A stretch of 64,000 nucleotides of DNA from Bedellia somnulentella (Eukaryota; Arthropoda; Insecta; Lepidoptera; Bedelliidae): NCBI GenBank assembly GCA_963576735.1, contig OY755171.1, positions 10,602,001-10,666,000 on the forward strand. The letters run 5' to 3'. The notes below the pieces were generated by a model. The model was not told the DNA's origin. It did no database searches and saw only the letters and a list, made by a program, of their open reading frames with translations. Both the position numbers and the translations under genes were made by a program. Every line of letters starts with the position of its first letter. Position 1 is the first letter of the stretch. Positions 1 to 64,000 of this stretch are shown in pieces.

Positions 1-1170
1 ACACTTAAAAATCATATCTACACGCTCATATCGTGAACAATACTAAAGTATGTATTTTGTTATTTATATAACAATATTATTGTATTGAATATTTATAAAT
101 TTAATAAAAACATATACAACACAAACGCATAGCTTTTAGTTCTCTAAACAATGAGGATAGCACAGCAGAAGTTCTTTAGTTTATTTTATAATAATCAACT
201 TTTTAAATCTCACACACTCAACATTCTAGTACTGTTTACATTAGTAAGCTCTAAATATAACAACTAGTCTTTATTAACAACTCACTTCTTATTTTTATGT
301 ACAATTCTATATGAAGCTACAACTCTTTTAAAATAAAATTATTAGTCAATGCAAATAGTTCCAGATTTGTCAACCATTATTTCGGTAAAAATACTTTTAA
401 TTGCAGACTTTGCACTGTAAAATGGTTTTTAATTGGCCTCAGTTTTGAGTAAACGTATAGTATCAAATTATGGTAAGAGTAACTTATTATTAAATCCGAT
501 GTATAATATAAAAAAAACTTGCTAATGGCTAGAGAAAGATAATTTGATTAAAACAAGCAGAGAACAAATAATGCCTTTGTTGCTGCAGATAGATAAAATA
601 TATAAAAAGATGCCTGTAAAGAAAACTATAAAAACCAAATCAAATTAGCATGAACTTCTTAATACTTTTATTAATGGATTTTGTTGGTTACTTAAACTTT
701 AATATACTTTCAAGATAATCCAATCTGATAAAGATCCGTGCTCGTCAATTTTCACATTTTTTTGCAAGAAATTTTAGTTTTTTTAACACACATTTCTTTT
801 AAAGAGGATTGTATGTGTCAGACAATTTCTGTTGTTTTAGCTTAAAACTTAAATTTGTTAATAGAATTAAATAACATGTAGACGCATTACGATTATATAA
901 GTATTTTATAGTCGTATGAGCTCTAGTCTTACATGACAATTTGTTTGATGGTTATTTAACTTAACCACAAACTTAATCAAAAAATATCATTATTTCTTTT
1001 AAATGAACTTATGCGAAACAATCGGAACGTAAAACAGGCAAAAATCTATCGTATTTATCTTTCCCTTCAAATTATATTTCACTAACCATATTACTATCTC
1101 AAAAAACTTAATGGTAAAATAAGGATGTGAAATCAATTTGATTCAAGTGAATGACTATTTTATGAATGAC
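1..1170. other. AT-rich non-coding DNA downstream of sarcoglycan
   Basis: No coding frame, RNA gene or recognisable repeat was seen by eye. The sequence is strongly AT-rich. It lies beyond the 3' end of the sarcoglycan gene. Confidence 0.5.
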
Positions 1171-1336
1171 ATACATATACTCACGGCTATAAATTCCTTA
1201 ACGGGGTAGCCAGAGCTTTGGAATGATAAATTCCTCAGCCACTTTTGGAAGTTGATTGGGGAAAAGATGATAATAATAAACGTTTTTGGTGACGGGTCTC
1301 CAACCACATCGCCCAAAAATCACTTTAAAAGCCATT
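1170..1336 (-). repeat. SINE-1 copy, 5'-truncated
   Basis: First of about 17 copies of the window's commonest short repeat, called SINE-1 here. Full copies are about 240 bp. The 5' end is GTGTAGTGTCGGCTTAGAAT, an internal GGTTGGAGACCC resembles a Pol III B box, and the 3' end is TATAGCCGTGAG followed by ATGT repeats. This copy has the 3' tail (reverse strand, at left) and reaches only the middle of the element. It belongs to a subtype with CTTAACGGGGTAGCC. Confidence 0.8.
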
Positions 1337-1620
1337 TTATAAATGAGGTATGAAGTAATAAAATATTATTACATTTATTAAATATTCAAGCTAAACATAT
1401 ATTTTATCGTTGTCAGTACATATTTCTTATTGTATCACCTACTTACATTACAAGTATTTTCAAGGTACTGTGAGCGCTTTGTAAGCAACTTACAGCATCT
1501 TATACATTCATTGATATGAGAATTCGATTACATCCCATTTAACATACTAACATTGCTATACATTCCACTATTTATTTTAAGTCGTTTGGTTCATTTTAGA
1601 CATTTATTTATATAAATTTA

Positions 1621-1815
1621 TCATCGACAGATAAGGCTGTCGTCCCTCGCTGCGCAGGCACCATGCGGGGGTGCAAGAAATAATTTCCCATTAGCGCATG
1701 CGCACAGCTGATAGATATTTTGGTGATGAGGGTCGTAATTGTGTTGAGCTGAAGATGGTAGTGGTAGGGCAGATTTCAGCTTTGGCATGTATATACTCGA
1801 GGCGTCTAGACGAAT
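1621..1815 (-). CDS. Scgdelta: Sarcoglycan last exon: cysteine-rich C-terminus
   Basis: 195 nt in phase 0 including the TGA stop at 1623-1621. It encodes [13 protein letters not shown], a proline-rich link, and then [20 protein letters not shown] and a final cysteine. This corresponds to the conserved disulphide cluster at the end of gamma/delta sarcoglycans. The acceptor TTTTCAACAG precedes it. In-frame sequence upstream of the acceptor is intronic. Confidence 0.88.
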   Translation of the reverse strand: MRLDASSIYMPKLKSALPLPSSAQHNYDPHHQNIYQLCACANGKLFLAPPHGACAARDDSLICR

Positions 1816-3871
1816 CTGTTGAAAATTATGTTGAGTTAGCAAGTCTTAGTCCTACGTATTCCAAGGACACTTTTGATTATTTAATTTGTTGTTATAGTTA
1901 CATATCGTTTGATTTAGGATTTTTTTGGTGATTAGTTTCGCTGATATACTTTTATAAGGCAAAAATATATTATCTGAAACTCTAGGTATAAAGAGTAATA
2001 CAGTCTTAAACGAAATAAATAATAATTGATATTGAACACACGAGTTATGGTTCGAGGATAAACGCTATGTATTGTTAGCTACTCTCAAAATAGGCAAGAT
2101 AATTTGTAAACATACCAAGTTTATTTTACTGTACATGAATATTCAATAAAATAACTTACCGCCCCAGCTACCGATTTAAGATGGAAGTTCGATAGGCAAG
2201 TTGCACTGATATCACCAGCACGGGATTCCATCACCACGCTATGTGCCGCGTGCATCTCTAGAGATCTTGTCGGTGATTCCAACCTAAAAATATAATTATA
2301 ATCACTCAGACCTTAATAAACTTCTACTCCAGATGATCATCACGAAAAGGATTATGCAGAGTTTTAGAATAAACATTAAAAAGCCTGCAAGTGAGCTAAA
2401 AAACTACTTAAAATAAACAAAGAATAAGTTTACTTGAAAAATGAATTATAAAATATATAAATTTCACTAAAATATATGACACTAACTGTTCCAATTCACT
2501 ATTATGTCATGTGCGAATTTTTCAACACAATATATTGAGTAGTTTAGGCGTGATTGAGTGTTACTTATATAGACCCATCGAAACATCTAAGCTTCCACGT
2601 CAAAATATTCGGTATCACACAACTAAGTTAAATAAACTTGAAACTTTTGACAGCAGATCCTACACGCACATAAATATCTATCCTTACTTCTTATTCAGCC
2701 TGAAAGTTCTACATGATGATTCAACTATATGACTTACATAAGCGGTTTGGCAGGAGGTGCTTTCACGAGTGACGTTTGCGCGGCATTATGAAGTATAGCG
2801 CCAGCCGGACTTGACACCGACAGCGTGTCTGCTCCGAGGGTCACGGAGTTCTGGTCAGCGGCTAACAGCAATGTGCCCCGCGGGTCACGGACCTCGAACC
2901 TGCCCGCATTCACCTCCATTCGGTCGTGTCCTTGGATTTATTCATGTTGAAGTTAATATTAAATAAATAACTAATAATAATAAATATACGGGATATTGCC
3001 GCCTATTTATTGTCAATATACATACTATCAATCAATTTAAATATTGTACGTATAACAATTTTGAATTCATGAATCGGTGCCGTGTCATTTGTATTTCGTA
3101 GAAAGATACTTTGAAGAAAGTAAGTTCTAGTAGTCCTTTACTAGTTGGGATACTAATTTAATATAAAATTATGTTTATTTATTTCCCTAGTTTTTTTTAA
3201 TGAAAAGTCTTTGCATATTCTTTTGTTTCCAAAGTTATAAACTATTTTATCTCAAATATAAGCGTTTCATATACGCTCTAAAATAAATACAAACCCAAAA
3301 ATAATCTGCTCTGTAATAGCCCGTGTGCAGTCCGAGTGGAAACAGTAAAGTTTTTGGAAGTCTCGATAGTTAGCGGCTGCCCCCGACGCGCCTTGATGCT
3401 CGACGCAAACAGGGAATCCAAAACTAATGCTTGACCTAATAGCTGCAATCCTCCGGGAACCACTCGAAGCTGTCCCATCCCATCCTACGAATAATTCCAC
3501 AATTATAAATCAGCAAACATTTAACACAAAGCTATTTCAATTTTATTATGACAATTTATTGCATTCTAAATCTAAAATTTTATGCACTATTCAACAAAAC
3601 CATAAAGAATTTGACTCACTGAATTGAAATCCATAACCTTTAAAACCCACAGCGTTAAAGCCAAGTTTATGATCATCATAAGCATAAGCGCCATCACGAG
3701 TATATAAAGACACTTTTTTCTCCAACCGTAGATTCCAACTTTGAATTGACTGTTATAACTGTTTTTGATCGATTCTGCTTTTGTGTCTCGGCTCGGGTTA
3801 TTGTTCAGGATTGGCTCCGGGGTGGTTTTGTCAGCATAAGGTATTCTGAAACAATCATTTGTATAAAACAT
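1621..3871 (-). CDS. Scgdelta: Delta/gamma-type sarcoglycan, 3' five coding exons
   Basis: Encodes a sarcoglycan, a subunit of the dystrophin-associated glycoprotein complex that stabilises the muscle plasma membrane. Exons read 3845-3620, 3484-3295, 2930-2738, 2283-2160 and 1815-1621; every junction has GT/AG ends and phases agree. The joined product is about 308 residues, close to the 290-300 of known delta/gamma proteins. It shows a short cytoplasmic tail, the hallmark [12 protein letters not shown] before one membrane segment, ILKVM..DGMG after it, an NFT glycosylation sequon, the RDPRGTLL and LESPTRSL blocks, and a C-terminal cysteine cluster (CACANGKLF...C...C). This is a type II topology. 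The start is uncertain: an ATG at 3871 is in frame, but a good acceptor (TTTCAG) ends at 3846, so an upstream exon may supply the N-terminus. AATAAA signals lie just past the stop at 1608-1603 and 1576-1571. Insects usually have one delta/gamma gene; the delta name is by analogy. Confidence 0.88.
2160..2283 (-). CDS. Scgdelta: Sarcoglycan exon: LESPTRSL block
   Basis: 124 nt: one base plus 41 codons. It reads [20 protein letters not shown] and then RAGDISATC...LKSVAGA. The LESPTRSL string is the best-conserved stretch of delta/gamma sarcoglycans, and the later cysteine is also conserved. The acceptor is TTTTTAG and the donor is GTAAGT. The exon has few stop-free neighbours, so it is easily missed by single-frame searches. 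Confidence 0.87.
2738..2930 (-). CDS. Scgdelta: Sarcoglycan exon: central extracellular part
   Basis: 193 nt (2 + 63 codons + 2). It encodes [18 protein letters not shown] and then LGADTLSV, matching the family's FEV..GKLLFSAD..EVVVGAE region. The donor GTAAGT from 2737 is strong. The acceptor AAG at 2932 is less typical but gives the right phase. It ends with AT, completed to ATG by the next exon. Confidence 0.85.
3295..3484 (-). CDS. Scgdelta: Sarcoglycan exon: juxtamembrane extracellular part
   Basis: 190 nt starting in phase 0 with DGMGQLRVV, the family's conserved sequence just outside the membrane. It continues through KNFTV, a predicted N-glycosylation site. The acceptor is TTCGTAG. 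The chosen donor GTTTGT at 3294 is weak, but it is the one that keeps phase with the next exon (leaving one base, completed by GA). The following intron is 364 bp. Confidence 0.82.
3620..3845 (-). CDS. Scgdelta: Sarcoglycan exon: cytoplasmic tail and membrane segment
   Basis: 226 nt: one base of a split codon plus 75 codons. It encodes a polar tail, then [12 protein letters not shown] and a hydrophobic stretch ending [11 protein letters not shown]. The acceptor is TGTTTCAG before 3845 and the donor is GTGAGT from 3619. The next intron is 135 bp. If the acceptor is not used, translation could begin at the ATG at 3871, adding nine residues. Confidence 0.88.
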
Positions 3872-4326
3872 TGTCTCGAGTCATTTCAATCTTGCACAAT
3901 GATCTGTCGAAGTCTTTTAACTTTCTTTTGAAATGGAAACGAGTTTTTTGTGATGTATAACATCGTATTTTCTGAAACAGATATATTATTGTAATAGTGG
4001 ATACTCTGAAAAAGAATAGTTGAACTGAGTCGCTAACGTAAACGTAGATTGCTGTAGTAGGTATTCCACAAATCACGTAGAATGGGAACCTCAGAGAGAT
4101 TCTTTGACGTAGTGAAATTTGTCTCGGCAGTGTGTAGAGCTCGCCGCACGCTGTTTCAAACACATTTCACTTGCATAAATCATAACTTTATTTCCTTTCA
4201 TCCGCGGACCCCTCATCTTGAGAACAGAACTAGCAAAGTTGGAAAAATATTATAAAAAGCTTTAGTTTTTTAACCAAGCCAATTTTGTTGTATTTTATTA
4301 AAATAGTTATAGTTCTTTTTAAAGTT
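3872..4326. other. Upstream flank of the visible sarcoglycan exons
   Basis: No convincing exon is seen. A moderately GC-rich patch at about 4070-4230 on the minus strand has several ATGs and short open stretches, but no resemblance to sarcoglycan N-termini. It could be 5' UTR or promoter; this is a guess from position only. Confidence 0.3.
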
Positions 4327-4375
4327 TTTTGTTCATGAAAACCTCATGTGGGGATTATTACTATTATTATACAGT
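4327..4375. repeat. Fragment of the GAAAACCTCAT repeat family
   Basis: About 45 bp matching 9546-9585 almost exactly (TTTTTGTTCATGAAAACC, then TCATGTGGGGATTATTACTA), and related to 57930-57964. These three places carry one end of a family of small elements with self-complementary arms. Here only that end remains. Confidence 0.6.
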
Positions 4376-4723
4376 TATAGTTCTTGTAGCTACGTTATTT
4401 ATGTCAATCACTTATATTTTTTCACTATGATTTGTTGAAGTGAAAAGCGGCTTTTAATATGTTTGGAAATTGTGTGTAAAAAACACAGTGATAATTTATC
4501 CGGAGTATAGCAAGGATTGCAGACGTACTAATTCTTATAGACATCGCGTGACCTCCAAGAATCCAATGAACTTATGAGCTGTTACTAGTGTAGCTAGCTT
4601 TTTCACTATGCTTTCATGACACCTATATGTACATTACACACATGTTTCAGAGCGCGAAGTCCGTATTATGAGATACAATGTTTCAAGAGCAAACTCATTG
4701 TAGATTTGTTTCCGACGCGAGGC

Positions 4724-5515
4724 CACATAAATCTATATATATTAAAAGCCAAACTGACTGACTGTTTTTTTTTACTTTTTAGATTTTAGAGGTTTGGAAA
4801 TTGTTGTATAGATTTACTTACTTTATTTTTTAATTATCTGTTTGAATAAATTATCCGCTAAAGGATTAAAATAGGGGGGTAAGGTTTGTATGAAAATTTG
4901 CCCATTTCTTTGCCTAGTTACTTGAAACATAACATAGCATAAACGTTTACGCCGAATATCCCCGAAGGGGTTGGTAGAGGTACTAATACTTCTGAAAATC
5001 ACGTGACTTTGTCACCTGGTATTCAGAGTACCCACGTTTTGCATGGACAGTGTACTCACGTCATAGGGGGTGGGCCTATTGCCGTTTTGTACGAATACAC
5101 TGTCACATGACTAAGTACTACTCAGCCATGTGGGTTTCCTCACGATGTTTTCCCTCACGGTAAACATGATAAATTAACCACACATATGTCTTTAAAAAAG
5201 ACAAATTGGTGTAGGCCCGACCCGGGATTTGAACAATAGTCGCTTGCAACTTTTATGATATTAATGAGCACTTTCAGTAATTCATGTCCTAAACGGGTAT
5301 AATGTGGGTTTGACCTAAACTATAAAAAAATGTATGTTTGTTTCGGATTTAAATTTGAAATAAACCATGGATGCCAGAAGAACAAATTTCTTTTCAAAAG
5401 GGGTGAAACGGGAAGTATATTTTTTTAAAAATTAGATGCTTGGTAGTTAAGCTCACCTGAACTACAAAAACTAGGTCTTACGTCACGCAGACAAAGTTGC
5501 CCAAGTTAGTCATAA
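4724..5515 (+). mobile_element. Degraded Helitron-like element, split by a SINE
   Basis: The left edge TCTATATATATTAAAAGCC resembles a common lepidopteran Helitron 5' terminus (TC start). The right edge, CACGCAGACAAAGTTGCCC then GTTAGT, resembles the matching 3' terminus (usually ending in CTAG). The two halves are separated by the tRNA-derived SINE at 4925-5255. There is no Rep/helicase coding, so it would be non-autonomous. The call rests on remembered terminus shapes. Confidence 0.45.
4925..5255 (-). repeat. tRNA-derived SINE-2, 5'-truncated
   Basis: Matches the full copy at 58363-58728 over most of its length, in reverse: tail CATAACATAGCATAAACG, body with CACGTTTTGCATGGACAG and CCATGTGGGTTTCCTCACG, then the B-box part GGATTTGAACA. 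The tRNA-like head stops soon after the B box, so this copy lacks the A box. Confidence 0.8.
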
Positions 5516-8160
5516 AAAATATAGTTAATTTTAAGCTACCTTTGTACCTCTTATGAAGATGATAATTTGAGTTAAGTTTTTTGATTGGCACATAAAATAG
5601 TTTGTAGTTTTTTTATATTACATTTTTGAAAAGTAGTAAAAAATAAATTGAAAGGGCGTAATATTAAAATGTCATTTTGTATGTTTATCTCGGGAGCAAA
5701 TTTGCAGTGGCAAACCAGCTTCCTCAGTAGTAACGGTGTTGCGAGGTAAAACTGCAAATGATTGCACTCACAACATTCACCGAGCCATTTTATTTGCTTT
5801 CCCGCTTAAATTTGCATGTTAATTTGGGAACACCTTTTTTAAACATGAAATATTTTATTTTTCTGATAAATTACTGCATCGTTATAATTCTTATTTTTAT
5901 TCTCTGTGTAAGTACGAGTTGTATACAACTCTTTTTTTAAAATTATTTCTTGTTTTCTGATAAAATTACATGCCGGTAAATATGAATGATAAATTAATTG
6001 GTTGTTTGATCTATTTAAGATAGTTTCGTATTTTCTTATTTGGTGTACAAACAATATCCAAAGTTTTCTATGGTAATGGCAAAGTGGCCACACATACATA
6101 AACTTTGATACTTTTTTAATAAAAAATCGCAAACGAGCTTAAATTTTGCACCTAATTATTTATTTACGCATTTAAAATGAATTTAACGAATAAAAAAATC
6201 ATTCCGCATCCTACGATGTATTTAAGTTTAGTAATTCATGAAAATAAATGAAATCAAATAAACAAATGAATATTAGCTTAAAAACTCAATGAGTAATTAA
6301 ATTTTAACGTAAAACGAAGATCCAAAAAAAAATATTTTAAGTTATAAGAAGATAAAAACTTGTCCAGCAATGATATAAATGTAAAAAGTCGTCAATATTG
6401 AAGAGGTTTTCTTGTTGGAATCCGCAGTGTCCAGCGTAGACGAGTAAGGGTCATAAATTTACAAGGATTTCAGTCCAACGCGAGCATTGCACACTGAAAA
6501 ATTCTGCAGCATGCGTCCTTACCGCAGGATGTAAAAGGGATATAATATATCCAGCAAGCTTGAATTTTACGTGGTGCTCTTTCGAAGTAACATATCTTCA
6601 CATTTATCAAGTTTTTGTAAATATTTGAACTGTATTTTTAAATTTGAACCTCGCCGTAGAAAAGCCATATAATTTTAAGGCTTTTACTGAATGCTTTCTA
6701 GATGGCAAATATTATTCAAATTAAAGTGTGTTTTGGTTGCACCAGTACTTTTTCAAAGACGAAGTTATAGATCCATATAGATATCATGAGGCGTGTGAAA
6801 GCAAGTATGTCACTTGAGAAGACAAGTATGTTTCTAACTTCTCACATGACACTCGCTATCACGCGCCTTATTTTACAGGGGCTGCACAAAAACCTGCCTT
6901 CATTATTTTCTTTGATGAAATAATGTTGTTCATTTGTAACATAGGGTAATTATTAATCCTTTTTACTATGTTATCCACGAAAGTGATTTTACAAGTTGTG
7001 AGTTTGTTTAGTTCAGCAATAAGAAGGTAAATAACATAATTAGGTGACTTGACTATTGGTTTCATGAGATTTCAGTCCAAGTCTAATAATCAAAGTGAAT
7101 ATAATCTACTGATAGTACAAAAATAAGAAAAACAAACCAGTTCACTTTTAAATATAAATTCCAATTGGCATTAAATACCTAAATTAATAATAATTGCATA
7201 TTTTTCCTTGAGTGAACGAACCCATGAATTTCAGGCATCGGATGGCCGAAGCAAAAACGAATTGAAATAAAAAATAAAATGTTTAAGTGGAATATGGGCC
7301 GGGCTTTGCGGTTTTTATCTCAGGGACCAGTCTCCCAACACGTTTGGGAGGTTTAGTGGCATTAGGAACCAATTACATTGATAATGTTGTTGGAACACCG
7401 AACGAGGCGGTATGTCCGAGGGAGTGATTGAATTTATATGTTCTTTATATTCGCTTTATGCTTTTTATATACGCTGACTCAGAAATGCTGTTAATACTTG
7501 TCTTGTTTTGTTTAACTTTGAGTACTTAATACTTAATACTCTTATAGTATTTAAAAATAAAAATGTAAGGATTCTTATTGAAATGAAATTAATTTTATGA
7601 AACTGACTTGATTTGATGCGTGATTCATTTCTGTACAATTTTACGTCGAGTAATATTTTTTTTTGTTGTACACCAAAACCACTAGCAGGATTTTAAATGA
7701 TTTTAATAACATAACCGATTAATAAAATGCATAAGTTTTTTTTGATATCATTTATTAAAAATGTACAAACGTTCGTCCATGGTTTTCCAAGTCGTAAACT
7801 GAGCCAATTTCGGGTACTTCTATGAACGTTTTTAACAATATCATAAAAAAAGTAAATGTCAGCAAATGATAATATCAACAAATTATACTTATTTATAAAC
7901 TCACGCCATCAAAATTCACTACACCACCACCAAAATAAATTATATATTTTTAATTATTGTAAACAATTTTTACAGATATGTCATAATGTAGCATTTGTTT
8001 TAAAATCCCTCAGGTTTCCTCATAAAAAGATCACGTTTGTAATGAAGCATATTAATCATCCCTATCAGCCCGGAGAGACGTCTTCCTTAAGTTACCCCAC
8101 GTTTCCTTGTAAAACTTTTATTCTTTTTATGCGAAAATGCGACTGGCTTTAATACGATAT
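5516..8160. other. Non-coding DNA with a hairpin and a small GC-rich block
   Basis: No gene is recognised. Three things stand out by eye: a less AT-rich patch at about 6415-6540, an imperfect inverted repeat at 6789-6869 (listed separately), and a patch at 7295-7440 containing the short palindrome CTCCCAACACGTTTGGGAG. The short open frames here look random. Confidence 0.4.
6789..6869. repeat. Imperfect 33-bp inverted repeat (hairpin)
   Basis: The arm at 6789-6821 (AGGCGTGTGAAAGCAAG..., ending GAGAAG) pairs with 6838-6869 (CTTCTCACATGACACTCGC..., ending GCGCCT) at roughly 27 of 33 positions, around a 16-nt loop. It could be a worn MITE or a small-RNA precursor; nothing here decides which. Confidence 0.5.
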
Positions 8161-8402
8161 CGCATACTTACATATACTCAAACCATCAGTAGCCATTGGG
8201 GTGGGCAGAGAGTAAGCAGTTGATCGCCACTTTGTACGATCTTGGCAAGAAAAAAATATTAATAAATGTAAATGAAGCTCATGCCTTCATTTGCATTTAT
8301 CAATCTTTTCATCAACCTCTACTGACATTACTATGCACATTGACTCTTTAACCATATTTTTTTCACCCATCTTCTCTATTTGCCCAAATCATCTAACCAC
8401 AT
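8161..8402 (-). mobile_element. LINE-A 3' fragment, decayed
   Basis: Reverse-strand remnant of the 3' end of the RTE-like LINE-A (best copy 15495-17054): CCATTGGGGTGGGCAGAG, GATCGCCACTTTGTACGAT, and later the region of the FGHIERM codons (CTATTTGCCCAAATCAT). A short extra segment with a palindromic core (AAATGAAGCTCATGCCTTCATTT) sits inside. It abuts a SINE-1 copy. Confidence 0.7.
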
Positions 8403-8408
8403 TTTTTC

Positions 8409-8649
8409 ACATATATCCTCATGGCCAAAAATCCTAAAACGGGATAGCCAGAACTTCAGAGCTAGATACTCCTTAGCCACATTTGGAAGTTGTTCATGAA
8501 AAATATGGTAGAAATAAAGTTTCGTTGGTGATGGGTCTCCAACCGCGTCGCCCAAAAACCACTTTAAAAAGCCCCGTACCCTTAATCGCCTCTTACGACA
8601 CCCGTGGGTAGAAAGGCGTAGTGACATTCTAAGCCGGCACTACATGGCA
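8409..8649 (-). repeat. SINE-1 copy, near full length
   Basis: Reverse-strand copy with a degraded 3' tail and an intact 5' end (AAGCCGGCACTACATGGC at right). It has the GGTCTCCAACC box region. It directly follows a decayed LINE-A fragment. Confidence 0.8.
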
Positions 8650-9165
8650 ACACACCACCACATTTTTTTGTGAAAATAATACTAGATCAATGCGTTTAAG
8701 TAGGACGATACGAGCTGTTAACTTTTGTGTACTAATTGAGCGTTTCAGTGCGCTTGCTGGCGGGGAGCGGGCCGGCCGCGCATTCGTTAGCAATATTCCA
8801 CTAACGAACCAAATTAATGCCTATTAACGTGAATAACGCTGCACTTTACTCCGACCAATGTTACGCTCACATTTTCAATGACACAATAATAAACATTAAT
8901 TCTAGCATATATTCTGACATTTATTTAATTCTTTTGTGTTTGGGATTAGAGAAACAAAATTTTCTATGAAGTATCGCAATGAGTTTTTCTTTGTTTTTTT
9001 TATATTGAAATGAATTTGGTTGTCGTATTTTTAATAATAAGTTTATAAAATAGATTGAGAAAAAATAGTTGAAGGTCAATCTTTTCTATGCCTGTCTTTT
9101 CCTCTGTATCAAAAGATCAAAAAGATTTTTAACGTATCATTTGATGGCAATACAAGTATGATAAA
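8650..9165. other. Non-coding DNA with a GC-rich island
   Basis: A compact GC-rich stretch at about 8740-8800 (TGGCGGGGAGCGGGCCGGCC) in AT-rich surroundings. No coding potential was recognised. Confidence 0.4.
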
Positions 9166-9167
9166 TA

Positions 9168-9482
9168 TATAACATAACATAAACGTTCACGCCGAATATC
9201 CTCGAAGGGGTTAGCAGAGGACCCACGTTTTGCATGGTCAGTGTACTCACGTTTTAGGGGGCAGGCCTACGGCCGTTTTGTACGAATACACTGTCACATA
9301 ACTAAGTACAACTCAGCCATGTGGGTTTCTTCACGATGTTTTCCCTCACCGTTAACAACCATGATAAATTAACCACATATATGTCTTTTTAGAAAAGACA
9401 AATTGGTGTAGGCCCGACCCAGGATTTGAACACTAATCGCTTGCACGTTAACCGGTGTTCTACCCATTGACCTATCACGTCG
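9168..9482 (-). repeat. tRNA-derived SINE-2, nearly complete
   Basis: Reverse-strand copy with the tail (ATAACATAACATAAACG) at left and the tRNA-like head at right. On the minus strand the A-box-like TAGGTCAATGGGTAGAAC and B-box-like GTTCAAATCC are visible. It lacks the internal segment with the CACGTGACTTTGTCACC hairpin that the 58-kb copy has. Confidence 0.82.
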
Positions 9483-9535
9483 TCGTTATAAATAAATGTA
9501 CCTCTAATTAATGCAAAGAAATAGGAATCATGTTT

Positions 9536-9671
9536 TTGAAATCTTTTTGTTCATGAAAACCTCATGTGGGGATTATTACTAATAAATAAAGAATATATAA
9601 AGGAAAGAAAATTTTTTTTTCTGTCCAGCCTGTGTCGAAATTTTTCTTTCCTTTATTTATTCTTTATTTAT
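9536..9671. repeat. 136-bp palindromic element with 14-bp target duplication
   Basis: Flanked by the direct repeat TAGGAATCATGTTT at 9522-9535 and 9672-9685. It starts with the GAAAACCTCAT motif and then has two long arms in inverted orientation (9580-9614 and 9638-9673) rich in AATAAATAAAG/AGGAAAG. The long target duplication suggests LINE-driven retroposition. The 57981-58214 copy has a tRNA-like body between similar arms, so this looks like an internally deleted relative. Confidence 0.7.
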
Positions 9672-9685
9672 TAGGAATCATGTTT

Positions 9686-10040
9686 GTAATATGTTTGTAA
9701 TAATTATAACCAAAATATTAGTTATGATCACTCTTATACTAAAAAAACGCAAGCCACGAATTGATAATAAAATGACAAGCAACTCTTCACATTGCAAAGC
9801 ATAAAAGATCATTTTGTTACCAAAAACGTATCACTTGTGTCAAACCGGGAAACTGTATAAGCTCACGAGAGAGGCCATAAATTAACTTTCAATTTTCTTA
9901 TGACTTATCGGGACACCGCGCCTCGACTCGTGTCTCTCATTTTCTCAAATTAGTATTCGGGGTCTCTAAATCATAGAGCTTTGTTAAGAAACCTGCCTAA
10001 GTATTGTGTTTGATTTGCTTAAAATTAACTTTGTAAACAG
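9686..10040. other. AT-rich non-coding DNA
   Basis: Nothing was recognised beyond a moderately GC-rich patch at about 9860-9935. Confidence 0.4.
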
Positions 10041-10205
10041 GCTTCCGAAGTATGAAGAATAAAAGAGCATGTGTAAAAAGATTAATGGATGTAAACGAAG
10101 CTAGAGAGGTTTGCCAGGATAGTACAAAGTGGCGATCAATAGTCTCTGCCTACCCGAATCGGAAATAATGGCGTGAGTATATGTATGTATATTTATGTAT
10201 GTTAC
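10041..10205 (+). mobile_element. LINE-A 3' fragment, plus strand
   Basis: Encodes in one frame the last residues of the LINE-A protein (KNKRACVKRLMDVNEARE, then VCQDSTKWRSIVSAYPNR) and runs into the tail GGCGTGAGTATATGTATGTA. It is heavily 5'-truncated. About 40 codons are intact. Confidence 0.82.
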
Positions 10206-10375
10206 TTTGTACCAGTGTACGGTTAAATAGTTACATTAGTAACATGCGAAGGCAGCTTTTTAAAATTCTATTCCTGTATTTTTGATGCAGGTTTAGGATC
10301 ATAGCGTACTTATGTATGTACGCTAAATTCAAATTATGTAACTCTTTTATGAGGGACAGAATATAATACAACAAA

Positions 10376-10560
10376 TAACTCTGTATGATAATGGCACAAA
10401 GAAGTCTGATGACTTCTTCTAGAGGTGATCCTCTACAGACAATATCTTCCTAATAATTAGAAGTACAATCGGCGGTCTTACTACTTAAGGTCGTCTCTTC
10501 CAGGAACCTTTGCGTGGTACGAGTAAGGTCAGAATATAATTAGTAACGATAGATGTGCAA
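10376..10560 (-). mobile_element. LINE-C-type 3' UTR remnant
   Basis: GGCGGTCTTACTACTTAAGG followed by TCGTCTCTTCCAGGAACC, at about 10470-10511, is the reverse complement, with a few changes, of the hairpin-like 3' UTR motif of LINE-C at 44131-44172. The rest is too worn to bound precisely. Confidence 0.55.
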
Positions 10561-12112
10561 GCAATACACAGAGAAATACTGATTTATAATAATGATATAT
10601 ATTATATATAATAATATAAATATAATACTGATTGTGGGCCCAATTTAGCGAAACCATTTATTGAAATTATGTCATTGGATATTGTATATGTGTGCCAAAT
10701 AAAGATTTTTCTTTTCTCTTTTTTCTCTCTGAGCATTTTATTACTGGTGTCCTATAAGGTAAAAGGATTGCGAATAATATGGGAACCTTAGGTAATAATG
10801 AAATGAGTATATATGATATAAGCTAAATTACTTATTTGGTAATACATAGAGAAAACTGTATTAATATGTTGTGACAATTTTGCTTGCATCAACAAAGAAT
10901 CGCGGAACTAGAACATTCAACAAAGTATTTCCTTCTCATTAATTTTATTCTTAAATTGGCAGTGGCATTCCAATCATTAATTTAATGTAAAATATTTAGT
11001 GTCGGCTATTAAAATCTTTAATGTTATGTAAAAAAAATACGTGAGTAATTAATATTTACCCAGAAATATATTTCTGAATCGACATCTGTCACCTGCCAAT
11101 ACATTTTCATTATCCCTTACTGACACTCTTTCCTCCGTAAGCCAGATTTCTTGGAAATATAAGACTGTCTTGACACCTCGATTATTAAAGTTAAGCAAAG
11201 AATTTATAAGAGTCAGATTATACACCCAGTTGAATCCACAACTTGTTACTTTTCTTATGATATAGTAAAAGTATACTGAACAATTCATTCGTACTGGAGC
11301 ATAACGTTCTGAGAACGATGTACTCAAATAATATTTTCAAGTATTTGTCCAATAGCTCTGCTGTTTAAAGTGCATACTGTTTATGTATATATGCAATGTT
11401 AATATTTTCTGAAGCTGCAAATAATATTAGTGTGTTTTTCTGTTTAAATATATAAGTTCGTCGTTTAAGGTAAAATAATGTTTTAAGTAAAAGATGGTAA
11501 ACTGCTTTAAAAAAATTAAAATACTGTCAAACGTATGAAAAATATGTTTATATTACAATCAAGCACTTACGCCTTTCTAAAATTTAAGTAAATTTTTGAA
11601 TTCATTTACCCCTAAGGCAGTCTTCAGCAAATGAGTATAAAACCAATTAAAATGTGGGAAGGAAGTTGAGCCGGAGTGCTAATATTATTTGTTACTGCTC
11701 GGAGGGCCGCGGGTTGCTCGCTGTATCGTTGCATGCACCAAATGCAACTTACCGCTCCATTATGTGGTCCATAAATCAAGAGCATTGAAATCGGCTTCCT
11801 CCTTCGTGCCGGCGAACCATCGTCAGCGACGAATATTAGAACTCACTTTGAACCAACGCAGTGTAGCAACGATCATTTCTGCAGGACTTGTATTTCATAT
11901 TCCGCAACTAACTGCATACTAATGAAGCTTAAACTGCTATTGAATTGATTATTATTTTAGTGGTTTTGTTTGTTCAATGAAAGAGAATTTATTGTCTAGA
12001 CGAGGTGTAGTTCAAACTTTATATTTTATTTAAATCTTTCAAGATTTAGAGTTTTTTGTATTGTAGTGTAGCGATATTAAAATTTAAGTTTAGAATATGG
12101 ATGACCGTTAAA
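10561..12112. other. Non-coding DNA; possible LINE 3' end and one GC-rich island
   Basis: About 10620-10735 resembles a LINE 3' end (TGTGCCAAATAAAGATTTTT followed by a pyrimidine-rich repeat); element not identified. A GC-richer island at 11660-11850 contains GAGGGCCGCGGGTTGCTCGC. No gene was recognised. Confidence 0.4.
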
Positions 12113-12337
12113 TACATACATACATTACTCCCGGCTATAAATCCCTAGAAGGGGTAGCCAGAGCGTTGAAATTTGGAAAGTTGAGTGGGGAAAAGATGGT
12201 AAAATAAAGGTTGTAGGTGATGGGTATTCAACCGCATCGCCCAAAATCCCTCAAAAGCTCCAATGCCGTTAGTCGCCTCTTAAGTTTCCCACCGGCAGAA
12301 ATGGAGTAGTGCTATTCTAAGCCAACACTACACAGCT
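12113..12337 (-). repeat. SINE-1 copy, near full length
   Basis: The tail AATACATACATACAT is at left and the 5' end (TAAGCCAACACTACACAGC) at right, on the reverse strand. A short internal deletion removes part of the TCCTCAGCC region. Confidence 0.82.
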
Positions 12338-13514
12338 ACCGAAAATGATGATAAGAATATAGTATGAACCCATGTGGTAGGTAATTTCAGGAGAGAACCC
12401 GTAAATCATACTTTTAAAACATCGTGTTGGAAAAAAATGCACTGATTTAATAGACACTAACTTGCAGTATAATTTTAACTAAAAATATAAGGTACATTGT
12501 TTTATTGGATTGAATAAGGTGTTACTTTGCGGAATTAAGCGAAGTAACTTGTTAATTTTTATATTACCTTGTTTTAGTAAATTACTCACTAGTTTTTCTT
12601 CAGCGTGAATTCAATCTTGCTATTATATCTAAAGCTTTTCCAGTTACCATAGCAATTAATGTGTATGTGTATGACTTCATACGATAGAAGGAAACACACG
12701 TACTGCGTCAAGTGAAGAGTGCATAGAAGCAGTGTGTCGTGTTCGAGTTAATTCCTCGGCCGGGAGACAAGGCGGGTCGGCTCAGCGAAACGTCAAAGGC
12801 AAATTGAAAATTAATTTATGCTTTAAATTTCATTACTGCACCAACTGGTTGGATGTGCCAAGTACGCTCGCAACGCTCTTTTATTTAATGCGGTGTTCCG
12901 ATATTTCCATTCATGTGGTTTAGAATTATTTATTTGTGGGAATAATTCGTTTTGTATTCTGATAATGAAAACATGAGGTTATAAGTAATGATCCTTCGAG
13001 TGCGTGTTAGAAACGACGATTTTAAATATATTCTTAAAGATTTGAATCGTTAATAAATATTATTAATTAATGATTTTGAGTTGTTAATATTGAAAAATCT
13101 CTGTAAATAATTAATTGGTAATTTTTGCTTTATTTGCAAATAGCAAGCCTCTCCTTCCACCCGAATGAATGAATGAACTCTGGTTAGAAGCGTCATTTGT
13201 CTTATATTCTTTAGAATATGCATTCGACCTCCTGCTATGTCTAGATTTATTGAGCTTGGTCGCTTTGAGCTTGAGATTCAAATCTCACGCGGTTAGCTAT
13301 CTTCTCAGTTTATACGCAGGTACTGCTCATTAGATGTTGACTCATTTAATTTCTTATAAATGTTTTATCAAATACACAACACGGCTATTTTGACTCCAGC
13401 CACGATACATGACTTTATATTACCTCCAGTAGTCAATAATTTCGTATAATCTTTGTCTTAGAATTCGTTCTGTCATTAGCAGCATTCAGCAATGGAGGAA
13501 GGATTTTTGTGGTT
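12338..13514. other. Non-coding DNA with a GC-rich island
   Basis: An island at 12715-12800 (TCCTCGGCCGGGAGACAAGG) is followed by AATTAATTTA. No coding or repeat family was recognised in the rest. Confidence 0.4.
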
Positions 13515-13528
13515 GTTGTTTTATGGGT

Positions 13529-13769
13529 ACGCTGTGTAGTGTCGGCTTAGAATAGCACTACCCCATTTCTTCTGGTGGGTGTTCGTAAGAGGCGACTATC
13601 GGTATTGGGGCTTTTAAGGGATTTTTGGGCGATGCGGTTCGAGACCCTTCACCAAAAACCTTTATATTACCATCTTTTCCCCATTCATTTTTCCAAAAGT
13701 GGCTGAGGAATTTTAATTCCTTAGCTCTGGCTACCCCTTAGAGGGATTTATAGCCATATATGTATGTAT
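13529..13769 (+). repeat. SINE-1, full-length reference copy with 14-bp target duplication
   Basis: Bounded by GTTGTTTTATGGGT at 13515-13528 and 13770-13783, which proves retroposition and fixes both ends: a 5' end at ACGCTGTGTAGTGTCGGC and a 3' end in TATGTATGTATG. The GGTTCGAGACCC at about 13638 is the best B-box match among the copies and suggests a Pol III-transcribed, tRNA-related origin. A convincing A box was not found. Confidence 0.88.
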
Positions 13770-13783
13770 GTTGTTTTATGGGT

Positions 13784-15441
13784 GTAGCCTCTATCACGAT
13801 TAGATTTACTAAAATCGATTAGCAGTTTAATACTACAGTTGCAGGCCCTTGAATATTGTGATAATTTGGTACTTGATGCACGGACATAAATAGTTATTTA
13901 TTTTGTCGTTATGATTTACAAACACCATTACAGACAATAGCCTCATGCGATGTTTACTTACAAAATAAGAAAAAAATGGTACTACTTTATTGTAACATAT
14001 TTATACAAGACAATGTACCTACGTGATAGTTGATTTTCCATATTGTTTTAATATATATTTTAATAAATTTTAAGAAAACCAAAATATAACTAAGACAATT
14101 TTTATTATTGTGTGTATTATGATGCTAGATTGCATTATTTTTCCATTCAGTAACCACTTCTTAAATATATTTAATTATAAATTTAATAATTATATATTTA
14201 ATTTATCTTATTGATTTTGAAGCAGAGTTAGCAGTAGAGTTAGAGAGAGAGCAGATATAGCACTTAATTCCAATCTTTTCGACGTTTTACTCGCTAGAGC
14301 GTGAATTAAAACGCCATAAAACTTTTGCAATCACATCATACTACAACATAGATAGTTGCACTTCACTATTACTGCTTAGAAACCATAGGTTAGGTTGTTT
14401 GAATATTAGCAGAATGAAAATTTTAATGACCACTTTATATACAGAAAAACTTTGTGAGTCAGAACAGTGCTTTGTTTAGGAACTTTAAGTCAGATTTAAA
14501 CATAATAGCAAAGTGGCACAAACAACAATAAAACTAACCACTCCAGTAAAACGTGGCGAGGGTAGACTCACCGCTGTGTCCAAACTACAAAACATTCCGA
14601 CTGAAAATGGAACGCAACGCACTCGGCGCGCGGCACACGAGGTAGAGCGCACTCGCGGGAACATCGAGAGCCCTGAAAGAGTCATAAATACTCCCGCCGA
14701 CGCTCACTTATAAATTAGGACCATAAAGCAGTTGGCAAAGTTTGTCGGCGTCACGACGATCATAAAACAACGCTTACGAAGAGTGCGTCTCTGAGGGGCT
14801 GACGAGCTCGCCCTCGACGCCCTTGCTACCAAATTTCTCGCACTCAACTCTTTGTAATCGCTTGCATTTGACGATAAAAACGTTTCATTCCAACCAATTA
14901 CCGAATAGCAAAATTACTTACTACGTTAACCGGTCAACCTTGCAATTAAATAAATTTTCAACATCGATTTTCATTATAATTACATATTGTTTCAACCTTG
15001 GCATGCAGCGAAAATTATTGGGATATTTTAAAACTGATTATTTTGTGTTAAAATTACAAAGTCACGGGAATTTGCGTACCGTATATTGGCTGCTGCCGAA
15101 TTAAAATGCGGAATATTAAGCAGAGTTATTTTAATTGTATTTATAATGAATACCACATGGTTTTACATCTTTAAGCAAAAAAAAATAATTAATTTTTGTA
15201 ATGAGCGCTTAATTACTATTTGGAGTCCTTATTATTTTTTATTTATATTGAAAATTCCCTTTACATTGCTAAATATGTTTCATGACTTAAAAAGATTTAG
15301 ACACTTTCAGAAAGGTTACTTGTTGATTGTTGAAATAACAAAGACATACCAGGGTATGTTTCAATTTGCAATTACACTGAATTGTTATACTACTACGTCT
15401 TACATTTTTTTCGTGCCCTTTTTAAATAAATCTTCACGACT
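13784..15441. other. Non-coding DNA with a large GC-rich island
   Basis: 14500-14840 is markedly less AT-rich (AACGCACTCGGCGCGCGGCA) and also has TATAAATT at about 14709 and CATAAA motifs. It may be a regulatory block or promoter, but no transcript is visible. The remainder is AT-rich without recognised features. Confidence 0.4.
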
Positions 15442-15494
15442 ATGATTAATAAGATTCCTAGTAAGTGGTAGCCATATCGGTAGTAATAATAAAA
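15442..15494 (-). repeat. SINE-1 remnant, left part, split by LINE-A
   Basis: A diverged 3' half of SINE-1 (CCTAGTAAGTGGTAGCCATA) ending in GGTAGTAATAATAAAA. This is where SINE-1 normally reads GATGGTAATAATAAAGG. The sequence resumes at 17055, so LINE-A inserted within this SINE. Confidence 0.6.
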
Positions 15495-17054
15495 CATACA
15501 TACATACATACATATACTCACGCCGTTAATTCCCATTGGGGTAGGCAGAGACTATCGATCGCCACTTCGTACGATCCTGGCAAACCTCTCTTGCTTCGTC
15601 TACATCCATAAATCTTTTCATACATGCTCTTTTATTCTTCATACTTCGGACGCCTGCCTTTTTGAGCACACTTTCAATTTGGTCCAAGTGTGTCTTTCGT
15701 GGCCGTCCTCTACTAACATTACCTTCCACAATGGCTCTATATATCTCTTTCACCACTTTACTGTCATCCATCCTCTCTATGTGCCCAAACCATCTCAACA
15801 TTCCTTTTTCTATCTTTCTTACAATATCATCTTTTACACCACACCTTTCACGAATCACATCGTTCCTCACACGATCACATAACCTAACATTACAAACTTT
15901 TCTGAGGGACCTCATTTCTACTGCATTCACTCTGCTTTCATGCTTCTTCTGCCACACCCAACATTCACTGCGATACATAAGCGTAGGAACAAGAACGGCA
16001 TCATGCACAGCCATTCGGGCCCTTTCGGACACCGATTGACTAGACATTAGGCTATCCAATGCTCCATTAATCGCATTACCCTTTTTCACTCTTCTCTCAA
16101 TATCTTCATCACATTTTCCATCCCTTGTAAACAAACTTCCCAGATATACAAACTCCTTCACCTGTTCCACATCCTTACCATCAATCGCAATCACGCATTC
16201 TGTCACATCTTCCTGTCTCTCAAAAACCATCGTTTTGGTCTTATCCACATTCACCCTCATTCCCTTTCTTACAAAAGACTTACATGCAATATTCATCATC
16301 TCTTGCAACTCTTCTGCCGATGATGCAAGTAGCACTTGATCGTCAGCATACAAGAGGCATTTAATGATGAATCCACCCATTCTTAGTCCATAATCACTTT
16401 CACGCAACTCTGTCAAACAGTCATCCATGAACAAATTGAAGAGCCACGGAGAAGCTACACATCCCTGTCGGACACCCCTAGAGATTCCGAACCAGTCAGT
16501 GTTTTCCCCGTTTACTCTTACACATGCACTAGAATCCTCATAGAGTGATACCAATGCACGTATAAGTTGACTCCCCAAACCGAACTTGGATAACACCTCC
16601 CATAAACACTTTCTTACCACCCTATCATACGCCTTCTCTAAATCAATGAAGGAGCAATACACCTTTTGGTTTTTAGCTAAGAACTTTTCGGTGATGCTCC
16701 TTAGAGAGAAGATTTGATCCATACATCCCATTCCTTTCCTAAATCCTGCTTGCACATCCCATATTTTCTCATCAGTTTCATTCATCACTCTTTCAATCAG
16801 TACCTTAGCATACAATTTACCGACAATGCTGAGTAGGCTAATGCCGCGGTAGTTTTTAGCCTCCTGGCGTGACCCTTTTCCTTTATACAGGGGCACAATC
16901 ACCGCCTTGCACCAGTCTTGTGGTACTTTGCCACTCGACCAGCACTTTTGGAAAAGGAAGTACAACCAAGAAGCCACCAACCCTTTACCAGCCCTCAGCA
17001 TTTCGATAGTTATCCTATCATACCCTGCCGCCTTCCCTATTTTCATACTCTTCA
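15495..17054 (-). mobile_element. LINE-A: RTE-like non-LTR retrotransposon, 5'-truncated
   Basis: 1,560 bp with an 11-bp target duplication TAATAATAAAA at 15484-15494 and 17055-17065. The 3' end (at left) is the sequence ...CGGCGTGAGTATATGTATGT followed by ATGT repeats. The endonuclease half is missing, as expected for incomplete reverse transcription. Other copies or fragments lie at 8161, 10041, 51890 and 60366. The 3' end is shared with SINE-1. The RTE label rests on the RT style and microsatellite tail and needs a tree. Confidence 0.88.
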
Positions 17055-17055
17055 T
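15526..17055 (-). CDS. LINE-A reverse transcriptase, open over 509 codons
   Basis: Reverse transcriptase part of a LINE polyprotein that would copy RNA into DNA at a nicked target. Visible motifs are GKAAGYDRI near residue 7, KNYRGISLL (67-75), VQAGFRKG (101-108), FIDLEKAYD (136-144, first catalytic Asp), GVRQGC (194-199) and YADD (236-239). The C-terminal tail has FGHIERM and RGRPRKTHLDQIE. No stop or frameshift interrupts it, so the copy is fairly young. The ATG at 17055 is created by the insertion junction and is not the native start: the N-terminal endonuclease is gone. Confidence 0.88.
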   Translation of the reverse strand: MKSMKIGKAAGYDRITIEMLRAGKGLVASWLYFLFQKCWSSGKVPQDWCKAVIVPLYKGKGSRQEAKNYRGISLLSIVGKLYAKVLIERVMNETDEKIWDVQAGFRKGMGCMDQIFSLRSITEKFLAKNQKVYCSFIDLEKAYDRVVRKCLWEVLSKFGLGSQLIRALVSLYEDSSACVRVNGENTDWFGISRGVRQGCVASPWLFNLFMDDCLTELRESDYGLRMGGFIIKCLLYADDQVLLASSAEELQEMMNIACKSFVRKGMRVNVDKTKTMVFERQEDVTECVIAIDGKDVEQVKEFVYLGSLFTRDGKCDEDIERRVKKGNAINGALDSLMSSQSVSERARMAVHDAVLVPTLMYRSECWVWQKKHESRVNAVEMRSLRKVCNVRLCDRVRNDVIRERCGVKDDIVRKIEKGMLRWFGHIERMDDSKVVKEIYRAIVEGNVSRGRPRKTHLDQIESVLKKAGVRSMKNKRACMKRFMDVDEAREVCQDRTKWRSIVSAYPNGN

Positions 17056-17172
17056 AATAATAAAAGTTCAGGCTAAATGTTATGATGGGTCTCACAATTA
17101 CTCAAAATGTGCCAATACTCTTAGTTACACCTTAAGACACCCATCAGAAGAAATTGGTTAGCATACTATACA
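17055..17172 (-). repeat. SINE-1 remnant, right part
   Basis: Continues the SINE interrupted at 15494: TAATAATAAAAGTT, then ATGATGGGTCTCAC, CACCCATCAGAAGAAAT and ACTATACAGC. These correspond in order to the SINE-1 reverse strand. It is clearly diverged, older than the LINE-A inside it. Confidence 0.65.
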
Positions 17173-19064
17173 GCTTATTAGAGAAAACAATAAGGTCAAT
17201 ATTTTTCAAACGAATAAATATTTAAATTTCAAGGTTATAACTTGGTTATTTTGAAGCCAAATTAGTCTTTATGACTTTTATTAAGATTTCTTTTTTGTCT
17301 ACTTTTGTCGTTTGCATATCGACCATTAGTTAAGTCTCGATTCAGATTCAAGTGCGAAAAAAGGGTTAAAATTAGTTATGCAGTCTTCGAAACTTATTCT
17401 GGAAACTTCTATAGCTCCAGCAAATTTTCAAAGCATACGCGGTGTAATATATCGTAAGGGAATCGCGAAATCGTGTGGAAGTCATTGAGAGGGTGGCGAG
17501 TCGCTCACTGTACTCCGGCCGACTTGGCGCCGACCGCCAGCCGTGGTTACTTTACCACACCAACTTCACTTCGCAAACACTCTATGACTCCTTCAACATT
17601 ATTCTACTATTATAAACTTAGAACCATTAAATTTCAAGTTGAAATGATGATAAAATTTTAATAGGACATATTTTCCTTTGTACAGAATTTCTTAGTTGGG
17701 TTGATAGATATAGTTAGTGCTAAAACAATAACGGTATACTTGTCAAAAACTTCGTTTCGTACTTCGTTTTTAGTACTTCCTACTTATTAAAATCGGAAGC
17801 ATTTAGTTTGGCTGTTTAATTTGTAGCCAACACTTAAGCCTAGGACACAGCCACAACAAGCTCGTACACAATCAACTGTGCATGATAGTGGGCCCCTCGA
17901 TAGTGTGCATACTGTAATTATGTTCTGAGCCCAATAAATTCTAAGAGGAATGAAATAGGGCACCCTATAATGTAACATTTAGTTTACGCATTTTATTTAA
18001 ATTAGAGCAACTTGATCTCATTTCAACAATAAAAACAAAATCTGACATGTCAGAGCTTGCTAAAAAGTAAGAAATATTAGCAACAAAGGCCTTTTTTTGT
18101 ATTTTCAAACCAATTCAAGCTGTCGTCAATAGTTTTACATTCAAAATATAAATATTAAACGAATTGACGGCAAAATGAATATGTTTGTATCGGCAAGCAG
18201 CAGGGCGGCGGCGGCGGCAGTTCGCGCCTTCGCACAAAGTCGTCCCATCGCGAGGTGCGTGTGAATAATTCAGTCGGCGCGATGCTTGCTCTCCGGGGCT
18301 TTGAATGGAATACCAACATCTGATCTGTGATTGCGCAAGATAAATCAGTTTCCTTTTTCCTTTCTCCATTTTTGTTTTATTTGCTACGAGCGAATTCTCT
18401 AGGTAATCGAAATGTTTCATTTTAGAATTTATTAGACGGTTCGGTTTTTGTTTTCCGATTTGTGGAACTGTAACATTACACTGCTTTAATCATTCAATGC
18501 TCTCGGGAAGTATCTTTGATATAAGTTGTTTTAGTATTGCGAGTTGGTTGTATAATAAATTAATGAATGGGGACTAATTAGAATCGTAGCGTCAATATAA
18601 ATTCAAATAGTGGCTGTTTGTGGTGTTCATATTCACAGCTTACCGTCAATTTGCCGGTGTCGAATATTTTAATTGCTCGCGTGCATTTTGTGCTGAAAGC
18701 ACTCAATTGAGTTACGCTACCATAATTCGCAGAATATCATTCATAGAGACCGCAGCATTGAGCTTCATTCGGTTGAAACTTACCACCCCAATAAAACTCT
18801 TGTTCTAATATTTTTATGAACTTACAATTTATATTTGTTGAATTATTCGTTGTATTTTGTATATATTTACCAGCTTTAAGGTTTATTTAAAAAGTAAAGG
18901 TGAAATGATAAATAATTCAAAGTATCTTATCTTATTATGCATGCCGCCGTTTAATTAATACTGTGATTTTATATCACGGAGCATATGATTTCTCGACGGA
19001 GTAATGAAATAATAATAAGGAATATTTAATTCTTACAAAATATCATAGTATTATATATAGTGAT
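17173..19064. other. Non-coding DNA with two GC-rich islands
   Basis: Islands are at 17455-17560 (ACTTGGCGCCGACCGCCAGC) and 18185-18305 (a GGC-rich run, then TCAGTCGGCGCGATGC). No gene or known repeat was recognised between them. Confidence 0.4.
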
Positions 19065-19191
19065 GCCGTGTAGTGCCGGCTTAGAATATCACTAATCCCT
19101 TCTTCCCACCGCTGTCGTGAGAGGCAACTGAGTTTTTTGTCGATGCAGTTGGAGACAATCACCAACGATACTTTGTTTCTACCATCTTGTC
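19065..19191 (+). repeat. SINE-1 copy, 5' half, split by the foldback element
   Basis: Begins GCCGTGTAGTGCCGGCTTAG and runs to ACCATCTTGTC. The same SINE continues at 28489 with CATCTTGTCCCC...ATAGCCGTGAG. The last nine bases (19183-19191) are one copy of the foldback target duplication. Confidence 0.82.
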
Positions 19192-19406
19192 ACCTGTGTG
19201 AAGTTGGCAGCCAAAACTGGCAGCCATTATAATACGACCAAATTAAGAAGTAAAATACTTTTTGGTTCCATTTACCAGAATAACATGTAAATCCACAGTT
19301 TTCACTAGTTATTCTGTTATATGTATCGATACTCACCCGGACATACATCCATATCCATCTGTAGACAGTGCCAAAGCCTGCAGATAAAATGAAATAAAGC
19401 ATGGGA
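19192..19406 (+). repeat. Foldback terminal inverted segment, left
   Basis: About 215 bp of non-tandem sequence. It includes CAGCCATTATAATACGACC and a CTGCAG site near the inner end, and then runs into the first 183-bp unit at GGAGCCGCTCCAG. It matches 28274-28488 in reverse complement. Confidence 0.88.
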
Positions 19407-21739
19407 GCCGCTCCAGAAAAATCCTCACCTCTCCTAAACCAAGACCCGTAACACTTTGTGGTTACATTCATTGTAAAGCTTATTACATAAACTATCAAAT
19501 GATGGTACAAAAGTATCCCGCTTTGCCGTCAGAGTAAAGAAAATTCGACGAAGAAGATGACAGCGTATAAAACTGTAAGAAATACGGCGGCCGCTCCAGA
19601 AAAATCCTCACTTCTCCTAAACCAAGACCCGTAACACTTTCTGGTTACATTCATTGTAAAGCTTATTACATAAGCTATCAAATGATGGTATCACAGTATC
19701 CCGCTTTGCCGTCAGAGTAAGGAATATTCGACGGAGAAGATGACAGCGTATACAACTGTAAGAAATATGGCGGCCGCTCCAGAAAAACCCTCACCTCTCC
19801 TAAACCAAGACCCGTAACACTTTGTGGTTACATTCATTGTAAAGCTTATTACAAAGGCTATCAAATGATGGTATAACAGTATCCCGCTTTGCCGTCAGAG
19901 TAAGGAATATTCGACGGAGAAGATGACAGCGTATACAACTGTAAGAAATATGGCGGCCGCTCCAGAAAAACCCTCACTTCTCCTAAACCAAGACCCGTAA
20001 CACTTTGTGGTTACATTCATTGTAAAGCTTATTACAAAGGCTATCAAATGATGGTATAACAGTATCCCGCTTTGCCGTCAGAGTAAAGAATATTCGACGG
20101 AGAAGATGACAGCGTATACAAGTATAAGAAATATAGCGGCCGCTCCAGAAAAATCGTCACCTCTCCTAAACCAAGTCCCGTAACACTTTGTGGTTACATT
20201 CATTTTAAAGCTTATTACATAAGCTATCAAATGATGGTATCACAGTATCCCGTTTTGCCGTCAGAGTAAAGAATATTCGACGGAGAAGATGACAGCGTAT
20301 ACAACTGTAAGAAATATGGCGGCCGCTCCAGAAAAACCCTCACCTCTCCTAAACCAAGACCCGTAACACTTTGTGGTTACATTCATTGTAAAGCTATATA
20401 CATAAGCTATCAAATGATGGTATCACAGTATCCCGCTTTGCCGTCAGAGTAAGGAATATTCGACGGAGAAGATGACAGCGTATACAAGTATAAGAAATAT
20501 AGCGGCCGCTCCAGAAAAGTTCTCACTTCTCCTAAACCAAGACCCGTAACACTTTGTGATTACATTCATTGTAAAGCTTATTACAAAGGCTATCAAATGA
20601 TGGTATAACAGTATCCCGCTTTGCCGTCAGAGTAAGGAATATTCGACGGAGAAGATGACAGCGTATACAACTGTAAGAAATGTGGCGGCCGCTCCAGAAA
20701 AACCCTCACCTCTCCTAAACCAAGACCCGTAACACTTTGTGGTTACATTCATTGTAAAGCTTATTACAAAGGCTATCAAATGATGGTATAACAGTATCCC
20801 GCTTTGCCGTCAGAGTAAGGAATATTCGACGGAGAAGATGACAGCGTATACAACTGTAAGAAATATGGCGGCCGCTCCAGAAAAACCCTCACTTCTCCTA
20901 AACCAAGACCCGTAACACTTTGTGGTTACATTCATTGTAAAGCTTATTACAAAGGCTATCAAATGATGGTATAACAGTATCCCGCTTTGCCGTCAGAGTA
21001 AGGAATATTCGACGGAGAAGATGACAGCGTATACAACTGTAAGAAATATGGCGGCCGCTCCAGAAAAACCCTCACCTCTCCTAAACCAAGACCCGTAACA
21101 CTTTGTGGTTACATTCATTGTAAAGCTTATTACAAAGGCTATCAAATGATGGTATAACAGTATCCCGCTTTGCCGTCAGAGTAAGGAATATTCGACGGAG
21201 AAGATGACAGCGTATACAACTGTAAGAAATATGGCGGCCGCTCCAGAAAAACCCTCACTTCTCCTAAACCAAGACCCGTAACACTTTGTGGTTACATTCA
21301 TTGTAAAGCTTATTACAAAGGCTATCAAATGATGGTATAACAGTATCCCGCTTTGCCGTCAGAGTAAAGAATATTCGACGGAGAAGATGACAGCGTATAC
21401 AAGTATAAGAAATATAGCGGCCGCTCCAGAAAAATCGTCACCTCTCCTAAACCAAGTCCCGTAACACTTTGTGGTTACATTCATTTTAAAGCTTATTACA
21501 TAAGCTATCAAATGATGGTATCACAGTATCCCGTTTTGCCGTCAGAGTAAAGAATATTCGACGGAGAAGATGACAGCGTATACAACTGTAAGAAATATGG
21601 CGGCCGCTCCAGAAAAACCCTCACCTCTCCTAAACCAAGACCCGTAACACTTTGTGGTTACATTCATTGTAAAGCTATATACATAAGCTATCAAATGATG
21701 GTATCACAGTATCCCGCTTTGCCGTCAGAGTAAGGAATA

Positions 21740-23030
21740 CGAGGGCTGCTATTTATGTATCCGGAATAAAAAAAAGAAACAAACATATATCAATTAATAT
21801 GGTTTTATTGCTTCTCAAAATATTCGCCGCTCAGATCTATACACTTTTGCATGCGTTGAAACCAATTTTCATAGCACTTTTTCCACTCAGACTGAGGTAT
21901 CTCCAAAACGTGCATTTTGAACGCATCGACTGCCTCTTCGCGGCTCGAAAAACGTTGACCACGTAATTTTTTCTTCACATTTGGAAATAAATAAAAATCA
22001 TTGGGTGCCAAATCAGGGCTGTACGGCGGATGACCTGTCAATTCGATCTTTTGAGCTTCTAAAAACTGAGTTGTGACGGCCGACCTGTGACAGCTAGCAT
22101 TGTCGTGATGCAGAATGATTCTACGTTGTCGGTTAGTCTTTCTTATTTGTTCAAAGACTTCCGGCAAACAAATGGTCGTATACCACTCCGAATTAACAGT
22201 TTTACGATTCTCTAAAGGCACTGTAGCTACATGGCCATTTATACCAAAAAAACAAGCGACCATTTGCTTCAATGTGCTTTTTGCACGAATAACTTTTGTT
22301 GGGTTCGGCTCATCTTGGAACACCCACACCGTGGACTGCTGCTTAGTTTCGGGGTCGTAAGCGTAGATCCAAGATTCGTCACCTGTGTAGATATTATAAA
22401 CAGCTTTTGACGCACCACGGTTGTATTTTTTTAACATTTCTTTGCACCAATCGACACGAGCCTGTTTTTGATCAATACTCAAGTTGTGCGGAATCCAACG
22501 GGAGCAAATTTTTTTTACAGCTAAATGTTCATGAAGTATCTTATGTATGCTCGTCATACTAATGCCCAGAGATGCCTCTATCTCACGATATGTAACATGA
22601 CGATCTTGAGTTATTAGTTCCCGGACAGCATCGATGTTTTGAGGTACAACGACCGTTTTAGGGCGACCTTCTTTAATTTCATCAGTAAGCTTAGATCGTC
22701 CACGATTAAACTCGCTAAACCAGTGATACACAGTGGTCTTTGAGGGTGCTTCATCCCCAAAAGTCGAAGTAAGCTGATCGATGCACTGTTTTTGAGTTAG
22801 ACCACGCCGAAAATCGTAAAAAATCATGGCACGAAAATGTTCACGAGTTAAATCCATGGTGGTGAAGACACGCAATTTTCAAAATGACGCTACGATGTGA
22901 AAACAATTGACAGTCACATAAAAATAAATGTATTCTAAAGCTAAAGAGTTCTATTTTTAAATGATGTAATTACTTTTTAAATTATTGTTCTGTAAGTGGC
23001 CAGTTCCGGATACATAAATAGCAGCCCTCG
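21740..23030 (-). mobile_element. Intact mariner transposon inserted in the foldback arm
   Basis: 1,291 bp with 27-bp perfect terminal inverted repeats (CGAGGGCTGCTATTTATGTA plus TCCGGAA) and the TA target duplication expected for the Tc1/mariner superfamily (21738-21739 and 23031-23032). The target is the GGAATATTCGACGG part of a 183-bp unit, which resumes exactly after it. Perfect ends and an open transposase frame suggest a recent insertion. Confidence 0.93.
21805..22875 (-). CDS. Mariner transposase, full length, DD34D
   Basis: 356 codons, within the family's usual 340-360. Cut-and-paste transposase acting on the flanking inverted repeats in the nucleus. It has paired helix-turn-helix DNA-binding regions (about residues 10-115), the linker WIPHNLS near 127, catalytic Asp 166 (TGDESWIY), Asp 258 (LHHDNA) and Asp 293 (YSPDLAPNDFYLFP), with 34 residues between the last two. 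No stop or shift is present, so it could be active. The native start may be the second ATG at 22857 (MDLTREHF), which matches the start of the 31-kb relative. Subfamily not assigned; it resembles the 31-kb copy more than the 49-kb one. Confidence 0.93.
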   Translation of the reverse strand: MRVFTTMDLTREHFRAMIFYDFRRGLTQKQCIDQLTSTFGDEAPSKTTVYHWFSEFNRGRSKLTDEIKEGRPKTVVVPQNIDAVRELITQDRHVTYREIEASLGISMTSIHKILHEHLAVKKICSRWIPHNLSIDQKQARVDWCKEMLKKYNRGASKAVYNIYTGDESWIYAYDPETKQQSTVWVFQDEPNPTKVIRAKSTLKQMVACFFGINGHVATVPLENRKTVNSEWYTTICLPEVFEQIRKTNRQRRIILHHDNASCHRSAVTTQFLEAQKIELTGHPPYSPDLAPNDFYLFPNVKKKLRGQRFSSREEAVDAFKMHVLEIPQSEWKKCYENWFQRMQKCIDLSGEYFEKQ

Positions 23031-25181
23031 TATTCGACGGAGAAGATGACAGCGTATACAAGTATAAGAAATATAGCGGCCGCTCCAGAAAAGTTCTCAC
23101 TTCTCCTAAACCAAGACCCGTAACACTTTGTGATTACATTCATTGTAAAGCTTATTACAAAGGCTATCAAATGATGGTATAACAGTATCCCGCTTTGCCG
23201 TCAGAGTAAGGAATATTCGACGGAGAAGATGACAGCGTATACAACTGTAAGAAATGTGGCGGCCGCTCCAGAAAAACCCTCACCTCTCCTAAACCAAGAC
23301 CCGTAACACTTTGTGGTTACATTCATTGTAAAGCTTATTACAAAGGCTATCAAATGATGGTATAACAGTATCCCGCTTTGCCGTCAGAGTAAGGAATATT
23401 CGACGGAGAAGATGACAGCGTATACAACTGTAAGAAATATGGCGGCCGCTCCAGAAAAACCCTCACTTCTCCTAAACCAAGACCCGTAACACTTTGTGGT
23501 TACATTCATTGTAAAGCTTATTACAAAGGCTATCAAATGATGGTATAACAGTATCCCGCTTTGCCGTCAGAGTAAAGAATATTCGACGGAGAAGATGACA
23601 GCGTATACAAGTATAAGAAATATAGCGGCCGCTCCAGAAAAATCCTCACCTCTCCTAAACCAAGACTCGTAACACCTTGTGATTACATTCATTGTAAAGC
23701 TTATTACATAAGCTATCAAATGATGGTATCACAGTATCCCGTTTTGCCGTCAGAATAAAAAATATTCGACGGAGAAGATGACAGCGTATACAACTGTAAG
23801 AAATATAGCGGCCGCTCCAGAAAAATCGTCACCTCTCCTAAACCAAGACCCGTAACACTTTGTGGTTACATTCATTGTAAAGCTATATACATAAGCTATC
23901 AAATGATGGTATCACAGTATCCCGCTTTGCCGTCAGAGTAAGGAATATTCGACGGAGAAGATGACAGCGTATACAAGTATAAGAAATATAGCGGCCGCTC
24001 CAGAAAAGTTCTCACTTCTCCTAAACCAAGACCCGTAACACTTTGTGATTACATTCATTGTAAAGCTTATTACAAAGGCTATCAAATGATGGTATAACAG
24101 TATCCCGCTTTGCCGTCAGAGTAAGGAATATTCGACGGAGAAGATGACAGCGTATACAACTGTAAGAAATGTGGCGGCCGCTCCAGAAAAACCCTCACCT
24201 CTCCTAAACCAAGACCCGTAACACTTTGTGGTTACATTCATTGTAAAGCTTATTACAAAGGCTATCAAATGATGGTATAACAGTATCCCGCTTTGCCGTC
24301 AGAGTAAGGAATATTCGACGGAGAAGATGACAGCGTATACAACTGTAAGAAATATGGCGGCCGCTCCAGAAAAACCCTCACTTCTCCTAAACCAAGACCC
24401 GTAACACTTTGTGGTTACATTCATTGTAAAGCTTATTACAAAGGCTATCAAATGATGGTATAACAGTATCCCGCTTTGCCGTCAGAGTAAAGAATATTCG
24501 ACGGAGAAGATGACAGCGTATACAAGTATAAGAAATATAGCGGCCGCTCCAGAAAAATCGTCACTTCTCCTAAACCAAGTCCCGTAACACTCTGTGGTTA
24601 CATTCATTTTAAAGCTTATTACATAAGCTATCAAATGATGGTATCACAGTATCCCGTTTTGCCGTCAGAGTAAAGAATATTCGACGGAGAAGATGACAGC
24701 GTATACAACTGTAAGAAATATAGCGGCCGCTCCAGAAAAATCGTCACATCCCCTAAACCAAGACTCGTAACACTTTGTGGTTACATTCGTTGTAAAGCTA
24801 ATTACATAAGCTATCAAATGATGGTATAACATTATCCCGCTTTGCCGTCAGAGTAAGGAATATTCGACGGAGAAGATGACAGCGTATACAACTGTAAGAA
24901 ATATGGCAGCCGCTCCAGAAAAACCCTCACCTCTCCTAAACCAAGACCCGTAACACTTTGTGGTTACATTTATTGTAAAGCTTATTACATAAGCTATCAA
25001 ATGATGGTATCATAGTATCCCGCTTTGCCGTCAGAGTAAAGAATATTCGACGGAGAAGATGACAGCGTATACAACTGTAAGAAATATGGTGGCCGCTCCA
25101 GAAAAACCCTCACCTCTCCTAAACCAAGACCCGTAACACTTTGTGGTTACATTCATTGTAAAGCTTATTACATAAGCTATC

Positions 25182-25824
25182 GAATAATAAATAAATAAAT
25201 AAATAAATAAATAAAAATGTTTATTTCCACAAATAATACAATTAACAATTTTTGCACATTAAAAATGACATGAAATTTATAACAATAGTTATATACTTTA
25301 CTTTGTAGTTGCAGAAATTAAAGTTCAATAGCATCCTACTAAGCCAATGGCCTGTGCTAGGATGCCAAAAATTAACATTTGCATAGGTATTTACACAATC
25401 ATTTAAAATATTAATTTACACTTTTAATTGCTATCGGTTGGAAATAATGGTAATTTTGATAAAATAAAGATAAACTAATTTACAACTTCAATAACATTAT
25501 GATATAAAATTTGATTAAATAATTGAAATGTCCTAAAGTAATTATAATAATAACAAAGAAATAATAATAATGAATCAATTAATATAAACGCATAATGGAC
25601 AATGTGAACAAAATAAATGAAAAACATCATCACAGATAATTAATTAAAAAACAAAAACATATTACTAATTTTTATTCCAAAAGAGCTTCTGTATTTAGAT
25701 ATGTCATATTCATTAGGTATTCCTGTATACATTTCTTAAATTCTATTTTATCGAGGGCGTGCATATGGCAAGATCTATTTAGTTTATTATATATATGTCC
25801 ACCAAGGAAATCTCTAATCTAATT
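25182..25824 (-). mobile_element. Truncated LINE 3' end inside the foldback left arm
   Basis: Non-repeat sequence splitting a 183-bp unit. Its 3' tail is the TTTA repeat (AATAAATAAATAAATA at left). At its right end the minus strand encodes a C-terminal piece (IYNKLNRSCHMHALDKIEFK, continuing with KKCIQEYL, then a stop) like the ends of CR1/Jockey-type RT proteins, followed by about 480 bp of 3' UTR. Some 9 bp of the target unit (around AAATGATGG) are missing at the junction. Confidence 0.7.
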
Positions 25825-26066
25825 GTATCACAGTATCCCGCTTTGCCGTCAGAGTAAGGAATATTCGACGGAGAAGATGACAGCGTATACAACTGTAAGA
25901 AATATGGCGGCCGCTCCAGAAAAATGATCACCACTCCTAAACCAAGACCCGTAACACTTTGTGGTTACATTCATTGTAAAGCTTATTACATAAGCTATCA
26001 AATGATTTTATCACAGTATCCCGTTTTGCCGTCAGAGTAAGGAATATTCGACGGAGAAGATGACAG

Positions 26067-28273
26067 TCTGGAACGGCCGCCATATTTCTTACAGTTGTAT
26101 ACGCTGTCATCTTCTCCGTCGAATATTCTTTACTCTGACGGCAAAGCGGGATATTGTTATACTATCATTTGATAGCTTATGTAATAAGCTTTACATTGAA
26201 TGTAATTACAAAGTGTAACGGGTCTTCGTTTAGGAGGGGTGAGGATTTTTCTAAAGCGGCCGCCATATTTCTTACAGATGTATACGCTGTCATCTTCTCC
26301 GTCGAATATTCTTTAATCTGACGGCAAAGCGGGATACTGTTATACCATCATTTGATAGCTTATATAATTAGCTTTACAATGAATGTAATCACAAAGTGTT
26401 ACGGGTCTTGGTTTAGGAGTGGTGATCAATTTTCTGGAGCGGCCGCCATATTTCTTACAGTAGTATACGCTGTCATCTTCTCCGTCAAATATTCTTTACT
26501 CTGACGGCAAAACGGCATACTGTGATACCATCATTTGATAGCTTATGTAATTAGCTTTACAATGAATGTAATCACAAAGTGTTACGGGTCTTGGTTTAGG
26601 AGAGGTGAGGGTTTTTCTGGAGGGGCCGCCATATTTCTTACAGTTGTATACGCTGTCATCTTCTCCGTCGAATATTCTTTACTCTGACGGCAAAGCGGGA
26701 TACTGTGATACCATCATTTGATAGCTTATGTAATAAGCTTTACAATGAATGTAATCACAAAGTGTTACGGGTCTTGGTTTAGGAGAGGTGAGGGTTTTTC
26801 TGGAGCGGCCGCCGTATTTCTTACAGTTTTATACGCTGTCATCTTCTACGTCGAATTTTCTTTACTCTGACGGCAAAGCGGGATACTGTTGAACCATCAT
26901 TTGATAGCTTATGTTATAAGCTTTACAATGAATGTAATCACAAAGTGTTACGGGTCTTGGTTTAGGAGAAGTGAGGGTTTTTCTGGAGCGGCCGCCGTAT
27001 TTCTTACAGTTTTATACGCTGTCATCTTCTACGTCGAATTTTCTTTACTCTGACGGCAAAGCGGGATACTGTTGTACCATCATTTGATAGCTTATGTTAT
27101 AAGCTTTACAATGAATGTAATCACAAAGTGTTACGGGTCTTGGTTTAGGAGAGGTGAGGGTTTTTCTGGAGCGGCCGCCGTATTTCTTACAGTTTTATAC
27201 GCTGTCATCTTCTACGTCGAATTTTCTTTACTCTGACGGCAAAGCGGGATACTGTTGTACCATCATTTGATAGCTTATGTTATAAGCTTTACAATGAATG
27301 TAATCACAAAGTGTTACGGGTCTTGGTTTAGGAGAGGTGACGATTTTTCTGGAGTGGCCGCTATATTTCTTATACTTGTATACACTGTCATCTTCACCGT
27401 CGAATATTCCTTATTCTGACGGCAAAACGGGATTTTGTTATACCATCATTTGATAGCTTATGTAATAAGCTTTACAATGAATGATATCACAAAGTGTTAC
27501 GGGTCTTGGTTTAGGAGAAGTGACGATTTTTCTGGAGCGGCCGCCGTATTTCTTAAAGTTGTATACGCTGTCATCTTCTCCGTCGAATATTCCTTACTCT
27601 GACGGCAAAGCGGGATACTCTTATACCATCATTTGATAGCTTTTGTAATAAGCTTTACAATGAATGTAATCACAAAGTGTTACGGGTCTTGGTTTCGGAG
27701 AGGTGAGGGTTTTTCTGGAGCGGCCGCCATATTTCTTACAGTTGTATACGCTGTCATCTTCTCCGTCGAATATTCCTTACTCTGACGGCAAAGCGGGATA
27801 CTCTTATACCATCATTTGATAGCTTATGTAATAAGCTTTACAATGAATGTAACCACAAAGTGTTACGGGTCTTGGTTTAGGAGAGGTGAGGGTTTTTCTG
27901 GAGCGGCCGCCATATTTCTTACAGTTGTATACGCTGTCATCTTCTCCGTCGAATATTCCTTACTCTGACGGCAAAGCGGGATACTGTTATACCATCAATT
28001 GATAGCCTTTGTAATAAGCTTTACAATGAATGTAACCACAAAGTGTTACGGGTCTTGGTTTAGGAGAGGTGAGGATTTATCTGGAGCGGCCGCCATATTT
28101 CTTACAGTTGTATACGCTGTCATCTTCTCCGTCGAATATTCTTTACTCTGACGGCAAAGCGGGATACTGTGATACCATCATTTGATAGCTTATGTAATAA
28201 GCTTTACAATGAATGTAACCAGAAAGTGTTACGGGTCTTGGTTTAGGAGAGGTGAGGATTTTTCTGGAGCGGC
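26067..28273 (-). repeat. Right arm: ~12 copies of the 183-bp unit, inverted
   Basis: The same unit on the opposite strand, starting abruptly after GATGACAG at 26066 with TCTGGAACGGCCGCC. There is no spacer between the arms. It has its own variants (TTTTATACGC, TACGTCGAATTTTC) in three consecutive units near 26815-27230, so the right arm has expanded independently of the left. Confidence 0.92.
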
Positions 28274-28488
28274 TCCCATGCTTAATATCATTTTATCTGC
28301 AGGCTTTGGCACTGTCTACAGATGGATATGGATGTATGTCCGGATGAGTATCGATACATATAACATAATAACTAGTGAAAACTGTGGATTTACATGTTAT
28401 TCTGGTAAATGGAACCAAAAAGTATTTTACTTCTTAATTTGGTCGTATTATAATGGCTGCCAGTTTTGGCTGCCAACTTCACACAGGT
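28274..28488 (-). repeat. Foldback terminal inverted segment, right
   Basis: Reverse complement of the left terminal segment, ending CTGCCAACTTCACACAGGT. Differences from the left copy are few (for example ATTATG against ATTCTG). The 9-bp target duplication follows immediately. Confidence 0.88.
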
Positions 28489-28577
28489 CATCTTGTCCCC
28501 TATCAACTACCAAATGAGGTTGAGGAGTTTCTAGCTCTAAAGCCCAGAGCTTTTTGGAATTTATAGCCGTGAGTATC
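28489..28577 (+). repeat. SINE-1 copy, 3' half
   Basis: Starts with the second copy of the 9-bp target duplication and continues CCCCTATCAACTACC...TTTATAGCCGTGAGTAT. This is the other half of the SINE at 19065-19191. Joined, the two halves give one SINE-1 minus the duplicated nine bases. Confidence 0.82.
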
Positions 28578-30629
28578 TATATAAAGAGATGAGCTTGTGG
28601 CGGAAAAAGAAAGGTCTTCCGCCATTCGGCGGTATGCCTGGGGACCGCTGTCCAACTGTATTAGAAGAAGAAGAAGAAGAAAGACATTTATTCGCTTCAT
28701 AAAAGGCACAAAAACTAAAAATATGCAGACAATAAGAAATAAAATGTAAAAAAAGTAAAAGAATACAGAAAAAAAACAATATAACACTAAATAAGTAAAA
28801 TCACAAAACAAAAATGAAATAAAAATTTTAAAAAGAGATTTAAAACTAAAGATAGAAGACAAAAAACACTATAAAAATAATACCAAGAACACATAAAAAA
28901 ATGGAAATTATGTAGCTTTGTGCCTTCCAACAGCAAAAAGCTGGAACTTGTATATATACTAAGTATTTTAGAAATTTCGATTGCGCGATGTAGGATTTGT
29001 ATGGCGAGTCTTGATGACGAGAGTAACGTATATTGCTTGGTTACGTTAATCAAAATTTTCGAATTAAGGCGTAGCAGATGGGACAAGAGAGCGATCAAAT
29101 AAAAATTCAATTGGGTACAAGACTAGAAATAAATATTGAACCGTGGTCCAACTTCCAACGATTTCCGTGGACGAGTGGATAGCTCTAATAGCTTCTCGAT
29201 CTGGAGGTTGTGGCTTCAAGCCCCACTGAGATAATTATTTATGTGATGAACATAAATTATTATTTCTCACCTTTGGATGTTATTGATATGTGTATAATAT
29301 CAAATACTAAATATATCAGGGATGCAACGATACGTCTATTACGATACCAATACGAATGACGAATACATCGTAATGGCCAATTATGATACGAATGCATTAC
29401 GATATTACGATATTTGTTTAATACCATTTTAATGAATTTATTGGAAGCTTTATAGTATGTTATTGTAAGACTAAGAAAGTATAATTATAAAAAAATAATG
29501 AATTTTTAATCAATATATTTATTAAGAGTAACAATTTTCATCATTAACTTATATATAAATATATCGTTAAGTAAGTATCCCATAATACAGGTTCTACTTA
29601 GTTTGGGGCTAACTTGATCTGTGTATAATATATCAGTATATTAATTTGATTAATTTACTTTCTACATAACTACATTATCTTGTTAAACAAGGAAGTCACT
29701 ATCCGCACAAATATTTACTTAGTAGTTATGGAGTACGTTCAGCTACGGCACTACCATGACCATTTTAATTTCTATGCTATATTGATTCTTATTTCTAGTT
29801 TATTTTTATATTTCTTGTTTTCAATTTCCATTTAAGCATGAACGCATATGACACAATAATATAAATCAAAGTTGCAGATCTTTAAACGCTTTAAATCCAA
29901 AGAAAAGCTTTGGAAAGTGTCACTTTCATATCGGTCCGGCCGCTGCAGACACCAAACAGACAGACTAATAGAAACAGAAAATAATTGTGGTATGTGTATT
30001 ATTTTGTACAAACACTCGGTTTAAAATTATAGATGCTCCAGTAACATTTATTTTATGATGTTAAGTTTTACTTACGAAATTTTCTGCAACTGGAAATAAT
30101 TACATTTGTCCTAATAATTACAGATTGAATTGCTAGGTTGGTAGCTTATAACCGAAAAACCTTAAGAGTAAGACATAACATTTTAAACATGCTACCGTAA
30201 GCGTAAATTGTTAACAAATCATGAAAATATTTTTACAACTCCATAGTTAAAACAGACGTATGTAAAATTATATTAGCATTTACCATTACGCGCTGCAGCT
30301 GAACTGTAAATATTACCCACTCAAATAATTCCGATCATTCCAAATATTTAATTGTTAAACTGAATTTCCGCTTCGAACACAATGCTTAAATTATGCTAGC
30401 TATTATATAAACAAACAAATATTCTGCCTAAATAACATCGCTACTCTCCCTTTTATTATCGCATTCTCTTAATTTTCAAAGACAAATATTCTTGCTAAAT
30501 GAAGATTGTTATTTGGATTTAGAACAGGAAATGCTGTATTATTTTTCCATTAAATAATTTTAGGACTTCAGAAATGATTGGTATTGGAGAGATACTAAAT
30601 AAAGTGATAAATCTGCTTTGAGATTAAAT
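28578..30629. other. Non-coding DNA with unidentified repeat pieces
   Basis: 28585-28660 is a GC-richer piece (GGTCTTCCGCCATTCGGCGG) followed by a GAA microsatellite at 28668-28682 and a long A-rich stretch, resembling the 3' end of an unidentified LINE on the minus strand. 29325-29420 has a repetitive ATTACGATA-like texture. The rest is featureless. Confidence 0.35.
29165..29285 (+). repeat. Possible tRNA-derived SINE fragment
   Basis: GTGGATAGCTCTAATAGCTT followed by GGAGGTTGTGGCTTCAAGCC has the spacing and look of tRNA A- and B-box regions (GGCTTCAAGCCCC for B), then ATTATTTATGTGATGAACAT. There is only one copy here and no target duplication was found. Confidence 0.4.
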
Positions 30630-30630
30630 T

Positions 30631-30722
30631 TTCCTCACTCAACTTTCAAAGGTGGCTGAAGAATTGGTAATTCTAAAGCTCTTGCTACCTATTCATGGGA
30701 AATATTACCGTGAATATATGCT
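30631..30722 (+). repeat. SINE-1 fragment, diverged 3' half
   Basis: CCTCACTCAACTTTCAAAGG, TGGCTGAAGAATT and TACCGTGAATATATG correspond in order to the 3' half of SINE-1, with many substitutions. Likely an old copy. Confidence 0.6.
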
Positions 30723-31041
30723 GGTTTATTTTTACCATTTTTCTGCACACAATATTTCATGCCATGCCATGGCAAGTGTATGGAATAGACATTGACAATT
30801 TTGAATTAAGTTACCTAGTTTTTAATAAAAACTACTTTGTTGAATGCAACTGTAATATTGTTTGTTTGTAACTCGTACTTCTCCACTTAACAAATTTGTG
30901 TTTTGTTTAGAATAAATGTAGCTTTTATCCTGTACAATAATATAAATAATACAATCTAAACAGAACCTAGTTAAAAGCACGGTTGTTAAGTGATAAATTA
31001 GTGTTAAAAATTAACTTTATGGAAAAATTCGTATGAGTATA
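30723..31041. other. AT-rich non-coding DNA
   Basis: Nothing was recognised apart from the palindromic-looking CATGCCATGCCATGGCA at about 30759. Confidence 0.4.
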
Positions 31042-32317
31042 CCAGGCCACTCAGAAAGTATTGCGAAAAAAGGTTTTAATGTATGAAATACTGGCCGGTT
31101 GTAATGTATACTGAAAATATGAGTCTTTATAAATAAAAAAAAGTAGGTTCCAATTTAAAATTTCCCTCTTTATTTTTTACGAGCTATTTTAAATTGTCGT
31201 GTCTTACTGAAAAATGAATCTTAGCCGGGAACATTTTCGCGCTATGATTTTTTACGATTTCAAATGTCGCTTAAAACCAGACGAATCATACGATAGACTT
31301 CAAATGGTGTTTATGGATGAAGGGCCTTCCAAGGCAACCGTGTATCGTTGGTATAACGAATTCGATTAACTTTGCGGGATGAAGAAAGAAGTGGTCGCCC
31401 TCTAACGGCTGTTACGGATGAAAACGTGGTGGAAGTGAAAAATTTAATTCATGACAATAGGCGAATAACGTATCCAGAGATTCAACACATTATGCAGATT
31501 GGATCGGGAAGCGTTCATGAGATTTTACACGAACATCTTCACGTGAGGAGGATAGTTTCACGCTGGGTGCCACACAACCTCACCGAGGTACAGAAACAGG
31601 CCCGGGTGGAATGGTGTCATGATATGATTAATAAATTTGATGCTGGCTCGTCTCGGCGTGTTTACGACATCGTTACAGGTGATGAGTCCTGGATTTATCA
31701 ATATGATCCAGAAACGAAGCACCAGTCGACGGTTTTAGGTATTTCAAAACGAAGCGACCCCTACCAAAGTGAAGAGATCTAGAAGCGGTGGGAAGATTTT
31801 GATCGCAAGTTTTTTCAATATGACTGGCTATTTGGTGTCAATTCCTTTACAAGATCAAAGAAGTATTAACGCAGACTGGTATACTACTAAATGCTTGCCA
31901 GTAGTTTTCTCAGTTGTGAGCAACAATCGACCAAATACAGGGCTCCGCGGGCTACTGCTTCACCACGACAACGCGCCCGCTCACACCGCGCTCAAAACGA
32001 CGGACTTCCTGAACAGCACGCCGGTCAAACTCTTGGGTCACCCTCCTTACAGCCCTGACCTGGCACCGTGTGACTTCTTTTTATTCCCTAAAATAAAAAA
32101 TCAACTTAAAGGGATACAATTTTCATCGCCGGAAGATGCGCTGTCAGCGTTTCAGCGGGCTGTAAATGAGGTGTCTGCGGCGGAATGGAAAAAGTGTTTC
32201 GAAAACTGGTTTAGACGTATGAAACTTTGTATAGATGCTGGTGGAGAGTACTTTGAAAACATTTTTACCCATCCAACATTTTTTTTTATTTTCGCAAAAT
32301 TTTCTGCGTGTCCCACG
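31042..32317 (+). mobile_element. Second mariner transposon, decayed
   Basis: 1,276 bp between TA dinucleotides (31040-31041 and 32318-32319). Imperfect terminal inverted repeats: CCAGGCCACTCAGAAAGTAT at left, and CGTGGGACACGCAGAAAATT on the reverse strand at right, both followed by TTGCGAAAA. It is related to, but clearly diverged from, the mariner at 21740. Confidence 0.85.
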
Positions 32318-32344
32318 TATAATGTTACTAGTTGGTTAAGATAA
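31214..32344 (+). pseudogene. Mariner transposase pseudogene
   Basis: Starts MNLSREHFRAMIFYDFK and keeps the mariner order: WVPHNLTE, TGDESWIYQYD (first Asp), LLHHDNAPAH (second) and YSPDLAPCDFFLFP (third). Three defects are visible. A stop (TAA at 31366) with a small deletion and frame change lies at the end of the first helix-turn-helix part. There is a frameshift near 31735, after HQSTV. The normal stop is lost, so the frame runs through the right terminal repeat. It cannot make a working protein. Confidence 0.88.
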
Positions 32345-34780
32345 ACAGAGCCACTTCTCAACCTAAACAACTAGTGCTTTTCTGTCATTCATAAATATTT
32401 TTACATAATATGATATATTTTTTACGGATATGTAATTAATTTCAATGTTCTATATAAATAGGAAAGTATGAATGCTTTGATAAGACTTGTACTTAAATTA
32501 AGAATGAGTTGCTTTTAACCCGTGTTTGTTTTTTCATTATTTATTATTGCGTCGTTTTATTTTTTATCTGATATTGATAACTCAATATTATAAGTAAAAT
32601 TATTTCAAAAAAATCCATATGTCGTTAAAAATAAGGAATATGAATAATTTCTTAGCATGCGGTAGTCTAATTTACTTTTATTAAATGAATATCTTGCTAT
32701 TTTATTAAAACCGCCTGCTATATTTGCCTTGATTTATAAAATAAACGATAAGTTGGATATAGCGATTGTGTTTCTTTTAAGTTTCATAATTTAACTGATA
32801 AAGCGCCTCCAGATTAATTAATCGAAATACTGATTTCGAATAGTTTAAAACGCCAATAAGAAACATTCAGTTTTTTTTTCATTTTAGTAAACTAATACGA
32901 ATTTTTGTGAGTAAATTTATAATTGAATTATGAAAAAATAAGTTATAACATCTGTATGAATATCATTCATAGTTTTTGTAATCTTTAATTTGTTTTATAT
33001 GTTAGTTTCACCAAATCTCTAAAACGCTATTGATAAATCACTTGGTAGGCTTAAACAAGTTTCTGTTAAAAAATAATTTTAAACATCTAATGAGCTTGCA
33101 GTTTAAATTCTATTTTGATATCAGATTGCGAAAATTACATTATAAAACACAAGGAATATGGGAACTAACTCTACAAAAATTTTTCCTAGAAAACAGGGTA
33201 AAGCTTTTTCCTTTTCTAATATATATTATTTGAGCAGCTAAGCCCAGTTTTACTTAAAGTATCGGGTAAAGGATTGATGCAGAAAACAGCAACTTCACCA
33301 GAAAATGTTGTTGCGTGACTTTCAGTAATTACTGCCTACCAATTTTACCTTTACATTGACACGAATCCGATTCATAAAGCTAATTGTTAGGTTTACAACC
33401 AAAACTTTCACTAAAGCCATCGACGCTAATGTAATTTATTTGTTCATATCAAAACTTTTTCATTACTTTCTTTAACGTTTTAATCTGAATTTCTTGAGAA
33501 AACAAATACAAAACAATTGCTATAAAAACTATTTGTATTCCAAATAGAGAAACAAAAAGAAATTATCATCTTGAAGGAGAGCGAATTTATCAATATTGGG
33601 AACCCAAGAGTTTTGTTTTACGAGTTGATAAAGTTGTTCAGATTGTATATCCCGGTGGAAGTTGATTTACATACAAGGAAGTATTTGCGTCGCCGTGTAG
33701 GTGCGTCCTCGTAAATCTCACGACAAGGGTATTTCTGTTTGTGAACTTTCTTTTTTATTTTCATTTTATCTGTGGAACGGAAAGAACTGAATACTCCAAC
33801 GCAACTCGAGCGGGGCTCGGGAGAAACTTCAATAAATCAATTTGTTCACTCGCAGTACTTAAACGAACATGTGCTCAGTGAAAGCCGGGACCCGCCAGCT
33901 ACCCTGGTCACGAGACAGCCGGGCGCCCCCGACACAACTCTGCATGAATGTTAAAACAAATTTATATTAAAGCGAATCTATTTAGAGTTCTACGAATACA
34001 GGCTACTTTTGTTAATGTTTTATGAATGAACTACTTATCAGGTCTATTTACTAAACTTTAAATTCATTTGCATGAAGAGTGATATAACTATGATATAATG
34101 TGGGAGTACCCTACTACTTTTAGTGTAAATGATAAATTAAATCATATATTATTTTCTGTGCGAATGGAATATTTAAGTAATTTATTCTAATTAATAATAC
34201 TTTATTACTACTTTTTTTCATAACTAACACTCATTATATACTCTCCGAGTTTTAAAGTGTGTTAGTAGAAAATGTTAGATTACGCATTTACATACATTGA
34301 AACGTGTACCAGAAAACTGCGTATGAAATATTAACATAGTAACAAACTTTGAAGTTTTAACTATACGAGTTACTTAATAGGGTGAAGATGAAAACGTCCG
34401 GTCAAACTACGTGTCGGTTTTGCTTCACAAGTTAGATGTGTTCGTCGTTCTATTTCACACACGATAAGGCTAACTTTCAGTCCTTTAAATGTGAATACCG
34501 TGTTGGGAAAATGTTACTAACGGAACAGCACAAGTAACTCGCTACTCCTTACTTACATCCTGGCTTTTTCAACTATGCACAGCTAGGATTCGTATTATCT
34601 AAGAACAGAATTGATACTTAAAAAATATGTATGTCAGATTTATTATTTACGTGTGGGACTATATTTTGTTACTAAACCTGTTAATGATTTTACGATATTT
34701 TTATCATGATCAAGTTCATGTAATTTTTTATGTTGTTTAAATTGTATTTAGATATATTAATGAGACATACATAGCACAAC
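32345..34780. other. Non-coding DNA with a GC-rich island
   Basis: Mostly AT-rich. 33680-33950 is less so, with TCGAGCGGGGCTCGGGAG at about 33806 and GACAGCCGGGCGCCCCCGAC near 33912. No coding family was recognised. Confidence 0.4.
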
Positions 34781-35028
34781 ATACATACATTCATATACTC
34801 ATGGCTATAAATTCCCCGAAGGGGTAGCCAGAGCTAAGTAATTAGAAATTCCTCAGCCACTTTTGGAAAGTTGAGTGGGGAAAAGATGGTGTAATAAAGG
34901 TTGTTGGTGATGGGTCTCCAACCGCATCGCCCAAAAATCCCTTAAAAGCCCCAGTACCGTTAGTCGCCTCGTACGTACACCCACCGGAAGAAATGAGTAG
35001 TGCTATTCTAAGCCGACACTACACAGCT
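34781..35028 (-). repeat. SINE-1 copy, full length
   Basis: Reverse-strand copy from the ATACATACAT tail to CCGACACTACACAGCT. It retains GGTCTCCAACCGCATCGCCC. No clear target duplication was seen. Confidence 0.85.
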
Positions 35029-38000
35029 AATTACTACATTAATTTCGTATAATATTAATTTTCCTATAGATAACAATTAATACCCCAAATTTGTGGTATA
35101 TTCTTATAAATATTTACTGATTTGCATAAAGTACTCGTAACATGCTATGTCCGTATCATTTTATTCGCTGTAACTTGTTATAAGTAGTTTATATGAAAAT
35201 TTTCTTTAAACAAAGTTAAAAGACTTTTATGAAGCACCTACTTTACTATTACATTATTCTTTCCGACGGGTGATTTTTAACGTATCTTATGAAACTAATT
35301 TAGAACTACATCAAATTAAGGGGCCTTTATATTGTTTTTAACAACCATCCCACCGCAATGCACAATATTTTATCAATAAAATAAAATAATTTAAATAAAT
35401 AGCTCCAATTAAATTAATAGAAACAGAAGGAAGTGGAATGAAGAAAGTGAGGTTCCAGTGAAAATTAATGGAGATTACAAAATTCACGGCCATTGAACGC
35501 CGCGCTTCAGTGAACCTTTGACTTTAAGTCGCTTGTTAGACTAAATTGAGAGAAATAATAGCACTCGTTTGTCAGCTTTAACGATACGCTATTGTAAGAT
35601 GCGTCTGCGGCTACGGCTATCCATTCAATAGATATTGGAAAATTTCGTATTAATCAACTAAACATGAAACTAGAACCAAATTGAAATATATACTTTGTTT
35701 TTCTTAGTTTACCTGTCTTAAATCAATTTTACTTACTTTCTTCCTTTATGATCGGTATAAACGATATGATTCCTGGCAGCGACGGGATGCCGAGCGCGAG
35801 GCAGGCAGTGCGAGTCCATCGCGGCGCAGTCGGCGGGGAAACACTGATAATGGCGGCCCCTGGCGCAGTCACTGACCGGTCCACTCGAATAATTCGGCCA
35901 CAACAGTTCCCGTCTCACTATGTTTAACAACTTTGCATGGCTGGCTTGTTACGCTAACTGTATTGCTCTGACATTGTAGCGAACTGTTTCGGCTTCTTAG
36001 CAACGAAACTTCTCCTCGCTCCGTTCATTTCGTTTGTTAAACTCCTCTGTTTGTTTCTCATGCATCGTATATCAGAAATTGTTCTGTTTTTGTTCACTAC
36101 AACTTTGGGATAATTTTCTTATTGTTCGCTCGTTATGCTGTTTTAAATCATTAAATTTACCATTTCACTACTGAAATAACACTTGCATTTGTTTAAGAAA
36201 TATTATTGCAGTCCGTTGAAAAGCGACCATGAGCAAAACTTAAAAAGGTAAATACGCGGGGCAGGTATATAAAGGTATCAACAGATATATAATAGTATGT
36301 AGCAACATTCTATGTAAGGAGATATTTACGTCCGCTGGTAGGCGTGGCAAGATCGAGGCGGGTTTGTTTGGAATCGACACGGAGGAGGAGTGGAGGCCTC
36401 TTGTCAATTTTGTGTACTCAACTAACAATGTTATATATAAATAAAGGTAGAATTGTAAACACTCAATGTTAACTTAGTAACTTAAAAGAGCCAAAACTAA
36501 TTTTACTTTTATGCTACGAATAGAGGGAACAATATTTAATAATTCACTTTCATATAAGTATTAAATTATTTTAACTAATACTTCTGGCTTTCGGAACCAA
36601 GAACTTAAAACAATTAAAATAAAATAAATTCAAGTTTTTCGTTTAATAAAGTCTCGACGTATTTATATTCTCTTAAGATTTCCTTTTTTTTATTTGTCAG
36701 TACGTTGTAAGAATTGATCATTTTAAAAAATTACACTTAAATAATCTAAGAAAAGTATCTTTTAGTCATATGATTTTAAACTACTATTTTTAGCGAAACA
36801 CTATTTAGATTATTGCATGCTGTTCATAAAATAATCTAAAATTTTAACTCTAATACAAAAAACTACTTTTAAAATACAATAACGAAATCTCGGTGAAGCT
36901 CGCTTTGCTACGAAATAAGTTGGCACGCGGTGTGACTACGAAGCACCGTGTGCTCGCATGCAACGCTCGTAGTAGACTGAACTGTGCTACACTTTGTCTA
37001 CGTATTATCATTCATACAAAAAGGTACGTTTCAAAGTGCACTTTAAGCACTGCCTTTAAGGCACAGAACTGAAAAACATTTTACAAATCACTTAAAACTT
37101 AAAGAGAAAAGTCTTGAAGTACGCAGAGAAAATCTAATTCTTGTTACTCTAACATAATGACGCCTTTAGAACTTACGATGATGTTGAGCCCCGATTATTT
37201 CTAAGATGACATATTTCTTGATTATCAAGCTCTATTTCCGACTAAAGAAGGTTGAATTTGGCGACAATATTTTGCCGATGGAGGCGGTCGTAAGGCTTAA
37301 GGGGTGGCGCGAAAATAACGCGCATGCGTTTCCTGTTTCCTGAAGTTTAGGACTCATCAAAGAAAGAAAAGTTACCAATTAATCAAAAACATTTTCATAA
37401 TATTTTATATTATTCTTCTTTTTATTTTATTTAAATTAGCTTTTTCATAGCTGACATACCGTATAAGTTTTATTTTTATTAATTATTTTTGTCTGTAACA
37501 CAAACCTCATTTAAAATTACGATACTAATATGTCGAAAATAAAACTGTTTAATATTTCATAACTTAAAAATAAGTTGTAAATGTAAATGTTTGAGCCGTT
37601 AGTTCGAGTCGCTCCCTACTCGATCACCCCAACTTCAATATGGACTTTGTTACCACCCAATACCTCGCGATTTCTCATGTCACAACATTGAATATATCGG
37701 CGCATTCCTTTGTGCACAGAATATTGCTTGCTTTTGTCGGAATGATGCTGCCCGCGCGTCTGCCACCGCCGCCGCGCCTCGTGACTTGTTTTACCAAAGA
37801 ACAACCGAAGAATTTCACGATTGAAAAGTAATATTTCGCCTAAAGCGATTCGATGTATTTCTTTTATATCAAAGATGACTTTACCCCCAAATGATTCTTT
37901 CTTTACAAAGTTCTTTTGACAAATGAAAACAATTTTACGTTCTTTGCGGGCGTCGATTTGACGTAACCACATAAACACAATGCTAACTCGATGTTCTCAG

Positions 38001-38725
38001 TATGTGGGAATGGCTAATCCCTGTTCTTGTAATTGCATTTGCTCTGATGTTTCGAGTCTAATAGTCTTCTGACCACCAATTAAGCTTGGATTAGTGTTGA
38101 GGTTCACCCGTCCAACTAATTCCTGTTAATTCTTAACTCAATCTGAAAGTTTATTAGTTGATTAAATATTAATTAGAGAATGGTGGTTAACTTTATTACT
38201 GGTTTTAAAAAGCGTTATTAAGGATATATAGTTTAATTAAGTTAAGATTAGTTTAATTGTAAGTAGTGAAGGTATAAATAGCGGTATGTGTTGCAGAGAC
38301 AGAACGGCTGAGGTAATGGCGGCGGTGTTAATACGAGCGGATGTGAGACGTGTTGTTCGGCCGCATTACCGCGACTCACCGCCGACTACTAATTAGTGCG
38401 GGGATTAGACAACTACACCCTATCCGCCGATGTTTGCAACTCGATTTTCTCAATAATTCTAACTACTTGAGGTTTTTCCTGTAGAGTATACAAGATTGTT
38501 AAGATTATAATTTTATTTTTATATTGTAATGTCATGATGCATAACTCAACTTAACTAATACTTGTGAACGTCACGTAAAATTTTAAATTAAGAAGCTCTA
38601 GATTTGTTTTTTGTCAAGTGACGATTTTAATGAGGTGAACGTACGGTATGTGAATATTATACCTTACCGCTTTTTGTGATGAAAGTACTCATTGTATTTC
38701 TTTGTAAAACTGTTTGATAATACTT
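35029..38725. other. Long non-coding stretch with several GC-rich islands
   Basis: Islands at about 35755-35900 (GGATGCCGAGCGCGAGGCAG), 36330-36410, 36890-37000 (with CTACGA/TCGTAG motifs), 37270-37330 (GGGGTGGCGCGAAAATAACG), 37735-37790 and 38300-38405 (GAGGTAATGGCGGCGGTG). Each is 60-150 bp in strongly AT-rich DNA and often has ATTA-type motifs beside it. No open frame resembles a known protein. They may be regulatory elements or exons of an untranslated transcript. Confidence 0.4.
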
Positions 38726-38966
38726 ATATGTATACTCACGGCTATAAATCCCTAGAAGGGGTAGCCAAAGCTAAAGAATTAGGAATTCCTCAGCGACTTT
38801 TGGAAAGTTGAATGGGGAAAAGATGGTATTATAAAGGTTGTTGGTGATGGGTCTCCAATCGCATCAGCCAAAACTCCCTTAATAGCCCCAATACCGTTAG
38901 TTGCCTCTTACGTACACCTACCGGAAGAAATGGAATAGTGTTATTCTAAGCCGTCACTAAACAGCT
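38726..38966 (-). repeat. SINE-1 copy, full length
   Basis: Reverse-strand copy with a short tail (ATGTATACTCACGGC) and the 5' end CCGTCACTAAACAGCT. A few substitutions from the 13.5-kb copy. Confidence 0.84.
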
Positions 38967-39034
38967 TTGTTTTACAATACATTGTAAATAATTTGTGTTG
39001 TGCGAATAACGTACAATTATGAGTTTTTCTGTTC

Positions 39035-39140
39035 TATTCTATGATACATAAACTCCTCACAGCCCGTATATGTCCCCACCAAGGGGCTCGAGCCTACCCT
39101 GTATAAAGGGCGATTTGGCCTTAGTCCAATAACTAATGTA
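39035..39140. repeat. Possible LINE 3'-end fragment
   Basis: CAGCCCGTATATGTCCCCAC, then CTGTATAAAGGGCGATTTGG and CCTTAGTCCAA. This resembles a recurrent lepidopteran LINE 3' sequence about transcripts ending in TGTATAAAAGG. Identification is from memory of similar sequences; element not named. Confidence 0.35.
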
Positions 39141-39487
39141 ATAATTAAATTTATCAATTTTAAAACGTGGCAGTGTGGATTAATTTTTATATGTATCAAT
39201 CTAGATCATATTTTTTTGAAATCATTGATTTACACTAACATTAAATGAATTGTAACCGCAAAGAAACACAATCACGTCTCGGGGCCAGTATACAATGACA
39301 GTGGTAAGACCGACCCGAGCTGCAGCTAATGTGTACATTTGTTGAGACAACCAGCAACCTCGTAATCAGCGGTTTCTGTTCGTTTAGTTGACTTTTAGTT
39401 TCAACATTGATTGTTTTTTTAAGCACTGTTCCAATTTATACACCTAATCATGTTATTAAACAGGTTTAGTCTTGTTTAGCCAATGTA

Positions 39488-39632
39488 TGTGTACTGTCGG
39501 CGTAGAATAACACTACCCCAGTTCTTCCTGTGGGTGTTCGTAAGAGTCCACTACTTATTTTTGGGCAATGCGGTTGGACATTCTGGCTACCCCTTCTAGG
39601 GATTTATTGTCGTGACTATATGTATGTATATA
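39488..39632 (+). repeat. SINE-1 copy with internal deletion
   Basis: The 5' end (TACTGTCGGCGTAGAATA) and the 3' end (GATTTATTGTCGTGACTATA) are present. Two internal stretches are missing: one after AAGAGTCCACTA and one between GCGGTTGGACA and TTCTGGCTACC. Confidence 0.75.
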
Positions 39633-39802
39633 GATAGTTTCTTTGTTAGATTTATTGCAATGTAAACGATTTAACGGCATATAGCTTACAATTTTATCAT
39701 TAGAAAAAAATGGATTTTATTTAATTTCAAGTTCACACTTTGTAATGATTTTTTTGTATTTACACAATCATCCACAACCAAAACTTGAGGAATTGTATCT
39801 TT

Positions 39803-39990
39803 CATCATCATCATCATCAGCCTATAGACGTCCACTGCTGGACATAGGCCTCTCCCAAAGATCTCCACAACGACTGGTCCTACCTGCCCTCATCCATCGG
39901 ATCCTACGACCTTGACCAAGTCGTCGGTCCACCTTCTGGGAGGCCTACCCACACTGTGTTGTCCGGTACGTGGCCGCCGCTCACGCAAAT
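39803..39990 (-). mobile_element. 3' end of a second RTE-type LINE
   Basis: CATCATCATCATCAGCCTAT followed by GACGTCCACTGCTGGACATA is a very common 3' terminus of RTE-type LINEs in moths and butterflies, with an ATG-repeat tail on the minus strand. Only about 185 bp is present. No coding frame is left. Confidence 0.7.
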
Positions 39991-40740
39991 ATAAAGTTTA
40001 ATCTCTTATGTGCATTATAAGTTATTTGTTTTTATTCGGCAGTAAAATTTGATATATTTTATCTTTTTTCACACATATTCTTAACGATTTCTATACACGA
40101 CAAGCCAGTTCAGCAGAGTTCTTCTAAGCAGCAGCGTGTCATTTGTTGTCACATGACGGATATAGTGTACCAATGTGATACATACTGTCTTTTTACAATA
40201 TTGGGACCTATCGTAAGTATTCATCGAAATATAAAAAAAAAACACTTACAAATAGTGAATGTTCATAATAAATTTTCAAATATCTTGACATCATAGACAA
40301 ACAAGTTTTCAATTCATGCTTACATACTTTCAAAGAATAATCAAGCTAGTTGAGTTGAAAGTGTACAAAGGCGACGGGCAAGGCTGAGCACACAGACCTG
40401 CAAAGAGCACTTTGCACTCGGTGCGAAGAAAAATGATTCTTATTTATAGATATCATAAGTTTCAACAATTTGTGTAAGGTTGTAGCAAAGCTGGCATCTA
40501 GTTTCGTATTCGTGACACGGTGCTCGAGACCACGAGCTACAGAAAGAGCAAGTCCTTAGGGTTTCGTACTAGGATTTCAATTTCCCTTTCATTATAATTC
40601 GTGCTAACCGAGTCCGGTTGAAAGAACGAAGGAGTGACAAACAGTTTTTTTCACCTGAATCTATTCCAGGACTTAGCTAATAATTTCTTCAATAATTATA
40701 CGTAGTAATTAATGACGAATAATGACGAATTATAAGTCAG
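39991..40740. other. AT-rich non-coding DNA
   Basis: A small GC-richer patch at about 40365-40430. No gene or repeat family was recognised. Confidence 0.4.
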
Positions 40741-40756
40741 TAATTTAGGCGACTGC

Positions 40757-40999
40757 TGTGTAGTGTCGGCTTAGAATACCACTACCCCATTTCTTCGGGT
40801 GGGTGTACGTAAGAGGCGACTAACGGTATTGGGGCTTTTGAGGCACTATTGGGCGATGCGGTTGGAGACCCATCACAAACAACCTTTTTTTCCACCATCT
40901 TTTCCCCACGCAGCTTCCAAAAGTGGCTTAGGAATTTCTAATTCCTTAGCTCTGGCTTGCCCTTCTAGGGATTTATAGCCGTGAGTATATGAATGTATG
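40757..40999 (+). repeat. SINE-1 copy, full length, with target duplication
   Basis: Flanked by TAATTTAGGCGACTGC (40741-40756) and TAATTTAGACGACTGC (41000-41015), a 16-bp duplication with one mismatch. 5' end TGTGTAGTGTCGGCTTAGAA, 3' end GCCGTGAGTATATGAATGTA. Confidence 0.87.
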
Positions 41000-41250
41000 T
41001 AATTTAGACGACTGCGATCATATGCTAAATGTTTTTTGCATGCATGTCTTTTTATGTGTTTTTTTTATATAAATAATCATATAACAATTGTTTGTTTAAT
41101 TTAACGCTCCATAGTTATGCATTTAAGTGAGTATGAGATGATCACTGATGATATAACATTATAATAATATAAATTTGAAGGTACATTAAAAACCAAAAAA
41201 ACAGGGTTTAAAATCTTCTAAACATTCCAAATAAATTATTCGTAAAATTT

Positions 41251-41501
41251 ACATACATACATACATATACTCACGGCTGTAAATCCCTTAACGGGGTAGC
41301 CAGAGCCTTGGAATGAGAAATTCCTCAGCCACTTTTGGAAGTTAATTGGGGAAAAGATGGTAATAATAAATGTTTTTGGTGACGGGTCTCCAACCACATC
41401 GCCCAAAAATCACTTAAAAAGCCCCTATACCCTTAGTCGCCTCTTACGATCACCCACGGGTTGAAATGGGGTAGTGTTATTCTAAGCCGACACTACACGG
41501 C
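41251..41501 (-). repeat. SINE-1 copy, full length, CTTAACGGGG subtype
   Basis: Tail ACATACATACATACATATAC, then TCACGGCTGTAAATCCC and TTAACGGGGTAGCC. It shares this variant with the copy at 1170. The 5' end AAGCCGACACTACACGGC is at right. Confidence 0.86.
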
Positions 41502-41620
41502 AAAAAAAAATATCAAAAAAAATCGTAAAATTTCTCTTAATTAATAACTGAAAATCTTAATACATTGACACAGCACTTTATTTTTTTAATCTAATGCAGC
41601 TCTTTTTAACTATGTCATAA

Positions 41621-41867
41621 CATACATACATGCATTATACTTTCGGCTACAAATCCCAAGAAGAGGAACCAGACGTTATAATTAAAAATTCTTTAGCAAC
41701 TTCCGAAGCTCTTTACGGAAATCATATAAAAGAAAAGATTTGTTGATAATGGGTCACCAGCAATATGACATAAAATAACTTTAAAAGCCCCGAAACCCTA
41801 AGCCGTCTCTTGCGACACCTTCGGGTAGATATAGGTTATTGCTATTCTAAATTGACACCACACACAC
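41621..41867 (-). repeat. SINE-1 copy, strongly diverged
   Basis: Same order of parts as SINE-1 (CATACATACATGCATTATAC tail, CCAGACGTTATAATT, GATAATGGGTCACCAGC, GCTATTCTAAATTGACACC), but with many changes. An old copy directly before LINE-C. Confidence 0.72.
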
Positions 41868-41892
41868 TATTTTATACATAAATACATATACA

Positions 41893-44265
41893 GCACTTTA
41901 TGACGTTCATGCACCAATAAAAGCGGTGAAAATGAAACATTTACCGGCACCATGGCTCAGTACTGATATTAAAAATCTTTTGACTAAAAAAGCACGTGCC
42001 AAGTCTAAATTTAAATCTCGACCAACTGATGTAAATAAAGAAAAGTATGTTTTAATTCGAAATCATTGCAATAGGGTGTGTAGGGATGCACAACGACACC
42101 ACATTCATGAATCCGTTGAAAATGGCGATCCAGCTAAAATCTGGAAGTTTCTTAGATCCTTAGGAGTTGGAAAATCTCGTCAAGATTCAATCCCAAAAGA
42201 CATTGACCTCAAGTTACTTAACAATCATTTTTCCTCATCTTCTGCCTTTGGAGGTTTTCAAAAGGCTGAAACATTAAATTATCTTTCTGCACTTCCAACT
42301 CCGGATCATCCACCCTTTAATATGTGTCAATTCTCCGATTGTGATGTTAATAAGAACATTATATCTATTACATCAAACGCAGTAGGCGGTGATTGTATTA
42401 GCCGTAAAATGATATTGCCTATCCTTGACATAATTGTTCCCGTTATCACCAAAATCTTTAACAATTCCATATCCTCAGGATCATTTCCAACAATATGGAA
42501 AGAAGCCCAAGTTACCCCTATTCCTAAAAAAGTCAATCCTAAGTCCTTTTCTGAATATCGTCCTATATCTATCCTCCCTTTCCTTTCTAAAGTTCTTGAA
42601 CGATTGGTTAATAGACAACTCAGTGACTTTCTCACTAAAAATGATCTCCTTAATCCTTTTCAATCTGGTTTCCGTCCTTCTCACAGTACTGTCACGGCTC
42701 TTGTCAAAATTACTGACGACATTCGTTTGGGGATGGATAAGGGTCTGCTGACTATCCTGGCATTGCTAGATTTCAGTAGTGCTTTCAACACAGTTGACTT
42801 CGAAATATTATTAGCTTTACTTCGTTCTCTTAACATATCTCCAACGGTGATTGACTGGTTTCGTAGTTATCTACTAGGACGACGGCAGCGTATTCGCATC
42901 GAGGAGTCTTACTCTCCCTGGTGCGAGTTAACTGCCGGTGTTCCACAAGGTGGTGTGTTGTCTCCTCTTTTATTTGCTATATTTATTAATAGTATTTCTC
43001 TTCAACTAACTTCTTCCTACCACCTTTATGCAGATGATCTTCAGATTTACACACAGGCTAATTTTGACCAATTAAATATGTCCATAAACTTGATTAATGT
43101 TGATTTGGAGCGGATTTTGAAATGGAGTGAAGCATATGGACTAAAAGTGAATCCAAATAAGACACAGATAATTATAGTCGGTAGTTCTCGAATTATTTCT
43201 AGGATCGACTATAAGTCACTACCGCCTATATTATTTGACGGAACATCAATTCCTATTAGCCCTACAGTTAAAAACCTAGGGATAATGATAGACAGCACCT
43301 TATCTTGGGTGCCACAATTAGAAATGGTTAGCCGAAAGATGTTCGCTTCAGCGGGATCCCTCAGAAGGTTGCGTAATTTTCTTCCTACTGCTACTAAAAC
43401 TGCGTTAGCTCAATCACTTCTCTTGCCCCTTCTTGACTATGCTGATACTTGCTACCTTGATATAACTGAAGAGCAACTTAATAAACTTGAGCGCCTCCAA
43501 AACTTTTGCATTAGGTTTATTTTTGGATTGAGGAAATATGATCATGTATCTGTATATCGCACTCAACTGAAATGGCTTCCTATTCGTCTCCGCCGGAATG
43601 CACATACACTTTCTCTCCTTCACTCTATTTTATTCAATCCTGCCACCCCTTTCTATCTAAAAGAACGTTTTCAATTTCTCTCCTCTTCCCACGATCTTAA
43701 TCTACGTTCTGAACATAATCTTCTATTAAGCATTCCCTCCCATTCAACCAATTACTATGGCTCCTCCTTCACTGTGCAGGCTGTTCAATTGTGGAACGCA
43801 CTTCCGGTAGAGATTCGTCAGGCTAAATCCCAATCTATTTTTAAGGATATGGTAAAAAAGCACTACCTCACTGAAACGCTATAATACTGTTGCAAATTAA
43901 ATTATATATATTAAGTATATAAATAAAAATATGTATCATAATATTTGTATGTAGTTTTAATTTATTGTATCATAGTATTTATATGTTTGTTAATAGTTTA
44001 TTATTTTATAACTAGATTTAAGTATGACTGGATTGTTGTATTGTTTAAGCAGATTAACGCATAGTCATCAGTTTCACCATGTTGTTGTACATCTATCTCA
44101 CATGACTCTAATTTATTGACCTCTCCATTCAAAGGTTGTCTGGAAGAGATCGCTTTTAGTGATAAGACCGCCAATTGTACTTTTGTTAATTCATTCTGTG
44201 TATTTGTAATTGTTTTTCCATATTTGATGTACAATAAAGAGTTTTCTATTCTATTCTATTCTATA
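41893..44265 (+). mobile_element. LINE-C: CR1/Jockey-superfamily retrotransposon, 5'-truncated
   Basis: About 2.4 kb. The reading frame is already open at the left edge (LYDVHAPIKAV before the first conserved residues), so the endonuclease part is lost by 5' truncation. It is followed by about 370 bp of 3' UTR with AATAAA and a TTCTA-repeat tail at 44247-44266. The UTR has a stem-like motif (44131-44172: TGGAAGAGATCGC...GTGATAAGACCGCC) also seen at 10470. A second, inverted fragment lies at 47146. Confidence 0.85.
41926..43884 (+). CDS. LINE-C reverse transcriptase, 652 open codons
   Basis: C-terminal two-thirds of a LINE polyprotein. Motifs: FPTIWKEAQVTPIPK (187-201), YRPISILPFLSKVLE (211-225), QSGFRPSHST (246-255), LLDFSSAFNTVD (280-291, first catalytic Asp), GVPQGGVLSPLLF (338-350) and YADD (368-371). 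The tail ends SSFTVQAVQLWNALPVEIR, typical of CR1/L2/Jockey-like elements. The position used as start is a GTG inside the element, not a true initiator. It is uninterrupted, so the copy is recent. Clade within the superfamily is unresolved. Confidence 0.87.
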   Translation: MKMKHLPAPWLSTDIKNLLTKKARAKSKFKSRPTDVNKEKYVLIRNHCNRVCRDAQRHHIHESVENGDPAKIWKFLRSLGVGKSRQDSIPKDIDLKLLNNHFSSSSAFGGFQKAETLNYLSALPTPDHPPFNMCQFSDCDVNKNIISITSNAVGGDCISRKMILPILDIIVPVITKIFNNSISSGSFPTIWKEAQVTPIPKKVNPKSFSEYRPISILPFLSKVLERLVNRQLSDFLTKNDLLNPFQSGFRPSHSTVTALVKITDDIRLGMDKGLLTILALLDFSSAFNTVDFEILLALLRSLNISPTVIDWFRSYLLGRRQRIRIEESYSPWCELTAGVPQGGVLSPLLFAIFINSISLQLTSSYHLYADDLQIYTQANFDQLNMSINLINVDLERILKWSEAYGLKVNPNKTQIIIVGSSRIISRIDYKSLPPILFDGTSIPISPTVKNLGIMIDSTLSWVPQLEMVSRKMFASAGSLRRLRNFLPTATKTALAQSLLLPLLDYADTCYLDITEEQLNKLERLQNFCIRFIFGLRKYDHVSVYRTQLKWLPIRLRRNAHTLSLLHSILFNPATPFYLKERFQFLSSSHDLNLRSEHNLLLSIPSHSTNYYGSSFTVQAVQLWNALPVEIRQAKSQSIFKDMVKKHYLTETL

Positions 44266-44356
44266 CTCACGGCTATATTTCCCTAGAAGGGGTAGCCAGA
44301 GCTAAGGAATTATAAATTCCACAGCCACTTTTGGAAGTTGAGTGGGGAAAAGATAT
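44266..44356 (-). repeat. SINE-1 fragment adjoining the LINE-C tail
   Basis: TACTCACGGCTATATTTCCC and GGTAGCCAGAGCTAAGGAAT through AGTGGGGAAAAGAT, then lost. The element starts exactly where the TTCTA tail of LINE-C stops, so LINE-C probably inserted at or in the SINE tail. Confidence 0.78.
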
Positions 44357-44456
44357 TACTATTTTAATTACTATTTTATACATATTAGTTAATTCATAAA
44401 AAATCCAATGAGTAACTATGTAGATATGGGTAAACTTTATTAGAATGAGAACATTA

Positions 44457-44505
44457 ACAAAACTTTACCTTTGTTGTTAATGACACAACAAAGGTAAAGT
44501 TTTGT
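44457..44505. repeat. Perfect 21-bp inverted repeat with 7-nt loop
   Basis: 44457-44477 is the exact reverse complement of 44485-44505 (arm begins ACAAAACTTTACCTTTG). The loop is TAATGAC. No coding or known repeat surrounds it. Confidence 0.8.
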
Positions 44506-44509
44506 CAAT

Positions 44510-47097
44510 GATTAATATTATTTTTCTATGCTAGGTTTGATTTTGATATAGGTACTTAAGTACTCAGTACTCAGGTAAGTTTATTCACAGACAATATACA
44601 GTTTGTTGAATATTGATTCAAACTTCCACTAAAACAATTTCAATAAACGGCAGCCAATATTGCTTTGCTACAATAAAAACCCAAAGCAAAACTCAATACA
44701 AGAATATTTGACAAATAATATTGTGGAAAGGTGGTCTATCTATAAAAGTAAGAATAATTAAAACGGCTGAGCTCATTGCTCGGAATCCATTGTTTAGTCG
44801 TCGAAGTGACGTCTCGAGGCAAGGCGGGCCGGGGAGAATCGAGACGGGGCGAGGCGAGGCGAGGCGGCAAAGTAGCGCGTGCTATGCCGCCGCGTGCAAA
44901 TGAGGAGACGCGAGGTATTGTCGCTTCATTAATGAGAGGCGCGCGAAAAGCCCGTTTGTATTCAACTTTGCCACCGATCTGTATGTAATATTAATTTTAA
45001 ATACATTTAAAAAAACTTAACTACGACATGTATTTTTTAATTGAATGTAAAATAAAAGTAAATCATAGAGAGGATACATAAACTATTTATATAAATTGCA
45101 GTGCAAACAAGTCAAATATCACAAAAAGAAAAGCTAATACGGTTGCCTTAATAATTGGTTGCGAGCCGCATCAGACTCAGTCAATGGTATTGAATACCAA
45201 TTAAGTATCAACTTACTTAAAACAAAAATGGTTTACGATTTAGATCATTCGAGATGTTTTTTCTCTATAAAATGTTACACTTAACAACACTAATAAATTT
45301 TATCAATCTCCTAAAATTTAATGAAAGTTGATAGTGTTTATAGACAAACGGCAGTCGGCCAGATAGCTCGGAAGAGGAAAATTAAACTCGTAGGCCGGAG
45401 GCTTATGTTCATTACGCGCGGCGCCAAACTAGCGCGCCTCTTATGAATGCATTGCCACTGTTAAATATCACTGAAAGCCGGTCGCAGTCACAAACCGTTC
45501 TCGGCGGTTCTCACTCGTTGGAAAAACTTGTTTTAATTCCCTGTAATGAACAGACATAGTTATTCTATGAACTAAAGTATTACCAGTGCACTACATATGT
45601 TTTTATCATATTCATTAAGTTCTTTTTAACTTTAAATATCTCTGAATATCATTTTCGTGATTTCATTGTTAACATTTGCAATCAATATGATTTAATCAAT
45701 AATAATTACATATACAATAATTTTTCAATTGAAAATTTCACTAAATTTACATTTTGTGATTCCATTGTAACAATTTGCAAACAAATGTGTGTATTTTATT
45801 TATGCCTGCGAGTCTCTACGGGGCACTGCATTAAGATTTCAATTTCCTTTTCAGAATTACTCGTAGTCTAATCGAACACGCGTCAAGGGAGCCGCGCGGG
45901 GCGAGGCGCGGGCGGGCAGCCGCAAATTACTACGACACCAACCGTGCGACTGTTAAAACATATTATCGAGAAACATTTTACGCGCTTCAAGACGGGTGTG
46001 ACTTCAATTATTCACATGAAATAGAACAGCTGTTTCACGAACAACACTCGATACAGTTTCGATTGTTCGATTTGTGATTTCAGTGTGATGAGTGCGGGAA
46101 AACGTAGTAATTTCATGGGCGGCATGTAAAACGAGTAGGAACGCGTGCGACAGGCGGCTGCTGATTGTAAAGCGTTCACAGACGGAGCCTATTCGATTTC
46201 ATGGCTCGCCGCGTCCGATATTTATTGTCATCGGTGCAGTGGCGGGACGAGGGATGGGCGTCTGGTTGAACTCGTGTCGAAAAACTTACACTCAAATAAA
46301 ACAAAAGAAAGAATGCCTGCTCTGGCTCTCAAAGGCACTCTTCACCTTATTCTTTTCTTATGTTTAATAGCGGAAGTTAGCTAAATTAGGTCATCTTTTT
46401 TTGACTTTTCGGTAAATCTACTTGTAGTTTAAATTTCGATTTCGACTATTTGTCTCCAAAATTGACATGTTTAAATAATATTTACATGCATGAACTGTCT
46501 TTAAACATTTGCAAACTTAGCATAGCAATCTTATAGTTACTGATTGTTTACTAATGAGTCAAAATCAATGCAAACTAAAAGAATTATTCAATTTTAATTT
46601 CACCTCCTTATCCATAGTGCTATTTTAAAAGATATGAAGATGCTAACATTACATTAGGTACATACATCACTAGTTGCTGGAATCAGGGGTAAAAGATGGC
46701 GCCAACGCAATTGTTTTACGTAATAGCTTTGAGCTCTAGTGCTCTGCATTCCTACGCATTTCTTAAAGAGGAGGTAAGGTCTTACACATAGGGCTAACAA
46801 CAACCCCCGACTTTGACAAAGGTAACACTATTATCGTTCATTAATGTTGACAGTCTGTATTTTATCAATGTAATTTATTAACATTTAGTCGGTTGAATGG
46901 ACACCAATGGTAATGCTGCAAGAATAAAAAGGTATCCATGGATAATATCTAAAATTCGCAAGTGATACCGCAATATATCAGTAATGTGAAGATGTGTGTA
47001 ATGAAAACTCTCCTGTGGCAAATAAATTAAAAAACTACAAAAAGGTGTCTCTTCAAATCGATAAATGTAGTAATATACCGACTTTAGTACTTATATT
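44510..47097. other. Non-coding DNA with the densest GC-rich islands
   Basis: Islands at 44770-44960 (GGCGAGG reiterations at about 44846-44865), 45350-45520 (TCATTACGCGCGGCGCCAAA) and 45820-46280 (AGGGAGCCGCGCGGGGCGAG). Around 46090-46370 two overlapping frames of 79-91 codons are open, but neither resembles a known protein and their overlap argues against both. No repeat was identified. Function unknown. Confidence 0.4.
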
Positions 47098-47140
47098 AAA
47101 TAAAGGAAAGAAAAATTTCGACACTGGCGGGAGATTTTTT
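47098..47140. repeat. Fragment of the AAATAAAGGAAAG palindromic family
   Basis: AAATAAAGGAAAGAAAAATT then TCGACACTGGCGGGAGA matches, in reverse, the arm and adjoining part of the elements at 9536 and 57981 (TGTCGAAATTTTTCTTTCC). It is immediately followed by a LINE-C fragment. Confidence 0.6.
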
Positions 47141-47145
47141 ATTTA

Positions 47146-47575
47146 TTTACTAAATATATATAATTTAATTTGCAACAGTATTATAGCGTTTCAGTGAGGT
47201 AGTGCTTTTTTACCATATCCTTGAAAATAGATTGGGATTTAGCCTGACGGACTATACCGGAAGTGCGTTCCACAATTGAACAGCCTGCACAGTGAAGGAA
47301 GAGCCATAGTAATTGGTTGAATGGGAGGGAATACTTAATAGAAGATTATGTTCAGAACGTAGATTTAGATCGTGGGAAGAGCAGAGAAATTGAAAACGTT
47401 CTTTTAGATAGAAAGGGGTGGCAGGATTGAACAAAATAGAGTAAAGGAGAGAAAGTGTATGTGCATTCCGGCGGAGATGAATAGGAAGCCATTTAAGTTG
47501 AGTGCGATATACAGATACATGATCATATTTCCTTAATCCAAAAATAAACCTGATGCAAAAGTTTTATACTACGAG
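47146..47575 (-). pseudogene. LINE-C 3' coding fragment, inverted
   Basis: Near-identical reverse copy of LINE-C about 43490-43920. It encodes the C-terminal region from about CIRFIFGLRKYDHVS through FYLKERFQFL, HDLNLRSEHNLLLSIPSHST and VQAVQLWNALPV. A stop/change after NALPV and small differences near the left end mark decay. 5'-truncated at about 47575; no UTR tail remains. Confidence 0.82.
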
Positions 47576-48064
47576 AAAATAAGTAGTCATCTAGGGGTTC
47601 CTGTTATTTACATGTTTTTTAAAAGGAATTGATTAGGTTTTGAGTTTCACATATAAATAACAAAAGAAAAAAGCCATTAGAGCTCAAAAGTTTGCAAGAG
47701 CAAATAAGGATCTCCTATGCTTGAGGTAAAGGTTGAAAATAAAATATACAGTTATTGATAGCAATATTTTTTAGAATCCAAACATTTACTACTAACCCAG
47801 TTTAGTCGCAAATAAAGAGACAACACCTTCCCTGTCTGTTAACAAAAAGTAAACGTTAGACACGATTTATTACACTCACACAACCAAATACGGGAAAAAC
47901 CGTTCTTGCTTTCTTCAACTGTCGCATTTTTAAATACCTTTTTAATAAGATTTTGCACTCAACAAGAAACCTTGAAAAATCCACAATGAGTTTAGGAAGT
48001 AGAGCGGAAGTAAGATCGTAAAATTTAGGATGTTAGGTGATTAATCTCTAGCCATATTGCCCTT
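47576..48064. other. AT-rich non-coding DNA
   Basis: No gene or repeat recognised. The last 40 bases (CTCTAGCCATATTGCCC) may be a very worn SINE-1 end. Confidence 0.35.
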
Positions 48065-48067
48065 TAA

Positions 48068-48470
48068 GGGCCAGTTTCACCACTCACAGATAAACTCTCG
48101 GATAGTCTATTCGGCACTTATCTGCCGGATAAACAACAAGTTTCGGTTTCCACAGGTCTCAGATAGTAATTTAAAAGTGATTTAAAAGCATTTTTCTAAA
48201 TAAAAAACATTGTTTCTAATTGTATTTTTAATAAAACTGTTGGTTTTATGACAATTCAAAATGTTTTTAATAAGACTTAATTTACAAATATCAAAACTAA
48301 ACGCATAAAAGCGACATTGCCGTCTTGTTTATTCTTATCTGGCAGGTAAATTTAACTAACGGGTAATTTATTTGATAGATAGATGGTGAAACGTACAAAA
48401 TATATCAGCCACTTTTATTCATCAGATAACGTTATGTGGCAGCTTTATCTGTTAGTGGTGAAACTGGCCC
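48068..48470. mobile_element. 403-bp MITE with GGGCCAGTTTCACCA termini
   Basis: Ends GGGCCAGTTTCACCACTCAC and its inverted partner TTAGTGGTGAAACTGGCCC, flanked by TAA on both sides (48065-48067 and 48471-48473). A three-base TAA/TTA duplication with G-rich ends is what PIF/Harbinger-type MITEs show. No coding capacity, so it depends on a transposase elsewhere. Two further inverted pieces (ACTCTCGGATAGTC, AGATAACGTTATG) lie inside. Confidence 0.82.
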
Positions 48471-48473
48471 TAA

Positions 48474-48545
48474 ATGTCTCAAAACTCTAAGAAGTCTCGA
48501 CACCCATGAAAAAATCAGTTAGTGATATTCTAATTCGAAACTACA
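48474..48545 (-). repeat. Possible very old SINE-1 fragment
   Basis: AAGTCTCGACACCCATGAAA, then GTTAGTGATATTCTAATTCG and AAACTACA, align loosely with the 5' third of SINE-1 (reverse strand: CTCTTACGACACCC, GTAGTGCTATTCTAAGCCG, ACACTACA). If real, the MITE inserted in it. Confidence 0.42.
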
Positions 48546-48890
48546 ATAAAAAGTTCAAAATTAAAACCTAACCTAAGTTTCAGAATCACAAAAAACTTAC
48601 TTAAACTTCTTTGTATTCATTTTAGAAATATGCTTGCTAAGAGCATAACAGTGCATTATAACAAGATCATATCCCAAGTCGAATGTAAATCTCGATGTGG
48701 CATTGTGAGCGTGATAGCTAATTGGTGGCGAGCCAACTCCGTATCTTTGTCTTATTCAATTGTCCGCTGCTAATGCACTCGACCGCGTTCCGCCGCCTCA
48801 CACCGAGTATTTCCTACACCAAATTGTTTCTACTACTATATTTTTCTAGTCTTAAATTGTGATTTTTTTTCTAGCAGGACTTTTTATATC
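48546..48890. other. Non-coding DNA with a small GC-rich patch
   Basis: 48715-48815 is less AT-rich (CTCGACCGCGTTCCGCCGCC). No gene recognised. Confidence 0.4.
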
Positions 48891-48892
48891 TA

Positions 48893-50141
48893 CGAGGGCG
48901 GGTCAAAAAGTCCGTCACTTTTTGAATTTCTGACCTCTTTACTGAAACAGCAACACTACTCCTGTGAACAGGCATCTGTCAGTTGACCCCTTTTCAAAAT
49001 TTTAACTTGCTGCGTCAGTTAGTTTGTGTTTGACAGCTATTTTTATCAGACTACTCCCAAATTTGAGGAGAAAATGGAAAAAAGTGAATTTCGTGTGCTT
49101 ATTAAGCATAATTTCTTGCAAAAAAAAACATTACCGAGACCAAGGCCAAGCTTGATAAATACTATGGGGACTCTACATCATCGATTTCAATGGTAAAAAA
49201 GTGGTTTACTGAATTTCGTTGTGGCCGTACAAGCACTGAAGATGCCGAACGTCCTGGACGCCCAGTTGAGGTCTCTACACCCGAAACAATCGAATAAATT
49301 CACGATATGGTGTTGGACGACCGAAGATTGAAAGAGCGAGAGATTGTGGAAGCCGTAGGGATCTCGCTTGGCTCAGTGGTTTCAATTTTGAATGATCACT
49401 TGGGCATGTTTCCGCAAGATGGGTGCCGCGTTTGTCACAGACGTCCACAAACGCAATCGTGTAACAACTTCACAGGAAGGTTTGGCGTTGTTTAATCGCA
49501 ATGTTGAGGAGCTTTTGCGCCGTTTTGTAACCGTGGACGAAACATGAATCCATCACAATACACCAGAGACCAAACAACAGTCAAAACAGTGGGTTTCTAA
49601 GGGTGAATTGGCGCCAAAGAAGGTCAAGGTGGGTTTGTCAGCCAATAAAGTTATGGCGACTGTTTTTTGGGATGCACGCGGGATAATCCACATTGACATT
49701 ATGCCAACTTATTGGACCGATTCAATGACGATTAAAAAAAACCGACCTCATTTGGCCAAGAAAAAAGTTCTTTTCCACCAAGACAATGCAAGGGTGCACC
49801 CATGTGCAGTTGCCATGGCAAAAATCCATGAATTGGGCTATGAATTGCTCCCTGATCCGCCCTATTCTCCAGATTTGGCTCCGAGCGACTACTACTTGTT
49901 CCCAAACCTGAAGAAATGGCTAGGTGGAAAAAGATTTGACTCCAATGATGAAGTCATCTCGCAAACGAAGGCCTATTTTGAGGACCTCGACAAATCATTT
50001 TTTTGGAAGGGATAAAAAATTGGAGAAGCGTTGTACAAAGTGTATAGAGCTCAAGGGAGACTACGTTGAAAAATGAAATATTTTTTTATCAAAAAGTCTA
50101 TGTTTTATTCCAAAAGTCACGGACTTATTGACCCGCCCTCG
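48893..50141 (+). mobile_element. Third mariner transposon, decayed, different subfamily
   Basis: 1,249 bp between TA duplications (48891-48892 and 50142-50143). Terminal inverted repeats begin CGAGGGCGGGTCAAAAAGTC at left; the right end is the near match ...GACTTATTGACCCGCCCTCG. Terminal sequence and protein differ from the two other mariners here, so it is a separate lineage. Confidence 0.9.
49074..50076 (+). pseudogene. Mariner transposase pseudogene (third element)
   Basis: Starts MEKSEFRVLIKHNFLQKK, as in mariner transposases with MEK-type starts, and keeps GRTSTEDAERPGRP, VGLSANKVMATVFWDARG, FHQDNARVH (second Asp) and YSPDLAPSDYYLFPNLKKW (third Asp). Damage: a frame change after LQKK, a stop after STPETIE (49297), a frame change near the linker (49420), a TGA in place of the Trp codon after VDET at the first catalytic site, a short deletion with substitutions after HIDIMPT, and a frameshift after KSFFW near the end. 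Not functional. Confidence 0.88.
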
Positions 50142-50155
50142 TATTTATTTATATA

Positions 50156-50418
50156 TCCTATTAATATTATAAATGTGAAAGTTTAGATGTTTGGATGTTT
50201 GTGTATTTGAGGTGAAAAGGCTTCTCGATTATAGAATGTATATGAATGAAATTTAGCAGAATGCTAGATATTGACCCAAATTATCAAATAGAATACTTTT
50301 TATCCCGGAAAAAATTGACTAATAAAATATTCACGCCTGATTTAGCTCAGAGTACAGGAAAAAGGCCTCAAGTTTAGCATAAGCATATTTACAGTACGAA
50401 GTCTGTCGGGTCAGCTAG
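50156..50418 (+). mobile_element. Helitron-like non-autonomous element, 263 bp
   Basis: Starts TCCTATTAATATTATAAATG and ends GTCTGTCGGGTCAGCTAG, with A before and T after. These are the hallmarks of Helitrons: TC start, CTAG/CTRR end, insertion between A and T, no target duplication or inverted ends. It carries no protein. It begins 13 bp after the third mariner's right end. Confidence 0.75.
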
Positions 50419-51812
50419 TAAAAGTATGTTTTTTAAATGATTAGATGTTTGGTACTCAATCACGTCTACAGATACAAAGTAATAATGAAATTAAAATTTA
50501 TTTACTAAACAAAACATATTTATATTCAGATAGACGCTTCAATGTTTTTCACGTTTCATATTTCTCCAAATAGTCAGGTAACTAATGTTGATCGATAGTC
50601 TGTAACTCTTTCACGGTATGTTGATAGTGAGTAAACGAATGACAGTTGCAGTGCGTCGCTCATTGATAATCCACGGACTACCTGCTGATTTCCACCGACA
50701 CCGACCAAACTCGGTCAACCGGCCAGCGCCATGCCTGCACATGTTTGCAATCACTTTGCCATTCCGTTCATGTCAAACGTACACTTCCGCAAACCCTTTT
50801 ACAATACCTATTGACCATTTTCATTACAATCAAAAATTATTACACAAACACCTGTCTCTTAACAATGAAACTTACAGTCGTTAATAAACTGTAATTCAGG
50901 CGCCAAATTAAACGAATCCATCTAGTAATACACCCTAAAATATCATCCGAGAAAAGATAATAAAATGTTAAACCCTCGCAATATTAAATTAAATTAGAAT
51001 TGCAAAATGCTCCTGAATATATTCCAATGTAATGTATTAATGTCCTCCATAATCGATTCTACCTTACGTTGTTCTGGCAATTCAAGCTGCACAATGTAAA
51101 AAATGTTTTTTAATTTGCAGTTTCTTGAAGGGTGTTGCAGATAAAATATTTTAATATTTAACGCAGGCTCGAAATAATGTGCCGGGTCGTTTTCCGGCGA
51201 GATTACGAACTAATTACATTAGAAAACAGCATTTTGCGGGTAAATTATGCATACACTCGCGGATCATTACCAGTGCCGGTTAGCGGGCCAGCGGGGCTCG
51301 GCCGGCAGCTCTCCACCTTAACCTACCATTGCCAACAACAAACAACTCATTGTGATTAAAAATTAAATCTAGATCAATTTAAAACATTCAAAAGAAAAAA
51401 TCAAGTATAATTCAATGATAAAGTATTTTTAGTGAACAAAATGTATAATGTGTATGGCAGCTATGGTTTAGAGATTTGTTAGTAAGATGGCTCTTGTGTA
51501 AGGTTTAAACCCATTTGAAAGATTTTTGACCGACTTCAAAAAGGGAGGTACTCAACTAATTTGTATTTTTATGTACGTTACTTATTTTTAAAAGATTCGT
51601 TTATTTCTATGAAAATGTCGGATTCCGTCTTTCACTGTATTTCATAACATAATTATAAATTTTGTTCCTTTATTTCCAATCGTTATTTATATGTATTGAT
51701 TTTAAGAACATTTTTGAACTAAAATTATTTAATGTTATATGAAGTATATCATACAAAAAATTTGAATTTCTTCCCCTCCCACTTCCCGTAGTTGTTTGTA
51801 ACAGGTGGTTAA
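50419..51812. other. Non-coding DNA with two GC-rich islands
   Basis: Islands at 50640-50790 (CTCGGTCAACCGGCCAGCGC) and 51165-51320 (CAGCGGGGCTCGGCCGGCAG, near TAATTACATTAG). At 51525-51600 TTTTTGACCGACTTCAAAAA and GGGAGGTACTCAACTAA match a repeat common in Lepidoptera that I cannot classify. Confidence 0.4.
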
Positions 51813-51868
51813 GTGTATTAGAGTTTTTTAAGTATTTTTGGGCGATGCGGTTGTTGATTCATCACCAT
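51813..51868 (+). repeat. SINE-1 fragment
   Basis: TATTAGAGTTTTTTAAGTAT then TTTTGGGCGATGCGGTTG and TTCATCACCA match the centre of SINE-1. It adjoins a LINE-A remnant. Confidence 0.65.
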
Positions 51869-51889
51869 ACGCGAATCAGTCAGCGATTT

Positions 51890-52054
51890 CCACTTTTACT
51901 CATACACATACACTGGATTCCTCATAGAGTAATAGCAATGCACATATAAGCTGACTCCGAAAACTGAACTTGGATTACACCTACCACAAATATTTTTTAG
52001 CACCTAATAACCATAGAAATCATAGTATACCATAGTAGTAACTAAGGAGCAATA
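51890..52054 (-). mobile_element. LINE-A remnant hosting LINE-B
   Basis: CCTCATAGAGTAATAGCAAT, AAACTGAACTTGGATTACAC and CTAAGGAGCAATA align in order with LINE-A at about 16520-16665 (CCTCATAGAGTGATACCAAT, CCGAACTTGGATAACACC, ...AAGGAGCAATA). Highly diverged. Its right edge is duplicated by the insertion of LINE-B. Confidence 0.72.
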
Positions 52055-52099
52055 CTGACCTATCCGACCGGTTTCGGTCATGGCGACCACTTAGGACTC

Positions 52100-54605
52100 C
52101 TAATCGGCTCTCCGTTTGTGAGCCCGAAGATGGCTTATACAGCCAATCTTAGCGGCAAATACTCGCGCACATTGAGGGCACGCGAGCATTCCGTTGACAT
52201 AATTGTAATGAATTGCACAGGGCTGCCGGGCTTTCAGCTCGTCACGCTTAGAGTCGAGGTCTGCTTTACGCTGCTCCTCGAACTCACTAACCCGCCTCTG
52301 TACAAGCCTGCGCCATTCGGGACATTGTGCTGCCAGAACTTCCCAATTAGAGGGCTCTATATTGCATCTTTTCATGTGGCGCTTCTGAACATCTTTGTAT
52401 CGAAGAAGTTGACCGCCATGCTTTCGCCTGCCCTCCTCGAGTTCAGAATAAAAGATGCGCTTCGCCACTTTTTCCTCCGGCATACGTGACCGCACCACCG
52501 AAGCTGCCGACGCTTAAAATAGGCCTCAATGCCACCAACATTAGCTCGTCGCAGAACTTCGGTATTTTTTACTCGATCAGACCATTTGATTTTTAAGATC
52601 TTGCGCAAGCACTTGAGGTGGAATCGATCTAAAGTACGAATGGTGACGGTACACGCACCATGCCTCCGAAGAGTACAAAAGGTTTAGCAGCACAACAGCC
52701 ATATATACTGAGCTTTTGGTGGCCAGCCTTAAATCATGCGACGAGAAGACCTTGGAACACAGCTTGCCGAATGCTGCAGCTGCAGCACCAACTCTGCTGT
52801 TTATCTCAGCATCAAGGTCACACTTAGATGTTATAGTGTTCCCCAAGTAACGGAATGTATCTACCTGCTTTAGTACGTCTTCACCAAGGTTTATGGTCAG
52901 TATCTCGTAACCATGTGAGTCCAAAGACATCACCTCCGTTTTTTGACACTAATCTTCAGGCCGGAATCCTGGAAAACTTGGTGAAAAACTGACATCAGCT
53001 GTTGCAGGCCACCTGGGGATTCTGCCGAAAAAAACACAAATCGTCAGCATACATAATCTCTGTGATCATTGCATGCGACACTTTTGTGCGAGCTATATAA
53101 GTCTGTATATAAGTCGAGTGTGTATATAAGTCTGGCCAAATTGAAAAGACTACCATCGGTGCGAAAACAGATTCGGATTCCCTCGGAAACTGCTTGAAAG
53201 ACTTCCCTGACTACTAATGCAAAGTATAAGGCAAACAGTGTGGGCGCTAATACGCACCCCTGTTTTACCCCACAGGTAACGGAAAAAAAACTTGACTGTT
53301 CACCGTCTACAGCGACGCAACATTGCATGTCGTCGTGCAGGAGCCTAAGAAGTCCAAAAATCTTCTCCGTGCAACCCAATTTTCTTAGCACCATCCACAG
53401 GGCTTCACGAGGAACACTATCAAAAGCCAAAACAGATATACAACTGACGACCTTGTTCTCTGCTTTTCTCTTGCAGTTGACGCACAGAAAATATGGCTTC
53501 GCAAGTGCCTCGGTCAGGGCGGAAGGCAAACTGTGTTTCAGGTAGGATCTTTTCGAACAAATTCGTAAGGCGGTTTAATAACACTCTGGCAAAAGCCTTT
53601 CCAGGGGCAGATAGGATTGAAATGCCGCAGTACGAGTCACAACTAGAACGGTCACCTTTGTTCTTGTAGAGGGCTTGAATACGAGACACTTTAAAGACAT
53701 TGGGTACTCGTTCCTCCTCCCACATGTGAACAAAAAGTTGCCAGATTGTAGTGTGCAACTCCTCGCCGCCATACTTCAACAATTCCCCCGGTATAAGGTC
53801 TATGCCAACCGCCCGCTTGTTTTGCTGCTGTCTGATGGCAGTGACAACTTCGTTGCGGAGTAAAAGCTCATCCAGCTCGATGGCTAAAGGGAGTTGAGGC
53901 ATGATACTGATGCGCTGTAGATCTGCTGATTTACGTTGAGCAGGGCATCAAAGTGTTCTGCCCAACGGTTCAGTACGTCCTCCCAGTTTGTTAAGTGGCG
54001 CTCACCGTCAACTAATATCTGAGGCACCTTAGCACGAAAGCACGTACCAATCAGCCTCCGTACCTCACTATAAAACTCCCCAAGCTGCTTTGTATCAGCG
54101 AGTTACTGCATGTGACTGCTGCAACGCTTCCACCTCGTCAACTGTACTGTCGCAGAAGTCCTTGATGTCTCCCGAGTGCCCCCCTAAGGACATTATCGTT
54201 CTCATCAAACCAATCTTCATTACGACGGTCTTTTTCACCTAAAGTAACTGAAGCGGTTTCTAATAAATGAGAAGCTAACATCCCCCAGGTAGCATCAACA
54301 TCTTCCATCTGATCAACGGGCAGTTTTTCAGACAAGCCTTCTGCGTATTTTTTCCTTACCTCGGGATCTCGCAACCTAGCCACGTTCAATGACGCAGGTT
54401 TATTCGTAATGGTTCTTCGTGGTTTTCGGAGACACAGTCGCAATTTAGTGACAATAAGAACCGTTTTACGCACTGGACTGGCCACCGGGTCAGTCCAGCA
54501 GTGCGCTCCACGCATGACGCGAGTGACTTGTACTTCACTGACATGCTTTACCGTACGATAGCATAGTCGATCAAATGCCAGTGTTTGGATCTTGGGTGCA
54601 TCCAC
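52100..54605 (-). pseudogene. LINE-B reverse transcriptase and C-terminal domain, multiply broken
   Basis: In order on the minus strand: AVGIDLIPGELLKYGGEE and ALYKNKGDRSSCDSYCGIS (about 53800-53630), FAFRPDRGTCEAIFSVRQLQ (53530), VKQGCVLAPTLFALYF (53260), then DVLKQVDTFRYLGNTITSK (52880) and [13 protein letters not shown] (52500). The end has a CxxC...HxxxH finger (CPQCARVF...ISHLRAH) at 52160-52110. The region of the YADD motif is not intact (about 53040), and several frame changes separate these blocks. Confidence 0.82.
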
Positions 54606-55818
54606 GTTGTCTTGTGCTTGGCGGCAAGTCTAAACATAGTGTTCGATATTGCTAACCCGTATTGAGCACAAAGACTGAGCAGAAAATGTCTATTACTTTT
54701 CATATTGCCAACTCCGTGTCTACCTAGAACTTCAGGAAAAGCCTCATAGTCGCGACCAACTCTGGCATTGAAATCGCCTAGCAACAATATCTGCTCTTTG
54801 TTATTTACGCTATCCAGGCATTGAGATAACTCCTCGTAAAATTTGTTCTTAATGTCATCAGTTTTATCGAGCGTTGGAGCATAGACACTGATGACATTAA
54901 GGAAGTTGTCCTTTTCGTCCTTACCTTAATGATTTCGACATATTTAACTCCAGCATTTCAGCAATCAAGCGATTACTTACCAATTCATTTTTTTCAGAAC
55001 ATTTAAGTTAATTTATTTTAATTTTTTTGTTTCTCTTTTAGCAATATTTTTTTTTTTATTATTATTATTATTTTTTCTACTTTTAACCTTAATGTGTTTT
55101 ATTTTATCTTATCGAGTTTAATGTGTATTAGTGTTAGTTTTAATTGAAATTTGAAAGTAAATTTAGTAATAAGTATTTTTTGCTATGCCCTTGCAGGGTA
55201 TACATGTAAAAATTTATGTACTGTATGTCATGTAAATTGCGATGTGTAAATGCAATAAAGATTTTGATTTTAATTTAGTTTCTAGTATCGTTACCTTTAT
55301 TTCTATTGTTTTTTTTTCTCGATCTGTTATTTGAATTTACTTATAGTCTGTAAGTTGTTGTTTTTAGTTAAATTGTTATAGGTGGAGATTTTTAATTGGC
55401 ATTGCATTGTTTACATTATTGTTTAGGTAATGTATACGCTAAATAAATAAAGTAAGTGTATACGCTAAGTAAATCTTCCGAATAAAATAAAAAAAAATCA
55501 AATGAAGGCGCAATGTGGTTACGCGGTCCGAAATATACATACGGGGTACTCCTCTAGTCGCTTTGCTAAGTGATTTTTGACAGCAAAGCCTACACCTGAA
55601 CGCCTAGGTACGGAGGCAGCAGTACCCCTCCAAAAGAAGGTGTAGCCGCCACCATCTTCAACCAGCTCCCCTTCATTGGCAAGATGCGTTTCGCTGAGAG
55701 CAGCCACATCCACATTGTAGCGCTGAAGCTCCCGAGCTACTATGGCTGTTTTTCGTTCAGGGCAGGCGCTACTATCTCTATCAAGAAGCGTTCTCACGTT
55801 CCACGCGCCGAATGTCAC
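54548..55818 (-). pseudogene. LINE-B endonuclease domain, interrupted
   Basis: Apurinic-like endonuclease that would nick the target. The first part (55818-55519) has GAWNVRTLLD, DVAALSETHL (metal-binding Glu in SETH) and RRSGVGFAVKNHL. After the foreign block it resumes at about 54925: NFLNVISVYAPTLDKTD, then LLLGDFNARVG (GDFNA) and TTWMHPRSKHWHLIDYAIV (the catalytic HLID motif). Both halves are in coding register apart from the insertion. Confidence 0.82.
54926..55510 (+). mobile_element. Foreign insertion in the LINE-B endonuclease, LINE 3'-UTR-like
   Basis: AT-rich block breaking LINE-B between CIFRTA and KDNFLNVISVY. Plus-strand GCTATGCCCTTGCAGGGTAT and GTGTAAATGCAATAAAGATT look like the 3' UTR and polyadenylation region of a Jockey/CR1-like LINE. 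The right part has the repeated GTATACGCTAA. Exact ends and target duplication were not resolved. Confidence 0.6.
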
Positions 55819-56748
55819 GTTAGGTGTTTTTATGCTTTTACAATTTCTGTTTCTTCGACCACGTATAGAATGATGCGATGGCAGCCGCGGTTACTACCAC
55901 TTGCTTAGCAGGGACGAATATGTTTTTAGGGTACCTTTTCTAACCCCCTCCTTGGCTGATCGAGGAGAGCAGTGTCTCCCTAAATAGGGCTGCTCTGACA
56001 TCCCGGGTGCTGCCGAATTCATACTGTCGCCCCCAATTTGCAGTATAAAAGCGACCACGGCGTGTACTCACACCCCCAGGACCGCCCATGTGCAGGTATC
56101 AGACAAAACCTGGCTTGCATCAGGCCAGACCTCTCTACTTCAACCCATCGCCACGTGGCTTTGAGCTTTATTGGAGTCAGATATGGAAGCGGTCAAATGC
56201 GCAGGATATATTAAGGTGCGCAAGCGTTCGCAAAAAACACAGGCGCACACACTCGTCCTTTCCCTTTTCTGACCAGTGGAACGGAGAACCGTTACGACTG
56301 GAGAAGGAATCGGATGATGTGTCAAGCCACCGGTAACTTACGCTCTCTACCGTCGCCCTAGGCCATCCACCTTGCCTTGCTGAATCGCCAACTCCGCCAG
56401 ACCCGTTTGCATATGCAACAGACTTTGTACGCTTTGCGGGAGAGAGCCGCATACAACTTGTCAGTTCAAGTCCCCTCAACCAGATTTAACCCGTAAGCCG
56501 ATACGGCTTACCGGGGTGTGGCCGTTGCGCGTACTACATATTCTTGGAGCCACTGGAGAGATTTTATGGAAAAGGAACAAGGAGTAGTTATAGAAAAGGG
56601 AGGATTGGGAGAGGAATAGGTGAGAGGATACTGTTACCAAGGAGAGAGGGGGAAATGATAACAGTAGCTGAGGAGCCGGGGTCGCGTACCAGTACATTCA
56701 CAAATCAACGACCGGACAGGCAGTTGTTGAATGCCCTCTGACAAGAAC
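55819..56748 (-). other. LINE-B 5' region, GC-rich
   Basis: Upstream of the first endonuclease residues and inside the 16-bp target duplication. Less AT-rich than its surroundings, with several mid-size open frames on both strands but no protein resemblance. Best read as the 5' UTR, with internal promoter, of LINE-B. Confidence 0.55.
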
Positions 56749-56764
56749 TAACTAAGGAGCAATA

Positions 56765-57929
56765 TACATAATATAACATACTTCTTTTACTTGCTTCCTG
56801 CCTTGTATACTTATGGATATGTTCTGAGTTTATACAAAATGCTAGTAACACATTCGTTAGGTCTCATACTCTGAGCCCATTTTTTCAGATATCAAAAGTC
56901 TTACACCTGGGCAAGCTTTGTCACTGTCTTCAGACTAGATTCCCAAGATGAGAAACATCTTTTCCCTTTCGCTTCGTATCATTCCATAGGAAATCTAGTT
57001 TTCATTCATGCATAGGCAATCTAAATTTTCAAGCATTCATATATGGCTCCACACACAAAGTTAGGCTAATTACAGTAAAATAACGAAGATTATAGTATGT
57101 GGCACCTACTCCTGTAATACTCCACCTTTTAGAACAAAACCTGTGCCTTGTGTTACATAGATAGTTAGTTAAACCATAGTGCAAACGAAATAATCACTTT
57201 TACAGGCAATATTTTACAAGAATTTTGTACGAATCTATAAAGTTCTGAAAATCTTACCTAGCCGTTAGTATGAAATATGACACTCTCCGACAGTGCAAGA
57301 ATTTTCTAAATCTTAAATCTAGTTATGAGGCAATTTACACAAAAATATACATGTTTTTTTCATAATATCAATAAAAGCAAACAAAATTGTTTAAAACTAC
57401 TTCTAAAACAAACTGTAAAATACATTTGAATCGAATGTGGCTCGGTCACTAAGAAAATGTTAATGAATTTCTCTCCGCTGCCGGCACTGAGAGCCTAACA
57501 CTGTGCCTACAAACCATCTTTACTCAACGGTTGGTAATAAAACGGCTTAAATCGGATTTTAACCACAAGTTCCTCGCTTTAATTAAATTGGATTTGTTAA
57601 AAGAAAAATTTTACGTAAAAAATCATGTTGATTAAATACATCGTTATACTTTTATGTGTTTAACCAAAGCTACGATTAAATACATTTTCCAAGGAGCTTT
57701 ATGTGAAATAAAATTTAGCGTAAAGTTGAAAATGGTGTCGTAGCTGGAGGCGCGAGTGCAAAGGAAACGCACGCGACAGGAAGCAGCTGCTACGCGTGCT
57801 ACGATACTGCTACGGAGTGCTACGCCGCTCGTAGTCATCAGGCGACAACAAAATGTTTTTCTGTTTATTTCTTAAAATTATGTTATGCATTTAAATGTTT
57901 GTTCTAATTGTTTTTCTCATAATTAGAAT
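56765..57929. other. Non-coding DNA with a GC-rich, GCTACG-rich patch
   Basis: No LINE-A continuation could be recognised beyond the LINE-B duplication. 57740-57840 is GC-rich with repeated GCTACG (CTGCTACGCGTGCTACGATA), a texture also seen near 36900-37010. No gene recognised. Confidence 0.4.
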
Positions 57930-57980
57930 GTTTTTGTCCATGAAAACCTCATTATCATCGGGGTTTATTTGTAATAAATA

Positions 57981-58214
57981 GAGGATAAATAAAGAGAATA
58001 AAATTCCCTCCGAATTTGTAAAAAAACTTGGAGGTAGGAAACGTTAACACTACTTAAATAGTGTAAAAGAAACAAAGAAAAGAACGATTTCGCACTAGAA
58101 GCCACTTGAAACTATAGCTCAATTGGCAGAGTGACGGGGGCGTATCCCGGAGGTCGTGGGTTCGATCCCCGCTGTTGTCGAAATTTATCTTTCCTTTATT
58201 TATTATTTATCCTC
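57981..58214 (+). repeat. tRNA-like SINE body between inverted AT-rich arms
   Basis: An A-box-like TAGCTCAATTGGCAGAG (58115) and a B-box GGGTTCGATCCCC (58158) are spaced about 44 bp apart as in a tRNA, marking a Pol III head. It is bracketed by GAGGATAAATAAAGAGAA at left and the inverted TTTATTTATTATTTATCCTC at right. The 57930-57964 stretch just before (TGTCCATGAAAACCTCAT) matches the start of the 9536 element. The anticodon-arm region is not tRNA-like enough for a functional gene. Confidence 0.65.
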
Positions 58215-58350
58215 ATTTTTAGAAAATGTGTGTTTATTGGTAAAATTCAAAACAATATTTTAACTATTATAAATAAATATACGGTTAAAATACACACCGA
58301 TCAAGCTATCTTGTATTATGGGATACTAACTCAACGATATATGATAATGA
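58215..58350. other. AT-rich spacer
   Basis: Nothing recognised between the two tRNA-derived elements. Confidence 0.4.
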
Positions 58351-58362
58351 TATATATAACCC

Positions 58363-58728
58363 AACCGTGATAGCCCAGTGGGTAGAACACTCGGTTATCG
58401 TGCAAACGACTAGTGTTCAAATCCTAGGTCGGGCCTACACCAATTTGTCTTTTCTAAAGACATATGTGTGGTTAATTTATCATAGTTGTTAACGGTGAGG
58501 GAAAACATCGTGAGGAAACCCACATGGCTGAGTTGTACTTAGTCATGTGACAGTGTATTCGTACAAAACGGCGATAGGCCTGCCCCCTATCACGTGAGTA
58601 CACTGTCCATGCAAAACGTGGGTACTCTGAACACCAGGTGACAAAGTCACGTGATGTTCAGAAGTATTAGTACTTCTGCCAACCCCTCCGGGGATATTCG
58701 GCGTGAACGTTTATGTTTATGTTTATGT
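58363..58728 (+). repeat. tRNA-derived SINE-2, full length, reference copy
   Basis: 366 bp with the 12-bp target duplication TATATATAACCC (58351-58362 and 58729-58740). The head has A box TAGCCCAGTGGGTAGAAC (58371) and B box AGTGTTCAAATCC (58412). The body includes ACCAGGTGACAAAGTCACGTG, and the tail is repeated TTTATG. Truncated or variant copies lie at 4925 and 9168. The driving LINE is not identified; the tail differs from LINE-A, B and C. Confidence 0.9.
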
Positions 58729-58740
58729 TATATATAACCC

Positions 58741-59878
58741 GCAACCTCCGGACCCAGAAGCTAGTCACCTATTCACCCGACCACGGACGTCGTCAAGAAT
58801 TATAAAATATAAATCCGATTCACTCTAATTTGTGTAAATTAAATATTCATTAAATTGTTATACATGTTAAATATTGTGAAGATGATTTCTTCAGGTTGCT
58901 CTTTGTTAATTATTCACCTTACTAACCGTGGTTGTATAAGCATGTTGCGGAGTATTGGCATAGCTTAATGTCTAAACCTGGCCACAAGTTTGAGGCAACT
59001 ATCCAACTTGTACTTTGTGTCAAGATAATATTATTTAATTGTTACTACTTAAAGTTTTTATTAATATATAATTTAGACTGAAAAAAAAGGCTAGTCATAT
59101 AATCTTGATTTTTTTCTTAATTTTAAATCATTCACTTACATGAAAATCATAAACATTGTTTATTAACCAATGAAAAAATAAAAAGATTCAGAAACAACGA
59201 TATCTACCATTGAAATTTTAATTATTACTGACGCCAAAGCTGTTGAAGAAAATTACATCCATAAAACATTGTGAACGGAAAATAAACGTTTCGGGAAATC
59301 ATTTATTAGGATATTACTTGCTATTTCCGGCGATCACGGAAACTCTAAAGAACGATTAAATTTCTGGTATACATTTACATTTTCACTTTTATGCTAGGAA
59401 ACACGCAAATTTCGAAGATTTAATTGTTTTTAAGTATGACTCACCTTAAATAATCTACTTTTATAACCTCTTACAAACTTACAAACATCTGATTGCAATC
59501 TTTTATTTGATATTTTCATCTACTTTGCCTATATACAATTTTTATTTATAATTTTATTTTATTAGGTACATCAACAGCTCATAAACATATAAGTTACAAT
59601 TAGATAAATACAAAGAAAAAGCCAATAATAGACATCCACAGAAGATACAAAATACAGTAGTACATACAGATATGTAATGATGACGATACACAGATCACAG
59701 CTGTTAAGTCAAAATACTAGCTCGTTAAAAACCAACATTTATATGATGAATTAGAAGCCAGTACAATGCAATTTTTTCTCTAACCCTCGAAATTTAATCC
59801 AGAAAATAATTTTTAGATAATAATGACACTCTTTGCTAGCCGCGCGATGTATTGTATATTGTATATATTATATTGTAC
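58741..59878. other. AT-rich non-coding DNA
   Basis: 58741-58800 is GC-richer and follows the SINE. Otherwise no gene or repeat recognised. Confidence 0.4.
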
Positions 59879-60365
59879 TATCCCAACTAGCAAAACGTCG
59901 TATAAGATTTTTCTCTTATGACTATAGATCGAAAGACACTCGTATAAAAGCTCGTATTTTGTCAATAAGTTGTATAAAAGAAGTTTGCAAGATATATTAG
60001 CATCCAACTCTTTTTAGTTCTTTTAACATGGTGAGTAAACGTTTACTTGACCAATTCATATCGCGTTTACTCGATAACCGTATAAAGATAATTCTTATTG
60101 CCTTCATACAACTGTAACTCGTATGACAGCTTTATGAAAGAAACTTAAATGCTTTTTTGTCGTAAAAATTGCTTTTATAACAGCGTTTTTCGATATATTA
60201 TTATTACAGCATTAATGCAGAATAAAAGCGGTTCTTTCAACAAAATAGCATCTCGGTTACTATAATAGCACATATTTTCGTGTAATTGTTGTTTGAAAGG
60301 CTATCTCTCGATTTGAAAATATAAGTTAGGAAAACGCTTTTAAATAATCCATAATATTAATAATA

Positions 60366-60680
60366 ATACATACATACATACATATTCTCACGCCGTTAGT
60401 TCCCATTGGGGTAGGCAGAAACTATCGATCGCCACTTTGTACGATCCTGGCACACCTCTCTGGCTTCATTTACACCCATCAATCTTTTCATACATGCTCT
60501 TTTATTCTTCATACTGCAGACTCCTGCCTTTTTGAGCACATTTTCTATTTGATCCAAATGTGTCCTCCGAGGTCGTCCTCTACTAACATTACCTTCCACA
60601 TTGGCTCTATATATCTCTTTCACCAATTTACTGTCATCTATCCTCTCTATGTGCCCAAACCATCTCAACATTCCTTTTTA
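60366..60680 (-). mobile_element. LINE-A 3' fragment
   Basis: Tail ATACATACATACATACATAT at left, then the same 3' sequence as LINE-A. It is 5'-truncated after the CATTCCTTTT region. It sits inside the TA-flanked inverted-repeat element. Confidence 0.85.
60396..60671 (-). pseudogene. LINE-A C-terminal coding fragment, 91 codons
   Basis: MLRWFGHIERIDDSKLVKEI through RGRPRRTHLDQIENVLKKAG to TKWRSIVSAYPNGN and the stop. Almost the same as the end of the LINE-A protein at 15526, so it comes from a recent relative. It contains no RT motif and is a dead fragment. Confidence 0.85.
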
Positions 60681-61541
60681 TTTTCATTTTAACGACAGAT
60701 ATTCTTAGTTAATAGGATACCGACGTTAGAATCTGTAATTTTGATTGAGTTTTTTTATTTTATTTCTGCGTTTATTCTTATGATAAAATTCTAATATTTT
60801 AGTACGTGGAACTCTAAACTGACATTTATGGCGCCCTGATTAGTTGTAAAATGGCAACAGCAACACTATTTCTGGACTAAAAGTTGAATAAATACTCTGT
60901 AAAAGCATTTGAGATTAAACTATTAAATTAATATTATTTTTGAATCAATAATTATGCAGAAATCTTGCGGCCCATGGAAATTATAATAATAATGTAGACA
61001 ATATAGACGACAAATTTAATTTCCCACATGAAAATACCTACGGGTAAACTTCAAATAGCTCAAGCGCGAAACCTATAAAGATGGATAAAAAAATATATGG
61101 CGCGTGTAGAACATACAAACTTCCCTACATCCGTTAACTTATTATTTTAACTGATACAGCAAGTATAACTTGGTTGCACTCATACGATCTAAGAGTCGAG
61201 TGATTGCAACAGCACTACTTTGATACGACACATAAGGCGAATGAAAGAATATTTTTCGACTTGAGTAAAGCTAAAGAGTGGTATAAAAGCAAACTTATGG
61301 CTTACATAGCACTTTTTAACTTTTGAGTTGCAATTACTCGATATTCTGTCGACTATTTAGCTATTGCTATGATAATCTTACAATAATTACTGCACTTAAA
61401 GCTGAAAATTGTGCGCCCAAATCGCATTTAAGTACGTGCTTAGAGCTTTCATACGACATTTTCGAGGTCCATCTTACAACTAATTGCTGCAACGGAAACG
61501 TGCTGGTGACTTTCTTTCGATATATTTTGCTAGTTGGGATA

Positions 61542-63215
61542 AATATATGTTATTTTATTTCACTATTTCACCAAAGCTACAACTATGTTTTTTTTTTATA
61601 TTTTCAATATAAAGGAATCAACTTTACCTATAAATATTACATAATTAGTTAAATCATTCATTCGTCAATCGACGTTAAGGATAAAACGTGAAGTGACAAG
61701 CATGGGGACCTGCGATCGCAATAAAGCATGTCCCAGCCCGTCACTCGCACCCCAGAGTTTACTTTCTTGTATAATTTACGTAGATCGTTCAAAAGGGATG
61801 TGAAACAGCCTCAATGAAACTTTACGCCTTTATTCAGACGGTTGGGACACGAAAAGTTAGAACCTTTGTTATGAATTGCTTCAAAATAAAGAAAATGTCG
61901 GCGCAGTTCGTCTATAACTAGATTTTTTTTCATCTAAAAATAGCTAGCTACCCAATTAAGTAGTACTTAGGCTCACGGATAAAATCCCGAGAATTCGACA
62001 AATAAGATTCGGAATCTCAGCCAGTTTAGGGAGTTGAAAAAACTCAAAGCTACACTTATTGGACCATATCAACCAAAAAAATACCAAAGGATATTCATTT
62101 AATTACTTTTGTTCCACTATGATAGTCCCTAGTGTACAAAATGTAACCTCTTGTTCGAAAAATGTTTTTGGAGTGCGTGTCATATGTTCAGGCGCTTTTT
62201 TGATGCAACAACCGTGAGTCACCGCCGCCGCGGGAATGTGGCAGCAACACCCCGCGCCCGCCGCCACCGCCGCCGCCGCCGCCCGCTCTACGTGTCGATG
62301 GCTATGAATAAAGCCTTTGACGCCTTTTGCCGCATTTATTTCCAGCGGCACACTTCAATTTCAGTTTACACTCAATCTCAGTCAACGTACGTGAACACTG
62401 AACTTTGTTCTTTATGTACGTTTTTAAATTACACTACACAATAAATTAAGAATATGCATATACATAGACTACCTCCACATTTACCCGCATAATAAAACTC
62501 CTGGAATGTTAGGGTAATAAATTGAAGATCTCAGTGTAAGGGTTCTGTAAAGTTTGTTAACAAGAGCCGGGTATTTAGCATTCCAGCGAGCGGCGGCCGA
62601 CGCCCCAAGCTGTCTTGTTAGGAAAAAACGAGGGCCGGCCGCTCCCAAGCGATACATCACAAGTGAAACATGGCTCCTTAGTCCACTACTGTTTGTATTG
62701 TGTGTTCAAGGGTGGACTCTGCTACTGACACATTGAGATCCAATTCAAATACTTTTTTAGAAGCCAAACCATTTGCAATTCGTATTGAGGTACGTAAAGT
62801 TGCGACAACTATTCGATATTATTTTATCAATCTAGGCGTGGAGTTCATGACACTATAAAACGGAGTGTCCAAGCTAGTTTGATGCAGGTTTGGCATTAAT
62901 TCTTGTTTACGGCGATTTGCTTTTAGTGCCCTTGTTGAGTGCGCTCAAAGCGTGTTTAAGGCCGAGGATTGAATTCCCACATTCTGAATCTGCAGTAATG
63001 GAACATCACCAAATGTGCTTAGCTTAATCACCCATATTATTCTTAACTAGAACTGTAGTACCGTATCAAGCGGTTTTATTACATTTTATTAATATATTTA
63101 ACATGTAAAACCATACTTCATTTCATTTATAATATTAAAAGTGAAGAGAATGACTTAAAAAAGTACTAATCAATATAATACTAAATTACAATAAAAAAAA
63201 ATATCTATACACACA
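61542..63215. other. Non-coding DNA with two GC-rich islands
   Basis: Islands at 62205-62300 (a CGC/GCC triplet run, 62256-62283) and 62570-62660 (CGAGCGGCGGCCGACGCC). The triplet run opens a basic frame on one strand and an alanine-rich one on the other; both look like composition effects. No gene recognised. Confidence 0.4.
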
Positions 63216-63380
63216 CATACATACACATATATATGCTCACGGCTATAAATCCCTAGAGGGTATTGCCAATGTAATAAAGGGGGTTGCCAGAGCTAAGGAA
63301 CATAGAGAATTCCTCAGCCCCTTTTGGATGTTCAGTTGGGAAGTGATGGTAAAATATAATTTGTTGGTGATGGGTCTCCA
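63216..63380 (-). repeat. SINE-1 copy, 5'-truncated with internal duplication
   Basis: Tail ACATACATACACATATATAT, then GCTCACGGCTATAAATCCCT. A short extra segment repeats GGTATTGCCA/GGTTGCCAGAGC. It ends at GATGGGTCTCCAAGC. Confidence 0.78.
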
Positions 63381-64000
63381 AGCTACTAAACTACCTCGGC
63401 ATTTCCACCGAATTAATTATTTAATTCGGCATTTACACTAAATTTATTGATTGGAGTGAAATTCATTTTAGGAGAATACTTCATGTAATGCCACATATTT
63501 ATTTAATATTCTTAGATTTCACAGACATGAATAAACAGAAGAATAGACTACTGATAGCCATTTCGTATGATCCTTCAATTTCTATATTTTTATTTTCACT
63601 ATAATAGATTATTTGAAAATAATTATCAGTCAAACATATACATTATATTAGGCAAATATTTAACACGGCAACTAAAATCCTTTTTAGGCAACTTTCTATT
63701 AGGTCACAAAAAAACTAATTTTGCAGTGATTAAATATCTTAGCAACTATTAAACTATACAAGCAACAAAATGCTGGGATCAAAAAACTAAAAAAACGGCT
63801 GCTACTGTAAGGTATCAAATATATCAAGCGGGATCAGTGAAAAACTGGTTCAGGTATTATAAAACCTAATGTGGCGACTAATTTTTCCGAGGGGATATCA
63901 TACATTCTTCAGTGGCAACTATTGGATTTCTTTATAAAAATACACATCTGGCAGCGATTTCTAGGTAGCATTGAAACTGAAAATGGGTATTATAATAATG
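63381..64000. other. AT-rich non-coding DNA
   Basis: No gene or repeat was recognised up to the window edge. Confidence 0.4.

Follow-up and report, generated by a model that had tools for sequence, protein, structure and literature searches.

How satellite DNA spreads, and how its arrays start, is a long-standing question. It is posed in concrete form by one locus of the lepidopteran Bedellia somnulentella, lying in a window of 64,000 nucleotides (the whole stretch of DNA analysed here; contig OY755171.1, positions 10,602,001 to 10,666,000), where inverted arms made of 183-bp tandem units span positions 19192-28488. Is this block a local satellite or a transposed element, and was its array inserted as such? 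An earlier note had read it as a foldback element, and the architecture bears this out. The two arms are 94% complementary across 2422 nt (19192-21613 versus 26067-28488), and TRF detected a period of 183 in both the left and the right half. The inverted termini of about 215 bp, also claimed in that note, are identical at 211 of 215 positions between the left terminal domain (19192-19406, plus strand), which begins ACCTGTGTGAAGTTGGCAGC, and the right one (28274-28488, minus strand). The sequence CATCTTGTC abuts the element on both sides as a 9-bp target-site duplication (19183-19191 and 28489-28497).

The arms differ in length by about 2:1, with 24.5 units plus a 241-bp piece on the left and 12.05 units on the right. 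On the plus strand, the left array begins at 19407-21739 (12.8 units), resumes past a mariner-type transposon at 23031-25185 (11.8 units) and ends in an innermost piece at 25826-26068, of which 241 bp align to the unit; the inverted units of the right array occupy 26069-28273 on the minus strand. The mariner-type transposon (21740-23030, minus strand) is nested in unit L13, is bounded by 27-bp inverted ends and a TA duplication, and contains an open transposase frame of 350 aa (21805-22857, minus strand). Mariners move between species, and the nearest named relative of this one comes from a bee (84%). A foreign AT-rich segment of about 640 bp, beginning with (AATA)n, also interrupts the left arm (25186-25825) and is probably a retroelement tail. 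It has no second copy within the window and is not the same as the middle piece common to the elements of C6 and C14 described below, and comparison with the other middles gave nothing beyond a 29-bp match in C20. Since the mariner and this segment are both nested insertions, the element proper measures about 7.4 kb. No frame of at least 100 aa runs through the arrays of the window element, and a protein-coding role for them was therefore rejected.

The left arm has a higher-order pattern, in which units L03-L08 equal units L10-L15, unit by unit. Two of 2000 permutations reached, at any lag from 1 to 8, a periodicity as strong as the one at its lag 5. In the right arm no clear higher-order pattern emerged, as 262 of 2000 permutations were as strong. 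The mariner is present in just one of the two equal blocks and thus inserted after that duplication. A match of 16 of 19 bp between the terminus (terminal position 63-81) and the unit was considered as a transposase-binding site and set aside as weak, since 12 of 300 shuffles scored equally.

The element sits in the middle of a SINE, whose left part (19060-19191, plus strand) includes the left duplication and whose right part lies at 28498-28591 (plus strand). When the two flanks are joined with a single copy of the duplication, they form a continuous SINE, as had been proposed. We scored 61 junction offsets against the six other SINE copies of the window. The highest summed score, 599, belonged to the exact join with a single duplication copy, while the left flank by itself reached 356 and none of 300 random right flanks brought more than 374; a single SINE copy of the six, taken alone, scored 2 points higher at offset +1. 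The duplication and the rejoined SINE together rule out a local satellite or an artefact for the window copy.

We then searched the genome to which the window belongs (549 Mb, 486 contigs). A search with the 215-bp terminus yielded 151 candidates, and the 40 that were scored are 97-100% identical. A 33-bp end pattern allowing up to three mismatches matched 72 + 66 = 138 ends, while the reversed control matched none; 100 places are among the end-pattern matches listed, every one of them exact. We examined 33 inverted pairs taken from the two lists. A perfect 9-bp duplication flanks 31 of the 33 (12 of 13 in the first set and 19 of 20 in the second), and these 31 duplications, 66% A+T, are all different from one another. 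Independent copies with different 9-bp duplications, which the earlier note had named as a check for mobility, are thus present in number, and their flanks differ as well. The two pairs that have no duplication are C19:5340192 in the first set and C8:19650199 in the second. Could the inverted structure nevertheless be a local satellite that was inverted, or an assembly artefact? One locus does have that appearance. At C19:5340192 the locus has a 200-N gap, its flanks mirror each other exactly over 132 bp, and it looks like an assembly artefact. For the family as a whole we regard this explanation as next to impossible: an artefact is very unlikely to arise at 31 independent loci bounded by distinct, perfect duplications, the SINE targets rejoin, and the arms of the window element differ in length, in sequence and in their nested insertions.

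The copies also differ in repeat number, as expected of mobile copies. In the 13 duplication-bearing elements that were read through, the arms range from 4+4 to 159+2 units. The shortest, C20:4676899, is 2,030 bp long and the longest, C29:7598365, is 30,060 bp long with 159.8 + 2.1 units; arms are markedly unequal within several elements. The lengths of C8:11468336 and C3 are approximate because both hold 200-N gaps. Meanwhile, the terminal domains differ between elements by only about 2.9 of 217 columns. Every end read inward enters 183-bp units. These reads cover 13 pairs and C20:208466, 9 further loci, 15 more of about 430 bp each (2 of which overlap the 9) and L082, read by eye; the other 19 pairs of the second set were read about 40 bp inside their ends, apart from the left half of C20:208466 and samples of C2, C14 and C19. 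On C2, the span C2:3381825-3456553, 74.7 kb long, has the perfect duplication TTATATAAG at both ends; the three samples nearest the ends contain array, whereas the four taken from the interior contain none. Exact searches with 20 bp of the terminus gave no match in viral or prokaryote contigs, and those with 30 bp of the unit gave none in viral contigs. Long inverted arms of tandem repeats, whose size varies among copies, fit the foldback structural class, and so do independent insertions with target-site duplications.

The window copy is not the only one inside a SINE. Five of the 12 insertions with long flanks sit within SINE copies, and their target sites are restored as SINE, whereas 16 of 400 random midpoints of the window fall in one. 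At this background of 4%, the probability of at least 5 of 12 is 6e-5, and that of at least 4 of 11, leaving out the window site, is 7e-4. Among the short-flank sites, 5 of 19 exceeded the threshold and three were counted (C9, C18 and C20:208466). C25:9241009 was dropped since the matched library piece recurs in a retroelement of the window, and C21 was dropped as weak (E 0.005). An insertion bias towards SINEs is a lead, given that the background comes from one window.

If the element is mobile, did its array move with it? To follow the origin of the arrays, we extracted 604 units covering at least 165 of the 183 model positions from 13 elements. The mean number of differences per 183 positions is 12.0 within the same arm, 12.4 between the arms of one element and 14.1 between elements, so the gap between the within-arm and the between-element distance is modest. 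In 8 of the 13 elements, more than half of the units find their nearest unit within the same arm. Unit order is seldom common to two arms. Only 3 of the 325 pairs formed by 26 arms have at least 4 consecutive units in common with no more than 2 differences each; all three are between different elements, the longest run is 5 units, and in two cases the run starts from unit 1, next to the terminus. Internal repetition is seen in many arms: among the 18 that have 10 units or more, 11 contain a repeated run of at least 3 units, with a permutation control that covers the window arms alone. In C29 such a run comprises 14 units at lag 29, in C6:5530128 9 units at lag 8, in C6:11071882 8 units at lag 12 and in C8 7 units at lag 8, and the block spacing varies between elements. 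The small number of common unit orders, together with block duplications private to single arms, suggests that the arms are probably short when an element arrives and that the satellite then expands in place. What the copies inherit seems to be the terminus with the few units next to it; much of the remaining array looks as though it had been multiplied on site, separately in each arm.

The opposite order of events would have the arrays grow before transposition, with long elements jumping whole and the unit differences between loci going back to old source copies. Some observations lean this way. At least half of the units are nearest to those of another element in 4 of the 13 elements (C28, 69%; C19:11219061, 56%; C3, 51%; C20:4676899, 50%), which suggests that some older array was carried along or is common to them; first units are a little closer across elements than the others (12.3 versus 14.0); and in the other 7 of the 18 longer arms internal runs do not exceed 2 units. 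Against it stand the rarity of shared unit order despite ends this similar, the element-specific block spacings and the very unequal arms of several elements. We consider growth before the jump improbable. The earlier claim that the array is one transposed unit therefore holds in part: the termini and a few units are common to the copies, but from the unit order much of the array looks to have grown in place.

We then looked for traces of the transposase. A middle common to all copies was rejected, since several elements go straight from plus to minus array. In C6:11071882, a middle of 609 bp separates the two arrays, and sample L109, from a 25-kb element on C14, has the same middle piece, 96% identical over 321 columns and with the same array junction. 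The two elements carry different 9-bp duplications. In both, the piece encodes a 67-aa protein tail followed by a stop, and the tails are 97% identical. Their cysteine and histidine spacing (C-x2-C, C-x2-C, H-x2-C, C-x2-C) reads by eye as a C4HC3-like zinc finger, while all Pfam matches are below cut-off (C1_1, 0.0077; C1_2, 0.016; PHD, 0.26). A protein search, limited to short proteins for this short query, found no relatives of the tail. In nine fetched non-array stretches of the copies there are 11 open frames of at least 70 aa, and among the 8 run against Pfam none is a transposase of the element's own: two carry integrase domains of LTR retrotransposons, which are nested retroelements or neighbours, and six have no Pfam match. 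Neither an autonomous copy nor a MULE/Rehavkus catalytic (DDE) domain came to light in the stretches read, which weighs against the reading that follows. The middle piece may be a remnant gene end of a Rehavkus/Mutator-type source transposase, a reading suggested by the consulted part of PMC6446971, whose entry for Rehavkus gives a 9-bp duplication, a minisatellite and a PHD finger.

The foldback form arises in several transposase superfamilies, which leaves room for another source. The same kind of element could be mobilised by a Phantom-type MULE, by Merlin or by a P-like transposase as in Galileo. The available descriptions of Tm1, a Phantom-type MULE that likewise has 9-bp duplications and foldback ends (PMC3169594), and of Tetris, with duplications of 8-10 bp (PMC4079207), are compatible with this, whereas the finger at the end of the middle piece, read by eye and below the Pfam cut-offs, points to Rehavkus, for which a PHD finger is listed (PMC6446971, as far as consulted). 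We hold a source from another superfamily to be possible, at somewhat below even odds.

Together, our results suggest that these copies form a non-autonomous family of foldback DNA transposons, in which a short seed of units is inserted and the arms then grow in place, with a probable Rehavkus-type source of transposase; we put the probability of this reading at about 80%. We propose the following model. A transposase supplied in trans would recognise the 215-bp ends and insert the element by a 9-bp staggered cut, in keeping with the insertions and 9-bp duplications observed. Directly inside each end lies an in-phase array of 183-bp units, and a newly inserted element would consist of the ends and a short unit seed. 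The arms may then lengthen independently through repeated multi-unit duplications, for example by unequal exchange or replication slippage, a process suggested by the pattern in part of the arms. The outcome would be an inverted satellite array bounded by duplications, with up to 160 units in one arm. The enzyme probably comes from an autonomous element of Rehavkus type (Mutator-allied), and the middle piece of two copies may be what survives of the 3' end of its gene. Every insertion would thus seed a new satellite locus. It is tempting to speculate further that the transposase drives satellite dispersal, planting ends and a few units, often in SINEs, that grow to tens of kilobases, and that long stretches of unrelated DNA can also travel between two such ends, as suggested by the 74.7-kb span on C2 with its largely non-array middle. 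We offer this wider proposal tentatively.

The element is real and mobile, and the spread of a satellite is here linked with that of a transposon. Since 31 copies have exact borders set by the 9-bp duplication and near-identical ends, and since those read through cover such a range of array lengths, the family is a good system for following the birth of a satellite. A natural series with a known start lends itself to measuring how arrays grow, how they homogenise and how higher-order repeats are born.

Among known systems, FB/NOF of Drosophila melanogaster has variable inverted arms with internal repeats and 9-bp duplications, with far shorter units, and Galileo has a duplication length different from the 9 bp seen here. 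Galileo, a member of the P superfamily in Drosophila, resembles the present family in its long, internally repetitive ends and differs by its P-type transposase, which is described as binding at two places, about 70 bp from the end and within the tandem repeats (PMC3688188, consulted in part). Tm1 of root-knot nematodes shares variable, repeat-built inverted arms and 9-bp duplications, but the accessible text reports transposase-coding copies of the Phantom MULE type (PMC3169594). In the same limited sense, Rehavkus is presented as sister to MULEs (PMC6446971), and satellite or minisatellite units beside the terminal repeat, together with a 9-bp duplication, are features of both Rehavkus and the family reported here. 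A listing of MULEs covers 88 lepidopteran species, and in the complete elements the terminal repeats reach 1,193 bp (PMC13359780, in the part available).

The closest parallels concern the plan of the element. Rehavkus-1_TC of Tribolium castaneum is 9.5 kb long and has arrays of a 164-bp satellite (TCsat23) in its inverted termini, mostly of five and eight monomers (PMC10218199, from the portion seen), whereas the arrays here reach 159 units; unlike it, most copies read here have no middle. Tetris of Drosophila virilis has a flanking domain followed by tandem units of about 220 bp in foldback arms, with short duplications; the available part of its description gives no conserved ORF and proposes it as a source of satellite arrays (PMC4079207). 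That account covers three structurally complete copies, one with three or four left-arm units, compared with 31 bounded copies here, and satellite arrays of up to 66 units for which we met no bounding duplication, whereas arrays of up to 160 units are bounded here (PMC4079207). The earlier note knew of no version with 183-bp units in moths or butterflies. For Lepidoptera we likewise met no element of the foldback-satellite plan in the open-licence literature, covered mostly at the level of titles and abstracts, but foldbacks with long units are known elsewhere. The plan of the element is thus already known, as far as these sources go, from the beetle Rehavkus-1_TC (164 bp) and the Drosophila Tetris (about 220 bp). 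What is new here is the large number of bounded copies in one genome, with arms of up to 160 units and mostly no middle in those read, and the evidence that the arrays grow after insertion.

Eight of the 31 duplication-bearing insertions were scored as falling inside copies of the SINE family, exemplified in the window by the copy at 8400-8653. A target preference of the foldback element for this family is possible.

A 74.7-kb span on contig C2 (C2:3381825-3456553) carries the ends of the element and a perfect 9-bp duplication, and the array is absent from four of the seven samples taken from it (L101-L107). The span may be a composite that transported other DNA, or it may be an element filled by later insertions. 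Two further loci bear end pairs without a matching target-site duplication. The inverted end pair at C8:19650199-19668987 is spaced 18.8 kb apart with only 2 of 9 duplication bases in agreement, and could represent two different elements or one rearranged element. The element copy at C19:5340192-5343332 (L046) has no duplication; its flanks mirror each other exactly over 132 bp, with a 200-N gap, and this locus is a probable misassembly.

Long open frames occur inside other copies of the element. The C20:208466 element (L059) contains a 973-aa frame that by eye resembles a non-LTR retrotransposon protein, and in L111 (C19:5185000-5186500) integrase domains of the LTR type lie in a frame of 477 aa; both are probably nested insertions.

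Elsewhere in the window, an open 513-aa reverse transcriptase frame lies on the minus strand at 15526-17067 (RVT_1, E 1.9e-37), and a 677-aa reverse-transcriptase-like frame was recognized by eye at 41851-43884. Adjoining the latter, the stretches 43499-43929 and 47136-47565, separated by about 3.4 kb, are linked by two pairs of inverted repeats, one of 314 nt with 96% identity and the other of 114 nt with 97%; these are perhaps two oppositely oriented retroelement copies. A tRNA match is located at 58108-58180 (Rfam, 35.4 bits). In the translations, two more sets of mariner-like transposase frames were identified by eye at 31357-32344 and 49548-50015, and neither frame of the former set matched a Pfam family at E 0.001.

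Within the window element itself, a single satellite unit hosts a nested mariner-type element (21740-23030), which has 27-bp ends, is bounded by a TA duplication and retains an open transposase frame of 350 aa. Its closest proteins match at 93% and, in the bee Anthophora plagiata, at 84%.
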